Below are positions 1 to 64,000 of a stretch of DNA of 64,000 bases, piece by piece. Numbering within the stretch: the stretch's first letter is position 1; each line of letters begins with the position of its first letter. Origin of the DNA: Chaetoderma sp. LZ-2023a (taxonomy: Eukaryota; Mollusca; Caudofoveata; Chaetodermatida; Chaetodermatidae); NCBI GenBank assembly GCA_034401795.1, contig JAVVLW010002894.1, forward strand, positions 26,001-90,000, given 5' to 3'. The notes under the pieces are model-generated. The model was not told where the DNA came from. It did no database searches and saw nothing but the letters and a program-made list of their open reading frames with translations. Position numbers and translations under genes: made by a program.

Positions 1-182
1 CAGCGATCGAACGATCCCAACACGAGCGATGTGTGTGTGTGTGCGCGTGTGTGTGTGGTGTGTGTGTGTGTGCATGCGTGCGTGTGTGTGTGAAGCTTAG
101 GTAGAGATCGGTGGGACATAGCTAAAACTGGATTCCACCATTGAGTAGTGGCTTATTTTGTATTTAATGTTGTATATTTTAG
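1..182. repeat. (GT)n microsatellite plus dispersed-repeat fragment in an intron
   Basis: An interrupted GT tract runs from about 31 to 92. The flanking sequences at 6-29 and 92-152 recur at 50,255-50,370 and, inverted, at 4,378-4,470, so this is a copy of a dispersed repeat. The stretch ends in TATATTTTAG, the acceptor of the exon that starts at 183, so it is probably intronic. Confidence 0.6.
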
Positions 183-1129
183 GTGTGTCTACCGGCTCTC
201 AGACTGACCTAGCTCTAGCATCACCGAGAACACCTTCAAGCAGACTGATTAATCCCTTAACACCGAGTACTAGTCCTCGAATAACGGGCATGTCGCCACG
301 GATACCATTCTCTACACCAAGCCCATGCAGTTCAAAAGGTCTCTCAATAAAAGAATGGTTTAGACGTGGCGCTGGCAAATCACCAATAACGGATAACTGG
401 AAAAGTCCAACAAAAGGAAAATCACCAAGAAAGTTGATTATTTCCCCTCAGAAACCGGAAGCATCCAATTTTAATTCAGTGCCTGGGCCGTGTGCTACGA
501 GTGCTATGAGGACCCCTGAAAGAGGTTCATCGACGCTAACAGAATCGCATGTGAAGGCTTGTATGCGGCTGTCATGCAAGCGTAAATTAGTGGATGATAG
601 TCCTGAGCAGTCATTACCGAGTCCCAGGAAAAAACGCCTGTTGTCTGATGGTGTTAGTTTTATTGATCACAAAATATTGTCACCCATTCGCATTCCTTTC
701 CATAACTATGATCATGTGATTTCATCTCCAAAACATTTGACAAATGATTCTGATATTCCAGTGCCTAGTGAAGTTCCTAGATGTGATACTGTTTTTAAGT
801 CCCCTGGACATTGTACTAGTCATGCAACGACCGCTATATCCAGTCCTCTGAGGATATCCATTCCAAGTACATTTAATTCTCCGACTGCTAACTTACCGAA
901 TCTTGTATTGGATGACACTGATCAAAGACACTGCTTATCGCGACATGATTCAGATAAGGAGAATCATACAATGCACAGAGGTTTTGATTGGTTGACAAGA
1001 AAGCGGCTTGATCACTTAAGGGTACATGGTGCTGCACAGAACAATGATACGGAGTCGGATTCTTCACAGTATGAGTCGTCGCAGGATTGCGATTCTGCCG
1101 GACAAAAAGCATCTCCTCTTAAACCTATG
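183..1129 (+). CDS. Penultimate coding exon of a host gene, possible CDT2/DTL-like
   Basis: The frame is open from before 183 to 1144. An acceptor ending TTTTAG sits at 181-182 and a donor ATG|GTAAGG at 1129/1130. I therefore read a 947-nt internal exon that starts in phase 1 and ends in phase 0. The peptide is rich in Ser, Pro and Thr, with many SP/TP pairs and basic clusters, as expected of a disordered, CDK-phosphorylated nuclear protein. No folded domain is visible. Joined to the next exon it gives a C-terminus with a PCNA-interaction motif. Long S/TP-rich tails ending in a PIP box are known for CDT2/DTL, the substrate receptor of the CRL4 ubiquitin ligase. The WD40 part would lie outside the window. 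The exon call is firm; the family name is tentative. Confidence 0.72.
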
Positions 1130-1424
1130 GTAAGGGCGGATTAACCATTTAATAATTAAGAAACCTTGGTTCTTAGCTGTTCAGTGTCAGGAATGACCTC
1201 ATAGCGGAACATGCTATTGCAGTCACTGGTAAAAATAGCTTTTTCACTTCTTGGAGCAATCTGAATAGTGGGAGATTTTATATTGACATGAATTATACGG
1301 CCATAGGGTGAGCTATTACTGTGCACATTGCGGAATGAAAATCTGCAAATAGATTTTACACATGTATAATAATATTAAAGCAGACTAACTAAACTTAACT
1401 AGGCTTTCTTTTGCAAAAAGCTGT

Positions 1425-1637
1425 TTAACACGTTCACCGATAAATTGCTCATATCTCAATCTCAGGGCAGGCAAACAGGAAAGCTGTTGAATATCCTGTA
1501 TTTAATATAACTGGAAACCATCGCTGGTCTTATTAGGCAGCAACGGCTTCCAGTCATTATTTTCAGAATATTCAACGGAATATGTTATGCATCGTAAAGA
1601 ATTTACCTTTTCCGGGATTTGTCATTGAAACGGTTAA
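1425..1637. mobile_element. TTAA-flanked palindromic MITE (core type 2)
   Basis: TTAA at 1,425-1,428 and 1,634-1,637 bounds an element whose ends read roughly CACGTTCAC and its complement. The centre is a palindrome of the form CTGTTGAATAT...GACTGGAA / TTCCAGT...ATATTCAAC. The TTAA target and terminal pattern suggest mobilisation by a piggyBac-like transposase; no transposase is present. Confidence 0.6.
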
Positions 1638-1710
1638 TGTCTAAATTTGGTCAAGAAAATTTAAATATATGCTTATGCTTATTAAATATAGTTTTGCAGG
1701 CCTAGTGAAT

Positions 1711-1790
1711 AATACTTTTGAAAATTTACCACTGGAATGACTGGCTCGGTTATTCCATTACTAAATTTTCAAAAATAGTCTTGTCCTGCA
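1711..1790. mobile_element. Decayed MITE with GGAATGACTGGCTCG core (core type 1)
   Basis: The sequence runs from TTTGAAAATTTACCACTGG through GAATGACTGGCTCG to the partial complement ending AAATTTTCAAAAATAGTC. The same palindromic core recurs near 3.66, 20.2, 20.85, 21.05, 46.25, 46.45, 47.9 and 51.3 kb. Confidence 0.6.
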
Positions 1791-1912
1791 ATGGACCGCT
1801 GCAGGGGCCGGTTCTGGTGGGCTTGACCGGTGAAGGGTTAAATAGATGAAGACGTCTTTACCTGATAAATTTACATTATGTAAATATGTTATGTTTTGCT
1901 TTATTATTTCAG

Positions 1913-1975
1913 AGTCCCGTTCCGGGTGTGAGATCTATAATGACGTATTTTAAACCAAAGAGCATGGCTCCGTAA
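1913..1975 (+). CDS. Terminal exon encoding a PIP-box C-terminus
   Basis: After TTATTTCAG the frame continues in phase 0 for 20 codons and stops with TAA at 1,973-1,975. It contains VRSIMTYFKPKS. The hydrophobic residue followed two positions later by YF, with basic residues after, is the PCNA-interacting-peptide layout, with Val in place of the usual Gln. As I recall it, the CDT2/DTL C-terminal PIP box has the same arrangement, also without Gln and with I-x-T-Y-F. The splice sites, phase match and stop position all support a real last exon. The CDT2 assignment depends on this short motif and the S/TP-rich exon before it. Confidence 0.65.
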   Translation, partial: SPVPGVRSIMTYFKPKSMAP

Positions 1976-2020
1976 CCAGGGCATGATCTAGCTACACTTT
2001 CTTGCATACAATTTGTAGAT

Positions 2021-2026
2021 AATAAA
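2021..2026 (+). terminator. AATAAA polyadenylation signal
   Basis: AATAAA lies 46 bases after the TAA of the terminal exon, a plausible poly(A) signal for a short 3' UTR. Confidence 0.5.
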
Positions 2027-2069
2027 ACCTATTACATACTATTGATTTAAACATGCTGCTAAGTTTTCC

Positions 2070-2422
2070 TTAAAAGTGCATATTCACACTAATATGCTTG
2101 AAAATAAAATTGATACAATTTTATGCTTTCAGAGGCGTAAATTGCATGCCTAGATGTAATGAAACGAAATAAATTTCAACATGTGATGTTTTCATTTCGT
2201 ATAAATTAATATAATTTTTAAAGTTGTGAAATTGAGTTAGAGACACGCGCCCTTAATTCAAATTCACAACTAAAAAATGTATATTAATTTATGCTTTATT
2301 AAATCATCATCTGTTAAGATTTGTTTCGTTTCATTACATTGAGGTACATAATTTAAGCCTCTAAATATATACAATTTTAACAATTATATTTTCAAGCATT
2401 TGGTGTGAATATGCACCTTTAA
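2070..2422. mobile_element. Foldback MITE with long inverted repeats and TTAA ends
   Basis: The left arm from TTAAAAGTGCATATTCACAC is an imperfect reverse complement of the right arm ending GTGTGAATATGCACCTTTAA. The arms are about 100 bases or more and include a shared GTAATGAAACGAAA segment. TTAA at both ends again fits piggyBac-type target use. Confidence 0.65.
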
Positions 2423-2610
2423 CGCTTTCACTGATGAATTCCCCATATCTCGTTTTCAAGGCAACCATACAGGAAAACTGTTGAATATTTTGAAATTAAT
2501 TTGACTGGAAGCTCTTGCTTGCAGTTAAATTAATTTCAAAATATTTAACAGAATAAGTTTTATATCGTAAAGAATTTACTTTTTCAGGGATTTGTCGGTG
2601 AGATGGTTAA
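2419..2610. mobile_element. TTAA-flanked palindromic MITE (core type 2) abutting the foldback element
   Basis: It starts at the same TTAA that ends the preceding element and ends at TTAA 2,607-2,610. The centre is the TGTTGAATATTTTGAAATTAA / complement palindrome. Confidence 0.6.
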
Positions 2611-3655
2611 TGGTTTGTCTGAAAATCATTTCTTTTTTAGAGATAACATCGACGAATACTTGTCAAATTATCCAATTGTTTCATTTGGAACTCTTTTGTT
2701 GTAAGTTTCTATTATGTATTCAGAATTAAATTAGTTGTGTCTAGCTATAGATATTTTCTGTTGATAATTTACCTTCTACCTACTCAGAATATTTGATGAA
2801 ATTTCAATGTATTGACCATAGGACTAGGAAGAAGCCTATTATTATTTTGGTCCAATGCGTCTTTCCAACTGTGTGTGTGTGTGTGTGCGTGCGTGCGTGC
2901 GCGTGCGTGTGTGCGCATGCGTGCATTCGCCTGCATGTACGTGCATTCAGATTTTTGGTCATCGTTAGGTAACTTAGCTTCTACTTGGGGGTACGTTGCT
3001 GAAACTTCATGTGGAGGCTAGAAAGAAGGCTATTATATTTTTAGACCAGTGCCTCCATACCTACATTTTTCTAACCATGTATCCATCCGTACATCAACAA
3101 CCAAAATAGCTGTTGTTGCATGGGAATCATGTGATTTTGAATAGTTATTAGTCAGCTGCCATGCAAAATGTTGTTTTCTCATACACAGATCTCTTACTCT
3201 ATTGGCTGCTATGTACTGTCCCCTGAAGAATAATGCTCACTTTAAGCAGACATGACTGAAAGAATGATAAACCTCCGGTTTTCTTTTTACCAAGCCTAAA
3301 TTTTTATTGATATATTTTTAAAAAGATGCGCATGTTCAAAATTGGATATATCGGCTGCCATCTTTCATTATTTTATCTATAGTTAGTGAATGAATGTCAG
3401 TCTTTAGCTATTTCAAATATTGTTGCCGTATGTTAGTGATGCGGGCCTATTATTCCATATTTTGCAATTATGCAATATAATTTAGAAATGTCCAATTGCA
3501 AATTGTGTCAGTGCCATGCTCATAAGATTTTTTTCTTACAGTATTAGCAAACATATCCATGCTACGTTGACAATGATGATAATGTTAACCATTTTATGGT
3601 AACGTTTGTGCCAGAAAATCAAAATCTGTCCTCACAGAATGTTAATTTCAAGACC
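2611..3655. other. AT-rich intergenic DNA with a (GT)n tract
   Basis: A GT/GCGT tract occupies about 2,871-2,937. I see no coding exon or structured element in the rest. Confidence 0.5.
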
Positions 3656-3780
3656 AAGGTAAGACTATTTTTGAAAATTTACCACTAGAATAACTGGCTC
3701 GACTATCGAGCCAGTCATTCCAGTGATAAATTTCCAAAAATAATCTTATCTTGGCCTGTAATTGAACATTTTTCAACACA
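3656..3780. mobile_element. MITE fragment, core type 1
   Basis: A near-perfect palindrome around ACTGGCTCGA-CTAT-CGAGCCAGT, flanked by the family's AAGACTATTTTTGAAAATTTACCA and its complement. Confidence 0.65.
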
Positions 3781-3927
3781 AAGCATAATCTGATTTTGAC
3801 AGGCTTGACCATTAACGTGCTAATGGGGATGTTTTTATGTTTATCTCTTAATCCTGCCGTATCTTGCGATTGACTGGGACCATCCATAGGGACACGATTA
3901 CCATTATCATGCTGAGGCACTATGTTG

Positions 3928-4311
3928 TAGGGCTGCAACAATACACTAAGCCATGATATGTATGCATCGCGATATTTGTTTCACGATGCAATACATAACT
4001 ATATACATTTACATGAATGATGTATGGGTTTTAAGTAAATAAGTGCATTTTGATGTTATATTTCCTCACTAATAGCATCTGCACAACTAGTATTATGCCA
4101 TTTACTGCACATAGTAATGGATCAGTTGGAATTGATATTCGCAGTAATAGGAAATTTACACATTAAACTCTTTTTACTAAATTTTAAACACAAATCAAAT
4201 TATAAAATTCTCTTTACATGTATCACAATTCTTGTAAAAGTGTATCACATACATCACGATACGGGAAAAGTATCATAATACGTGATGTATCAATGAATCG
4301 TTGCAGCCCTA
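3928..4311. mobile_element. Non-autonomous hAT element with perfect 8-bp target duplications
   Basis: The termini are TAGGGCTGCAAC and GTTGCAGCCCTA, perfect inverted repeats of 12 bases. They are flanked by CTATGTTG at 3,920-3,927 and 4,312-4,319. The 384-bp interior is AT-rich and noncoding. Eight-base duplications and TAGGG-type ends are hallmarks of hAT elements. Confidence 0.88.
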
Positions 4312-4951
4312 CTATGTTGTCACTACAGCCTAGGCCAGAAATCATGATCACTTAGTACATTCAATGGACCTTTTCAATTTTAGCTATTCCCCTCCCATCT
4401 CTATCTAAGCTCCACCCACGCCTCGCTCGTGTTGGGATCAAACGATCTCTGAACTTCCTGACTATCAATTTCCAGAAAACTATACAGGTAAGCTGTTGGA
4501 TATTTTGAAACTAATTTGACTGGGTGCTGTTGCTGCCATAGTCATATTAGTTTCAAAATATTCAACAGCATGTTTATTAATTAGCCGACATACAATTTGT
4601 ATAACGTGTTGGACTATTAAGTGTTAAAGACGGGCCAAATAGAATCATTTATGACGTCATCCTACATGCTTAGCTGATTATGATGTCATGTGATGTCTGA
4701 TTGATAGAGGGATATTCTGGAAAGGTGAATTGTGTTAATGTTATTAACATGGCATAATTATGATGTCCTTGAGCAGTCTGTCATATTCTTGGCAGGACTG
4801 ATTTTGATATTATAGTTAATCAATTTGATTAAATTTATTATAATATCATAATGATTCCATGCAAAGACAAGAGTTACTAAACTCACCCAAAAGAATTTGT
4901 CCAATGATGTCATCAGTACTGTAACCATTCCCCCGACAAATCCATGGTACT
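4312..4951. repeat. Inverted dispersed-repeat copy and a type 2 palindrome
   Basis: 4,378-4,470 is the reverse-complement counterpart of the repeat at 6-152. A type 2 palindromic core follows at about 4,490-4,570. The rest, to 4,951, is AT-rich with nothing recognised. Confidence 0.5.
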
Positions 4952-5046
4952 GCATCGAACCATGCTACCGAGTCAGATTCTTCGCAGTATGAGTCATCGC
5001 GGGATTGCGATTCTGCTGGACCCTATGGTATGGGCGAATTAACCAT
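4952..5046 (+). pseudogene. Decayed partial duplicate of the 183-1129 exon
   Basis: The sequence matches the last about 90 bases of the exon ending at 1,129 and the first bases of its intron. It includes the TCAGATTCTTCGCAGTATGA stretch and the ATTAACCATTTAA after the donor. An internal deletion of about 22 bases and a donor change from GTAAGG to GTATGG show it is not functional. Intron sequence is included, so it arose at the DNA level, not by retroposition. Confidence 0.8.
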
Positions 5047-5246
5047 TTAACCCCTCATTGACCAATCCCTGAAAAAGTATTTTCTTTACAATATAGAACT
5101 TATTCTTGAATATTTTAAAATTAATTTAACTGGAAGCCTAATGCAGCAATGGCTTCCAGTAAAATTAATTTCAAAATAGTCAACATTTTTCCTGTATGGT
5201 TGTCTAGAAAATGAGGTATGGGGAAAATGGAAAGTGAAAGGGTTAA
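5047..5246. mobile_element. TTAA-flanked palindromic MITE (core type 2)
   Basis: TTAA at 5,047-5,050 and 5,243-5,246; ends CCCCTCATTG and GTGAAAGGG. The centre is a palindrome around TTTAACTGGAAGCC / GGCTTCCAGT. The left TTAA corresponds to an unoccupied TTAA at 1,149-1,152 in the parental exon-intron sequence. Confidence 0.75.
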
Positions 5247-6200
5247 ACCATATCGTGACAACACAACACTAATTTTGACAACACTAGTCTAATCAACCAA
5301 GCTTAGTGTGACCGTGTTAGAGTCTCAGCTTTATCAACAATGACGACAAACGGAAACTGTGGCCAGTATTTAATTCCATTGAATCCTTATTGTTGTCACT
5401 AGTGTATAAATAAATGGCATTACTGTTAAGCTAACTAGTACATTGATTTTTTAGCTATTTAGTTGGTTTCTCTATATTAGTAATATTAGTAACATATATA
5501 TTCAGTAAATTGTGTACATGATTGTGTTTTTCCGGTATATTAATTTTGTTATTTTTTAAATCATGATTAAATTTGATTAGTTTTCCAGATATGGTGTTAG
5601 CTTATTTATTACCATCCAGATAATGTAGATTCACCATTATGGGGGTGGATTAATGTAATCTATGAGAGAAAAGATGTAAGATTCCAGGGGACATTTTACT
5701 ATTGGTATTTGTTCAGTAAGTATGGCACAAGTGTTACATGTAGCACACTGATTGGTCTGTTAGGGTGACCATAGCAGGATTCCACAACTGGGTGTGAACC
5801 GAAGAAATCTAAAAAATCCGAAAACGTCTTGGAATGTGACAAAAACAGGAGTGCAATTTTCTGCAACCCCTGAATTGTCTGCAACCCCTAATTGCTCTTG
5901 TTCACCTTGGTAAAGCCAGACCCAAGTGTGTTCCCGTTTTTTGCGGTCTAAGTTATTGTAACGGGACGATGAGTTTGGAGTCCCGCACTTATGGATGGAT
6001 AGATAAACTGACGGATATTAGCTCCATCTGTCATTTGGATCGATGGATTGACAGATGGACGGATGGATTGCTGATTAGTATCCTGCCAAGTAGATGGATG
6101 GATCGATGGCTGGATGGGTGAACATTTCGTACAGGTGGACTACTTGACAGACAGACGGATGGCTAGCTCTAGTCGTGCGGCTTCATATGTACCGGATCAT
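5247..6200. other. Intergenic DNA with degenerate GATGGA repeats
   Basis: From about 5,985 to 6,165 the sequence is built of variants of ATGGATGGA, TGACGGAT and ACAGATGGA, a decayed minisatellite. Nothing else was recognised. Confidence 0.5.
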
Positions 6201-6253
6201 CATCTGAGAATAACAGAACAATATTATTTTGTCCACACGCCATTCTAGTCACT

Positions 6254-6619
6254 ATGGATGTTACATCGCTATACACCAACATCCCTCACACTGAAGGACT
6301 CGGAGCTGTTTCCCAACATCTACGAGTACATGGCTGCCCCGGCACATTAACACCACAGAGATTACTCACATTACTTAAAATAGTGCTCACCTGCAACAAC
6401 TTTGAGTTTAATGATGAACATTATCTCCAAATTGGCGGCACAGCCATGGGTACGAAACTAGCACCGAGCTACGCCATCATCTTCATGGCCCAACTAGAAG
6501 AAAAACTACTTAGGACAGCTGAAGTACAGCCAGCCCTATATTACCGCTACATCGATGATATTTTTATAATCTGGACCAAAGGATCCGACTCACTGGAAAA
6601 TTTCATAACACATGAATAA
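6254..6619 (+). pseudogene. Penelope-type reverse transcriptase fragment
   Basis: The 121-residue frame opens with MDVTSLYTNIPH (RT motif A, catalytic Asp in DVTSLYTN). It continues to GTAMGTKLAPSYA (motif B) and YRYIDDIFIIW, the YxDD catalytic motif C. These three motifs in this wording are diagnostic of Penelope-like RTs. After the TAA at 6,617-6,619 homologous sequence continues in shifted frames through 6,867, including the LGFDLYTKPTD region, so the gene is broken rather than short. Confidence 0.85.
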
Positions 6620-6868
6620 TGCGCACCCGACAATCAAATTCACAGCAGAAAAATCCACAGAATCCATCAATATTCTGGACACCAGTGTTTATTCTCCCAA
6701 ATAGACACTTAGGCTTCGACCTCTACACCAAACCAACAGATACACACGGGTATCTACATTACTCATCTGCCCATCCAAAATCTTCTAAACAAGCGAGCCC
6801 ATACGGACAATTTCTGAGACTACGAAGAATCTGCAGTAGAGAAACATTTTCTCGAAAATGCTCATGAA

Positions 6869-7597
6869 ATGGTACACCACTATGCAATAAGAGGATATCC
6901 AACAGATACCCTCATTACCAGCCTACACAGAGCAATTCAACAAAACCGTAAAGACCTACTCCTGCCTAAACCAACTAAGGAAATCAACACTCGGATACCA
7001 TGTATCACTGATTTCCACCAACACAGCAAACTAGCCCAAAAAATAATCCAACGCCATTGGCCACAACTACAGTCAAGCCCAAAATGTCGGGCCACATTTA
7101 CAGAGACACTTATCTTTGGCCACAGACGCAATCCATCCTTTAAGGACACATTGGTCAATGCTAAATTCACAGACCCAAGGAAATTTGGGCAACAAGGGAA
7201 AAGCATAGCGAACCCTATACATCCATGCGCCAAAAACAACTGCATATTTTGTAAAAACAGGAACAGCACAAACTGTTTCAAAAGCTCACACACTGGGCTA
7301 AAATATTACATCAAAACAAAAACATTCTGCCACACCATGAATGTCATTTACTTACTCACCTGCAAGAAATGCCTTAAACAATATGTAGGTGAAACTAAAC
7401 GGGAATTCCAGGTTCGCATCAAAGAACACATCAGGGATATTAAAAACAACAAAGACACACCTGTAGCACAACATTTTAATCTTCCCAACCACGGACTCAC
7501 AGATGTCAACCACAGAATCATTGAAGTATTACGTCACGATCCCGCAAGGACCGCGAAAAATTCTGGATTCATCAACTACATTGTATGGATCCAATAG
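6869..7597 (+). pseudogene. Penelope element linker and GIY-YIG endonuclease
   Basis: From about residue 157 the frame reads NVIYLLTCKKCLKQYVGET, matching the GIY-YIG family with a CxxC insertion, followed by R and E residues (REFQVRIKEH). A Cys-rich stretch (CAKNNCIFCKNRN) precedes it, as in Penelope endonucleases. The expected C-terminal WIHQLH...GIN segment is present in the next frame at about 7,560-7,625, so a frameshift near 7,550 replaces the true end. In the family this domain nicks target DNA to prime reverse transcription. Confidence 0.85.
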
Positions 7598-7787
7598 GCA
7601 TCAATCACGCAGATTGGTAATCATCATCTACCTCTGGTAGTAAAACTTTTATTGATTATTTTGTATAAGGTATAGAAATCATTGTTTACCATCTGAGCTG
7701 TCAGCACAGAATGATGTTTTATTTCAATAAATAATAATTGTTAATAATAGCAAATTTATTAATAATATTTTAATTATCATCATGAGG

Positions 7788-7843
<56 letters not shown>

Positions 7844-7845
7844 TT
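7788..7845. repeat. (ATT)n microsatellite
   Basis: About 18 uninterrupted ATT units just downstream of the Penelope remnant. Confidence 0.95.
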
Positions 7846-7865
7846 TATGATTATAATCATTTCAG

Positions 7866-8255
7866 TCCCAGTCAAGTTGTTTTCAAATAATCATTTAGCA
7901 TGACTACTTCTAAAGTTCTAAGAGCAGTCAAACAAATTAAATACCATCATTATTCTTTAAGGGCGTAGTCAAATTAGTTTCAACATAATCATTTAGCATG
8001 ACCACTTCTGAGAGTAGTCACACAGTTTTCAAATTAAATACATTACTTCAAGCACTGTTAAATTAGTTTCAAAATAATCATTCAGCATGACTACCTCTAA
8101 GAGCAGTCACACCGTTTGCAAATTAAATATCATCATTATTATTTCAGGCGCAGTCAAATTGGTTTCAAAGTAATCATTGACATAAGATCAATCACACTGC
8201 TTTCAAATTAGATGGCTTCAAATTATTCTCTACAAATGTTTCAATAAATAATTAA
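7866..8255. repeat. Degenerate tandem repeat of about 100 bases
   Basis: About four diverged units share CAGTCAAATTAGTTTCAAAAT, AATCATTTAGCATGACTAC, TAAGAGCAGTCACAC and TTTTCAAATTAAAT in the same order. Confidence 0.7.
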
Positions 8256-8276
8256 GAGCAAATTTGTGATTACCTG

Positions 8277-8350
8277 AGAATAACTGAACAATATGATTTT
8301 GTATAAGGTGTAGAAATCGTCGTTTACCATCTGAGCTGTTCGCACAGAAT
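8277..8350 (+). repeat. Second copy of Penelope boundary sequence
   Basis: TGAGAATAACTGAACAATAT matches the start of the Penelope remnant near 6,205. ATTTTGTATAAGGTGTAGAAATC through the run before CACAGAATGAT matches 7,661-7,715 after its end. The two outer edges are joined here. Confidence 0.6.
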
Positions 8351-8798
8351 GATTCTAGATTTCACGACAACCTTGCTTCAAGACTTTGTTTTCTGTTATC
8401 CTCATGGCAACCACTTGACCAGTTTTTACAAGTTGTGTGTGTGTGTGTGTGTGTTGGTGGTGGTGGAAGGGATAGGGAGAGGGGCATTGGTTCATATATT
8501 ACAATACACCTATACACAGGCTGGGTGTGGGATTTGAAGTGACATATTTCACTCAGTTATTTTAACCTGTCTTAACAGTATTATTATTATATTAACTGGT
8601 ATACATAAACTAACATATATTACTTTAACACATTAATAATAAATTTATCCTAAAAATGGTTATCAATTAAAATCTAAAATAGTATACAAGGAGTCATTAC
8701 ATTCATAAATTACATGGCTTATTATGTAACAGATAAATGGTTATTTCTCTCTTTGACTGCATGGTCATAGCTCCAATATAAATATACACATTTCAATA
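8351..8798. other. AT-rich DNA with a short (GT)n tract
   Basis: A pure GT run lies at about 8,432-8,454. Nothing else recognised. Confidence 0.5.
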
Positions 8799-9008
8799 TT
8801 AACCCATTCAGGCTGGTAGTCACAAGTTACAATTTATTCTTACCTTATATTAAATTCTACTGTATATTTTAAATACAATCTGACTGAATGTTGAATCGCC
8901 TCAGGCAAGACAACATTTCTGTCATGGTATCTTAAAAATATTCAGTAGATTCAATTTTAGCAAGAGATAAATATCATGTTTTCAGGATGTTGGCATTGAA
9001 AGGGTTAA
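8799..9008. mobile_element. TTAA-flanked MITE
   Basis: TTAACCCATTCAGGC at the left and CATTGAAAGGGTTAA at the right delimit about 210 bases. The degenerate interior palindrome (GACTGAATGTTGAAT... / ...ATATTCAGTAGATT) follows the type 2 layout. Confidence 0.6.
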
Positions 9009-9512
9009 TCATTCATTTAGAGACTCGGATGTCAACAATGGTCAAGTAATTACTGGCTTTCATCTATTTACATTATTATATACAAGCAGCTTATCAATGA
9101 AATAAATGCAATGAGAACTATATCATGCAATACATTATCTAGGAAATAAAATAAATTAAACCTGTTTGAGCAACCACCTGCCCTTTGGGCCAATAACATG
9201 GTGGTTCTTTAAGACGGTGGTCTCTTAACCACCTGTGTTAAAGAACTACATTTTATTGCTCCAAAGGAATTTCTTATCACAGCTCACTCTTTTAAGAGAG
9301 CATATAGTGGCTACATTTTTGTGCCCATAAGGTGGTCCCTCAAGACAGGGTATAGTTATCTAATTTTTACTGTGTGATATTATCTCCACATAGATACTGT
9401 TAGTATGCACGTTAGAATCATTGCCTTTCCAGATAATACTGCACTGTTAGGTCATGTCACCTTGAAGGTAATACTTTAAAACCATGACTGCCATCGACCA
9501 ATCAAAATTTAG

Positions 9513-9546
<34 letters not shown>

Positions 9547-10315
9547 GGTCAATCAAGTGAATTGAACTCCAACATTGGCCAATCAGATTTGAGCTTTTGT
9601 TAGTGTGTGAATATGTGTCTGGTTCAAATACTGATGCAGGCCTGGGGCCAGTTACATTTAAATGTAGCTAGTTAATGTTGCATTGGACTGCCAGTGACAT
9701 TCCTTGAGCAATGGTCAATTTCAATTAAATCTGATGGGTCGTATCAATAGGGCATACAGAGCCAAGAATAGTCAAGCCAATCTGAATGGGCGATGTGGCT
9801 GGTAGCCAGCTTAAATTTTTTGTGATTTTTAGATGTGTATAAAACATCTCCAAAGCCTCTTAGCCGATTGCTTTTAAGCCCAAGAAACTTCATCTAGGAA
9901 AAGATCTGCACCAAGTTTATTCATGAGCACATGGGCAATTTCTTTAGTGGCCATCTTGGATGACCGGGTTTTAATAAAAACTTGAGAACAGCTGATGAGA
10001 TTGTGCCAAAATTTTGAAAACATGATTAGTGACTAAGGGACATTCAGGTTTTCTCAAGGGAAGCTGATTCATGCAAAAGCATGGACACCATTGTTCAATC
10101 AAAATTGAGCTTTTGTTAATTGATGCATTTTGAAAGTAAATGACGATATATAAGTTTTGGTGGGTGTTAAATTTTACAGTTTAGAATTGGATTGATCCAT
10201 CAGGTTCTTCAAACAAAGATGATTGACAAAGACAATTAACTGTGAAAATAATTGCCATTTATAATTAACATCAAATGTTACTTGGGGGTCTACAGGAGGT
10301 GGTGCCATTCTTAAG
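9009..10315. other. Noncoding DNA with small repeat traces
   Basis: 9,140-9,360 contains inverted ACCACCTG / CAGGTGGT-like motifs of a probable old DNA transposon. A (TA)n tract is at 9,514-9,543. CAATCAAAATTGAGCTTTTGTTA-like sequence near 9,500-9,600 recurs near 10,095. No gene recognised. Confidence 0.4.
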
Positions 10316-11185
10316 AATGTGAATATATCGAAGTCACCTGTTGATGACGATCATGATAGTTATATTGCCATTGATATCACGAGCGGTGTCAGTGAAATTG
10401 TTGTGGATAACACAATGCCTGTGAGGGTTCCATACCCTGTCTATGACAACAGGCGGGAAAACGGTAGAGCCTTTGTTGAAATGGCAAAACTATCAAATAT
10501 TCACCTACAATGCACCAGTGAACCCGCTCAGGATCGACGCTCGAGCTTAGAATCATGCAGTCTGTTGAATCTCGAATTGACAAGCCTGTCATGGCAGCTC
10601 TAACCAAGACGATTGCCCACCCCCTTGAACAAAAAATTGAAAGAGTTGTCTTGTATCTTCACCGAAATGTGTGCCAAAATATCAGGCCTAGAGGCCATGG
10701 TACAAGAATACGATCAGATAATTTCAAATCTGTCTGCTTCGGTAGTGAAAACTGCGCAAGCCATGACCAATCTCACCTGCAGTAATGACTTATTTCATGA
10801 TAGATCGGAGAAGTACAGCAGACGTGAGAGCCTCTGAATCAATGGTCTGGTATTAAATCATTCAGAATCGTCTAACGATGCAGCGATTTGCGTGGCTAAA
10901 GCGGTCAATGTAATGTTGTCCACGGCCGACGTTCATTTCATATAGGAAGCACACTGAAATTCTTCGAGCTAGATGTGGGCTATTAACTAAACAAGAATTT
11001 GCGCATGTCTTCATAAATGACGATCTAACCAAAAAGCAGAACTTGATGCTAAAGAAAAACTGCTGAAACTTAAACATGATCGGAAGTTACACGGCGCTTT
11101 GTCGTTCGACGGCAACACCTTTTACAGACTGACGTATGTAGGACCCAAGAAATGGTTCTCAGATCCTGAAGACACAAACATCTGA
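10316..11185 (+). pseudogene. LINE ORF1-like remnant
   Basis: Successive shifted frames give a coiled-coil-like stretch (LNKKLKELSCIFTEM, residues in heptads, about 10,616-10,760). It is followed by DRSEKYSRRESL, the basic turn before the RRM-like domain of LINE ORF1 proteins. A segment with FAHVFINDDLTKKQ follows near 10,990-11,040. In-frame stops at about 10,835 and 10,945, and shifts after that, show decay. In the family the protein binds element RNA. The assignment rests on domain order and motif style, not a detailed alignment. Confidence 0.5.
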
Positions 11186-12540
11186 ATCAATTCCTAAGAG
11201 TTGACAAACTGAAAGTTGTCAATTCCGTGAACAATTATACTGTTGATTATTTTAGACAATTCAATTAGAACAATCTCATGGCTGGTATTTAAACTGTACA
11301 TAAAATAACTAAGGTGGTGTCCGTTTCTGGACAGGCGTTTTCGCACTTCAAGTCAACAACTTGTATAATGAGCAGCATAGACCAGCGCTCCACCCCTACC
11401 CTGACCTCTTCCACGACTGCTATAGTAGAATTCATGAACCTGTAAATGCGAATCATAATGCACTAGTTGATATGTTATAGCAATTGATAGTATTTATCTA
11501 TCACATGTACAATTGTATTCTTTATGCCGCTGCATACCGTGCAACAATCGTTGTAATAGCAATAAAACCGTATCCATTTGCCAGGTTCATGGATCGATCG
11601 TGGGACTATGTCTGATGTATCTTCGTATATAATATAGAGGGGTCTGGTGCACCGAACGATCAGTAGTAAACAAGTGAGCGAATGATAGTCACGGGCATCG
11701 ACGCGTCACCGACTGTGGTGTACTAGGCCCCAGGTGCATTGGATGTAGTAGTGCGTCGTTTTGTGCCCTTGACCATAGGTATGGTAACTGAGGAAGTGCG
11801 ACAAATATTGTAGCTACAACAATTAAGTGGTGTATGTTGTGGCTTTTGTGGTTGTCTAGCGATGCGTGGCAGTGATTACGCGCATGTGGATGAAATTATC
11901 AAATTGTCACAATGTCACATGGAATCACTAATATATTCATAAGCTGCTAGCTACTATGTTAATGTTAGGGTCTAGAATCGCACAGCTTCAAACTCACACA
12001 CACACACACACATGCACGCACGCACGCATGTACACACACACACACCATCCTATACATTGTATCCATGTATGTTAGCAATTGCTTCTCTAACCATTGCCCA
12101 TCATACTCTAAGCTCTTAACACATTCTAGCCAAAAGAGCAAATAGGATACATCGTTTGTAATGTTAGAAGTACTACGTTGAATATTTTGTAACTGATTTG
12201 ACTGGAATCTGTTGCTGCTTGTGGCTCCCATCAAATTCATTTCAGAATGTTCAACAGCTTACCAGCCTTGAAATTAATATTCTGGGTCTAGGCTAGGCCA
12301 CCATCCAAAATCCACCTTAATTACAAACTCAGACTTCTAGATATGAGCTACAAATTGCTCTTATTTAAAGCCATGACTTGTTAATCGTTCATGGTTGGCT
12401 CTACGCTACCACCGCACATGTAAATGGCTTGGCTGATCTACCAAATCAACAATGGATAACGACATAACTAGACATAACTAGTTACCTTAGGAGCGTTTGA
12501 GGAATCTACATAGTCCAGCTACCACACTTTCCTATCCACT
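11186..12540. other. Noncoding DNA with (CA)n and a type 2 palindrome
   Basis: (CA)n occupies about 11,995-12,046. A palindromic GTTGAATATTTTGTAACTGATTTG / CAAATTCATTTCAGAATGTTCAAC core is at 12,175-12,258. Otherwise nothing recognised. Confidence 0.5.
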
Positions 12541-12755
12541 ATCAGAATAATGTATTGACTGCACTAATAATTTTCATGCTCCTTTCTCAGGCCGTTGATA
12601 TAGAAACTAATCCACACACCACCAACAGTAGTGATATTTCTATCGCTCACCTTGATGTATGTGGCCTTAAAGATAAAATCCATCTTGGTAAAGCTAATCT
12701 GTTCCAGTTTGATATTATTGCTGTTACTGAAAGCCGCCTCACCCAAATATTACCA
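12541..12755 (+). pseudogene. LINE endonuclease N-terminal fragment
   Basis: The frame at 12,555-12,788 reads a hydrophobic start, then DIETNPHT, ISIAHLDVCGLKDK and FDIIAVTESRL. This is the usual opening of the apurinic-like endonuclease of CR1/jockey-type ORF2 (conserved Asn replaced by Asp in HLDV, and the TES/TET motif). Homology stops where the satellite begins at about 12,770, so only the first part of the domain survives. It may belong with the ORF1 remnant at 10.3-11.2 kb. Confidence 0.7.
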
Positions 12756-12767
12756 ATAATAATTAAA

Positions 12768-13372
12768 CTACAACGTACTATAACATAATGTACTATAACA
12801 TAATGTACTATAACATAGTGTACTACATCATAACATACTATAACATAGTGTATTATAATCTAATCTAATATAACACACCATACTATAACATAGTGTACTA
12901 TAATCTAATCTAATATAACACACCATACTGTAACATAGTGTACTATAATCTAATCTAATAAGATACCATACTATAACATAGCGTACTATAATTGTAATCT
13001 AATATAACCTACCATACTGTAACATAGTAGACTATAACATAGTGTACTATAACATAACATACTATTACATAGTGCACTATGACATGACATACTATAACAT
13101 AGTGTACCATAATGTAATCTAATATAACAGACCATACTATAACATAGTGCACTATAACATAAGACTAAATAGTGTACTATAACATAACATACTATAACTT
13201 AGTGTACTATAATATAACATACCATAACATAGTGCACTATAACATAACATACTATAACATAGTGCACAATGACATAACATGCTATAACACAGTGTACTAT
13301 AACATACCATACTATGATGCTATAACATAGTTTACTATAATATAACACCATAACATAGTTTATCATATAAAC
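12768..13372. repeat. 15-bp satellite array, left block
   Basis: Variants of ACTATAACATAGTGT and ACTATAACATAACAT repeat head to tail for about 600 bases. The unit is a multiple of three, so long frames stay open on both strands; these are not genes. Confidence 0.95.
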
Positions 13373-13955
13373 AAGCCTTCTAGCCCGTTCCATATTTTTC
13401 GATATGAGCACACGCGCCATATTCAACGGAGTGTTTTCATTGGCTGTTGGGTGCGCAACCCATTTAAATCGACCAATTAAAACATCGATTGATGTGAATG
13501 TGACGCGTAGGGATTACTACGCGGTACTGTTTTACTACGATTTATTTACTATGATTTGTCATTCATGAAACGTCATCGTTTGACAGTTTATCAGTCGGCA
13601 GCGAAGTAACGATTGATGGGCGTGGCTCTGCGATAGTCTTAGAAGAAAAGTGTAGTTTACGGCTGACATCGCCAGATTTTGTGTTTGTCACTATATTTTG
13701 CTGCGCATTCAGTATCTGTTATCAAGTAATGCTGCGTCACAGCGGCGGTATCGATTTCACGAAAATCAACAATGAGAAATCAGATAAAAGTCACATTAGC
13801 AACTATTGGCAAATATTTCAAAATTGCAGTTTATATGATAAATAAAATCTCAAACTCGGTCACTTTTCATACCACTATTATGAAGCTCTGCAAATTGATA
13901 ATTTTCAACTCGGCCCATAATAGTGATATGAAAAGTCACCTCGTTCCAGATTCTC
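13373..13955. other. Unique spacer between the two satellite arrays
   Basis: GC content is visibly higher than in the arrays. An inverted pair GTCACTTTTCATACCACTATTATG and CATAATAGTGATATGAAAAGTCAC lies at 13,859-13,882 and about 13,917-13,940. No coding exon was recognised. Confidence 0.6.
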
Positions 13956-14565
13956 TATGTACTATAATATAACATACCATAACATAGTGTACTATAACAT
14001 AACATAGGCCTACTATAACATAGTGCACTATAACATAACATAGTGTACTATAATATAACATAGTGTAATATAACATTATATTATATTATGACATCGTACA
14101 CTATAACATAGCATACTATAATGTAGTGTACTATAACATAACAGACTATAACATATTGCACTATAACATAACATACTATAACATATTGCGCTATAACATA
14201 ACCTACTATAACATAATCATTTATAACATACCATACTATCACATAGTGGACTATAACATAACATTCTATAACGTAGTCCACATTAGATTATATTATGACA
14301 TTGTGTACTATAACATAACATACTATAACATAGTGTACTATAACATAGCATACTATAACATAGCGGACTATAACATAAAGTGCTATAACATAGTGCACAG
14401 TAACGTAACATACTATGACATAGTACACTATAACATAACATAATCTAATATAACATAGCATACAATAACACAGTGGACTATAACATAACATAGTGTACTA
14501 TAGCATAACATAGTGGAATATAACATAAAATACTCTAACATAATCTACTCTGACATCGTGTACTT
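13956..14565. repeat. 15-bp satellite array, right block
   Basis: Same ACTATAACATAGTGT / ACTATAACATAACAT unit as the left block, same orientation, more interrupted. Confidence 0.95.
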
Positions 14566-15675
14566 GTCAGCTTGGAATTGTGCAACTGCATGTGCGTACG
14601 TGAGAGCGAGTGAGTGAACGCTCATGAATGAGTTAGCGAGTGCGTGAATGAATGAGTGAGAGGGTGGGTGGGTGGGTGTGTGAGTGTGTGCGTGCGTATA
14701 TATGTGTGCGTGCGTGTGAATAAACATGTATGTTCCCGCACTTAGACACGTCATTCCTATACACTGTGTTGCATACCCTGTCACAGTAATTGTCTGGCTA
14801 ACTTGAACCACTTTATCAACTATTACATTTCTATTGTCGGACTACTGAGTTTTGTAAGTTGTATGCCCTGTTGGGCTGTCAGACTATTAGATTATTGGAC
14901 TTCTGTGGTGTCAGACTACTCGGTTGTCGGACTACTTGGTTGTCAGCCTACTCAGCTTTCAAGACTACTGAAGTTACCCCGATTTCTTCAGCAAAAAAAA
15001 CGGTCAACGGAGTGACGCAAACGCAGCAACTAACCACTGGAGCTTTCTCAACATTTAATCGAGTCACCAGTCAGTGTTAATTTTCATTGTCATCTCTGCT
15101 GGTGTGCATGTGCCAGTGACCGTGTGAGTGTAAGTATTAGTGTGAATGCACCCGTAATTGGGCAACTACGGAGGAAAGTTACTGACGAGCTTTACAAGCA
15201 GTCTACTGACATTGTCTAAAAGTTTCATTCGCTCTGTAATCCGAGGCTGTATCCACTTGCCATTGAACAGCTCCGTTCTATGGGCTATATAGGGGAAGTC
15301 TACTATCGTGGCTGTCTATTAAGCAGTAACGCTTTTGTTCGCCTGGAGTATAATTAATTAGTACCAATGAGATAATCATTCCCCTAAACTTTCAATGTTA
15401 GGAAGCTCCATCTCAAACCGCTTTCCCCACCACCACCTCATTCACAAAATACTGCGATGTCCCCCCCCCCCCATCTCCATCTCCTACCCAGTTTGACTGC
15501 GGCTCTGGTGTAGTGACGCTTAGGCACTGATCAGTCATGGCCAAAGTGGAGGATACCACCAGGCAATGATGAGATAGGTGGTGAAACGAGGATGGGTAGA
15601 TACAGCGGGAGGGGGGGGGGGCACGTCCCTCAAAAACAATTTTGGGGGAGCGGCACCATATGTTACAAAGTCTAG
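14566..15675. other. Noncoding DNA with short simple repeats
   Basis: GAGTGA/GTGGGT-type tracts at 14,600-14,720, a degenerate GTCGGACTACT repeat at 14,835-14,960, and C and G homopolymers near 15,463 and 15,612. No gene recognised. Confidence 0.5.
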
Positions 15676-15679
15676 TCTA

Positions 15680-15782
15680 AATTTCAAATACAAGTAGGCT
15701 GTTCAATATTTTTGACTTGGGTCTCTTGCTATGTCAGCAATGACTGCCAGTCAAAGCAGTTTCAAAATATTCAACAGAATGC
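15680..15782. mobile_element. MITE fragment, core type 2
   Basis: GCTGTTCAATATTTTTGACTTGG and GCCAGTCAAAGCAGTTTCAAAATATTCAACAG form the family palindrome. Confidence 0.6.
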
Positions 15783-15977
15783 TGATTAAATTCTAAATTC
15801 ATCAAACACATACAATTCATACACATCCTGATGGACTTTCAATTTTCTTGATATATCATTTTAATGGTGACGTCGTATAAAATGCATAATGGATGACGTA
15901 TGTAGCTCATAAACATTGAATAGTCTGTCACTCGCGCATTTAGTGTTATAGTCAGTTACATCATGTATACACGTCGA

Positions 15978-16246
15978 TGCCACATTCTGAAATGCCTAAT
16001 GGGCGACGTAGCTAGCTCCGCCATAAACATTGAATATTCTGTCACGTGCAGGAATTGTACACGTAATTGTGAATTCAGAGTATATTAGTATAAAACACAT
16101 CTAGTCATATAGTTATACATATACTGTCCCATATATTGTCGCATTATTACTGTTACTGTGTGTAATGATTCCTCGTGAATCTCTTACAATAAAGTTATAC
16201 ATATACTGTCCCATATATTGTCGCCCATTAGGCATTTCAGAATGTG
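15978..16246. repeat. Inverted and direct repeats at the 5' junction of a LINE
   Basis: A 33-base segment starting CGATGCCACATTCTGAAATG near 15,983 reappears perfectly inverted at about 16,220-16,252. TTATACATATACTGTCCCATATATTGTCG occurs directly at about 16,112 and 16,194. The LINE coding homology starts immediately after. Confidence 0.75.
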
Positions 16247-18240
16247 GCATCGACTAAAAAAACTAAAAAAGTTTAAACAACACCCTACTAAACCCTGGTT
16301 AACAACAGGATTGATAGCTGCCTGTCATAAGAAGAAAAAGATGTATTTAAATTTTATAAAATTTCCAACAAGAAATAATGATGCACAATTTAAAAAGTAC
16401 AGAAACAGATTAAATCAGATAATCAGGACGGCAAAGATAAACTATTATCATTATAAATTGGAAGAGCAAAAGAACAATATAAAAGAAACATGAAAATTAA
16501 TAAAAACACTATTGAATAAACAAAAAAGCAGTTCAGAAACATCCCGGTTCATTTATAATAATACATTTATAACTGACAAAAAAGAAATTGCGCATAAATT
16601 TAATGAATACTTTATAAATATTGGGCCTAATTTATCTAAAAAATACAGACCAGTCCTGGAATAAATGTGCAAGACTATCTGACAGGCGACTACCAATCCT
16701 CAATGTTCCTGACCCCTACTGACAATGAAGAAATTTACAAAATCTTAATGAAAATTAACCCAACAAAGAGTGCCGGCATTGATAACTTTAAATGGAAAAT
16801 CTTTAAAAACTGTGCTAGGGAAATACTAACTCCACTGAATCACATCTGCAATCTATCATTTTCACAGGGTATATTTCCATCCCGATTAAAAACTGCATGC
16901 GTAACACCTATATTCAAAGCTAAAGACCCATCTGATTTTACTAACTATAGGCCAGTCTCAGTACTTCCGCTTTTCTCTAAACTTCTGGAAAGATTATACT
17001 ACAATAGAACTATAAAATATCTTAATAAAAATCTATGAATCCCAGTATGGCTTCAGAGAAAAACACTCTACCATGATTGCCATTCTGGATATGCTTGAAA
17101 AAAAATAACCACATCCCTTGAGAGAAATGAACACACTCTAGGTGTATTCTTGAACCTCTCCAAAGCATTCGATACTATTGGTCATGAAATATTACTAAAA
17201 AAACTAGCCCACTATGGAATTCGGGGCATTGCATTAAATTGGATATATAGCTATTTAACTAACAGAACCCAATGTGTAATCAGTGGGGCCATGTCAGGAG
17301 ACAGGAAATTAGTCTGTGGCGTCCCACAAGGATCAATTCTTGGACCTCTGTTGTTTTTACTATACATGAATGACCTACCCAAAGCATGTAATCACCTCTC
17401 ACTAATATTGTTTGCGGATGATACCAATGCCTTTTGTAGTCACAAGGACATAGACACTGTATACAAGTATGTAAATAATGAAATGAAAAAAATCATAGAC
17501 TGGTTTAAAGTGAATAAATTATCTCTGAATGTCGATAAAACTAACTATATACTTTTCACAAAATCTAAGAATTTAAAACAAATAGCTCTCCCCAAAATGA
17601 TTGTAAATAATCAAGAAATTCACGAAGCACAATATGTCAAATTTCTCAGTGTCTATCTTGATAAAAGCTTAACCTGGGAGAAGCATATAGAAATAGTGAG
17701 ATCCAAGGTAGCAAAAGAACATCAGTATCATGCACAGACTTAAGCCATATCTTCCCCCTAATATTCTAAAAACCCTATATTGTACACTGATCCTTCCACA
17801 TATCACATATTGCAATGTAATATGGACTAACACGCATAAAACTAAACTAGCACATCTAAAATCACTACAAAAGCAGGCAATCAAATTATTCGCACATCCA
17901 GCAGAGGGCCAGGATGTCTTTAAAACCGAAAAAATGCTAAAACTTGAAGACATTGGAGCTGTCCAACTATGCACTATCTTAAGGGACTACCATAATGGCA
18001 ATCTACCCTCCTCATTATCAAACCTTTTTAGGAACAACTCCGATATACACTCGCACAACACACGAACTAAGAATAACTTACACCAAACCTATTACAGAAC
18101 AATGACAGCTACACAAAAACCATCCCACCAAGCAATACAACTTTGGAACAACACAGATATAAATATACGCACACAAATTCTTACACAAAGCTCTTTTAAA
18201 CAAAATATTAAAAAGATAATCTTAGAAAGATACTAAAAAT
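16247..18240 (+). mobile_element. Decayed APE-type LINE (LINE D), ORF2 RT and C-terminal part
   Basis: Reverse transcriptase homology runs through several shifted frames. Linker with KPWLTTGLIAACHKK (16,290-16,340); RT fingers with NPTKSAGIDNFKWK and NYRPVSVLP (16,667-17,038); palm with LSKAFDTIGHEILLKKL, GVPQGSILGPLLFLLYMNDL and LFADDTNAFC (17,150-17,743), where FADD is the catalytic motif; C-terminal region to TAA at 18,234-18,236. Stops at 16,491 and 17,036 and shifts near 16,640, 17,040-17,150 and 17,735 disable it. The endonuclease is absent, so the copy is 5'-truncated. The motifs suit the CR1/jockey/L2 assemblage; I do not name a clade. Confidence 0.88.
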
Positions 18241-18350
18241 CCAAACCAATGACATGAATGCAGAAGCCAGGATAACAACTAGAATGTAAAATACACATCT
18301 GCAATAATAATAATGCATCCGTAATTGTTGATGTGGATGATGCAGTTGTG

Positions 18351-18351
<1 letters not shown>

Positions 18352-18407
<56 letters not shown>

Positions 18408-18458
18408 AATAATTCCCCAAGAAATGTTGATACAAATTAGGCCGCATTGTTATATATG

Positions 18459-18536
<78 letters not shown>

Positions 18537-18587
18537 CTGCACCAAGAAATGTGTTGATACAAATTAGGCCGTATTGTTATATATGAC

Positions 18588-18642
<55 letters not shown>

Positions 18643-18645
18643 TTG
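18352..18645. repeat. Three (AAT)n tracts separated by copies of a 50-base unit
   Basis: AAT tracts at about 18,352-18,414, 18,463-18,535 and 18,588-18,641 are separated by near-identical sequence containing AAGAAATG, TTGATACAAATTAGGCCG and TATTGTTATATATGACA. Probably the LINE tail, amplified in tandem. Confidence 0.85.
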
Positions 18646-18676
18646 TAAACAAGATATGCATGTGTTTTCCCCATTC

Positions 18677-18680
<4 letters not shown>

Positions 18681-18721
<41 letters not shown>

Positions 18722-18745
18722 GGTGGGTGTGTGCGTGCGTGTTAA
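18681..18745. repeat. (GT)n microsatellite
   Basis: Pure GT repeat grading into GGGT and GCGT units. Confidence 0.95.
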
Positions 18746-18829
18746 TTGTCTATTGTCTTAAATGTATACATGTAAATATTATAGTATCTTCACCCATGAT
18801 CCAACTATCACTGAATTATATGTTTATTA

Positions 18830-18975
18830 TATGTTAAATGTAAGGGGTCCACCGCTGTATAGGCTCAGCCTTTGGTGGACTGCCTGTTGTGTAAATGTAA
18901 AATCTATGTGTTATATGAAAATAAATCATTTTGAATCTTTGAAATAATTTTGAATCTTTGAATCTTTATATACTA
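18830..18975 (+). mobile_element. 3' tail of a LINE
   Basis: A GC-richer block with the stem GTCCACCGCTGT...GGTGGAC is followed by AATAAA and repeats of TTTGAATC. Such short tail repeats terminate many non-LTR elements. No coding part is left. Confidence 0.5.
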
Positions 18976-20154
18976 TGTGACGTATTTGATTATGACTTCA
19001 GATACTTGAGTGACGGATTGGATCCCTTCACTGGCCAGTGGATTTGTCACATTATTATTATGGACTTCTGACTTAAGGATTGTCAGATTTCTTACTCCTC
19101 TTGTTCCCAAATATTCATAGATAGTTTCATAATATAAGTTTCGTCACTGATTTCTACGCAGTTCAGTCTTACAGAAAGTCAGAGATAACTTTAACGGAGC
19201 TCACAATGTCATACACGAATTAAATTTCAATAAAAAAAATGCCACCAATAAAGGTTTTGTTCATATTTATAAATTAAAAGAACCTGACAGTGTTACAAAA
19301 CTCTTTGGCTGTTAAAATTTCGGTTACCGTCATGAATTTTGCTACGCCACAAAAGTCACGGTATGTATGACCAGGCCTGGGTACAAGAGCAAATGCATTT
19401 GCCTTTGCATTTAAATGCAATTATGAAGTTTCTGACGCATTTGCACTTGCATTTGAATCTCATGTATTTGCATTTGTATGAAAAGGGTTGCATTTGCATC
19501 TGAGTTTTCAAATGCATTTGATTTTTTTCAAAAGCACTACTTTTCTGATTTTGCATTTCTTTCAAAATTGATTGGAATTTGCTGCTGTTGTAAATAGCAG
19601 CCACAGTACCCAGTCAAATTAATTTCAAAAAATTCAACCAAATTATTTGTTAAATCATAAAAATGGCTGTTGCTAGAAATTAGAAATGTAATTCTCTGTG
19701 ATTTATTAACCCATTTCACTATGAATTTCTTTTAGCATGTAGCTCTCAGCCATCAATATACCTAAATATGCAAAATCATGTATATTTTGAAATTAGTTTG
19801 ACTTAAGTCAGTTGAGATCTTAGCAAGCCAACAAATCTTAGTTAATTTGTTTTTTAGATAAGCTACAGCAATGTATCTCTAGTGCATAATAAACAAGATC
19901 ACCGTATAAATTGTAAGGAATGGGTGCCTCCATTCTCTTGTCCAATGTGTTGACCTTTTAACACATACAGACAAGACCACTGAAATAATTGGCTCAGTGA
20001 TTGTCTTCTCTTGACCTGCAAATGGGCATTTGTAAAGACCTCTGCTTGCCCAATCTATGAATAGGGTAGCTTGTTGTTAAATCCATTCATTTCGAAATCT
20101 CTTAATCCATTAGTTGCCAAGATTGGCTTTTTGAATGACCACATGCATGCTAAG

Positions 20155-20255
20155 AGAAAACTATTTTTGAAAAATTATGACTGAAATGACTGGCTTGGTA
20201 ATCGAGTTAGTCATTCCAGTGGTAAAATTTTAAAGAATATCTTCTGGAATGCAAA
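20155..20255. mobile_element. MITE fragment, core type 1, inside the hAT-type element
   Basis: AACTATTTTTGAAAAATTATGACTG to AGTCATTCCAGTGGTAAAATTT forms the family palindrome in degenerate form. Confidence 0.55.
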
Positions 20256-20389
20256 CAGACATTTACCAAGATCAATAAATAATAGATGCTGATCATTCTG
20301 TTGACTACTCAGCCATGTGTGACTAAGATGATCTCAGACAAAGTTAACATTTAAAGATTTTAATCTAGAAGTGCCAGAATCTTAGTTCA

Positions 20390-20620
20390 GGTCTTGAATA
20401 AGCTGATGAACATTTTGAGACAAACTTGACTGGAAACTTTGACCCACAGCTGCCAGCCAAATTATCTTCAAAATATCCAGCCTAATTTCTGTTAAATTCA
20501 TACAGATATTGCATACGCTGATAACTATTTTGAATGCACTTTGACTGGAACCTATTGCTGCCATAGTCGCAGTAGCAGCCATCAATAAAATTCCTTTCAA
20601 AATATTGAACATAATATTTG
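20390..20620. mobile_element. Two degenerate type 2 palindromes
   Basis: CATTTTGAGACAAACTTGACTGGAA with its complement (20,400-20,480), and ATTTTGAATGCACTTTGACTGGAA with CCATCAATAAAATTCCTTTCAAAATATT (20,525-20,610). Confidence 0.5.
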
Positions 20621-20754
20621 ATAATTATTTTGAAAGTAATTTTACTGACATATGTTGCTTGTATAGGATGCAATGGCTATTAATGAAATTACCCTTCAAA
20701 ATGGTCAACATAATATTTAGGAATCTGATAATTCAATGCTTTAATGGTTACCCG

Positions 20755-20980
20755 TTAACCCTCATATCAGCCAAAAACGGCGTTTGCAATTGTCTCGAGA
20801 AATGTCCATTTGCAGAGCAAGGGAAGAATATTAAAAAAAAATTTACCACTGGAATGACTGGCTCGATAACCGAGCCAGTCATTCCAGTGGTAAAATTTAA
20901 AAAATGGGCTTCTCTTGATCCGCAAATAGACATTTTCTTTGAGAAAATTAAAAATAATGTTGAACAAATTCGAGGGTTAA
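20755..20980. mobile_element. TTAA-flanked MITE, core type 1
   Basis: TTAACCCTCATATCAGCC at the left, CGAGGGTTAA at the right, and a perfect central palindrome CCACTGGAATGACTGGCTCG / CGAGCCAGTCATTCCAGTGG. This and the 47.8-kb copy show the full element. Confidence 0.8.
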
Positions 20981-21029
20981 AATGTTAATGGTGAAGTAAG
21001 TATTATTTTTTTCATAGTAAAGTTCCATG

Positions 21030-21150
21030 TGCAAATAAAGAGAAGACTATTTTTGAAAATGTTACACTTGAATGACTGGTTCAATAAACGAGACAGTCAT
21101 TCCGGAAGTAAAATTTCAAAAATAGTCTTCTCTTGGTCTGCAAAACGGTT
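21030..21150. mobile_element. MITE fragment, core type 1
   Basis: AGAGAAGACTATTTTTGAAAATGTTACACTTG to the complementary AATTTCAAAAATAGTCTTCTCTTGG around a degenerate core. Confidence 0.6.
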
Positions 21151-21690
21151 TACAAAAACTAGTCGCTACCAGCAGATACATAGATGGCAGATGCATACTC
21201 AGAATTTCAGTACAAGACGTGTGTCCAAATATTCAAATGCACATAAGTTGCAAACATTTGCATTTGCTTTTAAATGCAGTGGCACTAGGCTGCATTTGCA
21301 CTTGCATTTGCATTTGAATCGTTTACAAACATTTGCACAATACCCTGCACTTGAACCCAAGCCTGTGTATGACGCCATCGCGCGAATCATCAACCACGTG
21401 GATTAAGATTATACGCAACACGTGTTTTCAGATTAGATGAAAGTAGATTCAGGTACAACGCTGGAGATCACCTCTGATGCAGGTTCTTTAACAAACACTA
21501 GTGCGCCATCAACCACCAACAAAATATTGTTTATGCGATTACGTCATTCACGCAATGTCGTCACTTCGGGATTTGCATGAGAAATTTATGAAAATGACTT
21601 CTGTGGCGAAATTTAGAGTACTATTAAGGAATTCGAAAATATGCAAATAATATACTTTATTTTGTTTAAATTATGCAAAACATCATTTGG

Positions 21691-22400
21691 CGCAATGGCA
21701 TGCTTTGAACCGTGTTCCTCCTTAAAAGCTGCTAAGACTCGAGGACTGCGTTGTAGTGACGTCATAACGGACACCGGTTTCCTATGACGTCACACTACAG
21801 CGTTGTTACTGAAAATCAGCATATTTCTTCAAGCTAGCATGGATTAAAGATTAAGAATCAGAGTCCCTACAAGAGCGCGACCGCTATGGTAAGCAATAAT
21901 CTTAATAAATATTGTAGTCTTAAAATGAGGCATTAAATATTATAGGGGAGAGAACGTAGTTTTCAATCGCTTAAGGAATCGTGGTATTTCTCCTTGTTCT
22001 AAGAATATTTTCTGTACACAATCATATGTCAAATGGAAGGTCATAATATTGTCAACTCAAACACTGTAAACTGTCTGTGTCCTCCTCTGCATAACTGATA
22101 TAGAATTAATAAACACTGAAATAATGCAACACGATGGATGCAGTATTCAATCGGTGGAGGTGGGTTTCAATCACTTGCTGTTTTTCTTTTTATTTGAACT
22201 TTGCAATTATAAATCGCGTTTTAGTATTTCATTATTATATGCGGCTTGTGTTATCGTTTAAGTTTTTAAGTATACCTAAATTATTTGCTCTTCTGGCAGC
22301 ATCCAAATCATTTCTTACTGCAGTGGTAGGCAAATAATGACTACCGTGGGTCTGGCTAAGCACAGGTAGCAAATATCAAACAATCTGCTAATATTATGAC
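21691..22400. other. Intergenic DNA with a CRE-bearing hairpin
   Basis: 21,749-21,802 is an inverted repeat whose arms each contain TGACGTCA (21,757-21,764 and 21,785-21,792). I found no convincing exon in the rest. Confidence 0.4.
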
Positions 22401-22405
22401 AAGAA

Positions 22406-23250
22406 TTAGAATCATCATCATTTTACGAGGCATAAGCCATTGGCTTGTTATTGCCTCAGTGTTTTTATTGTCGTATGGCTAGCTCAGTTAAATTCAAAAG
22501 ATTGTTCTTTGAAATAGATCTATCTAGTTTGTATTTAAATGAGTTGACCATTGTTGCTCAATTAAGTCTTTTCGAAACCATCAGTATATCAGTGACATTA
22601 GATTTAAAACTTTAGCTATGTTTTGGGAAATGCTATGATGCAGATGGGTGTTCCCGCGTCAGCTGTGGTGTGCCGCCTACATGCATGGTCACACCCCGCT
22701 GCGCCTAGCATTTGTTTACATGTTCACTTGTGGAGGCCGTGGTAGGTCTAATTGCTGTTATTTTCATTCTCTGTGCTCATCGCCATCCGAGTCCCCTCCT
22801 CTACGCATGTGTCTCTTCATGCAACCACAAAGTGAGGACGTGGAAGCAGAGATTATCTACCGGTAATTGGAATCGCTACCGAGCATGTTCTTGTCTATGC
22901 AGAGGCTACTCCAAGATCAGTCCACTGTATTGGCAGAACTGCAGTATGACTTTGTGGTGGTCTGATAAGCATATGGCCTGTTCAATGTGTTTATTGCTAT
23001 CCATGTCTCCTTCTCTACACTAGTGTCCCTATGCAAATCATGTTTAGTCAAAATCATGAAGAATTTCTTTGAAATGCTTGTCTAGTTTCCTTTTGAAGGA
23101 TTCAACCGTTGGTGCCTCTATAACTGTTGTTCCAATAGGGTACCACTCTGTTAGAGAAAAAGTATAATGTGACTGGAATAATTAGAATTTTGGTATTTCT
23201 CATCAGGTGATTGAAAGCTGCCTCCATTATTTGATTTTAACTGAAGGTTC
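22406..23250 (-). mobile_element. 3' fragment of a CR1/jockey-like LINE
   Basis: The plus-strand sequence from ATCATCATCATTTTACGAGGC onward (GGCTTGTTATTGCC, then GCAGATGGGTGTTCCCGCGTC, then CGCCTAGCATTTG) parallels 29,075-29,450 step by step. That stretch is the 3' end of LINE C. Read on the minus strand this is a tail-containing, 5'-truncated copy ending in ATG repeats. Confidence 0.7.
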
Positions 23251-23820
23251 ATTTCACACAAAATCATTCGCAGAATTAAAATTGCGTGGTTCAGTCAAAG
23301 ATTAGGCATCAAATGGTTGCTTGATTCATTCTTTTGACGCAACCATATGTAAATTGTAAAGTTCCCTGTACTTTACCGTTTGTCCTCACTGAAGCATTTA
23401 TATGACTTCTACCTCTTAAACACATTATTTAACAAGGCAAATTAGTCACCTAAAATGTTGGTGGTTCTACTTAAATAACTCGATATTAATAATAATCAAT
23501 TGCACAGTGAAAATGTTTTTGCTGAGCACTAAGAATAAATAATACAAATTATATAAATGTAGTGTGGTAGTTCTTTTATAAGTTTACTGTTAATAGTGAG
23601 TGTCTAAAATAGCCTGATTGAGAACTACCTCCGATTGAAAATACCCTTCACTACCCTAGACCATCGGACCCTATGGGTGGCGAAACAGTGGGTGGGAGAT
23701 GGGATGTAGATGTAGCTGTCTTAGGCAGCAACAACTTCCAAAGAAATTAATTTCAAAATAGCTAAAAGAATTCTCATTAAATGGGTTAAACAAAATTTCA
23801 TAGTGAAAGAAAATATAAGA
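23251..23820. other. AT-rich DNA, half of a type 2 MITE core
   Basis: Only GCAACAACTTCCAAAGAAATTAATTTCAAAATA near 23,728-23,760 is recognisable. Confidence 0.4.
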
Positions 23821-23839
23821 GATGGTCAAGTATAGGTGG

Positions 23840-25447
23840 AATAATGTGGAGATGAAATGTATTCAGTCTTCTGCACCATCTTTGCACAATGGGCCATCCA
23901 CCTTCACATTGCGTTGGTTAAATCTGCTTTTATTTGCTTGTAGGGTGTATGTGCCGAGGAGCAATCTGCATTTGATTAATGCGTTGGTGATGGAAAGGCA
24001 TTCGCAAACAGCACTGTCCCATACAGGGTGCATTTTTCCTACCGACAGGTTTTTAATGTTCAGGAACATTAGGGAAGTCTTTGTCAACGTGTCAGCTTTA
24101 AGTTTATTTTCCCAGTAGATGGTGACGTCGCGTGTTACTGATTCCTTACTCAGTGTTTGCTCAAGGAGATCGTGTTCATCTGGAAGATTGTGCTGCTGAC
24201 GGATTCCGGCGACGGCTGTGAACCAGCTGTGGGATGTCTTTGTTTTCATGGCCAGTTGCCTTACCACAATGTTATATTCAATGGATCCATGGTCCCTGAT
24301 GATGTTACCGAAAGTAGTGAGCATGCGTTTATGCACTTCTCCATAGACTGGGATTTGTCCGAGCATCAAGTATACTGCAGCACCTGCTGTTCTATCTTGA
24401 AGGTGCTGGATTTGCCGTAACAGTTGTTTATGGAGCTTGTCCGCTTGTGCCATGTCATTCGTTGTTAGTTGTAGGCATATTGTATCAAGACCATAGATAC
24501 GGTGTGGAATGAATATTTAGAAGGTGGTTAGAGACTTTCGGGTTAAGTCCATTTTCCCCATGAAGGCCTGCACCCATAAGTGCATATACTGTTTTACATG
24601 CCATGGTTATTCGTTCGCTGATTACTCTTTCTGTCCCATGTTTAGAGGTGCTGTCTCTGGTGATTCCCAAGTGCGTTACAGTATTTTCAATTGGTATAGA
24701 TGAGCCATTGGACTGCAGATCTGGAAGGGTACTGTTACTGTTGAAGCAAACAACTGATGATTTGGCTTCACTTATGATATAACGTTCATGGTTTGTATAG
24801 TCTTGCTGTATGCAGAGAAACGACTGCAGGTCTTCAATATTACCAGCTACAAGGCACACATCGTCTGCAACAGTTGGTGAATTGCAGTGAGACGTACCGA
24901 TCTTGCTACATATGCCTTGTTCCAGGATATTGGCAAGCCATGGCAGTCGTGGACAATACGCCTCGTTGTCTTACTCCTTGTTGTTCCTGGAAACTTCCTA
25001 ATACGGTTCCATCCCATTTCACGCAGGATGACATATTTGTGTACCAGTCTCATTAGGAGCCAATTTTCGACTTCTATGTATATTTGATTATGTTTACAGA
25101 GCATGGACTCATGCCAGACGATGTCGTAAGCCTTTTCTGCATCTAGGAAGGCAATGTAGAGCGGTAGTCGATTGTCCTTGGCCTCAGCAATCAGTTCAGT
25201 TAGGATCATAGCGCCATTAGAGAAAGATGTACCCTTGGTGGAGCCTTTCTGAAGTAGATTCTGGGATGTGCTCACTAGGGATTCGACTAGTTGTAGGTGT
25301 ACGTTTTCTACTATTTTCCCGATTATGCTGGTAATAGTAATTTCCCTATAGGAGCTAGGGTCCTGTGTAGGCTTGCCCTTCTTTTTGTAGATTGGTGTAA
25401 TGTGACTGACTTTGAAGGGTTCTGGAATTTTCCTTTGGCCGAGGACT
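23840..25447 (-). pseudogene. LINE B, downstream part (RT palm to C-terminus)
   Basis: Read from 25,447 down: KIPEPFKVSHITPIYKKKGK (RT entry), an AFLDAEKAYDIVWHE palm motif, a shifted frame through the QGVRQ and VADDVCLVAG catalytic region at 24,840-24,960, and then the C-terminal domain to about 23,863. The C-terminal segment ends with GTYTLQANKSRFN before a degenerate Cys motif. Several frameshifts break it. Its upstream part is at 28,505-29,055, on the far side of LINE A. Confidence 0.8.
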
Positions 25448-25453
25448 TTGGTG

Positions 25454-25507
<54 letters not shown>

Positions 25508-25615
25508 TCTATTATTATTATAATTGCCCTACAGCTGCAATCAGCCCTTCTTCGCTTTTGCCCACTGTGTCTTGTCCTCAGCCGCAATCCTTAGCTTCCT
25601 CAGGTCCATTCTTGA

Positions 25616-26173
25616 CTAGAGTGTACCGAATCCTGCTTTCTTGAGGTCACCTCGTAGTACGCTTAGCAGATGTATGCAATGACGTCCTCTCCTGGCTTTG
25701 TAGTTGCTGGCTCCGAGTAGGGAGAATTCCAATGGTTTCTGTGCTGGTGTCTCTTCTGGCACCCTTAGCACATGGCCAAACATAGACCATCTTTGTTGGG
25801 CGACTTTTACAGACAGCGGCGACATATTACACATCTTGTATAGTGCATCATTGGAAATTATGATGTCTGGCCATTGGTGTCCAGTGATGGTGCGTAGGTG
25901 TTTGCGGTGGCAGGAATTGAGCCTGTCTAGAGCTGCCTTTGGAGCTGCCCAGCTGCCACAGTTATACAGCATCAAGGATACGCAGGTTGCATTGTATAAA
26001 CGTAGCATCTTTATCAAGGGCATCTTTGATCTACGAAACCATAGCTTCCAGAAGGACTGGAAGGCTATGTTCCCCATGACGCAGCATGCAGAAATGTCAG
26101 CAGTACTGCAAAGCAGTGAGCCCAGGATTATTACTTTTCCTCCATGGTTCGCCGCCACGAACTGGGTCATCAT
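25616..26173 (-). pseudogene. LINE A C-terminal region
   Basis: This frame carries the post-RT segment: LYNCGSWAAPKAALDRLNSC, HRKHLRTITGHQWPD and ARRGRHCIHLLSVLRGDLKKA. Such LNSCHRKHLR...GH and RGRH...L motifs follow the RT in many LINEs. The stop at 25,616-25,618 is followed by about 90 noncoding bases and the AAT tail. Confidence 0.75.
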
Positions 26174-27128
26174 TTTCTATAGTTTCATGCTTTGTCGATA
26201 GGTATATGTGGGTGAACTCTGTTATTGATTCATTCATAAAGAGATTCTCAATTTTTAGTTTGCTTGCAGCTAATGGGAGAAGTTCGTCAAGGGGTTTCTT
26301 TTCCTTGTCTATGAAGTCCACATCGTCGGCATATTCCATCTCTAGCGGCATGCCCAGTATTGACACTGTGGCGTATGGTCTTGTGGAACTTTCCCGCACA
26401 GATTTCAAGCCACCAGCAGGGTAGCAGGTGTAAAGCACCGGAGATAGATCATCTCCCTGTGGGGAGCCGATTGATGTCTCAAACTCTACAGACTTCACTG
26501 ACTTGACTCGTACTCTCAGCTTGGTGTGTAAAAGCAGTAGTCTCACTAGTGGTAGCTCATCTTTATTGCAACTGGCTTGGCATAATACATCTAGAATCTT
26601 TGAGCATTTAATTGTGTCGAATGCTCGTGACATGTCAATGCCCATCTTGTGGAAATCCCAGTGTTTGGACTTGACTACCGACACAAGCATGCGTTGAGCC
26701 CATACAATGTCTGCACAGCTGCGTCCATGTTTGAAGCCACTTTGACATGATCCGGTGAAGTAATCGATCTTGTCTCGGATGCGGCATAGAGTAACATTGG
26801 ATAGGATTTTCTGTATGCTGTTGAGGAGCATAATGGGCTGCAGATTGGCTGGGGGCTCAGGTGGCTTCTTGGGCTTTGGTAGTGCGATAAGTGTGCCTTG
26901 GCCTACAGCGTCGATGGGAAGGTGGTGCATAAAAGCTGAATTGATTAGGTGCGTGATCGGTTTTGAGATAATGTGACATGCATATTTGAATAGTTCATTG
27001 CTCATGCCATCAGGTCCAGATGCACGCGCATTTTTCGGGGCTTTAAGTGCCTTCTCAACTTCTGCTGTCTTAATTGGTGTTAGTAATGTCCTGGGGGTCT
27101 CATGAGAACGGGGGCAAGGGCTCGTCAT
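26097..27128 (-). pseudogene. LINE A reverse transcriptase domain
   Basis: 343 codons with NARASGPDGMSNELFKYA, LQPIMLLNSIQKILS, MGIDMSRAFDTI (motif A, catalytic Asp), GSPQGDDLSPVLY (motif B) and MEYADDVDFID (YADD motif C). The ATG at 27,128 is only the first Met of this open stretch, since linker homology precedes it at 27,202-27,528. The frame breaks near 26,100. Confidence 0.85.
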
Positions 27129-27840
27129 CGTTGTCAGTGAACTGTTCCTTGAACCATTCTCGGATTGCCTCTGCTTTTCCCTGGTCAGTCCCGATAAAGT
27201 GTCATTCAGAGTTGTGTACAGTGAGTGGTGATGTGTAGTCGGTAACTCTCAGGGCTCGGGCTGCCTGAAATATTTTGTGACAGTCATCCGTGGCAATGAT
27301 TTCATCTGCTAGGGAGTCTGCCTGTTGAATAGCAAGATCTTTTAAGCATTCGCTAATGTGGCACAGAATAATATTGCGCTCCTGGCGTAGTTTGGTGCAG
27401 TCTTCACTTTGGCTAATTTGATAGATGCGCAGCCATAACGCTTTCTGCTCTGCTGACAGTTTTACTACTAGACGCTCGTCAGTATACCTAGTTTGGTTGT
27501 TTTTAAGAACACCTATGGTGCTGATCATTCATATGAAGGCGTGTAATGACTAGCTTATGGTCAGAATTGAGGTCTGTGCCTCCATATGAATGAGCATTCT
27601 GGATTAAGGGTTTTCCTTCTGTCTTGCATAGTATGAGGTCTATTTGGTTAAAGACAGCTGGTGTAGCCTTAGAACCATTTGGGCTTTGCGATCAGTAATG
27701 TGTCCAGTCCATGTCCATGTTGTCCGGTGACGGCATGGGTGTTTGAATGCCGTATTTGTGGCAAATAGGCCATTGAAACTAAGGAATGACACCAGTGCAT
27801 CTCCATTGCTGTTGCGTGTGCCCATGCATATGCCAATTCC

Positions 27841-28395
27841 TTAGCTTTTGTCCGCAATTCCGAGTTTTCCCAGCTTGGAGTTGAAATCTCCACAGATGAA
27901 CAGTTGCCATCTAGCTGGGATTGTAATGGCGGAGCTCAGTTCTACATAGAAGGAATCTAATATTGCTGGGTTCTCTTTGGCTTTTTCGGTAGTTGGGTCG
28001 TATGTGTTGACAATTCGACACTTAGTGGTGGTGTGTTTTTGCGTAGGAGCTAGGTCGATGAATGCAATGTGATCACTGATGTATCCAAAACTAATGACAT
28101 GATCCAAGACCCTTGGTCTGATTACGAAGCCGAAGACCCGGTATGTTGCCTGTTTTTGCTCCATGAGCACTAGCTTATGGCCCGTATGTAGTTGCTGTTC
28201 TGAGTGTTTAGCTACTTTAGTCTCTTGAATGCATGCAATATCGATGTTATAGTGTTCACAGTCTGCACCTAAGGTTTGCCTCTTTGATGTTGCACTCATA
28301 CCGCGTACATTCCACGTAGCTATGGTAAGTTCCTGGGAAGATTGCCTCATCCGAGGATGTCGAGCGCAGTTTCTTGTTTGAAGAAGGGTAGACAT
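27841..28395 (-). pseudogene. LINE A endonuclease domain
   Basis: The 184-residue frame begins near a Met and shows LTIATWNVRGM (catalytic Asn), CIQETK (catalytic Glu) and FICGDFNSKLG (catalytic Asp-Phe-Asn), the exonuclease-endonuclease-phosphatase signature of APE-type LINEs. The C-terminal part of the domain continues in another frame (27,640-27,893, including GHITDRK). In the family it nicks target DNA for target-primed reverse transcription. Confidence 0.85.
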
Positions 28396-28504
28396 AATCA
28401 GAGTTGCCTCTGTATGCGGATGTCAGCCCCCAATCCTTGATGACTTAGTTTCCCAACAAAGTTGGTACTTACGGAGGAGACCGGCGTGAAGGTGTCATCT
28501 TTCT

Positions 28505-29055
28505 CTTATTATGATTATTGTCGGTATAATGACCTTTCCCCAAAATTCAGATGCTCACTGGCGATGTTGAGGTAATAGCTGCTTTGCCATTTTTAGGCCG
28601 TTAATAATCTCACCAATAATATCTGACATGACTTGTGGAGGTGGCTCGGTGTAAAGCTAATTAATTTCTTCAAGTAGAATGTGGTCAAGCATAATTTGCC
28701 GTCTGTATAGTCTGGGTCGGAACCTGGGTCTTCGAGAGGTGTAGCAAGTTGTCTGAAATATTCTGCCCATCCATCTCTAATCTTGTCTGCGGAGTTTAAT
28801 TGTGTTTTATATACGATCAGACATATTGTGGGAACTGACACACCCTCTTTTTGTTGTTGACTAATGAGTTTATAGAATTATTTTTAAAATATTTGTGAGC
28901 CTGCATTATATCTTCGTACTTGTCCTTCCTTACTACTGCCTCTTGCTGAGTAGGTGCTTTTTTGTGAGCTTCATTTCTCTGAACCGAGCGCTGTTTCCAT
29001 TGCTTGGATGTCCAGCGGTTTTCCACTTCCAGTTTGCCTGTTTGCTAGCATGACA
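28505..29055 (-). pseudogene. LINE B, upstream part (pre-RT linker)
   Basis: Frames at 28,817-29,026 and 28,593-28,841 read KEAHKK-like and KYEDIMQAHKYFKNNSINSL, then DKIRDGWAEYFRQLATPLED. This is a typical LINE linker before the RT. A shifted frame then gives an EHLNFG-type motif up to about 28,505. It continues logically into 25,447 once LINE A is removed. At its 5' edge it meets the (ATG)n tail of LINE C. Confidence 0.75.
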
Positions 29056-29059
29056 AAGT

Positions 29060-31845
29060 GCCTTCATCATCATCATCATCATTTTAAGAGGCATAATCCG
29101 TTGGCTTGTTATTGCTTCTGGAGTTGTTTTGGTATTGTATTACTAGTGCTTGTACTTTGCTTAGTTACAATTGTTTATTTGTTTGGTTGGCATTATTCAT
29201 TGAGATTAATCAGGACCCTGTTTGACTTTGGGAGGTGTTGTGTGGCAGATGGGCTATCCCCACGTCAACTGCAGTCTGCCACCTACGCTCATGGTTACAC
29301 CCTTCTGCGCTTAGCATTTGGTTATATTTCTGGATTGTCTTATTATTATATATCTATTAGTTGGTTATGTCATGATCGTATATTATGCCCTTTAGGTACA
29401 TATCTAGTTTTGATTTAAACACGCTGAGCATGGGTGCCTCAACCACAACAGAAGGGAACTAGTTTCATGTGTTAATAATTCGGTTTGGGAAAAAATGCCT
29501 ACCAATTTCTTTTCTGTTGCGTTTAGTGTTGAGCGTGAACACGTGTGCTACTTGATCACTCAAAGAATGTGTTTTTGTCAATGTTGTAATCATCATGGAT
29601 ACATTTGTATGTTTCAATTAAGTCTCCTCTAAACCTTCTGTATTTTAGTGACTTGAGATTCAAAGCCTTTAACCTGTCTGTGTAGCAGTAGTTTCTCAAA
29701 TGGGGAACAAGTTCAGTGGCTCTGCGCTGGACCCTTTCGATTATACAAGATTGTCTTTTAAAACGAGGAGACCATATTGTATTCCAAAATTGGATGAACT
29801 AGTGATTTGAATAACAGGGTAAGCGTGTTTTCATCTATGTAATTGGAGGTTCTGTTAATTAGACCAACTATGCTGTTAGCCTTTGATACAGTTGCATTTA
29901 TATGGGTATCGAAGGAGAGGTTTTCATCTATTTCACTGGTGGACGGTATGATTTCAATGGTTTGTGACTGGCGTGTAGTGTCTGTCATATAATACTGTCT
30001 CCTAGGATTATTTGAACCAAAATGTATTACATGTGTTTTGTCTGTATTAAAGTGTAGCTGCCAAATCTGAGACCAATTACATACATTATCTATATTCTCT
30101 CGAAGGTTGACGGTGTTAGGGTTACCAAACAGTTTTGTATCATCTGCAAAGATCTTACAAGGGCAGGTTACGGTAGATCGTTTATATACAAAAGGAAAAG
30201 TGTATGTCCCAAAACACTGCCTTGGGGCTCACGACTAGTGACAGCTGTCCAGTCGGATATTGCTTCGTTGATCTTTACACACTGTTTTCTTTAGAAATGC
30301 TTCAGTCCAGTTAATTAGTTGCTCTTCTTGACCATACATTATCATTTTCTTTAGAAGTCTTTTGTGTGGTACTGTATCAAAAACTTTGGAAAAATCTAAA
30401 TATATTGCGTCTATGGGTTTGTTTTCATCTAGATTGGATGTTATCGTTTCCATGTGCTCCAGTAACTGTGTTTTGCATGATCTGTTATGTCTGAAGCCAT
30501 GTTGACAGCTGGTGAAATGGTTGTTTGTTTCCATGTGGTTGCATCACGTACAAATGTTTCTAAAAGTTTGCAAAGTGAGTAAAGTTAGACTGATGGGTCA
30601 GTGGTTGCTTGGATTGCTTTTTGGGCCTTTCTTATAAATCGGACAGACATTAGCCACTTTCCAAATCTCAGGTAATACGGCTTCCTCTAAAGATTTGTTA
30701 AACAGGATGCTAAGGGGTACACTGATCTCTTTTGCTAGTTCAATCAAAATTCGTATGGGTATGCTGTCTGGTCCATGACTTTTATTAGGGTTTAGTTTTT
30801 AGTTTGGCTTCAATATTCTCTGGGCTTATAGAAATATCTGATAAAACAGTGTTTGTGATATTGGGGATATTTTCTGGCATTGTATTTATGTTCTCTTCTG
30901 TAAATACGCTTGCAAAATAGATGTTCAAAACTTCCGCCTTTTCTATATCATTTGCACACACTTGATCGTTTGAATATTTAAGTTGGCCTACTGTTTCCTT
31001 GAGAGTTGTTTTGCTTTTGACATATTTCCAAAAGGACTTTTTCTTGCATTCTGTTGCTATATTTCGTTCAAATATGCGAGGGGACCAGCAGTATCATCGT
31101 CTTCTATTTTGGTGTGGATTTTGCATGTGACATTCTTTGGCTGTGGTTTGTATGATGTCACAGTAGGTAATAATATCCAGATCTAGGTTTTCAGCTGATT
31201 GTGTCCACTCATGTTGTTGATCGAAAGGTGTGAGTTGCTCATTTAAGAGATACTGGTCTTTCCGTATATTCAATTTGTCCCATTTAATTTTATTGGCTGA
31301 GAGCTTTTTTGGACATGTACTGTTGGTTGGTCCATTTTGTTCTGGCAGATTTACTGATATTGTGACCATGACAGGGTCATGTCGTGATGTGTTGAGGCCT
31401 TCTCTCAAGCGTGGTATATTGTCTCACGAAGACATTGTTTTGGAGGAAGTAGTCAATTTGTGATTTATTTTGTCCATCAGGTTGGAAGTAGGTAAATGTT
31501 TCAGGAGCTATTGCTGTGAGTTCCATGCCGCTTTCGCTTATGAATTTGCGTACTAATTTGTCCCTGCTATTGGGTACCATCTTCTTAAGTGATGCGTTAA
31601 AATCCCCGCCAATTAGGATGTCCCAGGACTGTCCAAATTTTGCCCAGATTTCACTGATTTCGCTAAGAACAACTCTATGTTCATCTTCAGCATCCTTACT
31701 TCCCCATGTATGACATATATACATTGACCAGGATGATTAGTATTGACTGGGTGTTGATCTTGACCGCTGCTAGTCTATTGTCTCCATTATGAAATTCTAC
31801 GATCTGCGGTGCAACGGTTCTCCTCAAACAGGAGGACCGTACAGA
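29060..31845 (-). mobile_element. LINE C, CR1/jockey-like element, 5'-truncated
   Basis: Minus-strand order: endonuclease C-terminal half (31,377-31,724, with DILIGGDFNASLKK and SQIDYFL), linker (31,094-31,408), RT (30,235-30,534 with GFRHNRSCKTQLLEH and AIYLDFSKVFDTVPHKRLL; IFADDTKLFGN near 30,150), thumb (29,758-29,988), and a C-terminal YTDRLKALNLKSLKYRRFRGD motif near 29,620-29,680. The element ends in (ATG)n at 29,062-29,080. Many frameshifts. Confidence 0.85.
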
Positions 31846-32758
31846 ACAAGTTAGAAGGCGTAAAAAACAAAACATATAACATCAATTTACATCGATAATT
31901 AAGCAATGGTTTTAATTTCTACGTGTCAATAAGTAATGTTACTTACTTCTGAACCGTTTTTTGTCAAATTAAGAAACTGATAAAATTAAATAACGGAAAT
32001 AAACTCTAAAGTTACCCGTTTTCGTTATTTGAATATTCCAAAGACCAAAGTTGTTATAAGCTACCTCGGAGTTACGGCGTTGCAAAGAATTATGGGTAAT
32101 GTCAAAGGTCAAAGCACATAAACAAATCTCTCGAGTCTGACAGCTCTGTGGTTATGAATGCTACGCTGCGAATTTTCCTCCTCATACATGCATGTTTTAT
32201 GGTGTTCTTATGTGTGAACTTCTTAGCGACAGCTTGATATGGAATCATATCAAGATATTTATACAGCAGAATTAGAAAATCAAATAATCTTTACGCAACT
32301 GGACGCGGAAAACAACGTGGTCAAGCGCATTCGCCCCGGTGCCAATTCGGCCCATTAACTCGCTGTTCCGATTAGAAGTGGATTCACACTAGTGTATTTT
32401 GCAGTAGTTATTATATGTATTTTAGAAGTGCAATCACAATATGCTTAATTTTAAGTCTACGTAATGTCAGCGATTATGTGAAACTGACAGTGTAGGCCTA
32501 CACACGTACACCAGCTTCATAGTTAGGCCTATATAGTTTGTGTGTATGGTACTACGCATACGTGGGTCTTACAGTTTCATTGTTCTAATATTCCCAATTT
32601 AACACTATAATTCTCTAGTCTCCTAAAGGCACTATTAGGCTGCCTAATGTAATCATTCAATGTAATACGTGCGCATAGATTGCGCTATTCATTGATAAAC
32701 AAACAGAGTATAATTATGTTTATCATATTATCCATAAATAAACATCAGTCAAACAAAC
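31846..32758. other. AT-rich DNA containing one arm of a long imperfect inverted repeat
   Basis: 32,055-32,135 (AAGCTACCTCGGAGTTACGG ... GTCAAAGGTCAAAGCACATAAAC) is an imperfect reverse complement of 34,700-34,785. No gene recognised. Confidence 0.45.
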
Positions 32759-32761
32759 CAC

Positions 32762-33270
32762 TCAGGCCGGCAGCCAGGTCAGGACCGGGGCACTATGTAA
32801 TATTACCCCCAATCAGGCAGCCATAGCAGGGCAAGCAATCAGGCAGCAAGGGCAGGGCAGGCAGGCAGGCAATCATGCAGCCAAGGGAGGGCAGGCAGCC
32901 AGGGGAGGGGAGGGCAGGCAGGCAGCCGGCCAGTGCTGGCAGTCAGTCAGGACATGGCAGGTAATCAGACAGCCAGATCAGAGCAGACAGACAGCAAGGG
33001 CATGGCATATGGCAGCCAGAGCAGGGCAGGCAGGCAGCCAGGTCAGGGCAAGCAATCAGGCAGCCAGAGTAGGGCTTGCAGGCAACCAGGAAGCCAGTAT
33101 AGGACAGGCAGGCAGTCAGTCATGGCATGATAGGTAGTCAGGCAGCCATGGCATGGCAGGCATGCAGCCAGGACTGGGCTGGGCAGGGCAGTGTAGGGCA
33201 GGGTATGCAATTAGGCAGCCATGTCAGGCAATCAGCCGGGGTGGCAGCCAGACAACCAGGCATGTGGCAG
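32762..33270. repeat. GGCAGGCAGCCAG minisatellite
   Basis: Irregular tandem units of CAGGCAGCCAG, AGGGCAGG and CAATCAGGCAGC over about 500 bases; open frames across it are repeat-derived. Confidence 0.9.
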
Positions 33271-33289
33271 CCCCAGCGGCAGACAGACA

Positions 33290-33745
33290 TCGACCTATGA
33301 CCCAATCCACCACTGACCCACCCACTCAGCCAGTTAGTTGGTCGGTTGACCAGCCAGTTGGTCAATTGTCCTGCCACCCACTCAATCACCCACACAATTT
33401 ATCAGTCACTCACTCGTGAGTGAGTCGGTGGATCGGTCAGTGAGTTGGTCAGTCGGCGAGCCAGTGAGCGAGTGAGTCGGTGAGTTGGTGAGTGGGTGGG
33501 GTCTGGTCAGTCGGTCGGGTTGGCCGGTCTGTGAATCGGCCGTGAGTCAGTGAGCTCACTCACTGGCTGGCTCGCCGACCGACCGCTCACTCACTGACTC
33601 GCTCACTGTGAGTCGGTCGGTCTGTAAGTCGGTCGGTCGGTCTGTGAATCGGTCGGTCTGTTAGTCGGTCGGTCTGTTAGTCGGTCGGTCTGTGAGTCGG
33701 TCGGTCGGTGGGCCAGCCAGTCAGTGATGTACTCTGTTGGTTAGT
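33290..33745. repeat. GTCGGTCGGT / GTGAGT minisatellite with inverted segments
   Basis: Units of GGTCGGTCTGTGAGTC, GAGTCGGTGAGTTGG and, inverted, CTCACTCACTGACTCGCTC alternate, so parts can pair with each other. Confidence 0.9.
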
Positions 33746-35865
33746 CGATCACTCACTCATGCATTTAGGCTACTTGGTAGCCCAAACCACCCCATACACG
33801 ACGCCACTGCAATGGTGCGTATATATACCTAATTGATTGGCCGAACGATCGCAACTATTGATTGATTCATTTCTTTATTCTTTAATCATTGATTGACTGA
33901 ATGATTATTCTGATTGCTCTAGAGTGGCTGACTTGTTGATCCTTTGATTGCTAGATTGTTTAGGTGCATGGGTGATCAGTAATCGCATTGTTCTGACAAA
34001 TTATTTGATTGACAGTGTGGCAGGAGGCAGTGTCGGGAGGGTGTGAGTTAGATCTTCCCAATGAAAATCTTTAAATTTTCGAGATGCTTGCCATATACAT
34101 AGGCGTAGGGGAGGAGTGGGGGCACTAGCAACCCTTCAGATTTTTTCTCAGTATATTCTCCCCCCCCCCGCCATTGTATGTTCCTACACACCGATGAATG
34201 TAGGCGCTATATATGATATGTGATATAAATTTCCAAAAGGTTATAGCAGCCAACTGCTATTGGGGGGGAGGGGGGGTTAAAATATACAGCTGAACATAAG
34301 GTTTTTTTAAAAGATTTAATAACAAATATATACGTTCTTGACACCCCGGCCGTGACTATTTTGGGGGGTCTGCGTGTTTGGGGGGGGGGGGGTCGACTCG
34401 CTAACAGTTACAAACTGTTGATTTTGTAGGTTTTAATCAATATGGGTATGAAATTTAAAAAAATTATATAATACCCGGTGACAGTCGCTGGAATCAAACA
34501 GCCGTACTACATATTGGGCATATACGAAAATAGGGTATTTCATGCGATTCGTGTTAGCCATATGAAATTTGTTTTATAAACACGCAGTGATTACTACGTA
34601 AGAATATTATCTTTATGAAGCGAGATGTTTGTAAAAAGTTTATTTAGCTGAAAACGCCGTAAAAGCTATGTGATTATTGCTAAGCGAAGGCACATAACGT
34701 GGTTTGTTTATATGCTTTGACCTTTGACCCGACGTTTGCTGCACATGCGCATTCGGAACTCCGAGATAGCTTATTACACCACAAAAACATCCATTACCGT
34801 TCAATCACTACTTGCTAAATCAATTATCTGCATTTAGCTACCAGAATAAGATTTTTATGCTTGCATACACTCCTCCTCATGCCTATTCCTATAAATATGA
34901 CCTCAACCAGACTACTGGTTAGGTCCATCTCCAGTTTATTGACTGATATAGACTGGCACCAGTCTGTACTCACTCCATAGTGACGCGTGTCACTAAGCGC
35001 GCTTGCGCATGCGCACTGGAGCTCAAATAGGAAACAGATTCACTTTTCAATTATTCTGCCAGCAGAATAACTGCCTAAATATTATTAGAAAGTTTTTAAA
35101 GCTTTGCGCTGTGTCAGCTTACTATTGAAAGACTTCCTCACGCTAAGATATGCCTACTATGATGTCTATCCTCCCAAAATTATGTCTATGGAAGTATTTC
35201 GTAGTTATATTGAACTTTATAACTATGTATATGAATGTTACCCGTTTTCGTGGGTTTTCGTTTTCGTGGTAACAACTTTAATATGCCTAAGTCATCATCA
35301 TCTAAAAACCCTCTATTACTCCAGTGAGCCCTTATTGACTTTCAATTAAAAGAAAAAATAGTGCTTTACAAGGAAATACATTTATTTCCCTATGAAAGAT
35401 TGTTTTCTGTCGTTGGGGGATTTTTGAATTTGAACTTTTCCGGCCTTCTTTGAAAGGCGTTTGCATGTTTCTAGACTCCTTTTAACAAAATTCTAAGCTG
35501 TATGCTTCTTTCGTAATCTTTTTTCATTTTTAAGAGTGTGTTTTAACGACTGATAAATCAAGTGCACGTTCTCAATCTGTGAACGAGTTCACTCTGTGGG
35601 GTATGGAGGACATGTCTGTTTAAAGTGCACTACGTGTACCCCCACATCGATGTGCGGGTTTTGCATAGGGTGGTCTGCATTCGTATCTATGTTTTCTTTA
35701 AGGATTATTCGTCCTAACAGCGCTGCCCTCTGGTTGTTCTTCCCCCACCCCCGTGGCTGTTAAGCATAAAGCTGTGTCTTTTGCTAATCTAATGTATCTA
35801 ATCCATCAGCAACGGATGGGGAGGGGGTGGTTTCTTCGGCGAATTCTGAAAATAAGCTCTTTCGA
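33746..35865. other. Intergenic DNA with C/G homopolymers
   Basis: GATTGATT-type degenerate repeats at 33,820-33,960, C and G runs near 34,160, 34,262 and 34,380, and the second arm of the inverted repeat at 34,700-34,785. A palindrome GTGACGCGTGTCAC is at 34,979. No coding exon recognised. Confidence 0.5.
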
Positions 35866-36352
35866 CTTCCGCTTCCAGTTGGGACGTAACTTCCGGTATA
35901 GAGGATGAATAAGGAACTAAGAGCAAATAATTAGAGCAAATAAGCTCTCGAAGGTGATCTCGAGCAGGTCACCCGGTCAAACCCACGTGAGTCTTGAGGT
36001 TGAAAATAAGAAGAAAAGGCATGACCCTCAAGCAGTGGTGGCGGCGGCGGAAGCCCCCATCTATCATATATGCCAATGTAACCATTTTGGTTTTGTATGC
36101 AAGATTCGAGTTATCTGCGTCTCTTATGATCTAATAAGCTCTTCCTACTTCCGCTTCCGGTTGGGACGTAACTTCCGGTCTAGTGGATGAACAAAGAGCA
36201 AATAATTAGAGCAGCAAAATATTAGAGCAAATAAGCTCTCGAAGGTGAACTCGAGTAGGTCACCGGGTCAAACCCACCTGAGTCTTGAGGTTGAAAAAAA
36301 GAAGAAAAGGCATGACCCTCAAGCAGTGGTGGCGGCGGCGGAAGCCCCCGTC
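35866..36352. repeat. Tandem duplication of a segment of about 200 bases
   Basis: 35,866-36,059 and 36,140-36,350 share ACTTCCGCTTCC, GTTGGGACGTAACTTCCGGT, AGAGCAAATAATTAGAGCA, AAGCTCTCGAAGGTGA and AAGCAGTGGTGGCGGCGGCG. Both copies keep the same short frame (QTH.SLEVE.KKKRHDPQAV), which hints at a coding origin, possibly retroelement gag, that I cannot name. Confidence 0.8.
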
Positions 36353-37540
36353 CTAAACACATGTGCCAAAGTCTTGGTCATTCCAGTTGTCAGAAATGTC
36401 CACAGATCGTGTGTAGCTAGTGTTCATCAGTTCTGGTCTGACTTCCAGTTTGCGTATTTCCGGTTCCTATGCTTATTCTGGGTTTTTTTACTGTACATCC
36501 GGGTTCAGTTTCCGGTTGTCTTCTTCCTATTTTTCCACTTCCGGATTCGTACATCCGGGGATAGGGTCATTACCGGTTTTTCATGGTGTTCTATGATTAA
36601 CTTCCGGTTCTGTCTTCTTGTTTGGATTTCCGGTGATAGCTCTTACTGAGATTCCAGGTTTGTCTTTCCTAGGATCGAGTCATCATCTTGCCTAAGAGTT
36701 AGTCTTATTTCAGTAAGTGCTTTTAAAATTGGAATGTTTAATCGCTGAAAATATTAATTCCGGTCTCTCTTGGAATTGTAGATATTCAGCATTTATTCTT
36801 TTATCAGTGAAACAATTCGACGTAATTAAAGACTCTTCCGACTGGTTGCCGGATGGGTTTTTTGTTGCAGCCGAAGTCAGTCTGTATTCTACGCATTATC
36901 GCTAGATACATAATTTTTAATTTCATCCAACTTTAGATGGCCAGTTGTCTTCGGGCCGTTCAGCCTTTTTTCGCGCTCTTTTTTTCTCTTATGTCGGCAG
37001 GTTGACATATTTATTTTAACCAAAGGGTGTTATTTTGTTGAAGAAAATCCCTGTTTCTAGCGTAATTCTTAGTCTAATTCTGACAGGCGCTGAAAGGAAA
37101 AGATTCAGTAGTGGATTCATAGGGATGATAATGGCTCTAAGATTAATGAGAATAGAGAAATAAGATTAGGGTGAAGGAAGAAGGAATAAAAGCCGAGTTT
37201 TTTCTTCTGCGTTGTCACATTCATGATTTTGGTGAGTCATTTCGCTTTGATTTTATATGGTCTCTGTCTTTCAGCGCTTTGTTTCGTGATTCAACCCGTA
37301 GTGTTTCATCATAATCAAGTATCAGTGTTTTGTGTATTTAACACTTGAGCTGATCCCGGAGATTCATTATCGATCTATCAATCATTCCTTTTATTGGCAT
37401 ATCAAACTCAATGACATCCGTCTTTAACTGATGATAATTTTGGTTCTAAGTCTTTAAATATAAATAAGTAAGGATAAGTATAGGTCTCTTCCTTCATCCT
37501 CTACTCCTTCTCCTTATAAAGTTTTCTTCTAGTCATGTTC
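36353..37540. other. T-rich DNA with many CTTCCGGT motifs
   Basis: CTTCCGG or TTCCGGT occurs at least six times between 36,170 and 36,640. No recognised gene. Confidence 0.5.
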
Positions 37541-37543
37541 TCC

Positions 37544-37637
<94 letters not shown>

Positions 37638-37641
37638 CTCG

Positions 37642-37696
<55 letters not shown>
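37541..37696. repeat. (CT)n microsatellite
   Basis: About 150 bases of CT repeats with few interruptions. Confidence 0.97.
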
Positions 37697-38139
37697 TTTC
37701 CCCTCCTCTGGGGTTTTCCCGTATTTCATCTTCTATCAATCCTCTCCAGGGTTCTTCTGGTTCTGTTCTTTCCTCTTCATCTTCCATTCTTCTTAATTCC
37801 TCTCTTCCACCTTCTTCTTCCTCTTCTTCCTCCTTTGATCAGCTTGATCCGATTGTTTCTGTCGTTCTCTCTTTTGAGCTTGAGTTTCAAATTGTTGATT
37901 AAGGTCTGGTTTTCTAATTGTTTTCTGTGCTTAGGGATGCGTCCCTTGTTCGTTCTTTTTTCTCTATTCTTTCAAGGTTTTCCACTAGTGGCCTGAATCA
38001 CTTTCCATGTCCTCTGGTCAGGATATTGTATCTGATCACATTCTTTCTGATCAATCCTATTCCTTTTCAGATTCTTTACAATTTTCTTCTCTTCAAGCTT
38101 CCAGGAGGCCTTGCTCTCCTCTTTCCATTTGAACTGTTG

Positions 38140-38745
38140 ATTCTATGGCCTCTGGTGACTCTTCTCTTCTTTTTTCTTCTCCATCTCCTAATCCTTCTTC
38201 TAATTCTTCAATTCCCAAGTCGGTCAGGGCTGAAGAGATTTTGTCCAGTCAGGGTCTCTTCGGATGACTGGTCCCGGGCTCACAGGTGGAGTGCTTAGAT
38301 TCTTTCTCTTCCTTTTAAGGACAAGTTTTCTATAGACCTTCCTTCTTTTGTGTCGGCTCTTTCTTCTTGTAATTCTTCTTTTGTGTCGGCTCTTTCTTCT
38401 TGTAATTCTTCTTTCTTGTCTCCTCAGGTCCTTCCAATTGACAATTTGGTCATTAACATGTTAGTTTTCTTTGTGAATGATGTTATTTCTAAGGAATTTT
38501 CTCTTATCTCTAAATATGATGCTCCTTTTTCAGATCCCAAAAGATGATTATTTACGAGTTGCCACTTTTCTCTCTCTCTGGATCTTCCTAGGAAGTTCTT
38601 TCCTTTCATGTTAAAGATTTTTCTAAGGTTAGTCAACCCCCCTGCTCTTAGAGCGAGAGGGGGCCAGGCTTATTTTTACAGACCTAGTTCACTGTCTAGT
38701 GGTAGGGCTTCACACAGAGGTTTTCAAGCTAAGAGAGTGAAGGTG
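38140..38745 (+). pseudogene. Decayed gag-like reading frame of a retroelement
   Basis: Consecutive frames give a Ser/Pro-rich start (ATG near 38,144), then KDKFSIDLPSFVSALSS, VNDVISKEFSLISKYDAPF and, after shifts, a basic Gly/Arg/Ser tail (GGQAYFYRPSSLSSGRAS). A compact helical region followed by a G/R/S-rich C-terminus is how DIRS-type gag proteins look, but no zinc knuckle is seen. TTCTTCTTGTAATTC-type sequence is repeated in the middle. Low certainty. Confidence 0.3.
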
Positions 38746-38850
38746 TGGCCTCCGCCACCCTTTCTTCTATTTTATCTCTTCTCTTCCTCTTCTTGGGTCT
38801 TTGGATCCGTCCGTCCAGTGTCTTATACATACATGAGAGCGTTCAGCTTA

Positions 38851-38868
38851 GGGTAGGAATTCCTACCC
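38851..38868. repeat. 18-bp perfect palindrome
   Basis: GGGTAGGAATTCCTACCC, just outside the left edge of the virus-like block. Confidence 0.8.
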
Positions 38869-38984
38869 TGGCATTAAATCTTAGTAAAATGATCTCTATT
38901 CACTCTGAAACATTCAAATCTGCATTAATTTTAATTTAACAAGGGGGTATGACATGAATAAATCTCATGATTCTTACTCCCACC

Positions 38985-39146
38985 TCAAGATGGAGACCAT
39001 CTCCCAGACACCAGAAGGATGTATTGAGAGTGTAGATGCTCGACCAGGAAAGCCAGCAGCAAGATGTTTTTCCCGTGTCCTGACGGGGCAATGATCAGCA
39101 CCACCTGGCTAGCATCGGCCGGCCTACTGTCGAATGGTACAGACAT
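38985..39146 (-). pseudogene. P-loop ATPase fragment of the virus-like block
   Basis: The 53-codon frame from ATG at 39,146 reads VVLIIAPSGHGKNILLLAFL. A hydrophobic strand followed by a Walker A-like loop (GHGKN, where T or S would be usual) and a helix is the nucleotide-binding signature. The position near the N-terminus and the wording resemble HerA/FtsK-type packaging ATPases of DNA viruses and Polintons, but Walker B and later motifs are absent because the frame ends at 38,985, where block-type DNA stops. It overlaps the end of the preceding gene by 23 bases. Confidence 0.55.
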
Positions 39147-39402
39147 GCGTGCGGAGGATGGTTAGCACTTGGTCGGCGGTAGCCTCGTCTATATCTGGGA
39201 GACTAAACGGCTGTACTTCCAGCACCAGCTCTTGCGCCTGCAGAGCGGGGAATCCTGCACCTCCGGCGGATACGAAGGATGCAATGGAGGCGTCGAGCAT
39301 GAAATCCCAGCAGCAGCTGTGAAGATAGCGTACAGAGCCTGTGTCTGCACCCACAGTGTCTAGTACATCTAGTATCTGTATGATACATGCACAGGAAGCC
39401 AT
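39124..39402 (-). CDS. Small hypothetical protein of the block, 92 aa
   Basis: Starts with MASCACIIQILDVLD two bases after the stop of the upstream gene, so the start is well placed. Contains a Gly/Ala turn (SAGGAGF) and an acidic SLPDIDEATADQVL segment. No domain recognised. It overlaps the ATPase fragment at its 3' end. Possibly intact in this copy. Confidence 0.5.
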   Translation of the reverse strand: MASCACIIQILDVLDTVGADTGSVRYLHSCCWDFMLDASIASFVSAGGAGFPALQAQELVLEVQPFSLPDIDEATADQVLTILRTHVCTIRQ

Positions 39403-39404
39403 GA

Positions 39405-40125
39405 CTATCCTGTGGTCTTAAGCGACAAACCAAAGAACCCTGACTTCTTCACCTCTGGTAGTCGGAGGCTGGCGGTAGCACCTGTTTGGCCGTCGACCGT
39501 GATATGGCTCAGGCCGAGGGTGCCTATCTTGAGATTCTCTTCATCCTGTCGGAATGAGCTCAGTGGTTTCAGGAGATCCGTAACCAGGTCCTGTGCAAAG
39601 GACACAGCCGTAACCGTGATGGCTCCAGCCTCATCGACTCCGAGCATCGTCGCCCTCTCCTTGATGACCATCCCCTTGTATAGTCTTGACCTTGTTAATG
39701 GCCGATTGTCCTACCATATCAGTGTTCCCGATGAGATCTCGGGCTGGGATGGTACCTCGGATCTCCCGCGGGTCTCCCTTCTCATCAAAGTCTAGGAAGG
39801 AGATAGGGGCAGCCTCGCCCAAGTGAGCAAGATCGCCTAGCTCTTTGCTTTCTAGGTCTGTGAGTGACAGAGTCATAGTCATATACAGATGGCTTAAACC
39901 TACTAGTCATACCCCCAGTGAAATAGTTGGGCATAGGAGGCCCACGCAGTCGGCCAAGGGAATAGGTAGCAGTGCTCAGGGTACTGGCCCTCTGCAGGGG
40001 CACGCATTGTGGGCGGTCCACCATTCCCGGGCATTGGCGATCCTCAGTCCGCGTTGCCGACTATGGGCTACACACCGCCCTCCGGCACACCATGCCTCAT
40101 ATGCTGCAGGGGTCTCATGATCCAT
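39405..40125 (-). pseudogene. Hypothetical gene of the block, broken by frameshifts
   Basis: Four overlapping minus-strand frames (39,976-40,125; 39,785-40,024; 39,631-39,882; 39,405-39,671) cover the segment without a gap. Each opens where the previous one loses coherence, which suits one gene with about three indels or several overlapping genes. Recognisable parts are a Pro/Gly-rich N-terminus (PPMPNYFTGGMTSRFKP), FLDFDEKGDPREIRGTI, and a C-terminal part with GLSHITVDGQTGATASLRLP. The last reads like a beta-rich domain of unknown function. Confidence 0.45.
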
Positions 40126-40144
40126 CTCTCACTATTCAAAGGGA

Positions 40145-40423
40145 TTAAATGTAGGCGACGATCTCGGCCATTGCACTCGTTGCTATCCCTAGAACCGCGG
40201 CCTCCATTAGTGTAACACATTCACCCATGATTTTGGCGGCAACAGTGTAGGAGGCATCACTGAGGGTGATCTTTGGGATGGGGTGAGTTATTCCGAGACA
40301 GTGCCCGGCCACCCCACTCACCACTGTAGCGAGGACAGCCGCAGTGGCAGCAGGAAGAACCTCATTTCCCCCTGTCATCTTCACCACGGCCACATGGACT
40401 GCCAGAGGTTTTGCTTTGGTCAT
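40145..40423 (-). CDS. Hydrophobic protein of the block, 92 aa
   Basis: Intact frame from ATG at 40,423. Ala/Val-rich helices at residues about 22-45 (VLPAATAAVLATVVSGVAG) and 72-92 could insert in a membrane or pack as a helical bundle. It starts 18 bases after the preceding stop and ends 19 bases before the next ATG, as in a polycistronic viral cassette. Function unknown. Confidence 0.55.
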   Translation of the reverse strand: MTKAKPLAVHVAVVKMTGGNEVLPAATAAVLATVVSGVAGHCLGITHPIPKITLSDASYTVAAKIMGECVTLMEAAVLGIATSAMAEIVAYI

Positions 40424-40441
40424 TAACTTCTGTGTCTTGGT

Positions 40442-40606
40442 TCACAGCAGGTTCTCCACCTTCTGAAGACTCGCCTGGCTCTCGTCATTGTTTAAGCACT
40501 GAGTATACAACGCGGTTATACGTCTGCGTCCCCTGTCGCGAGAGCTAATAAGATCATCCCAGTCTGCGTCTGCCAGGTGGCCGGGTTGGTACTCAGGAAT
40601 ATTCAT
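40442..40606 (-). CDS. Small acidic N-terminus / basic-centre protein of the block, 54 aa
   Basis: ATG at 40,606, stop TGA at 40,442-40,444. Reads MNIPEYQPGHLADADWDDLI, then a basic RDRGRRR cluster and a C-terminal helix. Placed head to tail with the hydrophobic protein. No family recognised. Confidence 0.45.
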   Translation of the reverse strand: MNIPEYQPGHLADADWDDLISSRDRGRRRITALYTQCLNNDESQASLQKVENLL

Positions 40607-40627
40607 CTCTATTGAGACATCTTAAAC

Positions 40628-41062
40628 ATGTCCGGGCTCACGCTATGCGAGAAGTAGCTCTCCAGTGCTGAGCTGACAGAGGAGCTGACAGCTGTGAAGC
40701 TCTATCTAGGATTTGGCAAGGGACAGATCTGCTTCCTCGAATACCTTATCATGGGCGGGAGTATCGGCGAGCAGCTCCTGTGAGCTAAAGGTTTCTACAA
40801 GGATCGAGAGTATCTGTCAGATGTGTTCCAGCAGTTGCAGCCCACCATGGCCTCACCAGACTCAGAGCTGAACAAGGCTCTGCGATACTACAAGCTGGAA
40901 AAAGGATGCGCTGCCGAACCCTCCAGCCCTTGGATGTGCATGTTGGTAGCGGGTATAGGGACTGTAGGGCATGCCAAGCTGGTTCAGTGGCTCACCGTGG
41001 TCCCCACTGCTACTGTAGAGAGTCAGGATAGTCTTATAGCTGATTTGCTAGCGGCGGAGTAG
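40628..41062 (+). pseudogene. Plus-strand gene of the block with two in-frame stops
   Basis: From ATG at 40,628 the frame runs 145 codons to TAG at 41,060-41,062, interrupted by TAG at about codon 10 and TGA near codon 52. The 40,823-41,062 part (79 codons) is open. Contains KLYLGFGKGQICFLEYL, DVFQQLQPTM and an uncharged WMCMLVAGIGTVGHAKLVQW stretch. It starts 21 bases from the divergent ATG at 40,606 and overlaps the end of the convergent gene at 41,048. No domain recognised. Confidence 0.5.
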
Positions 41063-42111
41063 GTTGATCCCGAGCGCCACGATAGCTAGGCCTGACACCA
41101 CACGTAGAGCTACCACGGGAAGCGGTGTCATGTCGACTGGCTGCGGTGTCGGGGCGCCTGGAGCTGCCGTGCCGACTGGCTGCAGTGTCAGGGTCGGAAC
41201 GACTGTATGGCCCGTACTACGCGTAGGTACATTGATGTCAGTGTTGAAGCCGAAGTGGACACCGGGGGAACTCCCCTCGACTATCATGTTGTTATAGCCC
41301 CTGACTTGGAGGTTCACGATCATTTTGCTTGGAATCAACCGTAGTGGTGTGGTGAAATAGCAAAGTCAAGTTTGCGATGGGCCTTCTGCAACCTCTGCTG
41401 GAACTTAGCAATAAGACTACTGGGGTCTGCCACGATGATCATATCCTCAACGAGACTGATGAACATGGCCTGGACCTCTGCTCTGCTGACACCATCTATG
41501 GAATGCCGCAGATGGGTCTGTGCCGTAAGGAGGCAGTAGCACAGTGCTTCCAGGGACTGGTTGATCCGAACGATCCCTGCTGGTGTGAGGCCTGAGATGG
41601 TGTGTGGGGCAAAATACTTCCACACATCTGGATAGTCCTGCCGCAAGCCAGTGATGTGCATATTTTGCACCAGCACTCCAGGGTCGGAGTCTGGATCGAA
41701 TGAGAATGTCGCTGTCTTCCGACGGCCTACTCATCGGGGGTTCGATAGGGGAATCCTGAGTAGTCACGTCTCGGGTCACTGTACATAACCTCTAGACCGC
41801 TGTTGTCACCACCATGCCACCGATAGTCTGGGTGAGCGCTGAACTCTCTGTAGTCTGCTGGCCGCTGAGTACCTATGACGGTTGAGCTGTGGGTCGAAGG
41901 CATTTGTATCAGGGAGGCTTGCACCAAGCTCATGGAGGATTCGTCGCACCATGAAGTACACGTGGAATCTGAGACAGCTGGCGATGAGCACAGCTTCAGG
42001 AGTACCAGAATAGGAGTGAAGCAGGGTGGAACTTACTCCACATCCTGCCGTGGCACACCACACGGCAAAGTTCAGCTGCTGATTCCAGTATGAGAGGCTT
42101 GGAGCAGCCAT
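41048..42111 (-). pseudogene. Conserved invertebrate virus-like protein family, frameshifted copy with C-terminal TM
   Basis: Starts MAAPSLSYWNQQLNFAVWCA, then TAGCGVSS and RFHVYFMVRRILHELG. Homologous sequence continues in new frames (about 41,727-41,933, 41,335-41,676, 41,048-41,338), including GLTPAGIVRINQSLEALCYC, KLDFAISPHHYG, VRGYNNMIV and a final hydrophobic helix VVALRVVSGLAIVALGI. At least three frameshifts. I recall this signature set (WNQQLN.AVWCAT.GCGVS, then FHVY..RRIL) from uncharacterised predicted proteins of cnidarians and other invertebrates, but cannot verify it here. Candidate structural protein. Confidence 0.6.
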
Positions 42112-42165
42112 CCAAGTATGAGCTTGCTTCGCATCCTTGATGGTGATGGGGCGGTTGGTCAGCGG

Positions 42166-42330
42166 TCATGGGTTGACAGAGAAGCTGGTTCGGGACCGTC
42201 CATCCACTGTGATGGAGAACGGTGTTAGCTCTGGTATATCATCCAGTAGACCTCTCAGGCCAGTCAAGGGTGTACCCAGGAGGGGCGGTTGGCTCCGGAT
42301 GACTGTCGTGAGGGTCAGTGGGAAGGCCAT
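42166..42330 (-). CDS. Small hypothetical protein of the block, 54 aa
   Basis: ATG at 42,330, stop TGA at 42,166-42,168. Starts MAFPLTLTTVIRS and ends FSITVDGRSRTSFSVNP, a beta-type composition. It lies between two better-supported genes on the same strand; spacing supports a real frame. Confidence 0.45.
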   Translation of the reverse strand: MAFPLTLTTVIRSQPPLLGTPLTGLRGLLDDIPELTPFSITVDGRSRTSFSVNP

Positions 42331-42344
42331 CTATACTGGCATTC

Positions 42345-42986
42345 TTAAAGCTTATGGCAGCACACTATTTGTAGTCGTCTCAACTCCAGAGACCAGTCGC
42401 CTCGCCGTAACATCTCGTTTTTTAACTCCTCCATATCAATCCGCCCGCTGGAGCCTTTGAGGTATTGCTGTCGCACTTTAGGTTTTTCTGTGCGGTACAG
42501 GGCTTGGACCTTCAATATATGGTGGTACTGTTCATCGGTGACCTGGCCATCCTCGAGAGCTTTGCTGACAGACTCGTCGATAGTTTGAAGCATACTCTGT
42601 GCCAGTGCCACATACTTAGCATGCTTCTCCAGCCGCCTTGTGATCTGCCGCTGCCGCACCCCCAAGCCTGTGGCCAAGACAGTGGCGGCTAGTGTCACGC
42701 CACCCAGTGGGATGATGACCATGGTCCCAACCCCTGTGGCGAGAGTGGCCACAGCTGCCACCCCAGCACTGGCTCAAATCACACCTGCAGCAGTGGTTGT
42801 ACGCGCGAGGACTTTGTAGGCTGTCTTATATCGCCTGCGCGTTCTGCTGTACTTTTCTGCCTCATGGCCGAGATTCTGTCTGGTTTTATCTATCTGCTGG
42901 AGTCGCCAGCCATGGATGGTACCGCCCTCATCAGCCGTCAGGGAGGGGTATATTTCTGGTTGCTTCCGCCAGTCTGATTTTGCCAT
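42345..42986 (-). pseudogene. Hydrophobic hairpin plus coiled-coil protein with one in-frame TGA
   Basis: ATG at 42,986 opens 70 codons to a TGA at 42,774-42,776. The same frame then continues uninterrupted to 42,345 (213 codons in all). Parts in order: basic N-terminus; Ala/Gly hydrophobic segment with VATLATGVGTMVIIPLGGVT and TLAATVLATGLGV (a membrane hairpin); a helical part with KHAKYVALAQSMLQTIDESV and DGQVTDEQYHHILK. The layout of a paired hydrophobic segment then a coiled coil suggests a membrane-active or penetration-type structural protein, but this is inference. I believe relatives exist as uncharacterised invertebrate proteins. Confidence 0.6.
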
Positions 42987-43000
42987 GGTATACCTGGAGA

Positions 43001-43657
43001 TTAAACCTGCATCTCCTGCAGAACCTGCTCATGAGTCCTAGAAGGGTACATTTTGGAGAGCCTGGCGAACTGTGCCAGCTTGCTGGTTTCGAGACAGACG
43101 TCTCTTAGACAGAGGTCATCCAGCACTATGTTGGGTCCCAGTAGCTTTCTGAGACGTGACATATGGAACTTCACCTTATGACCAAGATAGTAGGTCCGCC
43201 ACTGGATGGCTTTCTTGGTCTTACACTTCTGCGCCATCTCCTCTTCCCACTGTATGACATCTGGCTCATCCTCGTGTGTGAAGACACCTGGATCATCGTC
43301 GTATGTGAAGACATCTGGCTCATCGTCCCGCTTACTCTCTGGCTCACCCTCGTCCGCAGTCTCCGCTGCATCGTCCGCGGTCTCCGCTACATCTGGCTCA
43401 TCGTCGTATGTGAAGACATCATCCCATTTACTCTCCTCCAGGAGGGCCTGCCAGTATCGGGAACCTTCACTGTTCCTTCGCCTCCTTGCAAGGCTCGCGT
43501 TCTCTTGATACCAGTTCTCCCGCTGTAGTCGCTCTCCTTCTTGTTGCAGTGCGAGCCTCTGTTCGTTTAAGGCCTTTATCTGTGCAGGGGTCATGAAGGG
43601 GCGAACCTCTTTCTTCATCATCTCGGCCAAGGTCAGATAATGCTGGTATGATATCAT
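43001..43657 (-). CDS. Acidic-repeat, helical protein of the block, 218 aa
   Basis: Intact frame. The ATG at 43,657 overlaps the stop of the upstream gene in an ATGA. N-terminal helix (KALNEQRLALQQEGERLQREN), then imperfect repeats of DEPDVFTYDD at about residues 80-140, then a basic helical C-terminus (HKVKFHMSRLRKLLGP). The acidic repeat is probably disordered. Ends 15 bases before the next ATG. Function unknown; a scaffolding or DNA-associated role is possible. Confidence 0.6.
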   Translation of the reverse strand: MISYQHYLTLAEMMKKEVRPFMTPAQIKALNEQRLALQQEGERLQRENWYQENASLARRRRNSEGSRYWQALLEESKWDDVFTYDDEPDVAETADDAAETADEGEPESKRDDEPDVFTYDDDPGVFTHEDEPDVIQWEEEMAQKCKTKKAIQWRTYYLGHKVKFHMSRLRKLLGPNIVLDDLCLRDVCLETSKLAQFARLSKMYPSRTHEQVLQEMQV

Positions 43658-44042
43658 GTTGTTGTCAGGTCAATGAGTAATAAGAGTGTAAACTCTAAAT
43701 GGGCATCTGATATCCCATCCGTGCTGGCATATATGTTAATGGAGGGGCTATCAAACAGGTGATTTACAGGTGTGAACAGGCTAGGACTGATAGCTTTCCA
43801 TAGGTTGCTGTTGGCACCTGGGAGATACTCTATCACATCCCGGCCAACTTCTACCAGTGAGCTGCTGTGTGCAGTGCCCGGAGCTTGATGTAGCACATCG
43901 GCGTGTGTGTATGTTGTGCCCCACCTCAAAGAGGACCCATTCTACATGGTACTGTACCACCCGTCTCCCCTCTAGAGAGGGTGAGATTATGTTCTCACCA
44001 CCGGAGAGCAGCAGTCGGACAATCGGTATGGTTATATGTCTT
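43654..44042 (-). pseudogene. Beta-rich protein of the block, frameshifted, no intact start
   Basis: The downstream frame (43,654-43,929) has EVGRDVIEYLPGANSNLW and SPSINIYASTDGISDAH. Upstream, a different frame (43,925-44,042) reads HITIPIVRLLLSGGE and VVQYHVEWVLFEVG. The two join by one indel near 43,925. No ATG precedes the upstream part; a TAA sits immediately before it. Strand-rich composition suggests a jelly-roll-like or other beta structural protein, without proof. It is divergent from the plus gene at 44,068 with about 25 bases between. Confidence 0.5.
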
Positions 44043-44067
44043 GTTTAAACCCCTCCTATAGCGTGCT

Positions 44068-45102
44068 ATGGAACCCATATTTGCTCACTCGACTGGTCTT
44101 GCTGACCTGGCAGATGTGTAGGCAGTTGATGCTGCCAAGGTAGAAGAGAGCGATGGCAAGTCATTCACCATACAGTAAGAAGCAAGCTCAAAGGCATTCT
44201 CCCTCCACCCCATTGGTGGTGATGGGGTGGAGCTGCTCACAGACCTCAAGGATGTGACGAAGGAGTGCCAGGGTCGCAACATAGATGGCCACAAGATCAT
44301 GTCTCGGTACGATTTCCCGAAGAGGAAGTACATCCTCAAGCCATTGATTGAGCTCTCGGATACAGAGGTGGCAGACATCAACACCCTAAATAACGACCTC
44401 AGCTTTCATCTGGTCAAACCCTATTCGAGCGGGGCCCCGCCGATGGCCCATGATGGCCTGCTATTGACCCTGGCAAAAAACCTGCAATTCATATTTGAGA
44501 AGAATGAAGTGTGGTCCCGCGCTGGACCTGGGGGTGACTGCCAAACATGGTTGCCCCTATATAGGCCTCCCGCAGACATTGACATAGGGGTTACTCCCCT
44601 CTCCACTGTTGTGAAAAAGGATGGGACAGTTCGAAAGCTCTACAATCAGGGATCATCCTTCCTCACCTACATAGGTGAAGGTGTCACACTGACAAGGGTG
44701 GGTCACCGGATCGGGGTTACAGGTGGAAAGCTCCTGCTGCGTCATCCATTCGATGGACCAGAAGAAGCTGTTAACCTCCAGGAGGGCACCCTACGGGTAG
44801 ATGGTGTGTCACATGTCTCCAAAGTCAAGGGTGCTGTTAAACTGCTTCAGCGAGTCGGACTCACTAGCCCGCAAATGACTCATATAGTCCTAGAGCTACG
44901 TTTCTTAGCCGGTGGCAGAGTGAAGCAGCTAGCCCCTGCCCCTGAGGGGATGAAATCACTATCGATCCGGATGGAGCAGGGCTCAATCTGGCACAGATAT
45001 TTCTCCAGGGGTTCACTCTGTTCAGTTTACTTCTTCATATATAGCCATGATTCTCATCATACTGCTCATGCTGGCGTCTACAGCAGTGGCACAGGGCACT
45101 GA
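44068..45102 (+). pseudogene. Largest plus-strand gene of the block, two in-frame stops near the start
   Basis: ATG at 44,068 gives MEPIFAHSTGLADLADV, then TAG at 44,119; TAA at 44,176 follows in the same frame. After that the frame is open for about 308 codons to 45,102. Segments include HKIMSRYDFPKRKYILKPL, DINTLNNDLSFHLVKPY, PLYRPPADIDIGVTPLS, GSSFLTYIGEGVTL and QMTHIVLELRFLAGG. A mixed alpha/beta soluble protein of about 345 codons that I do not recognise. In position and size it could be a capsid or DNA-processing gene. Confidence 0.55.
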
Positions 45103-45344
45103 GACTGCCATGATATTGGATGCCAAGTGGGCCCACTTCCTGGATAACCCCCCAGTACAATCCTTGGGTCGACCCCTTGCGGAGAAACATTTACGACCGC
45201 TTTCATCCACGTAAAGAGATCGAGTCTGTCTGCCACTTCTATGGGGTGGAGAGGGTAGGCCGTGGTTGTCTGCTGGGGACCCAGGCTGCTCAGCACCAGA
45301 TTCTGTGCGTAACATGTCAGAGTCTGCCGTGGTTCAAATGCTAA
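45047..45344 (+). pseudogene. Secreted, Cys-rich small protein of the block, frameshifted
   Basis: ATG at 45,047 starts a clear signal peptide (MILIILLMLASTAVAQ, cleavage after AVA) in one frame. Near 45,180 the sensible frame changes to that of 45,120-45,344, reading IYDRFHPRKEIESVCHFYGV and CVTCQSLPWFKC. One indel explains this. The mature part would be Cys-rich. Overlaps the previous gene by 56 bases and the next by 31. Confidence 0.5.
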
Positions 45345-45490
45345 TCACTTTAGCCTCCTCCCCAGTGAGCGTTGTCAAGGTAGATGGAAGCGCCTATTGG
45401 TGGTCCCATCATGCCGATGCGACTCTGGCAGAGACTACGTGTTTGTCTGAGCCTACACAGAATAGAGAGAGAGACCGGCCCTGTGGTTGA
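45314..45490 (+). CDS. Small hypothetical protein of the block, 58 aa
   Basis: ATG at 45,314, stop TGA at 45,488-45,490. Reads SAVVQMLITLASSPVSVVKV and VDGSAYWWSHHADATL. Last plausible frame before the terminal repeats. Weakly supported. Confidence 0.3.
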   Translation: MSESAVVQMLITLASSPVSVVKVDGSAYWWSHHADATLAETTCLSEPTQNRERDRPCG

Positions 45491-45549
45491 TGGCGATCAG
45501 TGATGTATATCACTGTGGAGGCTTGTCTCTAAATGGGCGTTCAGACCCT

Positions 45550-45925
45550 GGTAGTAGTAGTGTGATACTACCTCCCTGGCAGCCATTCAGCGATCCGTGG
45601 TGGCCCCCGCAACCTATGCCCCAGGGATTGAGAGGGCGGTGGTATCATTAGTAGTAGTGTCAGGATTAAATTGATACAACCTCCCTCGTTCGGCGATCCG
45701 TGGCCCCCACCGCCCTCTCAATCCCTGGGGCCTCCATTTAGAGGCATACCAACCTCCTGTCTCAACAACCCTGAGCCTCCATCTAGAGGCATACACCAAC
45801 CACATGTCTCACCAACCTATGCCCCAGGGATTGAGAGGGCGGTGGGGGCCACGGATCGCCAAACGGCGGCCAGTTGAGGGAGGTGGTATCATTTTGACCC
45901 CGACACTACTACTGTATATAATCGT
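45550..45925. repeat. Complex inverted repeats at the right end of the virus-like block
   Basis: 45,692-45,730 and 45,822-45,860 are perfect 39-base inverted repeats (GGCGATCCGTGGCCCCC ... and complement) around a 91-base loop. Outside them, GATACAACCTCCCTC on the left matches the complement of GAGGGAGGTGGTATC on the right. A third partial copy with CAGCGATCCGTGGTGGCCCCC and GGGATTGAGAGGGCGGTGGTATC lies at 45,569-45,650. AGTAGTAGTGTCAGG motifs recur, inverted at 45,900-45,915. A palindromic terminus like this suits a hairpin or terminal repeat of a linear DNA element. Confidence 0.85.
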
Positions 45926-45950
45926 ATATAACATAATGAAATGTGTTGCC

Positions 45951-47120
45951 ATCTCAATCAGTTAATCCCCAATTAGACACCTTGCATTCTTTGCATTGTG
46001 AAACAATATCATACTTATATAGGAGCTGACAGGGGGTGGGGGTGTTGGCAGGGGGGTGGGAGATTTTGTATTATAACACGTACGAGGCAGCAGCATCTCA
46101 GTTAAATTGATTTCCAACTGTTCAAAAGTTACATATACCCATATATAGAGTCCAACTCATATTAACAGACCATCCAAAGGAGAATAGAGCTTCTCACTTA
46201 AACCTTTAACACTCCAATTCTGTACCCCTGGAATGACTAGCTCGGTACCTGAGCCAGTCGTTACAGTGATAAATTAAAAAAAAATTCTCTTGGTCTGCAT
46301 ATGGACATTTTCTATGAGAAATTAAAAAATTTCTTCAACCACTTTGAGGGTTAGAGTTATATTGTACCCAGACATAGCAAGAATACTGCATCAGTGACAA
46401 AGGCTGCAATGGTGTTTCGAAGTGTTCATTTGCAGGCCAAAGAGAAAACTATTTTTGAAAATGTATCACTGCCAGTCATTCCAGTGATACATTTTCATAA
46501 AATAGTCTTTACTTGGCCTGGAAATAGACATTCCCTGATCAAAATACATGTCAATTTTCAATCAAAGAGTAATTATAAGTTATGTTTTGACATATTTTTA
46601 TGCAGTAGAAATTATTCATGATTATTTAATGATTTAATTTTTAATCATATAAAGTCACGATTTAAAAATTTTTCCATTTAATCACATAATTGTGAAAGCT
46701 TACTCTTGGCCTGCAAATGAACATTTAATAAGTATATATGTATTTTAACCCGACCCTGTTTGACCATTAAATGTTGAATATTGCATTTATTTATTTTGAC
46801 AAGCTTTCACACATACCGTACAGCTCGTAAATAAGTCAACATGTTTACAAAATAAACTAAAAATATGTTAGTGGGTGCAATTTTGAACACGATGTGCGAA
46901 ATATTCTTTTGAATATTTTGGACCTAATTCGATGATTGGAAGCCATTTATGTTCAAAATATTCAACTGACCCTTCCTTACTAACTAACATGTTTATGATT
47001 TTGTTCTGGAAAAATCTATTTATGAGCTGTATTGGAAATATGCTTCAGGGCCATTTTATGTTTTCTTATTTATCATTCCAGGTGAAATAAGCAAATAAAT
47101 CAGAAGTATCATTTTCGCTT
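45951..47120. other. AT-rich DNA with decayed MITE cores
   Basis: Type 1 cores at 46,225-46,300 and 46,428-46,530, the latter with perfect arms around CACTGCCAGTC-ATTCCAGTG, and a type 2-like palindrome at about 46,905-46,970. No gene recognised. Confidence 0.5.
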
Positions 47121-47122
47121 AG

Positions 47123-47310
47123 TCATGTCACCTATACCAGGTGAGAATAAACATGCACCAGACAACGCAGACTCTGACGCTGATACTAACACAGTGGATA
47201 ACGTCTCAATTCCTGACTTTGTGCTCAATGTAGATTCAAGTGATGATGACAATAATGATGATGTGCCTGGAGGGGAAGCAAATGCATATATGTATCAACC
47301 ATTGTCACAA
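47123..47310 (+). CDS. Candidate host exon with start codon, acidic protein
   Basis: A TTTCGCTTAG acceptor-like site precedes ATG at 47,125. The frame gives MSPIPGENKHAPDNADSDAD..., a long acidic SSDDDNNDD stretch and YMYQPLSQ, then a CAA|GTACGT donor at 47,310/47,311. It ends in phase 0, as the candidate exon at 50,722 begins. PYxxEPL-like motifs after acidic N-termini are known from some invertebrate nuclear proteins; I do not claim an identity. Could be chance. Confidence 0.4.
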
Positions 47311-47430
47311 GTACGTGCATCCTATTTGAGCAATTTAGTCAGCCTTTACTCATCAGATTCACCAAAGATGATACAGTTCACCTTAATGTTTGTATAAGTA
47401 ATAGATAGTAAGTGTTATATCTCTGGACCT

Positions 47431-47519
47431 GCTAAATGTTTTGAAAACAATTTGACTGAAAGTTGTTGGTGGCTAAGCCACCAACAACATTCAGTCAAAT
47501 TGTTTTCAAAACATTTAGC
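47431..47519. repeat. Near-perfect 44-bp hairpin (core type 3)
   Basis: GCTAAATGTTTTGAAAACAA... through TTGTTGGTGGCT pairs with its complement with one mismatch and a one-base loop. The same arms recur at 57,893-57,973 and 58,135-58,217 inside the hAT transposon. Confidence 0.9.
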
Positions 47520-47589
47520 AAGTCAGAGTTTTTTGTTCATTGAAATTGTTGTTTGGTGGCTTGCAATAGAGAAACAGTTAAAGGGGATC

Positions 47590-48310
47590 ACATGCGAAAA
47601 TTAGATTTCAATAAAAAAACTAAAAATTAAATATTTTATCCTATTTTATAAATGAAAAGGAAGTTGACAGATTTTTACAATCTCTATCATTGTTAAAACG
47701 TTTGTTAATGTCATGCATTTTGACATACCATAACATTCATGGTGTGATGTTATCATGTGAATCTTCAAACACGTGGATTAAGATTGTGCCACACATGTTT
47801 TCAGGTTAGAAGAAACTAGTATTTAACCCTTTAACACTAATATCAGCCAAAAATGGCATCTGCAGTGGTCTTGAGAAATGTCCATTTGCTGACCAAGAAA
47901 ATAATATTTTTGAAAATTTACCACTGGAATGACTGGCTCGATAACAGAGCCAGTTATTCCAGTGGTAAATTTTCAAAAATAGTATTCTCTTGGTCTGCAA
48001 ATGGACATATTTTGTGAGAAGATTTAAATTTTTTGAAAAAATTTAATGGTGAAAGGGTTAACAAAGTTTGTACCATGACATCATGAGTGTTTCTCTTGCA
48101 TCTTATTAATCTATGTCTGAATAGGCCATTGTGAGCTATCAATCATCTACCTTTTACACGACATCAGCCCACAACAATCATTCACGCGATAACGTCACTA
48201 CTTGATTCTCATGACGAAATTGAAGAAGATAACATTCTGTGACGAAATTTTAAGGAATTCGAAAATATGTAAATAATATATTTTGTGTAAAGTATACAAA
48301 AGCATCATTT
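47590..48310. repeat. Dispersed repeat R1, copy 2, with a MITE inserted
   Basis: Matches the outer parts of 19,190-21,690, including CACGTGGATTAAGATTGTG and AAGGAATTCGAAAATATG. The MITE at 47,823-48,061 interrupts it at a different place from the hAT-type insertion in copy 1. Confidence 0.65.
47823..48061. mobile_element. Full-length TTAA-flanked MITE, core type 1
   Basis: TTAACCCTTTAACACTAATA at the left and TTTAATGGTGAAAGGGTTAA at the right. The central palindrome, TTTGAAAATTTACCACTGG... and complement, exceeds 40 bases per arm. The best-preserved member of the family in the window. Confidence 0.85.
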
Positions 48311-50115
48311 TCTATAGCTCAGCAACAGTGCCCAGTCAAATTAGTTTCAAAATATTCAACAGAATGTTTATTAAATAGTAAAGGCATACAATTCGCAACA
48401 ACTGTACAGAAGTTCCTGACAGACTTAGCTGTGTCATTCATTACGTAGTTGATTGTGACATCAGCCTACATGAGATGTAATTGATTATGGCATCAATAAT
48501 TAGAGCTGGGCAGTATTGACATTTACAAGACAGTATCGGTACCATGAAAAAATACTGCGGTACCACGGTATACCGTCATCTGAGGTCGAGGCATGCCGCG
48601 AAATTAGAACAAATTTTTTTCATTTCCTTTTCACTTCCATCTCCAATCAACGGTAAATATAGGTAAAATAAATAAATCGGCTTTCTGATTTAGAGAAGAA
48701 AAACATTATGGCTATTGCGACTGTTTAGTTTCATGACTTTATTAGGTCACTATTTTTATTGACATAATATCTTTCACGGGAATATCGGTCAAAGTGTGTG
48801 GTCGACTCGCTAACTATAACCCGCTGTTTGAGACATTGGAGCACGCTATTTTCAATCTGGATTGTTCTTGCTATTAATGCGTGCGACCAGCAAACGGTAA
48901 ATTTTATATTGGCAGTCGAGCGCGTTGATAAACAGAGTCCAGACAAAATACGCGAGTATTTACACGAGGTCAGTGTTGTACTCTTTTATTTCTGTTGGAG
49001 TCGTATATTCGGTTACTCGCGAAAACAGGCCTATACACATGCATATAACACGACATTGAATATAGCCGGTTCCAAAGCTTCTGATAATTACCGAGTACCC
49101 GATGTGCAGACTCGTTACTCGCCATGCTTCACGTGAACAATGCGTGTAAATAGCTATTTCCACGAACTTCCGACGTGTAGCCAGTTGAAAAATGAATTAC
49201 AAAAACTAAAACACTATAATTTTTAGGTGTCGTTACTTAAACTGGATTTAATCCTTAAAGAAATTTCTTAAAACAGGCCAGAAAAATAAACAAAATGACT
49301 TCAAAGCTGCTCGTTGTTAATAAATTAGCATGTGATCAAAATGGCGCGAACAAATACTACGTTTTAGTAGATTTTCATTGATAAATTCAGCAATGTATTT
49401 TCCCACGGTCTAGTTCATAAACAACCAATCAGACACGTCTTTGCGAGATTGCTGTTGCGTTTGAATAGCACGCAGTTTGTACGCTATTTTGTTATTCTAG
49501 CCTGTTTGTTCGGTGACAAAATGCTTGGAGTAATAAATTCCAATGGCAGTAACAGCACCCAGTCGAATTAGTTTCAAAATATTCAACAGCATGTTTATTA
49601 AATAGTAGACATATGCAATTCTTACAACATATCTGACTATTAAAAGGTACAGATGGGCCTAATAAAATCATTTATGATGTAATGATTATGACATCATCCT
49701 ACACGCCGCTTAGCTGATTATGACATCATATGAAGTCAAATCATTGATGGATACTTTGGAAAGGTGAATTGTATTGGGGGATGTGTCATGTTGGGAACTT
49801 GGGGATGTATTCATGTTTGGTGGAGGATATCAACCTTCAGCTGACCCGTGTTTTGTTTAATTTTGTACAAGTATATATATAATAACGGGTGTATACATTT
49901 TCTAAACAGTTTAGCAACAGCTTCCAGCAACTCTGTTTTCAAAATGAATTGCACTAGTTTCTTACCGACAGTCTCTCAGTCAATCATATGACGTCATAAT
50001 CAACTATGTCACATGTAGGCTGATGTCATAATCAATTACGCCATTAGTGACGTGATTTAGTCTGTTACGAACGCTTAATAATCCATCAAGTTGTACAACG
50101 TGTATGTCGTTACTA
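48311..50115. other. Noncoding DNA with MITE halves and a hAT-like end
   Basis: Type 2 half-cores at 48,327-48,370, 49,545-49,595 and 49,900-49,950. TAGAGCTGGGCAGTATTGAC at 48,510, followed by GGTACC/GGTATACC motifs, resembles one end of an old hAT element. 49,640-49,760 repeats sequence seen at 4,610-4,720. No gene recognised. Confidence 0.5.
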
Positions 50116-50370
50116 TTTAATAGACATTCTGTTGAATATTTTGAAACTAATTTTACTGTTGCTGCCTATGGCAGTAACAGCACTCAGTCAAGTTAGTTTA
50201 AAAATATTCAACAGGTTACCCGTGTGTATCAATAGTTTTCTGGAAATTGAGATTCAGAGAGTGCAGGGATCGATTGATCCAAACATGGGCAACGCATTGG
50301 TGGAGCTTAGCTAGAGATGGATGCGGCATAGCTAAAGTTGGATTACTCCATTGTGGAGTGGATTTATAAA
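50116..50370. repeat. Type 2 MITE core and a dispersed-repeat copy
   Basis: Palindrome TCTGTTGAATATTTTGAAACTAATTTTACTG ... and complement at 50,127-50,213; 50,255-50,370 repeats the sequence at 6-152. Confidence 0.6.
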
Positions 50371-50721
50371 TGGTCTATGTTTGATCTCATTTCTGAATCC
50401 CAGTATTTTCATTTAATGCATCTGTATACAAATTCTTGAATATTTCGAAAATAATTTCACTGACAATGTGATGGATGGTGTTTGGTCTTTTACATGGTAT
50501 TCTTATACATTGTAGTATGGGCATGTATCACTCAATATAACTGTGGTTACATTAGTTTTGAACACGTCAGAACAGTTTTGGACAATTTAGGACAGGTTTA
50601 AACTTTTTTGAACACATTTTAGACAGATTTTGGACAATGTCCGCTCAAAGTTAGTTTTGGACAGTCGACAATCCAACCGTGATCAGTAAATAACCCTAGA
50701 ACATTTATTTTGTCTCCAAAG

Positions 50722-50934
50722 GATCCTGATATGGAGATTGAGGGCTACAGTGCCCCTGAACGACCAGATTCACCTGTTTCTATAGACCCTGTATCGTCAG
50801 GTGACACGGCTAATGATGAGGGTGGTGTCACTGTTAGTGCTGCTGAAGGGGCTGTCTCTGACATTGATTCGGACCAGATGATACTTCAAACACTCCAGCA
50901 ACAGGAAACATTTCCAGCAGCTCCAGCTGGTCAG
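50722..50934 (+). CDS. Candidate host internal exon, acidic protein
   Basis: TTTTGTCTCCAAAG acceptor, 71 codons in phase 0, and a CAG|GTATGT donor at 50,934/50,935. Reads DPDMEIEGYSAPERPDSPVS..., acidic and Ser/Pro rich, ending QQQETFPAAPAGQ. Phase and composition fit with the candidate exon at 47,123-47,310. If so, the DIRS element downstream lies in an intron of this gene. Confidence 0.45.
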
Positions 50935-51633
50935 GTATGTAAAAAAAATGTAACCCTTTGGTTAGTGGTTCACGCCTTGGCTCAGGTTCACTTTGCTGCA
51001 TGCATGATGTTAGTTCTTGCACATTTCAGTAGTTCACACTATCACATTTGTCTTCCTCCAGCAGTAAAAATCCATGCTCTGAAGAGTTGGCTTGTGCGAT
51101 TACGTGATTAAATCGAAAATCGGGACTGTTCTTTAATCGTGAATTTATATGATTAAAATTTAAATAATCGAAAATAATTACTATTTTCCACTGTATAAAA
51201 TATTTCAAAATGTTACTTTTAATTACTGTTTAATGCGAGCGGTCACAAAATTTTACATTCTACTCATTGAATGTATGTCCATTTGCATGCTAAGAGAATA
51301 CTATTTTAGAAAATGTATCACTGGAATGACTGGCTACATCTTCAAAAATACTCTATTTTGCCTGCAAATGGACATGTCTAAACACCATTGCAGCTTTCGT
51401 CATTGATATACCTTTGTTGTTATAATCTGGGTAATTTTTGTCCAAGCTGATTAATCCAGTAATCACGATTATTCTTAAACTAATCGATCATAATTACTCA
51501 AAGAATAATCGCGCAAGTCTACTGAAGAGACTGATGCAAGCTGTCACATCCAGTTAAAGGTAAGGTTACCGGTGCAGGCTGAGAGAGTTTGGGTAACCTA
51601 GAATAGATTTGGTAGTTTATTATCACGCCAGGT
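50935..51633. other. AT-rich DNA with a decayed type 1 MITE
   Basis: 51,285-51,375 carries AGAGAATACTATTTTAGAAAATGTATCACTGG and part of its complement. AATCG/CGATT-rich stretches at 51,100-51,180 and 51,430-51,510. No gene recognised. Confidence 0.5.
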
Positions 51634-51647
51634 ATTCTCCTTCGATC

Positions 51648-51804
51648 AATACTCACCATTCTGTTACTTCTGATATACAGCTGGCCTTGACAGCGGCTCT
51701 AGGATTATAGACTTAGAAAGCTTTACCGACTCCTGGGAACCGGGTACTCGGCTCCCAACTGCCGAGTACCCGTTTACCATAGAGCTCATTCTTGTTTGCA
51801 TAGC
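51648..51804 (+). repeat. DIRS left inverted terminal repeat
   Basis: Begins AATACTCACCATTCTGTTAC and runs to GCATAGCAAC; reverse complement of 61,858-62,015 with few differences. It contains an internal stem CGGGTACTCGG...CCGAGTACCCG at about 51,741-51,771. Confidence 0.93.
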
Positions 51805-51921
51805 AACAAGAGCAATACATGCTTTCTGCATTGAGGATTTTAGTGTTTTTTGTGAAAGAAAATCTACGTCTTTAATCTGTGATAGTTTGTGTGTTCGTGA
51901 AAGGATTAACTAAAGGATACT

Positions 51922-51948
51922 ATGGAGAATACCACCGAAGATAACCAG
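51922..51948 (+). CDS. DIRS gag, predicted short first exon
   Basis: ATG followed by MENTTEDNQ and a CAG|GTTGTA donor. Phase 0, joining to GCC at 52,720 after TTATGTTATAG. The second DIRS element has the same design (17 codons ending in Gln, then CAG|GTGTAC), which supports a real spliced leader exon. Confidence 0.4.
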
Positions 51949-52719
51949 GTTGTATCGTTCTTTATTATCCATAGTTAAAAGACTTAGGTCTCTAAATTTC
52001 GCTGTGTCGCATGTTCCAATTTCTGATCCCATAGAATCTGGGACGTGTGCTAACAACGATATATGCCAGACGATCGCCTTCTTTAACCCCCAACAGGCGA
52101 TCAGCAGATATGAAAATAGGTGTTATGCTACGGTATTTCTAACACGAATATCGGCTGACGTCGTTCTCCGTAGGATCCGAGCGGGTGACGTCACACCCGG
52201 TCGCTCGGATGTTTATGTGAAGAAAAATTTTTCATTAATTCGCGCATCTTGTTCTGGGTGCTGCGTACTAAAAATGGTACCGGAAACTTTAGAATGATCA
52301 AGTTTACGTGCGATCACGATCGGTTTGCAATGATCGGTGGTTTCAAAATTCTTGAGTAGATGCGTGGTCTGCGGTTTTACCGTGTGATACAGCAGTTTGT
52401 TATACATTTTGTTGTTTTCTTCACATATCGTGCTGCTTTCGTTAGGAGTATAATTTATATTGATTAGTAAATATACCCTGAATGCTATGCGATATGATTC
52501 CTGGAGCCGTTACACATCCTGGAGGATCTATTATGGGTGTGTTTAATGCCCGCCTCGTTCTTGTCGTCATAATCAATGCGATCTTTGTTGTAACGTGGTG
52601 GGGTGGGGTGCGGGAGGGTTACAGTTAATTTATGAGTCAAATTATTTGAAAATTAATTGTCTGCCTTCCATCCGGGTCTCGTTCCGCTTGTTTATTGTAG
52701 GTTTGTGCTTATGTTATAG

Positions 52720-54827
52720 GCCAAGCCAGCCCCGCCATCATGTGACAAATGCCATAAGTTTGTCCGTGTCGTGTTCAAGGACCATGTCTGTTTTAGGTGT
52801 TCCCTGTGTAATATTGATCATAGGTGTAATGTTTGTGCAGTGTGGTCCGTTGAGATGATGGTTAAGTTCCTTGCCAGGAGGACTTGGCTGGGTCTGACGC
52901 GGGGTCAGGCGATCCGAGAGTAAATCGTGGAGCGCCCGGTTCGGCCGGTGGGGGTGCTCCACGTCCCCAGCTGGAGGTGGCGGAGATGGCACCGCCGGCG
53001 TGGTTTGGTCCGGCTGTGCAGGGTTTTTTCTGCATAGCGTTCTGCCCACGCTGGTGTCGTCCCTGCTACCAAAGGTTGGGGGGCAGTTTCTCCCCATGCC
53101 TGGTACGGATCCTGTCCTCGGACAGGATTCTGGACTGGTTACCGAGGGGGCCGTCTCGTACGGCCCCCTGGCAGTCCCGTCTGGCTTCGGCCAGACGGGT
53201 TTCTGTTTCTCTGCGGCCACCTCCGGGTGGTCCAGTAGCGGTGGCCGGTCCGTCAGGTGTGGGTTCCACGGTTGACTCGTCTAGTGACGACTCTTCGGAG
53301 TCTGAAGACGAGGAGGCCGAGGAGGAGAGGTTGCTGCGGCCCGTGAAGCCGCAGGTGGAGAATATGGAGGTTGATTCCGTCCTGAACGGAACCGGCCTCC
53401 ATTTGTCTGGTTTGGCGCAAGCCAGGTCAGCGGCTCCGCCTATGGCTGAGGCAAATCCGTTACCGTGCACCGGTTCCGTGCGGCTTGGTTTGGCACCAGC
53501 CGTCACGGGAACGGGTGTGCCGGGCCGGGCGTGGTACTCACCTATCTCGCCTGGTCCGGCAGTCGGACGTGGGGTGCCATTGGCGCCTGTGTCCGGCTAT
53601 GGTTCCGCGACTGCTACGGGTCCGTACGGTTTTCCGTGCGGACCTACCCCATGGACCGGAGTGTTTCATGGGGTGGCGGCGGAACCGTGTGGTACCGGAG
53701 TGCCTGGCGTGTCAGCCGTGGCTCCTTGCCGGGAGGCCGTGGCTGGCAGACCCGTGAGCACGTCAACGGGTGACGTGTTTGCGGGAGTGTCTTCATCGGA
53801 GGTAGATTGGTCAGATGCTCTGGCGTGGCTAGCCAGGGTTGACCCGTCTGTGGTTTCGGCCACGGCCGATGAAGATGCGCCCCGTCCGTCGGTTGCGTCG
53901 ATTAGGACGGGGATTTTGCCCGCGGCCCGGATCCAGTCAGTGGGACTGGATCCACGGTTCATAGATTTGTTGGATGCTATTTATAGCAAACAACTAATGA
54001 CCAAGGGTCAGCTCCCTGCGGCCTCCAGGGAGGTGCGGGCAAGATGTCGTATTCCGCGGGGTGAATACGACAGGTATGGTGTAGTCCCGTCGGTCACGGA
54101 GGATGACCGATGGGTACTGGGAGTCCAGAGTGCCGGGTCGGGTGGCCCTGGTCCGGCACTAGTGGATAAGTCCCAGGTACACCAGGAAGAAGTCCTGTCC
54201 CTATGCGATGAGGGTGTGAGGGCAGCGATGAGCGCTGTCAATCACTCTTATCGTCTCCTTCAGTCGGTGTGGGCTGAAGCGGGGGCAGGCCACCCTGTGC
54301 CACCTGTGGCGCTCTCATGTGTTAATGACGGCTTGGTGCTGTCAATGGACGCATTGGCAAGGGTGCAAGCGCGAGTGACGAAGTCCAGGAGGCAAATGGT
54401 CATTGACCATATGCGTCCGGCTACGGCAGTCAGGGAGCGTCTTCTTGGGACGCCCCTGACAGGGCCTAGCATCTTTGGTGGCCAAGCGCGGGCCATCTTA
54501 CAGGACATCGCCAGTATCGCGCAGAATCGGTTAGCGGTAAACCTACAGCTAGAGCTAGTGCGGCAAGCGCACGCACTAGGGGCTGTGGGGAAACCGCTAA
54601 CGGGACAGCCTTCAAAGAAGCATAAGAGCAAGGCGAAAGCCAGGCCTGTTGTGACTTCTGCTTCAGCTGGGTTCTCGGAGCCGCCGCCGGCGAAGAAGCC
54701 CGGGAAGGTTGTAGAGGCGGCTACCCTCCCCAATGTTGCTCCTGACCGCCCTAGAGGCGGGAAGGGCAAGGGGAAGGGTAAGGGTAAGGCCTTAAAGGGC
54801 GGACAGAAGGGGCCGAAGCGTACCTGA
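52720..54827 (+). pseudogene. DIRS gag-like protein, frameshifted near 52,880
   Basis: From 52,720 the frame gives CDKCHKF, VCFRCSLCNIDHRCNVCAVW, a Cys-rich zinc-binding region, then MMVKFLARR. One base later the frame changes to the long frame of 52,884-54,827. That part is Gly/Pro rich, has an acidic DSSSDDSSESEDEEAEEE cluster, a helical core (FIDLLDAIYSKQLMTKGQLP; AILQDIASIAQNRLAVNLQL) and a Lys/Gly tail (GKGKGKGKGKALKGG). Gag packages element RNA in this family. Confidence 0.8.
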
Positions 54828-54884
54828 GGGTACGCAAGCTCCCTTCATATCTGCCTGGACCGCGCCTGTGCGACAGGAAAAGCG

Positions 54885-56133
54885 GTGCCAGTTATACCCG
54901 TCGTGCCTAGAACGAAATGGTTCTCACTCTCTTTCGTTAAGAAAGAGGGGGGGGGGGGGGGGCGGACTGCGAGCCGGACAACCCCGTTAGACGTCGAGGC
55001 GTCTATGGTGGGTGGAAGGCTCATGCGTTTCGTCGAGGCCTGGCGAGGTGTGACGTCAGACAGTCTGGTCCTGGGATGGTTATCCCAGGGTTACATGCCG
55101 GAGTGGTGGGACTTTCCACCACAAAATCTGTCTTTGGCACCTGTCTGGACACCCGTACCAAGGGAGCCAGACAAGTTAGAAGCCGTTCAAAAGGAAGTGT
55201 CGGGTTTTCTTCTGAAGGGAGCAATAAAACCAGCAAACCGGAACACTCCAGGCTTCTATTCAAACATGTTCCTTGTCCCCAAGAGCACAGGGGGATGGAG
55301 ACCCATACTCAATCTCAGGCCATTAAATTGGTTTATCCATACGCCTCGGTTCCAGATGGAAACGCCGAGGTCGGTAATGGCGGGATTGAGGAAAGGAATG
55401 TGGTGTGTATCGATCGATATTTCCACATTCCGATGAATCGGAGTTGGCACAGGTTTCTGAGATTTGCGTTTCAGAATCAAGTATGGGAGTTTACAGTTCT
55501 CCCGTTTGGCCTGTCGACAGCTCCGAGGGTTTTCACAAGAGTGGTCCTTGCGGTGACAGCGTTTCTCAGAAAAGAGAACGTGGCGCTACACACCTACATA
55601 GACGACTGGCTGCTCAAGGCAGACTCGGCAGCCAGGTTGAACGTGGATACTGCTCTGACTCTGAAGTTACTTTCAGATCTAGGCTGGATAGTCAACGAAG
55701 AGAAATCCGAGTTGACGCCCACTCAACATTTCGTTTATTTGGGGATGCGATTCGACCTCGAGGAGGGCAGGGTTTAACCGTCAGAGCCCAGAGTGGTGTC
55801 TCTGTTAGCCATCCTCAGGAGTTTTCGAGTGGGAAACCACATTCAGGCGAGGCGGTTCCTTCAGATGCTGGGCATGATGGTCTCCATGGAGCAGGTTATC
55901 CCGTACGCTGCTCTAATGCGAAGACCTATCCAGTTGTATCTGATGTCTCTGTGGAAACAGAGAACAGAACCCCTGTCAAAACTGGTGCCAGTTTTGGAGC
56001 CGATAATATCGCATCTTCTATGGTGGAAACAGCGTCAGAATCTCCTAATAGGGGTTTCGCTGCACCTACCCCACCCCCAGCTGTCCGTCTACACGGATGC
56101 ATCGCTGGAGGGGTGGGGTGCCTGCCTGGGAGA
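54885..56133 (+). pseudogene. DIRS pol, reverse transcriptase and start of RNase H
   Basis: RT motifs in order: NTPGFYSNMFLVPKSTGGWR and ILNLRPLN (54,885-55,436 frame), then after a shift near 55,420 FRFLRFAF-like sequence, VLPFGLSTAPRVFTRV (motif B) and HTYIDDWLLKA (YxDD, motif C). A TAA at 55,775-55,777 lies in frame; the frame then continues into RNase H with VYTDASLEGWGA at 56,090-56,125, where the hAT element interrupts it. A G homopolymer at about 54,947-54,962 is a further shift risk. These motifs are of the DIRS/Ngaro type. Confidence 0.9.
56126..56133 (+). repeat. hAT target site duplication, left
   Basis: CTGGGAGA, repeated at 59,446-59,453. Confidence 0.93.
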
Positions 56134-56336
56134 CAGGGTTGATAAAAATCATGATTTTTTTTATAAAAATCAAAAAAATCGGATTTTTTTGATTTTAATC
56201 GATTTTTTTGATTTAAATCAGATTTTTATAACCATGTTTTTTATATTACTAATTAATGATAAGATATGCAATTTTAAGTCAATTTAATTAATTTATTTCA
56301 AATCAGATCAATATAGTTATACATGTATATGATGAT

Positions 56337-57748
56337 TCATTTGTTAAGTAACTTGTAAACAAAAACAAGCTTGCCAGCTTTCTCAGTACCAAGACGGTTT
56401 CTCACTTTTGAATGCACAAAACCAAAAGTTGAGAATATTCTCTCAACACCTGCACTAGAGGCAGTAGCACCAAGTATTGCATATATCATGTTTAGCACAT
56501 GGTCACTGACTCTGTCTGATAGAGATTTCCACCAGGCAAAGGGAGACACAGATTCCAGAACAGATGAACTAAACAAGTAATCCTTAAATGGATCTGCTCT
56601 GGCCCGGTAGTTCATGATTATAGGTATCATGTCTGGGGATGACACAGACACATACTCCATCACACTGTCAGTTTCCTTGGTAGACAATCCTTTACCAGCA
56701 GTACGCGGATCCAAAATATAGGCGAGATAGTGGGCAGGAGTGAGTGCCTGCTTACATCGTTCGTGGAACTTCTTCATAATGCTTAATGATACCCCACCTT
56801 CTTCAAAGTCTTTTTCCAACTTCTTCCATACACTAACTGCATCACTGAGAAAACAGCTATCACTCTGTACTATATCCAGGGCAATGGAGATTGGCTTAAG
56901 GAGCCTCAAATAGTCCTCTGCTTGTCTCTTTATCCCAATATTTTGCACTTTACTAGCCACATTTGTGTCTATACTATCCCTATTTTCCTCACACACTTTC
57001 AAAATGATGGACCAGTTATCCAGGTAGCACTGAAGGCAGTCAGCTAGCGTATTCCAGCGGACATCTTGTGGTAGGACGAGTCGCTTGCCTCCCTCTGCCT
57101 TGTACCATGCTGCTGGTAAATGTGTATTGCGAAAGTACTTCACAATCTGTGTGACGTGTTCCTTAACACCCTTGATCTCTATGTCATGAGCAAGTATGTT
57201 CATGAGGTGGGCTGAACATCCATGGGCAATAATGTCTTTGTGGTCTTTCTTCAGTTCTTCACGCATCTTACGCATGTTAGCCGCATTGTCAGTTACAATG
57301 CTACCTATGTTACATTTAAACTGTTCTTCGCAATGTTTAATAGCACTACTAGCAACCTGTTTCATGTACTCAGCAGTGTGACTGTGGCCTGAGGTATCCA
57401 CAGTCTCAGTAAGATAGGAATCACCATCCGAAGTGGTTACAGAGACACAAACTACAGGTTCATTATGTATATTACTCCAACCATCTAAACACATGGAGAC
57501 AGTCTTGCCTTCAAGCCTTTCTTTACACTCATCCTGCAGTGACTGCTGAACCTTGTCCAGTAAACTACCGGCTACTTCATACCGACTTGGTGGGCAGTAG
57601 CCTGGTCTCAGCATCTGGACTAGTTTAATGAACTCTGGATGTGTGACTGCAGAGAATGGTGTGTTAGTAGCGTACACGTAGCGACCGACTTGCTCATCGA
57701 TGGCGTCTTTCTCAATTTGGGATGTTCTCAAAACATAGTGGTCTAGAC
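56337..57748 (-). CDS. hAT transposase, exon 2 (catalytic and dimerisation domains)
   Basis: Acceptor TTTTATTTTGCAG ends at 57,749; the exon starts in phase 1 and is open for 470 codons to TAA at 56,337-56,339. RNase H-like fold signatures: MCLDGWSNIHNEP (first acidic residue), IVTDNAANMRKM (second) and SSAGVERIFSTFGF (third, Glu in VER). The C-terminal KVRNRLGTEKAGKLVFVYKLL is the hAT dimerisation motif. No internal stop, so the protein may be intact. The open frame continues upstream to 57,812 only because intron sequence happens to be open. Confidence 0.92.
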
Positions 57749-57760
57749 CTGCAAAATAAA

Positions 57761-58260
57761 ATATTACTGTATCAGCCAGGAAAGGTAGACACATGTGGGA
57801 TAATGTTGACATTAGTGTGCTAAGGGTTAACTGGCTGACTGCTCTGAGCTACTTGAGAATAGTTTCAAGCTGCATTACTCAAAACCTGCTAAATAGTGTG
57901 AAAACAATATAACTCAAAGTTGTTGGTGATTTATTCACCAAGAAGTTTCAGTCAAATTGTTTTCAAAATATTCAAGTAAATTTTTTTAGTTATTAATTTA
58001 GCAATATTACTGTTTCAGCCAGGAAAGGTAGACACATGTGGGATAATGTTGACATTAGTGTGCTAAGGGTTAACTGGCTGACTGCTCTGAGCTACTTGAG
58101 AATAGTTTCAAGCTGCATTACTCAAAACCTGCTAAATAGTGTGAAAACAATTTGACTGAAAGTTGTTGGTGATTTACTCACCAAGAAGTTTCAGTCAAAT
58201 TGTTTTCAAAATATTTAGTAGTTTTTAGATGAGTCTCACTATAGTTTTCTGACATAAATC
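57761..58260. repeat. Tandem duplication of about 245 bp in the hAT transposase intron
   Basis: ATATTACTGT(A/T)TCAGCCAGGA through CTAAATAGTGTGAAAACAAT occurs at about 57,761-57,910 and 58,007-58,150. Each copy is followed by a type 3 hairpin. The first copy overlaps the exon 2 acceptor region. Confidence 0.85.
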
Positions 58261-58692
58261 TTTTTAGGAATTTGGGATTAAAATTACAGTACTATGCAGT
58301 GATAAGGTTAATGTGTCCAAATTAAGCCAATTAACTACCTGACTGCTTAACTGTTATGTAACACCACAGGTGTTATCACCTCACACAATCAATAAAGGGG
58401 TCTGCTCTTGAACAACACTGCTGTCCTATAAAGATCTCACAGTAATAGACTAACTAAGGTGGTAACCCTTTGATTGCCTTGTTTATTTAATTTATTTTTA
58501 AATAAGGCAGTGTATTTGTTTGCAAAATTATTTAACTGTAGAAAACATATAGACTGTAACTGAAGGATTAGCTATTAATCAGTTTTAATTACTTGGTCAA
58601 GAGTTAGGCTGAGTTAGTGTGTGGTCTGTCGGTCAGATTATCAGTCTGTTTGTCAGTTAAATTTTTATTCACAAAATATTATATTCTCTTAC

Positions 58693-58960
58693 CTGCACTG
58701 ATTTTGGTTCTCTTGGTAGGCATACACAACGGTGATGACTCCCCTGCCTCTGGGGCAGGGCGCTTCCTAGGCGTAGAGACTGTTATTGCTGGTGTATCTT
58801 GTGTATCAGTCTTACATTCACTATGATGCTGCTTCATACGTGCTACTATGCCTTGCATAGATTTGCCACATTCTTTACACTTAGCCTTACAACCAGATTT
58901 ACCAATCTCAACATCCTTATCAAAGTACATCCAAATGTGATCTTGCTTTCTTCCAGGCAT
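58693..58960 (-). CDS. hAT transposase, exon 1 (BED zinc finger)
   Basis: ATG at 58,960 (MPGRKQDHIWMYFDKD) leads into a BED finger: CKAKCKECGKSMQG, then RMKQHHSEC, giving the C-x2-C ... H-x(4-5)-C ligands. It ends at GTGCAG|GTAAGAG, phase 1, and joins exon 2 in frame, giving about 559 residues. BED fingers bind the transposon ends in this family. Confidence 0.9.
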
Positions 58961-59445
58961 CTTAACTTATTTTGAACAAATGATGAGTTAAGAAACATTC
59001 TATTTGCTTATATGTACTGTGGGATTCAATGTGTTTTCTTAACCTGGCTGCATGTAAACCAGATCTCTCTTACACGAGTGCTGTCTATGTTTTTTTATCC
59101 ATCAATGTCCATCAGTTTACATACATTGTTTATCAAAGTCAGAGAAAGGAGTTAGCCTGAATGTTTTGATAATCTAGCAAAGTCTGGGCAGTAAATGGGG
59201 ATAATGGGGTTATAGTATCAGGGACAGAAGCAACACCTATAAAACAACTGTGAGGCAAGGTCAAAACAACAGTTTTTAAAGGTTATTGGGTGTATACAGA
59301 TGAAATAAAGCAAGTAATACAATATGATGATTTTATTAAAAAAACACTGACTTTTAAAAAAATCGCATCATGATTTTTTTGGACTGATTTTAATCATGAT
59401 TTAAATCACTGATTTTAATCATTTGATTTAAATCAAACAACCCTG

Positions 59446-61200
59446 CTGGGAGAACACCAGGTCTCGGGCACATGGACTCTCCCGGAGAGTCAGCTGCATA
59501 TCAATCTGTTGGAAATGATGGCAGTGGAACTGGCGTTGGAAGAGTTCCTTCCGATGATCAGGGGCAAGGTGATATTGATACGGTCGGACAATTCGACAGT
59601 AGTATCATATATAAATCGCCAAGGCGGGACCAGGTCGCCCACTCTGTGCATCAGGGTGTGGCACTTGATTCAATGGTGCAGGAATTACTCGGTTGTTTTG
59701 AAAGCAGCTCATATTCCTGGCCGATTGAACATTCTGGCGGATGCTTTGTCTCGCAGACAGAGAATCCTGCCAACAGAATGGTCCCTCAACCCTCCAGTTC
59801 TGCGACGGATCTTCGAGCATTGGGGCAAACCCAACGTGGACTTGTTCGCCACAAAGGAAAATGCTCTAATCATGACATATGTCTCGCCGATTCCAGATCC
59901 AAATGCCGTCGATACAGACGCTCTGGCGATAAGCTGGAGAGGGATGCACGCTTACGCGTACCCACCCACCATTCTTCTACCGAAGGTATTGGTGAAGGTC
60001 AGGGAGGAACCGTGTCTGGTCCTGCTAATAGCGCCGTATTGGCCGAGCAGGGCGTGGTTCACGGATCTTCTAGATCTGCTGGTGGAAAATCCTGTGCAGT
60101 TGCCCGAAGATTCCGAACATAATCTCCCAGGCCAAGGGACGCTTCCTACACGAGCGTCCCGAAATGTTAAAATTGACTGCGTGGATGTTATCAAACAACG
60201 TTCCACGTCGGAAGGCTTTTCTCGACAGGCTGCTGATTTCATCGCGGCTGCGAGAAGGAGGTCAACCTTCAAGTCATATAACAACAAGGTTAACAGATTT
60301 GCAGACTGGTGTGAAGAAAAGGGGTATTGATACCTTTCAATCCACTATCAGCAAATAGCAGACTTTCTCTGTGAGCTGTTCTTTTGAGGACTAGCTCCCG
60401 TCACAATTGCTGGATACAAGTCAGCTTTGGCATCAGTTATCCCTTGTCTAGCCAACAGGGATAGTCCAGAGGTGGCCCAGTTAAATGTGATGTTGAAGGG
60501 AATCAGCAATCTCCGACCGAGACAACCGGTAGTCATTCCAGCCTGGAGTCTATCTTTAGTGCTTAATGTACTGGCCAAGCACCCTTTCGAACCGTTGCGT
60601 TCGGCTAGTCTAAAGCATTTGACTCTAAAGGCGGTCTTTCTATTGGCAGCTTCCTCAGCTAGAAGGCGCAGTGAGATCCATGCGCTTTCGGCAGAGAGGA
60701 ACCGATTTATTGTTTCTGGAGAAGGTCTGCGTCTTCTGCCAAGAGCAGAGGTTATGTCAAAGAACCAATCTTTGAGATATCCCGGCAAACCGATCATTAT
60801 ACCGAAGTTAACTAGGTTTGATCGTGATGCCAGTGTCTGGTGCCCGGTCCGTGCTTTGACTAAGTACAAGAAACGGACTGACTCGTTACGGTCGAACGAT
60901 AGACATCTGTGGATCTGCCATAAAAAGTCTTATGGCGCCGCATCCATGGATACTATCTCTCGTTGGCTGGTCGAACGCATTCAGACTACTCACGAGATGG
61001 CGACTGGGCACCAGGTGCAAGGAGTAAGGGCACACAATGTCAGAGGAATAGCCGCCTCGACCGCCCTTTACAATGGTGTTCCGTTATAGGACATCATGGC
61101 CGTTGCACAATGGCACTGTGAGTCCTCATTCACGGATTACTATATGAGGGTTGTGTCAGACTCAGCGAATCCACTCGCTTTAACTGTTTTGAAACGATAG
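59446..61200 (+). pseudogene. DIRS pol, rest of RNase H and tyrosine recombinase
   Basis: RNase H continues with LLEMMAVELALEE, RSDNSTVVSYINRQGG and HIPGRLNILADALSRR. A linker with PNVDLFATKEN and YAYPPTILLPKVL, normal for DIRS, follows. The recombinase shows SARRRSEIHAL (first Arg), HNVRGIAAS (His-x-x-Arg) and FTDYYMRV (Tyr nucleophile). All lie in one frame, broken by TGA at 60,328, TGA at 60,385 and TAG at 61,087, ending TAG at 61,198-61,200. In the family the recombinase integrates a circular DNA copy without target duplication. Confidence 0.9.
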
Positions 61201-61701
61201 TTAGTGACCACACTGCTTTTCACCCTTTTCTCACTTTGGTAAGAAAAGAACCTAAAGCAGGCATGGTCAGGCGAGAGGATGTCAACCAGATTGTGTCACC
61301 GATGGCCGAACCGGTGAATGGTTGGAGGCGGTACGTCTGAAGTCCAATTATCATAAGGTAATTCAATAAGTGAGAGTTTTTTGTATTATGTATATGTATC
61401 ATGTTCATTCATCTTATATATTCATGCTCATTCCCAGGCTAATACATGGAAGATGCAGGGAGTAGTTAACCCTCTTGGCATATTTGTGTTTTCAGGCGAG
61501 ATACATGTTCGTTAGTTCTCTCCCTTTTCTTAGGAGGAAAAAGGGGGGGGGGGGCTGTGACGCGAATGTGATTCGGTTCCGTGAACTTGACGGTCCTTTT
61601 AGGTCTCCGTTAGTCAAGTTTGAAGTCTAAAATCTTTCTCCAAGGGGCAAAATTAGCATTTATGGCTTGCCCCTTCCCACCAGGTTACTGATCAAATCTG
61701 G

Positions 61702-61804
61702 TGTATATCAGAAGTAACAGAATGGTGAGTATTGATCGAAGGAGAATGCAGGAAATGTCAATTTCCCTTTCTCCGAGATCTAACAATACTCACCATTCTG
61801 TTAC
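61702..61804 (-). repeat. DIRS internal complementary region (circle-junction copy)
   Basis: 61,702-61,747 is the reverse complement of the element's left end; 61,748-61,804 is the reverse complement of its right end. The switch falls between GGAGAAT and GCAGGAAATG. Together they equal the sequence formed if the two ends were joined, the template function proposed for DIRS1 elements. Confidence 0.92.
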
Positions 61805-61857
61805 GGACCCAGCCTCCCAGCCCCACGGAAGCAAGCCATAGTTTTCTCTTGTTTGGT

Positions 61858-62015
61858 GGCTATGCAAACAAATGAGCTCTATGGTAAACGGGTACTCGGC
61901 AGTTGGGAGCCGAGTACCCGGTTCCCAGGAGTCGGTAAAGCTTTCTAAGTCTATAATCCTAGAGCCGCTGTCAAGGCCAGCTGTATATCAGAAGTAACAG
62001 AATGGTGAGTATTGT
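61858..62015 (+). repeat. DIRS right inverted terminal repeat
   Basis: GGCTATGCAAACAAATGAGC to GTAACAGAATGGTGAGTATT, complementary to 51,648-51,804. The unique right end follows to about 62,051. Confidence 0.93.
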
Positions 62016-62399
62016 TAGATCTCGGGGAAAGGGAAATTAACATTTCCTGCAATCTATCATATTTTTAGGTTAGCAAAACTTCAAATTTTTCCAAAATTAA
62101 TATGCGATGTATTGTTTATTTCACATCAAGAGTATACTTACCACCCTGATACTTCATGATATTTCCTAAATATCGACATAGCTTCAATAATACTCAGAAT
62201 TAAAAAGAAACTGCCCCCACTGGGCAGGTTACACAACTGACAGACCAACGGATGTGCAGCCCAAACTTGCACATGCGCGGGGCTGACTCATTCTCTTCTT
62301 AAAATATTGACCTGCCATTGCAACACGCTTTCTAGCCTTGCTTTTGCTTTCTTTTTGAAGCTTTGAGTTGTTTTGCAACTTGTTTGACTGTTTATTAGT

Positions 62400-62450
62400 A
62401 TGTCTGACGCTGCCAAGTCGCCGGAGGATGCTCCCGGTCCAAGCCATCAG
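62400..62450 (+). CDS. Predicted gag leader exon of the second DIRS-like element
   Basis: ATG, 17 codons (MSDAAKSPEDAPGPSHQ), then CAG|GTGTAC. Same phase and Gln-ending design as 51,922-51,948 in the first element. The acceptor is not certain; CTTTTCAG at about 63,219 is a candidate. Confidence 0.35.
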
Positions 62451-63218
62451 GTGTACTTTAGTAAATTTATTGATAAAAAATTTGACTCGGATGGTATTTC
62501 CGGGATTCGCGCTATCTCGTGGATACGTCTTTATTAGGCTAGCTCTTTTATGGGGGAGGCCTATATATTAGCTAACGCATGTTGTGCTTTATTTTTCAGA
62601 CACATGAGCTAATATTTGAAGGGTATCCTTTTATTTAAACAATATTTATACTTGGTTTCTGGCTCCTTCTATTTATTATGAGTTTGCTGAGGGAGTTATT
62701 ACCATAAGAAGTAATTTCTCTGCATTCTCCCCCACAGGGTTTTTGGACTCAGGATCAGGTATTCATGTGTTGTTTATCAGACTTCACTCATCCTCAGAAG
62801 TCGTCTGATGAGGTTATTTAGGAGAGAGAAAAAAATTTCAATCATTTTATTTCTAAATATTTTAGAAGTTTTTTGACTGAGTGTTGAGTTATTTATCTCT
62901 CTTGATGGTTTGCATAGGTTCATTGTGTTTATAAAGTTCAATTACTAATGAATCTGTGTTTTGAGCTATGAAGTCTAAAAAAGTTTGCCTCTCAAGTATT
63001 CAAGTTCGAATTCTTATGTCTCCCTTGTCTTCTTAAAGAAGTATAACAAGGTTTTAGGATTTGTTTACTTTTTGTCAGGCCTATAGTTTTTTCTATGGGC
63101 CTGGCTTATCTTTCATTTGATGGTCAAAAGTTTTCCTTATGGATCTTATTAGCCTTCTGCAATTGGTTTTTTGGTTCATCATAACTAAAAACTAATTGTT
63201 TCCATTTGTGTCTTTTCA
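62451..63218 (+). other. Predicted gag intron of the second DIRS-like element
   Basis: T-rich, with acceptor-like CCCCCACAG at 62,740 and CTTTTCAG at about 63,219. No domain recognised inside. Confidence 0.3.
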
Positions 63219-64000
63219 GAGGGTTATTGAGAACAAATGCCTTTCCTTGCCATGTGTGTGAGTCGTGGCCGGTGGAGGTTTTAACTGATTTTTTAAATCA
63301 GCAGGTAAAGGACCGGGCGGCAGACGAGAAGAGGCATCTGGAAAAGGATTGTGGTAAGAAGAGGAAGGCATCCATGCCAGACATGGAGGCCTTCCATCTT
63401 GAAATGATGGGATAAATGAAGAAGACGATCACTGATCTTGTCCCGGAGTTGCTTCGCAGCTTGCTTCCCGGGTCAAGTTCGTCATTGTCTTCTTCATTTG
63501 CTCTGGGACAGAGTGTTCCCGTCTCTGGGTCTGGTTCTCTTAGCAAACCAGTTTTCGTTATAGACCCAGAGACGGCTCCCGTTGGTCCAGCGCTGAGGCT
63601 TGCCTCGCCCGTGGACCCGGGAGCGAAAGCCATGGCCTCGGGCGCTCGCTTATCGAGTGCTTTAGAGCAGCCTAAGGCTAAGGGTATCAGTGCCTCACGC
63701 GATATCCCTCCTGCCCAGGCCGAGCTTGATCCCTTTTCAAGCTTGGCATCTAATCTTTCTGGGCAGGAAGAAGAGGACACTGTTATGGCCTACCGATGAG
63801 TCGATGGCCATGGAAATGGATTCCCATGGGCCCTCATGGGGGCCCATGGGTGACCTTTTCCATGGAACTACTTCTTCGGTAGTGGGTTTCACGGCTCAAC
63901 GGCTAGGCCGGCTAGGAGCCGATGGCCGTCCATACCGTATTCCTCGGCTTGCCGAGAGTTACCGTGAGGAAGGCCTGGACTGTGACGTCATGTTTTTAGC
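63219..64000 (+). pseudogene. Gag-like protein of the second DIRS-like element, broken and cut by window end
   Basis: CHVCESWPVEVLTDFL parallels CNVCAVWSVEMMVKFL in the first element's zinc region. A Lys-rich helix follows, a TAA at 63,413, then an open Ser/Pro-rich part to TGA at 63,797. From about 63,770 the sensible sequence is in a shifted frame (TDESMAMEMDSHG ... RIPRLAESYREEGLD) to the end of the window. Confidence 0.6.

Follow-up and report, generated by a model that had tools for sequence, protein, structure and literature searches.

A gene-dense genomic block that is almost certainly the decayed right-hand part of a Polinton/Maverick element of high copy number

Adintoviruses are Polinton-related animal viruses that carry a polymerase, an integrase and small structural genes. 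Polinton-like viruses and virophages are small dsDNA elements with a packaging ATPase and jelly-roll capsids, and are found mainly with protists. Polintons, or Mavericks, are described in one source as 15-20 kb in length; an FtsK/A32-type packaging ATPase was identified in 83% of Polintons, more than 80% have a double jelly-roll major capsid protein, whether intact or split, and an adenovirus-type protease is present in 74%, so that the protease is not universal (PMC4028283). For vertebrate Mavericks, a second source gives an (AGT)2//(ACT)2 end-motif and a layout of two modules, with the polymerase, ATPase, PM and PZ on one strand and the integrase, capsids, PW and protease on the other (PMC8097293).

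In the window (the whole stretch of DNA that was analyzed, 64,000 nucleotides), a GC-richer block runs from 39005 to 45913, edges that were set by comparison of copies and flanks. The initial annotation had placed a compact, gene-dense and GC-richer block at 38950-45950; the block is real, but its edges lie slightly inside these positions. It is almost certainly a copy of a high-copy Polinton/Maverick element that has decayed and lost its left half; what is left is the right-hand part, on the plus strand in the orientation of the fuller copies. Stretches of it are 84-96% identical at the nucleotide level to all 10 of the genomic copies that were fetched. The higher GC content noted earlier was borne out, at 53.5% in the block vs. 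40.0% in the remaining window.

Coding density was evaluated against first-order Markov shuffles of the block. There were 27 ATG frames of at least 60 aa (mean of 100 shuffles 14.7, maximum 24) and 8 of at least 100 aa (mean 2.7, maximum 7), while the excess of frames of at least 150 aa was weaker, with 2 in the block and 4 of the 100 shuffles reaching that number. The longest ATG frame, 267 aa, exceeded the maximum of 253 aa among 200 shuffles. The six-frame list of the block includes frames that are antisense to other frames. The roughly 14 genes counted initially were not borne out. Comparison with the 10 genomic copies, a non-random set chosen in the main for the quality of their match or for open frames, suggests that at four places several frames are pieces of one and the same gene, which leaves around ten remnants of genes, of which seven are broken, and the stub of an ATPase gene.

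None of 20 window frames, and none of 9 frames from genomic copies or one database relative, matched Pfam above the cut-off. Weak matches, among them K-cyclin, KorB, RTX, SBSPON_C and designed armadillo repeats, were set aside. Host genes were rejected as an explanation because there is no Pfam match at cut-off and the block is high-copy; the earlier description of a compact virus-like mobile element is upheld, and no frame matched a family of host proteins above the Pfam cut-offs.

The leftmost remnant (39005..39127, minus strand) is the N-terminal stub of a putative packaging-ATPase gene with a Walker-A-like P-loop, APSGHGKN, which is the P-loop ATPase fragment originally reported. It is followed on the minus strand by a small 92-aa gene (39127..39402) that is open in the window, is stop-free in L009, L011 and L016 (82-90% aa identity) and has no Pfam match above the cut-off, and by the broken remnants of one or two genes (39408..40060), delimited by comparison of genomic copies, where a 191-aa frame of L016 spans the equivalent of 39408-39906. 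A broken gene for a small hydrophobic protein (40148..40620, minus) has homologous frames in the genomic copies, covering 40148-40441 in 5 of the 10 and 40441-40620 in 6 of the 10. On the plus strand, 40784..41059 is part of a gene represented by a 178-aa frame in L016 and a 181-aa frame in L012.

The region 41051..42340 (minus, upper edge approximate) is probably a single gene that is divided among at least three frames in the window. Its pieces are in frame across the upper junction in L015 and across the lower junction in L014 and L016; none of the 10 copies is fully open, and a stop lies at the upper junction in both L014 and the window. The C-terminal tail is hydrophobic, and a PDB search with this gene returned only chance-level matches. 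The adjacent gene (42348..43028, minus), which a stop divides in the window, encodes a hydrophobic, helical protein of an unnamed family with 20 database relatives (best E=1.3e-30); its 142-aa window frame was modelled as three helices with a mean pLDDT of 66.5 and a pTM of 0.40. An acidic-repeat protein of 218 aa (43004..43657, minus), recognized from its frame and repeat units, is open in the window, and a small gene (43657..44044, minus) is split there, both pieces being spanned by a 130-aa frame of L016.

Two broken plus-strand genes occupy the right end. The largest gene of the block (44068..45044) encodes 325 aa from an ATG in L013, L016 and L018; the window version is interrupted twice, by a stop close to the start of the gene and by a change of frame near 44958. 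The second (45047..45455, right edge approximate) encodes a small protein, represented by a 135-aa frame in L013 and a 119-aa frame in L016, with a signal peptide called by eye and a top Pfam match of E=0.03, below the cut-off. The hydrophobic or helical protein and the acidic-repeat protein of the initial annotation are present in the block, and so is a signal-peptide-like frame that corresponds to its secreted protein. The 325-aa gene had at least 129 scored genome matches, its own locus and the C1284 version counted, and one relative in the protein collection (P0001, 63% identity); matches to the PDB were at chance level. A structure of P0001 predicted from 2 sequences had a mean pLDDT of 27.7 and was discarded.

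The possibility was considered that these are host genes domesticated from a Polinton. The frame of the 325-aa gene is open in many genomic copies, and the mean pairwise dN/dS among 6 open frames was 0.62, a value biased downward because the copies were chosen for open frames (6 from 8 loci tried for this gene; 3 from 4 for the integrase). Such a value also fits the decay of once-functional copies. With most frames of the window broken and a family of many copies, domestication is extremely improbable.

The genes diagnostic of the family were found in fuller copies elsewhere in the genome, where all copy counts are lower bounds, only the best candidates being scored and the query's own place included. 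The edge at 39005 was reached by 6 of the 10 fetched copies. Six copies were followed further leftward, and all six have integrase-region sequence. In four of them (L019/L011, L021/L016, L022/L014 and L023/L018), polymerase sequence, integrase sequence and a left terminus are all present; the remaining two (L020/L009 and L024/L012) have an integrase-region piece alone on the left. The integrase frame matched rve (PF00665) with E=1.2e-9 and 38.8 bits, above the cut-off of 32.6, and the PDB entries 7z0h_W, a chain named Integrase (E=0.0034), and RSV integrase (E=0.092); at least 116 genome matches were scored for it, the query itself counted. The polymerase frame matched DNA_pol_B_2 (PF03175) with E=2.9e-5 and 23.6 bits, just below the cut-off of 25.8, and NSAYGK and DTDS, which we take to be polymerase motifs, are visible in polymerase-region frames. 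A second polymerase piece gave no DNA_pol_B_2 match in Pfam, and the PDB held no fitting match to the polymerase frame. A longer ATPase-like frame in L009, with a visible P-loop, matched Pox_A32 with E=9.9e-4 and 19.1 bits, below the cut-off of 22.8; its best PDB matches were designed armadillo repeat proteins, none of them fitting.

Neither Pfam nor the PDB nor the protein collection confirmed a capsid gene, and the capsid candidate L023:492-1685 had no match in any of the three (7998 protein candidates scored). The adenovirus-type protease PF00770 was found at one genome place among the best 150 of 242 candidates, which is not at any listed copy. When that protein was compared with 3402 fragments from 16 loci and the block, there were 0 matches, a comparison in which divergent proteases could be missed. 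As in the initial annotation, no protease of this type was recognized.

The four copies with both ends read all have terminal inverted repeats and (AGT)n/(ACT)n ends. The termini are (A)GTAGTAGTGTC on the left and GACACTACTACT on the right, of the form AGTAGT.../...ACTACT; L021 lacks the first A at its left end, and L009 has an altered right end. In the window, the right terminal inverted repeat (45500..45913, minus) ends in ...GACACTACTACT; aligned with the left terminus of L021 in inverted form, it is 88.7% identical across 442 columns. The two repeats align over 443 bp at 92% in L021/L016, 267 bp at 88% in L022/L014, 185 bp at 86% plus 30 bp in L019/L011, and 44 bp plus scattered pieces in L023/L018. 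A perfect 6-bp target duplication, AGCCCT, flanks one of the four (L023/L018), and a near-perfect one (5 of 6 bases) flanks L021/L016; of the remaining two, one has a 5-base match only and the other, whose left end lies within an AGT run, has none that could be seen. The four copies measure 14.2-17.2 kb from end to end.

Several observations speak against the Polinton/Maverick reading: the polymerase and ATPase matches below the Pfam cut-offs, the unrecognized protease, the unconfirmed capsid genes, target duplications that are imperfect in 3 of the 4 copies, and a layout unlike that of vertebrate Mavericks. In addition, viral contigs scanned with the integrase, the 325-aa gene, the polymerase and two coiled-coil-family queries yielded no relatives. 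An alternative is that the block belongs to a family of endogenous DNA viruses that is undescribed and has no relation to Polintons. The absence of block frames at the Pfam cut-off and the single database relative of the largest gene are in its favor. However, in 4 of the 6 copies an rve integrase, a type-B polymerase, an ATPase-like frame, Polinton-type termini and terminal inverted repeats are contiguous, and a separate new family is exceedingly unlikely. The initial assignment to an unknown family is accordingly not upheld: the fuller copies carry these genes and the (AGT)n/(ACT)n termini, and the search for copies with a polymerase, proposed at the outset, yielded polymerase sequence in 4 of the 6 copies read leftward. 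The block does lack an integrase and a polymerase, as reported, but this is a result of truncation, both being present in the fuller copies.

The break itself lies at 39004/39005, where the block adjoins a different repeat that ends at 39004 and has at least 40 scored genome places, this locus included. In L028 and L029, the two other copies of this repeat that were read, it stops at that point too, so the left flank was rejected as part of the element. Neither L028 nor L029 has Polinton sequence after the repeat, and the junction therefore seems to be confined to this locus and its C15 version. On the right, the 153 bases beyond 45913 occur, among 40 scored places, only at this locus and its C1284 version. 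A non-autonomous Polinton derivative that spread in the same shortened form as the window copy would agree with a left neighbor that is itself a repeat ending at 39004. The seemingly private junction argues against it, as do the copies compared upstream of 39005, which run on into common Polinton sequence, and this explanation is very unlikely. The loss of the left half of a Polinton/Maverick copy at 39004 accounts for the missing polymerase and integrase; without these, and with most frames broken, the window copy cannot move on its own.

By analogy with the Polinton family, the type-B polymerase of a full element would copy its own DNA, presumably by protein priming. The retrovirus-type integrase would insert the linear product via the AGT.../...ACT ends, which would generate 6-bp target duplications. 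Building of the particle and packaging of the DNA are the probable tasks of the ATPase and of the small genes on the minus strand; we infer capsid formation, and the role of each window gene is likewise putative. Nothing was found that would call for a mechanism other than those known for Polintons. It is possible, though doubtful, that the family is a divergent Polinton clade that has no adenovirus-type protease and has an extra right-end plus-strand module, itself with almost no known relatives, consisting of the 325-aa gene and a secreted small protein, in which case particle assembly or entry may differ. The family adds to Polinton diversity, since it is large and seemingly mosaic and several of its genes have no relatives in the libraries searched. 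More generally, a gene-dense block that resembles an unknown virus can be one end of an abundant Polinton, left after truncation, with the diagnostic genes just past the break.

The element may resemble adintoviruses in its polymerase, integrase and putative small structural genes, and differs in that no adenain-type protease was found. Compared with Polinton-like viruses and virophages, it is high-copy in a presumed animal genome and has Maverick-type ends. Compared with Polintons and Mavericks as the two sources describe them, the protease and capsid genes are the difference, being unrecognized here, whereas the rve integrase, the type-B polymerase (just below the Pfam cut-off), the ATPase-like frame (likewise below its cut-off) and the terminal inverted repeats are held in common, as are the (AGT)n/(ACT)n ends, the 6-bp target duplication, the length of 14-17 kb and the small packed genes (PMC4028283, PMC8097293). 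The termini of the fuller copies fit the end-motif given for vertebrate Mavericks (PMC8097293). The two-module layout given there is not followed, since the integrase and ATPase frames are on the minus strand and the polymerase on the plus strand, and, unlike that layout, the right end of this element carries additional plus-strand genes.

The segment at 39005-45913 has a GC content of 53.5%, compared with 40.0% elsewhere in the window. It contains 27 ATG frames of at least 60 residues; in 100 Markov shuffles this number averaged 14.7 and peaked at 24. The excess is weaker among frames of at least 150 residues, as the block contains 2 and this number was reached in 4 of the 100 shuffles. When 20 stop-to-stop frames of the block were searched against Pfam, none had a match at the curated cut-off. 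The initial annotation described a virus-like block of unknown family at 38950..45950, edges that proved correct to within about 60 bases.

The genome, 2.44 Gb in 2753 contigs with the window included, was scanned for the largest frame of the block, 44179-45099 (plus strand). At least 129 scored matches were found with 78-100% amino-acid identity, a lower bound since only the best candidates were scored, and one that includes the frame's own place and contig C1284. Ten other copies, chosen mostly for open frames or good matches, align with the block in several stretches of 84-96% nucleotide identity. Six of them reach the 39005 edge, and in three the alignment extends to within 3 bases of 45913. 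The right-end terminal motif is present in seven, and the right end of copy L009 is an altered form of it. Left of 39005 the match to the window is lost, and the copies run on and match one another.

Six copies were read further left. Four of these (L019/L011, L021/L016, L022/L014 and L023/L018, each pair of names standing for one copy) have integrase-region and polymerase sequence followed by a left terminus. In the remaining two, L020/L009 and L024/L012, an integrase-region piece alone is present before other sequence starts. The integrase frame matched Pfam rve with 38.8 bits (cut-off 32.6), and in the PDB comparison it matched chain 7z0h_W, which bears the name Integrase (E=0.0034), with a weak further match to RSV integrase (E=0.092). 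One polymerase piece scored 23.6 bits with DNA_pol_B_2, below the cut-off of 25.8 (E=2.9e-5), and gave no match in the PDB comparison; the Pfam search of a second piece returned no DNA_pol_B_2 match. The ATPase frame scored 19.1 bits with Pox_A32, below the cut-off of 22.8 (E=9.9e-4), and its best PDB matches were designed repeat proteins only. The first part of this gene, with the P-loop, is retained in the window at 39005-39127.

The copies begin with (A)GTAGTAGTGTC... at the left and end with ...GACACTACTACT at the right. The flanks of L023/L018 carry six identical bases, AGCCCT, on both sides; those of L021/L016 are TGTGGC and TGTGGT, and those of L019/L011 match over 5 bases only. No target duplication was seen at the flanks of L022/L014, where the left end lies inside an AGT run. 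Terminal repeats align over 443 bp at 92% in L021/L016 and 267 bp at 88% in L022/L014. Those of L019/L011 align over 185 bp at 86%, with a further piece of 30 bp, and those of L023/L018 over no more than 44 bp and some scattered pieces. The right terminus of the window copy, 45500-45913, is 88.7% identical over 442 columns to the inverted left terminus of L021. From terminus to terminus the four copies measure 14.2, 16.3, 15.4 and 17.2 kb. The block is therefore filed as part of a Polinton. Since the fuller copies show the main hallmarks of Polintons, its attribution to an unknown family does not hold.

Grouping the frames by comparison with the ten copies gave about 10 genes and an ATPase stub, with 7 of the 10 genes broken in the window; the block was recognized soundly in outline, but the earlier count of about 14 genes was too high. 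The frames between 41051 and 42340 are probably one gene, since the upper junction is in frame in L015 and the lower junction in L014 and L016. This gene is fully open in none of the ten copies, and at the upper junction both L014 and the window have a stop that closes the frame. For the coiled-coil gene, 42348-43028, the protein collection contains 20 relatives (best E=1.3e-30), and structure prediction gave a three-helix model with moderate confidence (mean pLDDT 66.5, pTM 0.40). The 325-residue gene has one relative there, P0001, from a 6.7-kb contig of JGI source, which is 63% identical across 78% of the query; in the window, a stop close to the start of the gene and a change of frame near 44958 disrupt it. 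Fuller copies have minus-strand frames of 180 to 398 residues between the integrase and the ATPase. Judged by position, capsid genes might be expected here, and sequence searches confirmed none among these frames.

The sequence left of 39005 is another repeat, with 40 scored places, the window locus included. In both other copies read, L028 and L029, its end corresponds to 39004-39008 and no Polinton DNA follows. Either insertion of this repeat or recombination with it probably removed the left half of the window copy. No other piece of at least 200 bp elsewhere in the window matches the inside of the fetched elements; the matches outside the block fall in parts of the loci beyond the elements. 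Just right of the element, 46067-46359 is a short interspersed repeat with 38 other scored places at 87-91%.

The block recurs in C1284 at 99.9% identity, and contig C15 matches the left part of the locus at about 97.3%, as far as an assembly gap of 500 N; both therefore probably represent versions of a single locus. The chromosome version in C15 (L034, G000:C15:131983500-131993400) breaks off in the gap just past window position 39406. The window's contig, like C1284, is therefore probably an unplaced version of the C15 locus.

The window and the ten copies are 4-7% divergent over 44179-44958, and more so elsewhere. Where the terminal repeats of a single copy align over at least 185 bp, they are 8-14% different from each other. 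In L010 and L017 the polymerase region is about 24% different from other copies (about 76% identical) and the block about 8-12% (about 88-92% identical), a pattern of mosaic subfamilies, perhaps recombinants. Mean dN/dS was 0.62 (range 0.37-0.98) for six open-frame copies and 0.53 for three integrase copies; because the sampling favours open copies, these values indicate past constraint at most.

Several other elements occur in the window. A retroelement, DIRS-like by eye, occupies 51635-61125, with a reverse transcriptase at 55076-55774 (RVT_1, 2.1e-13). At 56340-57812 (minus strand) a hAT transposase gene interrupts it; a relative in L020 has no such interruption. LINE-like remnants at 26100-28395 (minus strand) include a reverse transcriptase (26100-27128, minus) and an endonuclease (27844-28395, minus). 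Another reverse transcriptase frame lies at 17150-17740 (plus strand). A GIY-YIG endonuclease frame at 6869-7594 (E=7.2e-5) may come from a Penelope-like element.

A genome scan for the Pfam adenovirus protease family, with 150 of 242 candidates scored, gave a single place, C11:216133259. This protease had no match among 3402 frame fragments taken from the block and 16 loci, and it seems to belong to a different element. That locus (L037, G000:C11:216128300-216138200) is a second virus-like element, with the sole adenovirus-type protease found in the genome and further short frames, one integrase-like by eye. The absence of a protease would not rule out Polinton membership, since PMC4028283 reports one in 74% of Polintons; a divergent protease could also escape detection. 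The gene layout here is unlike the one described for vertebrate Mavericks.
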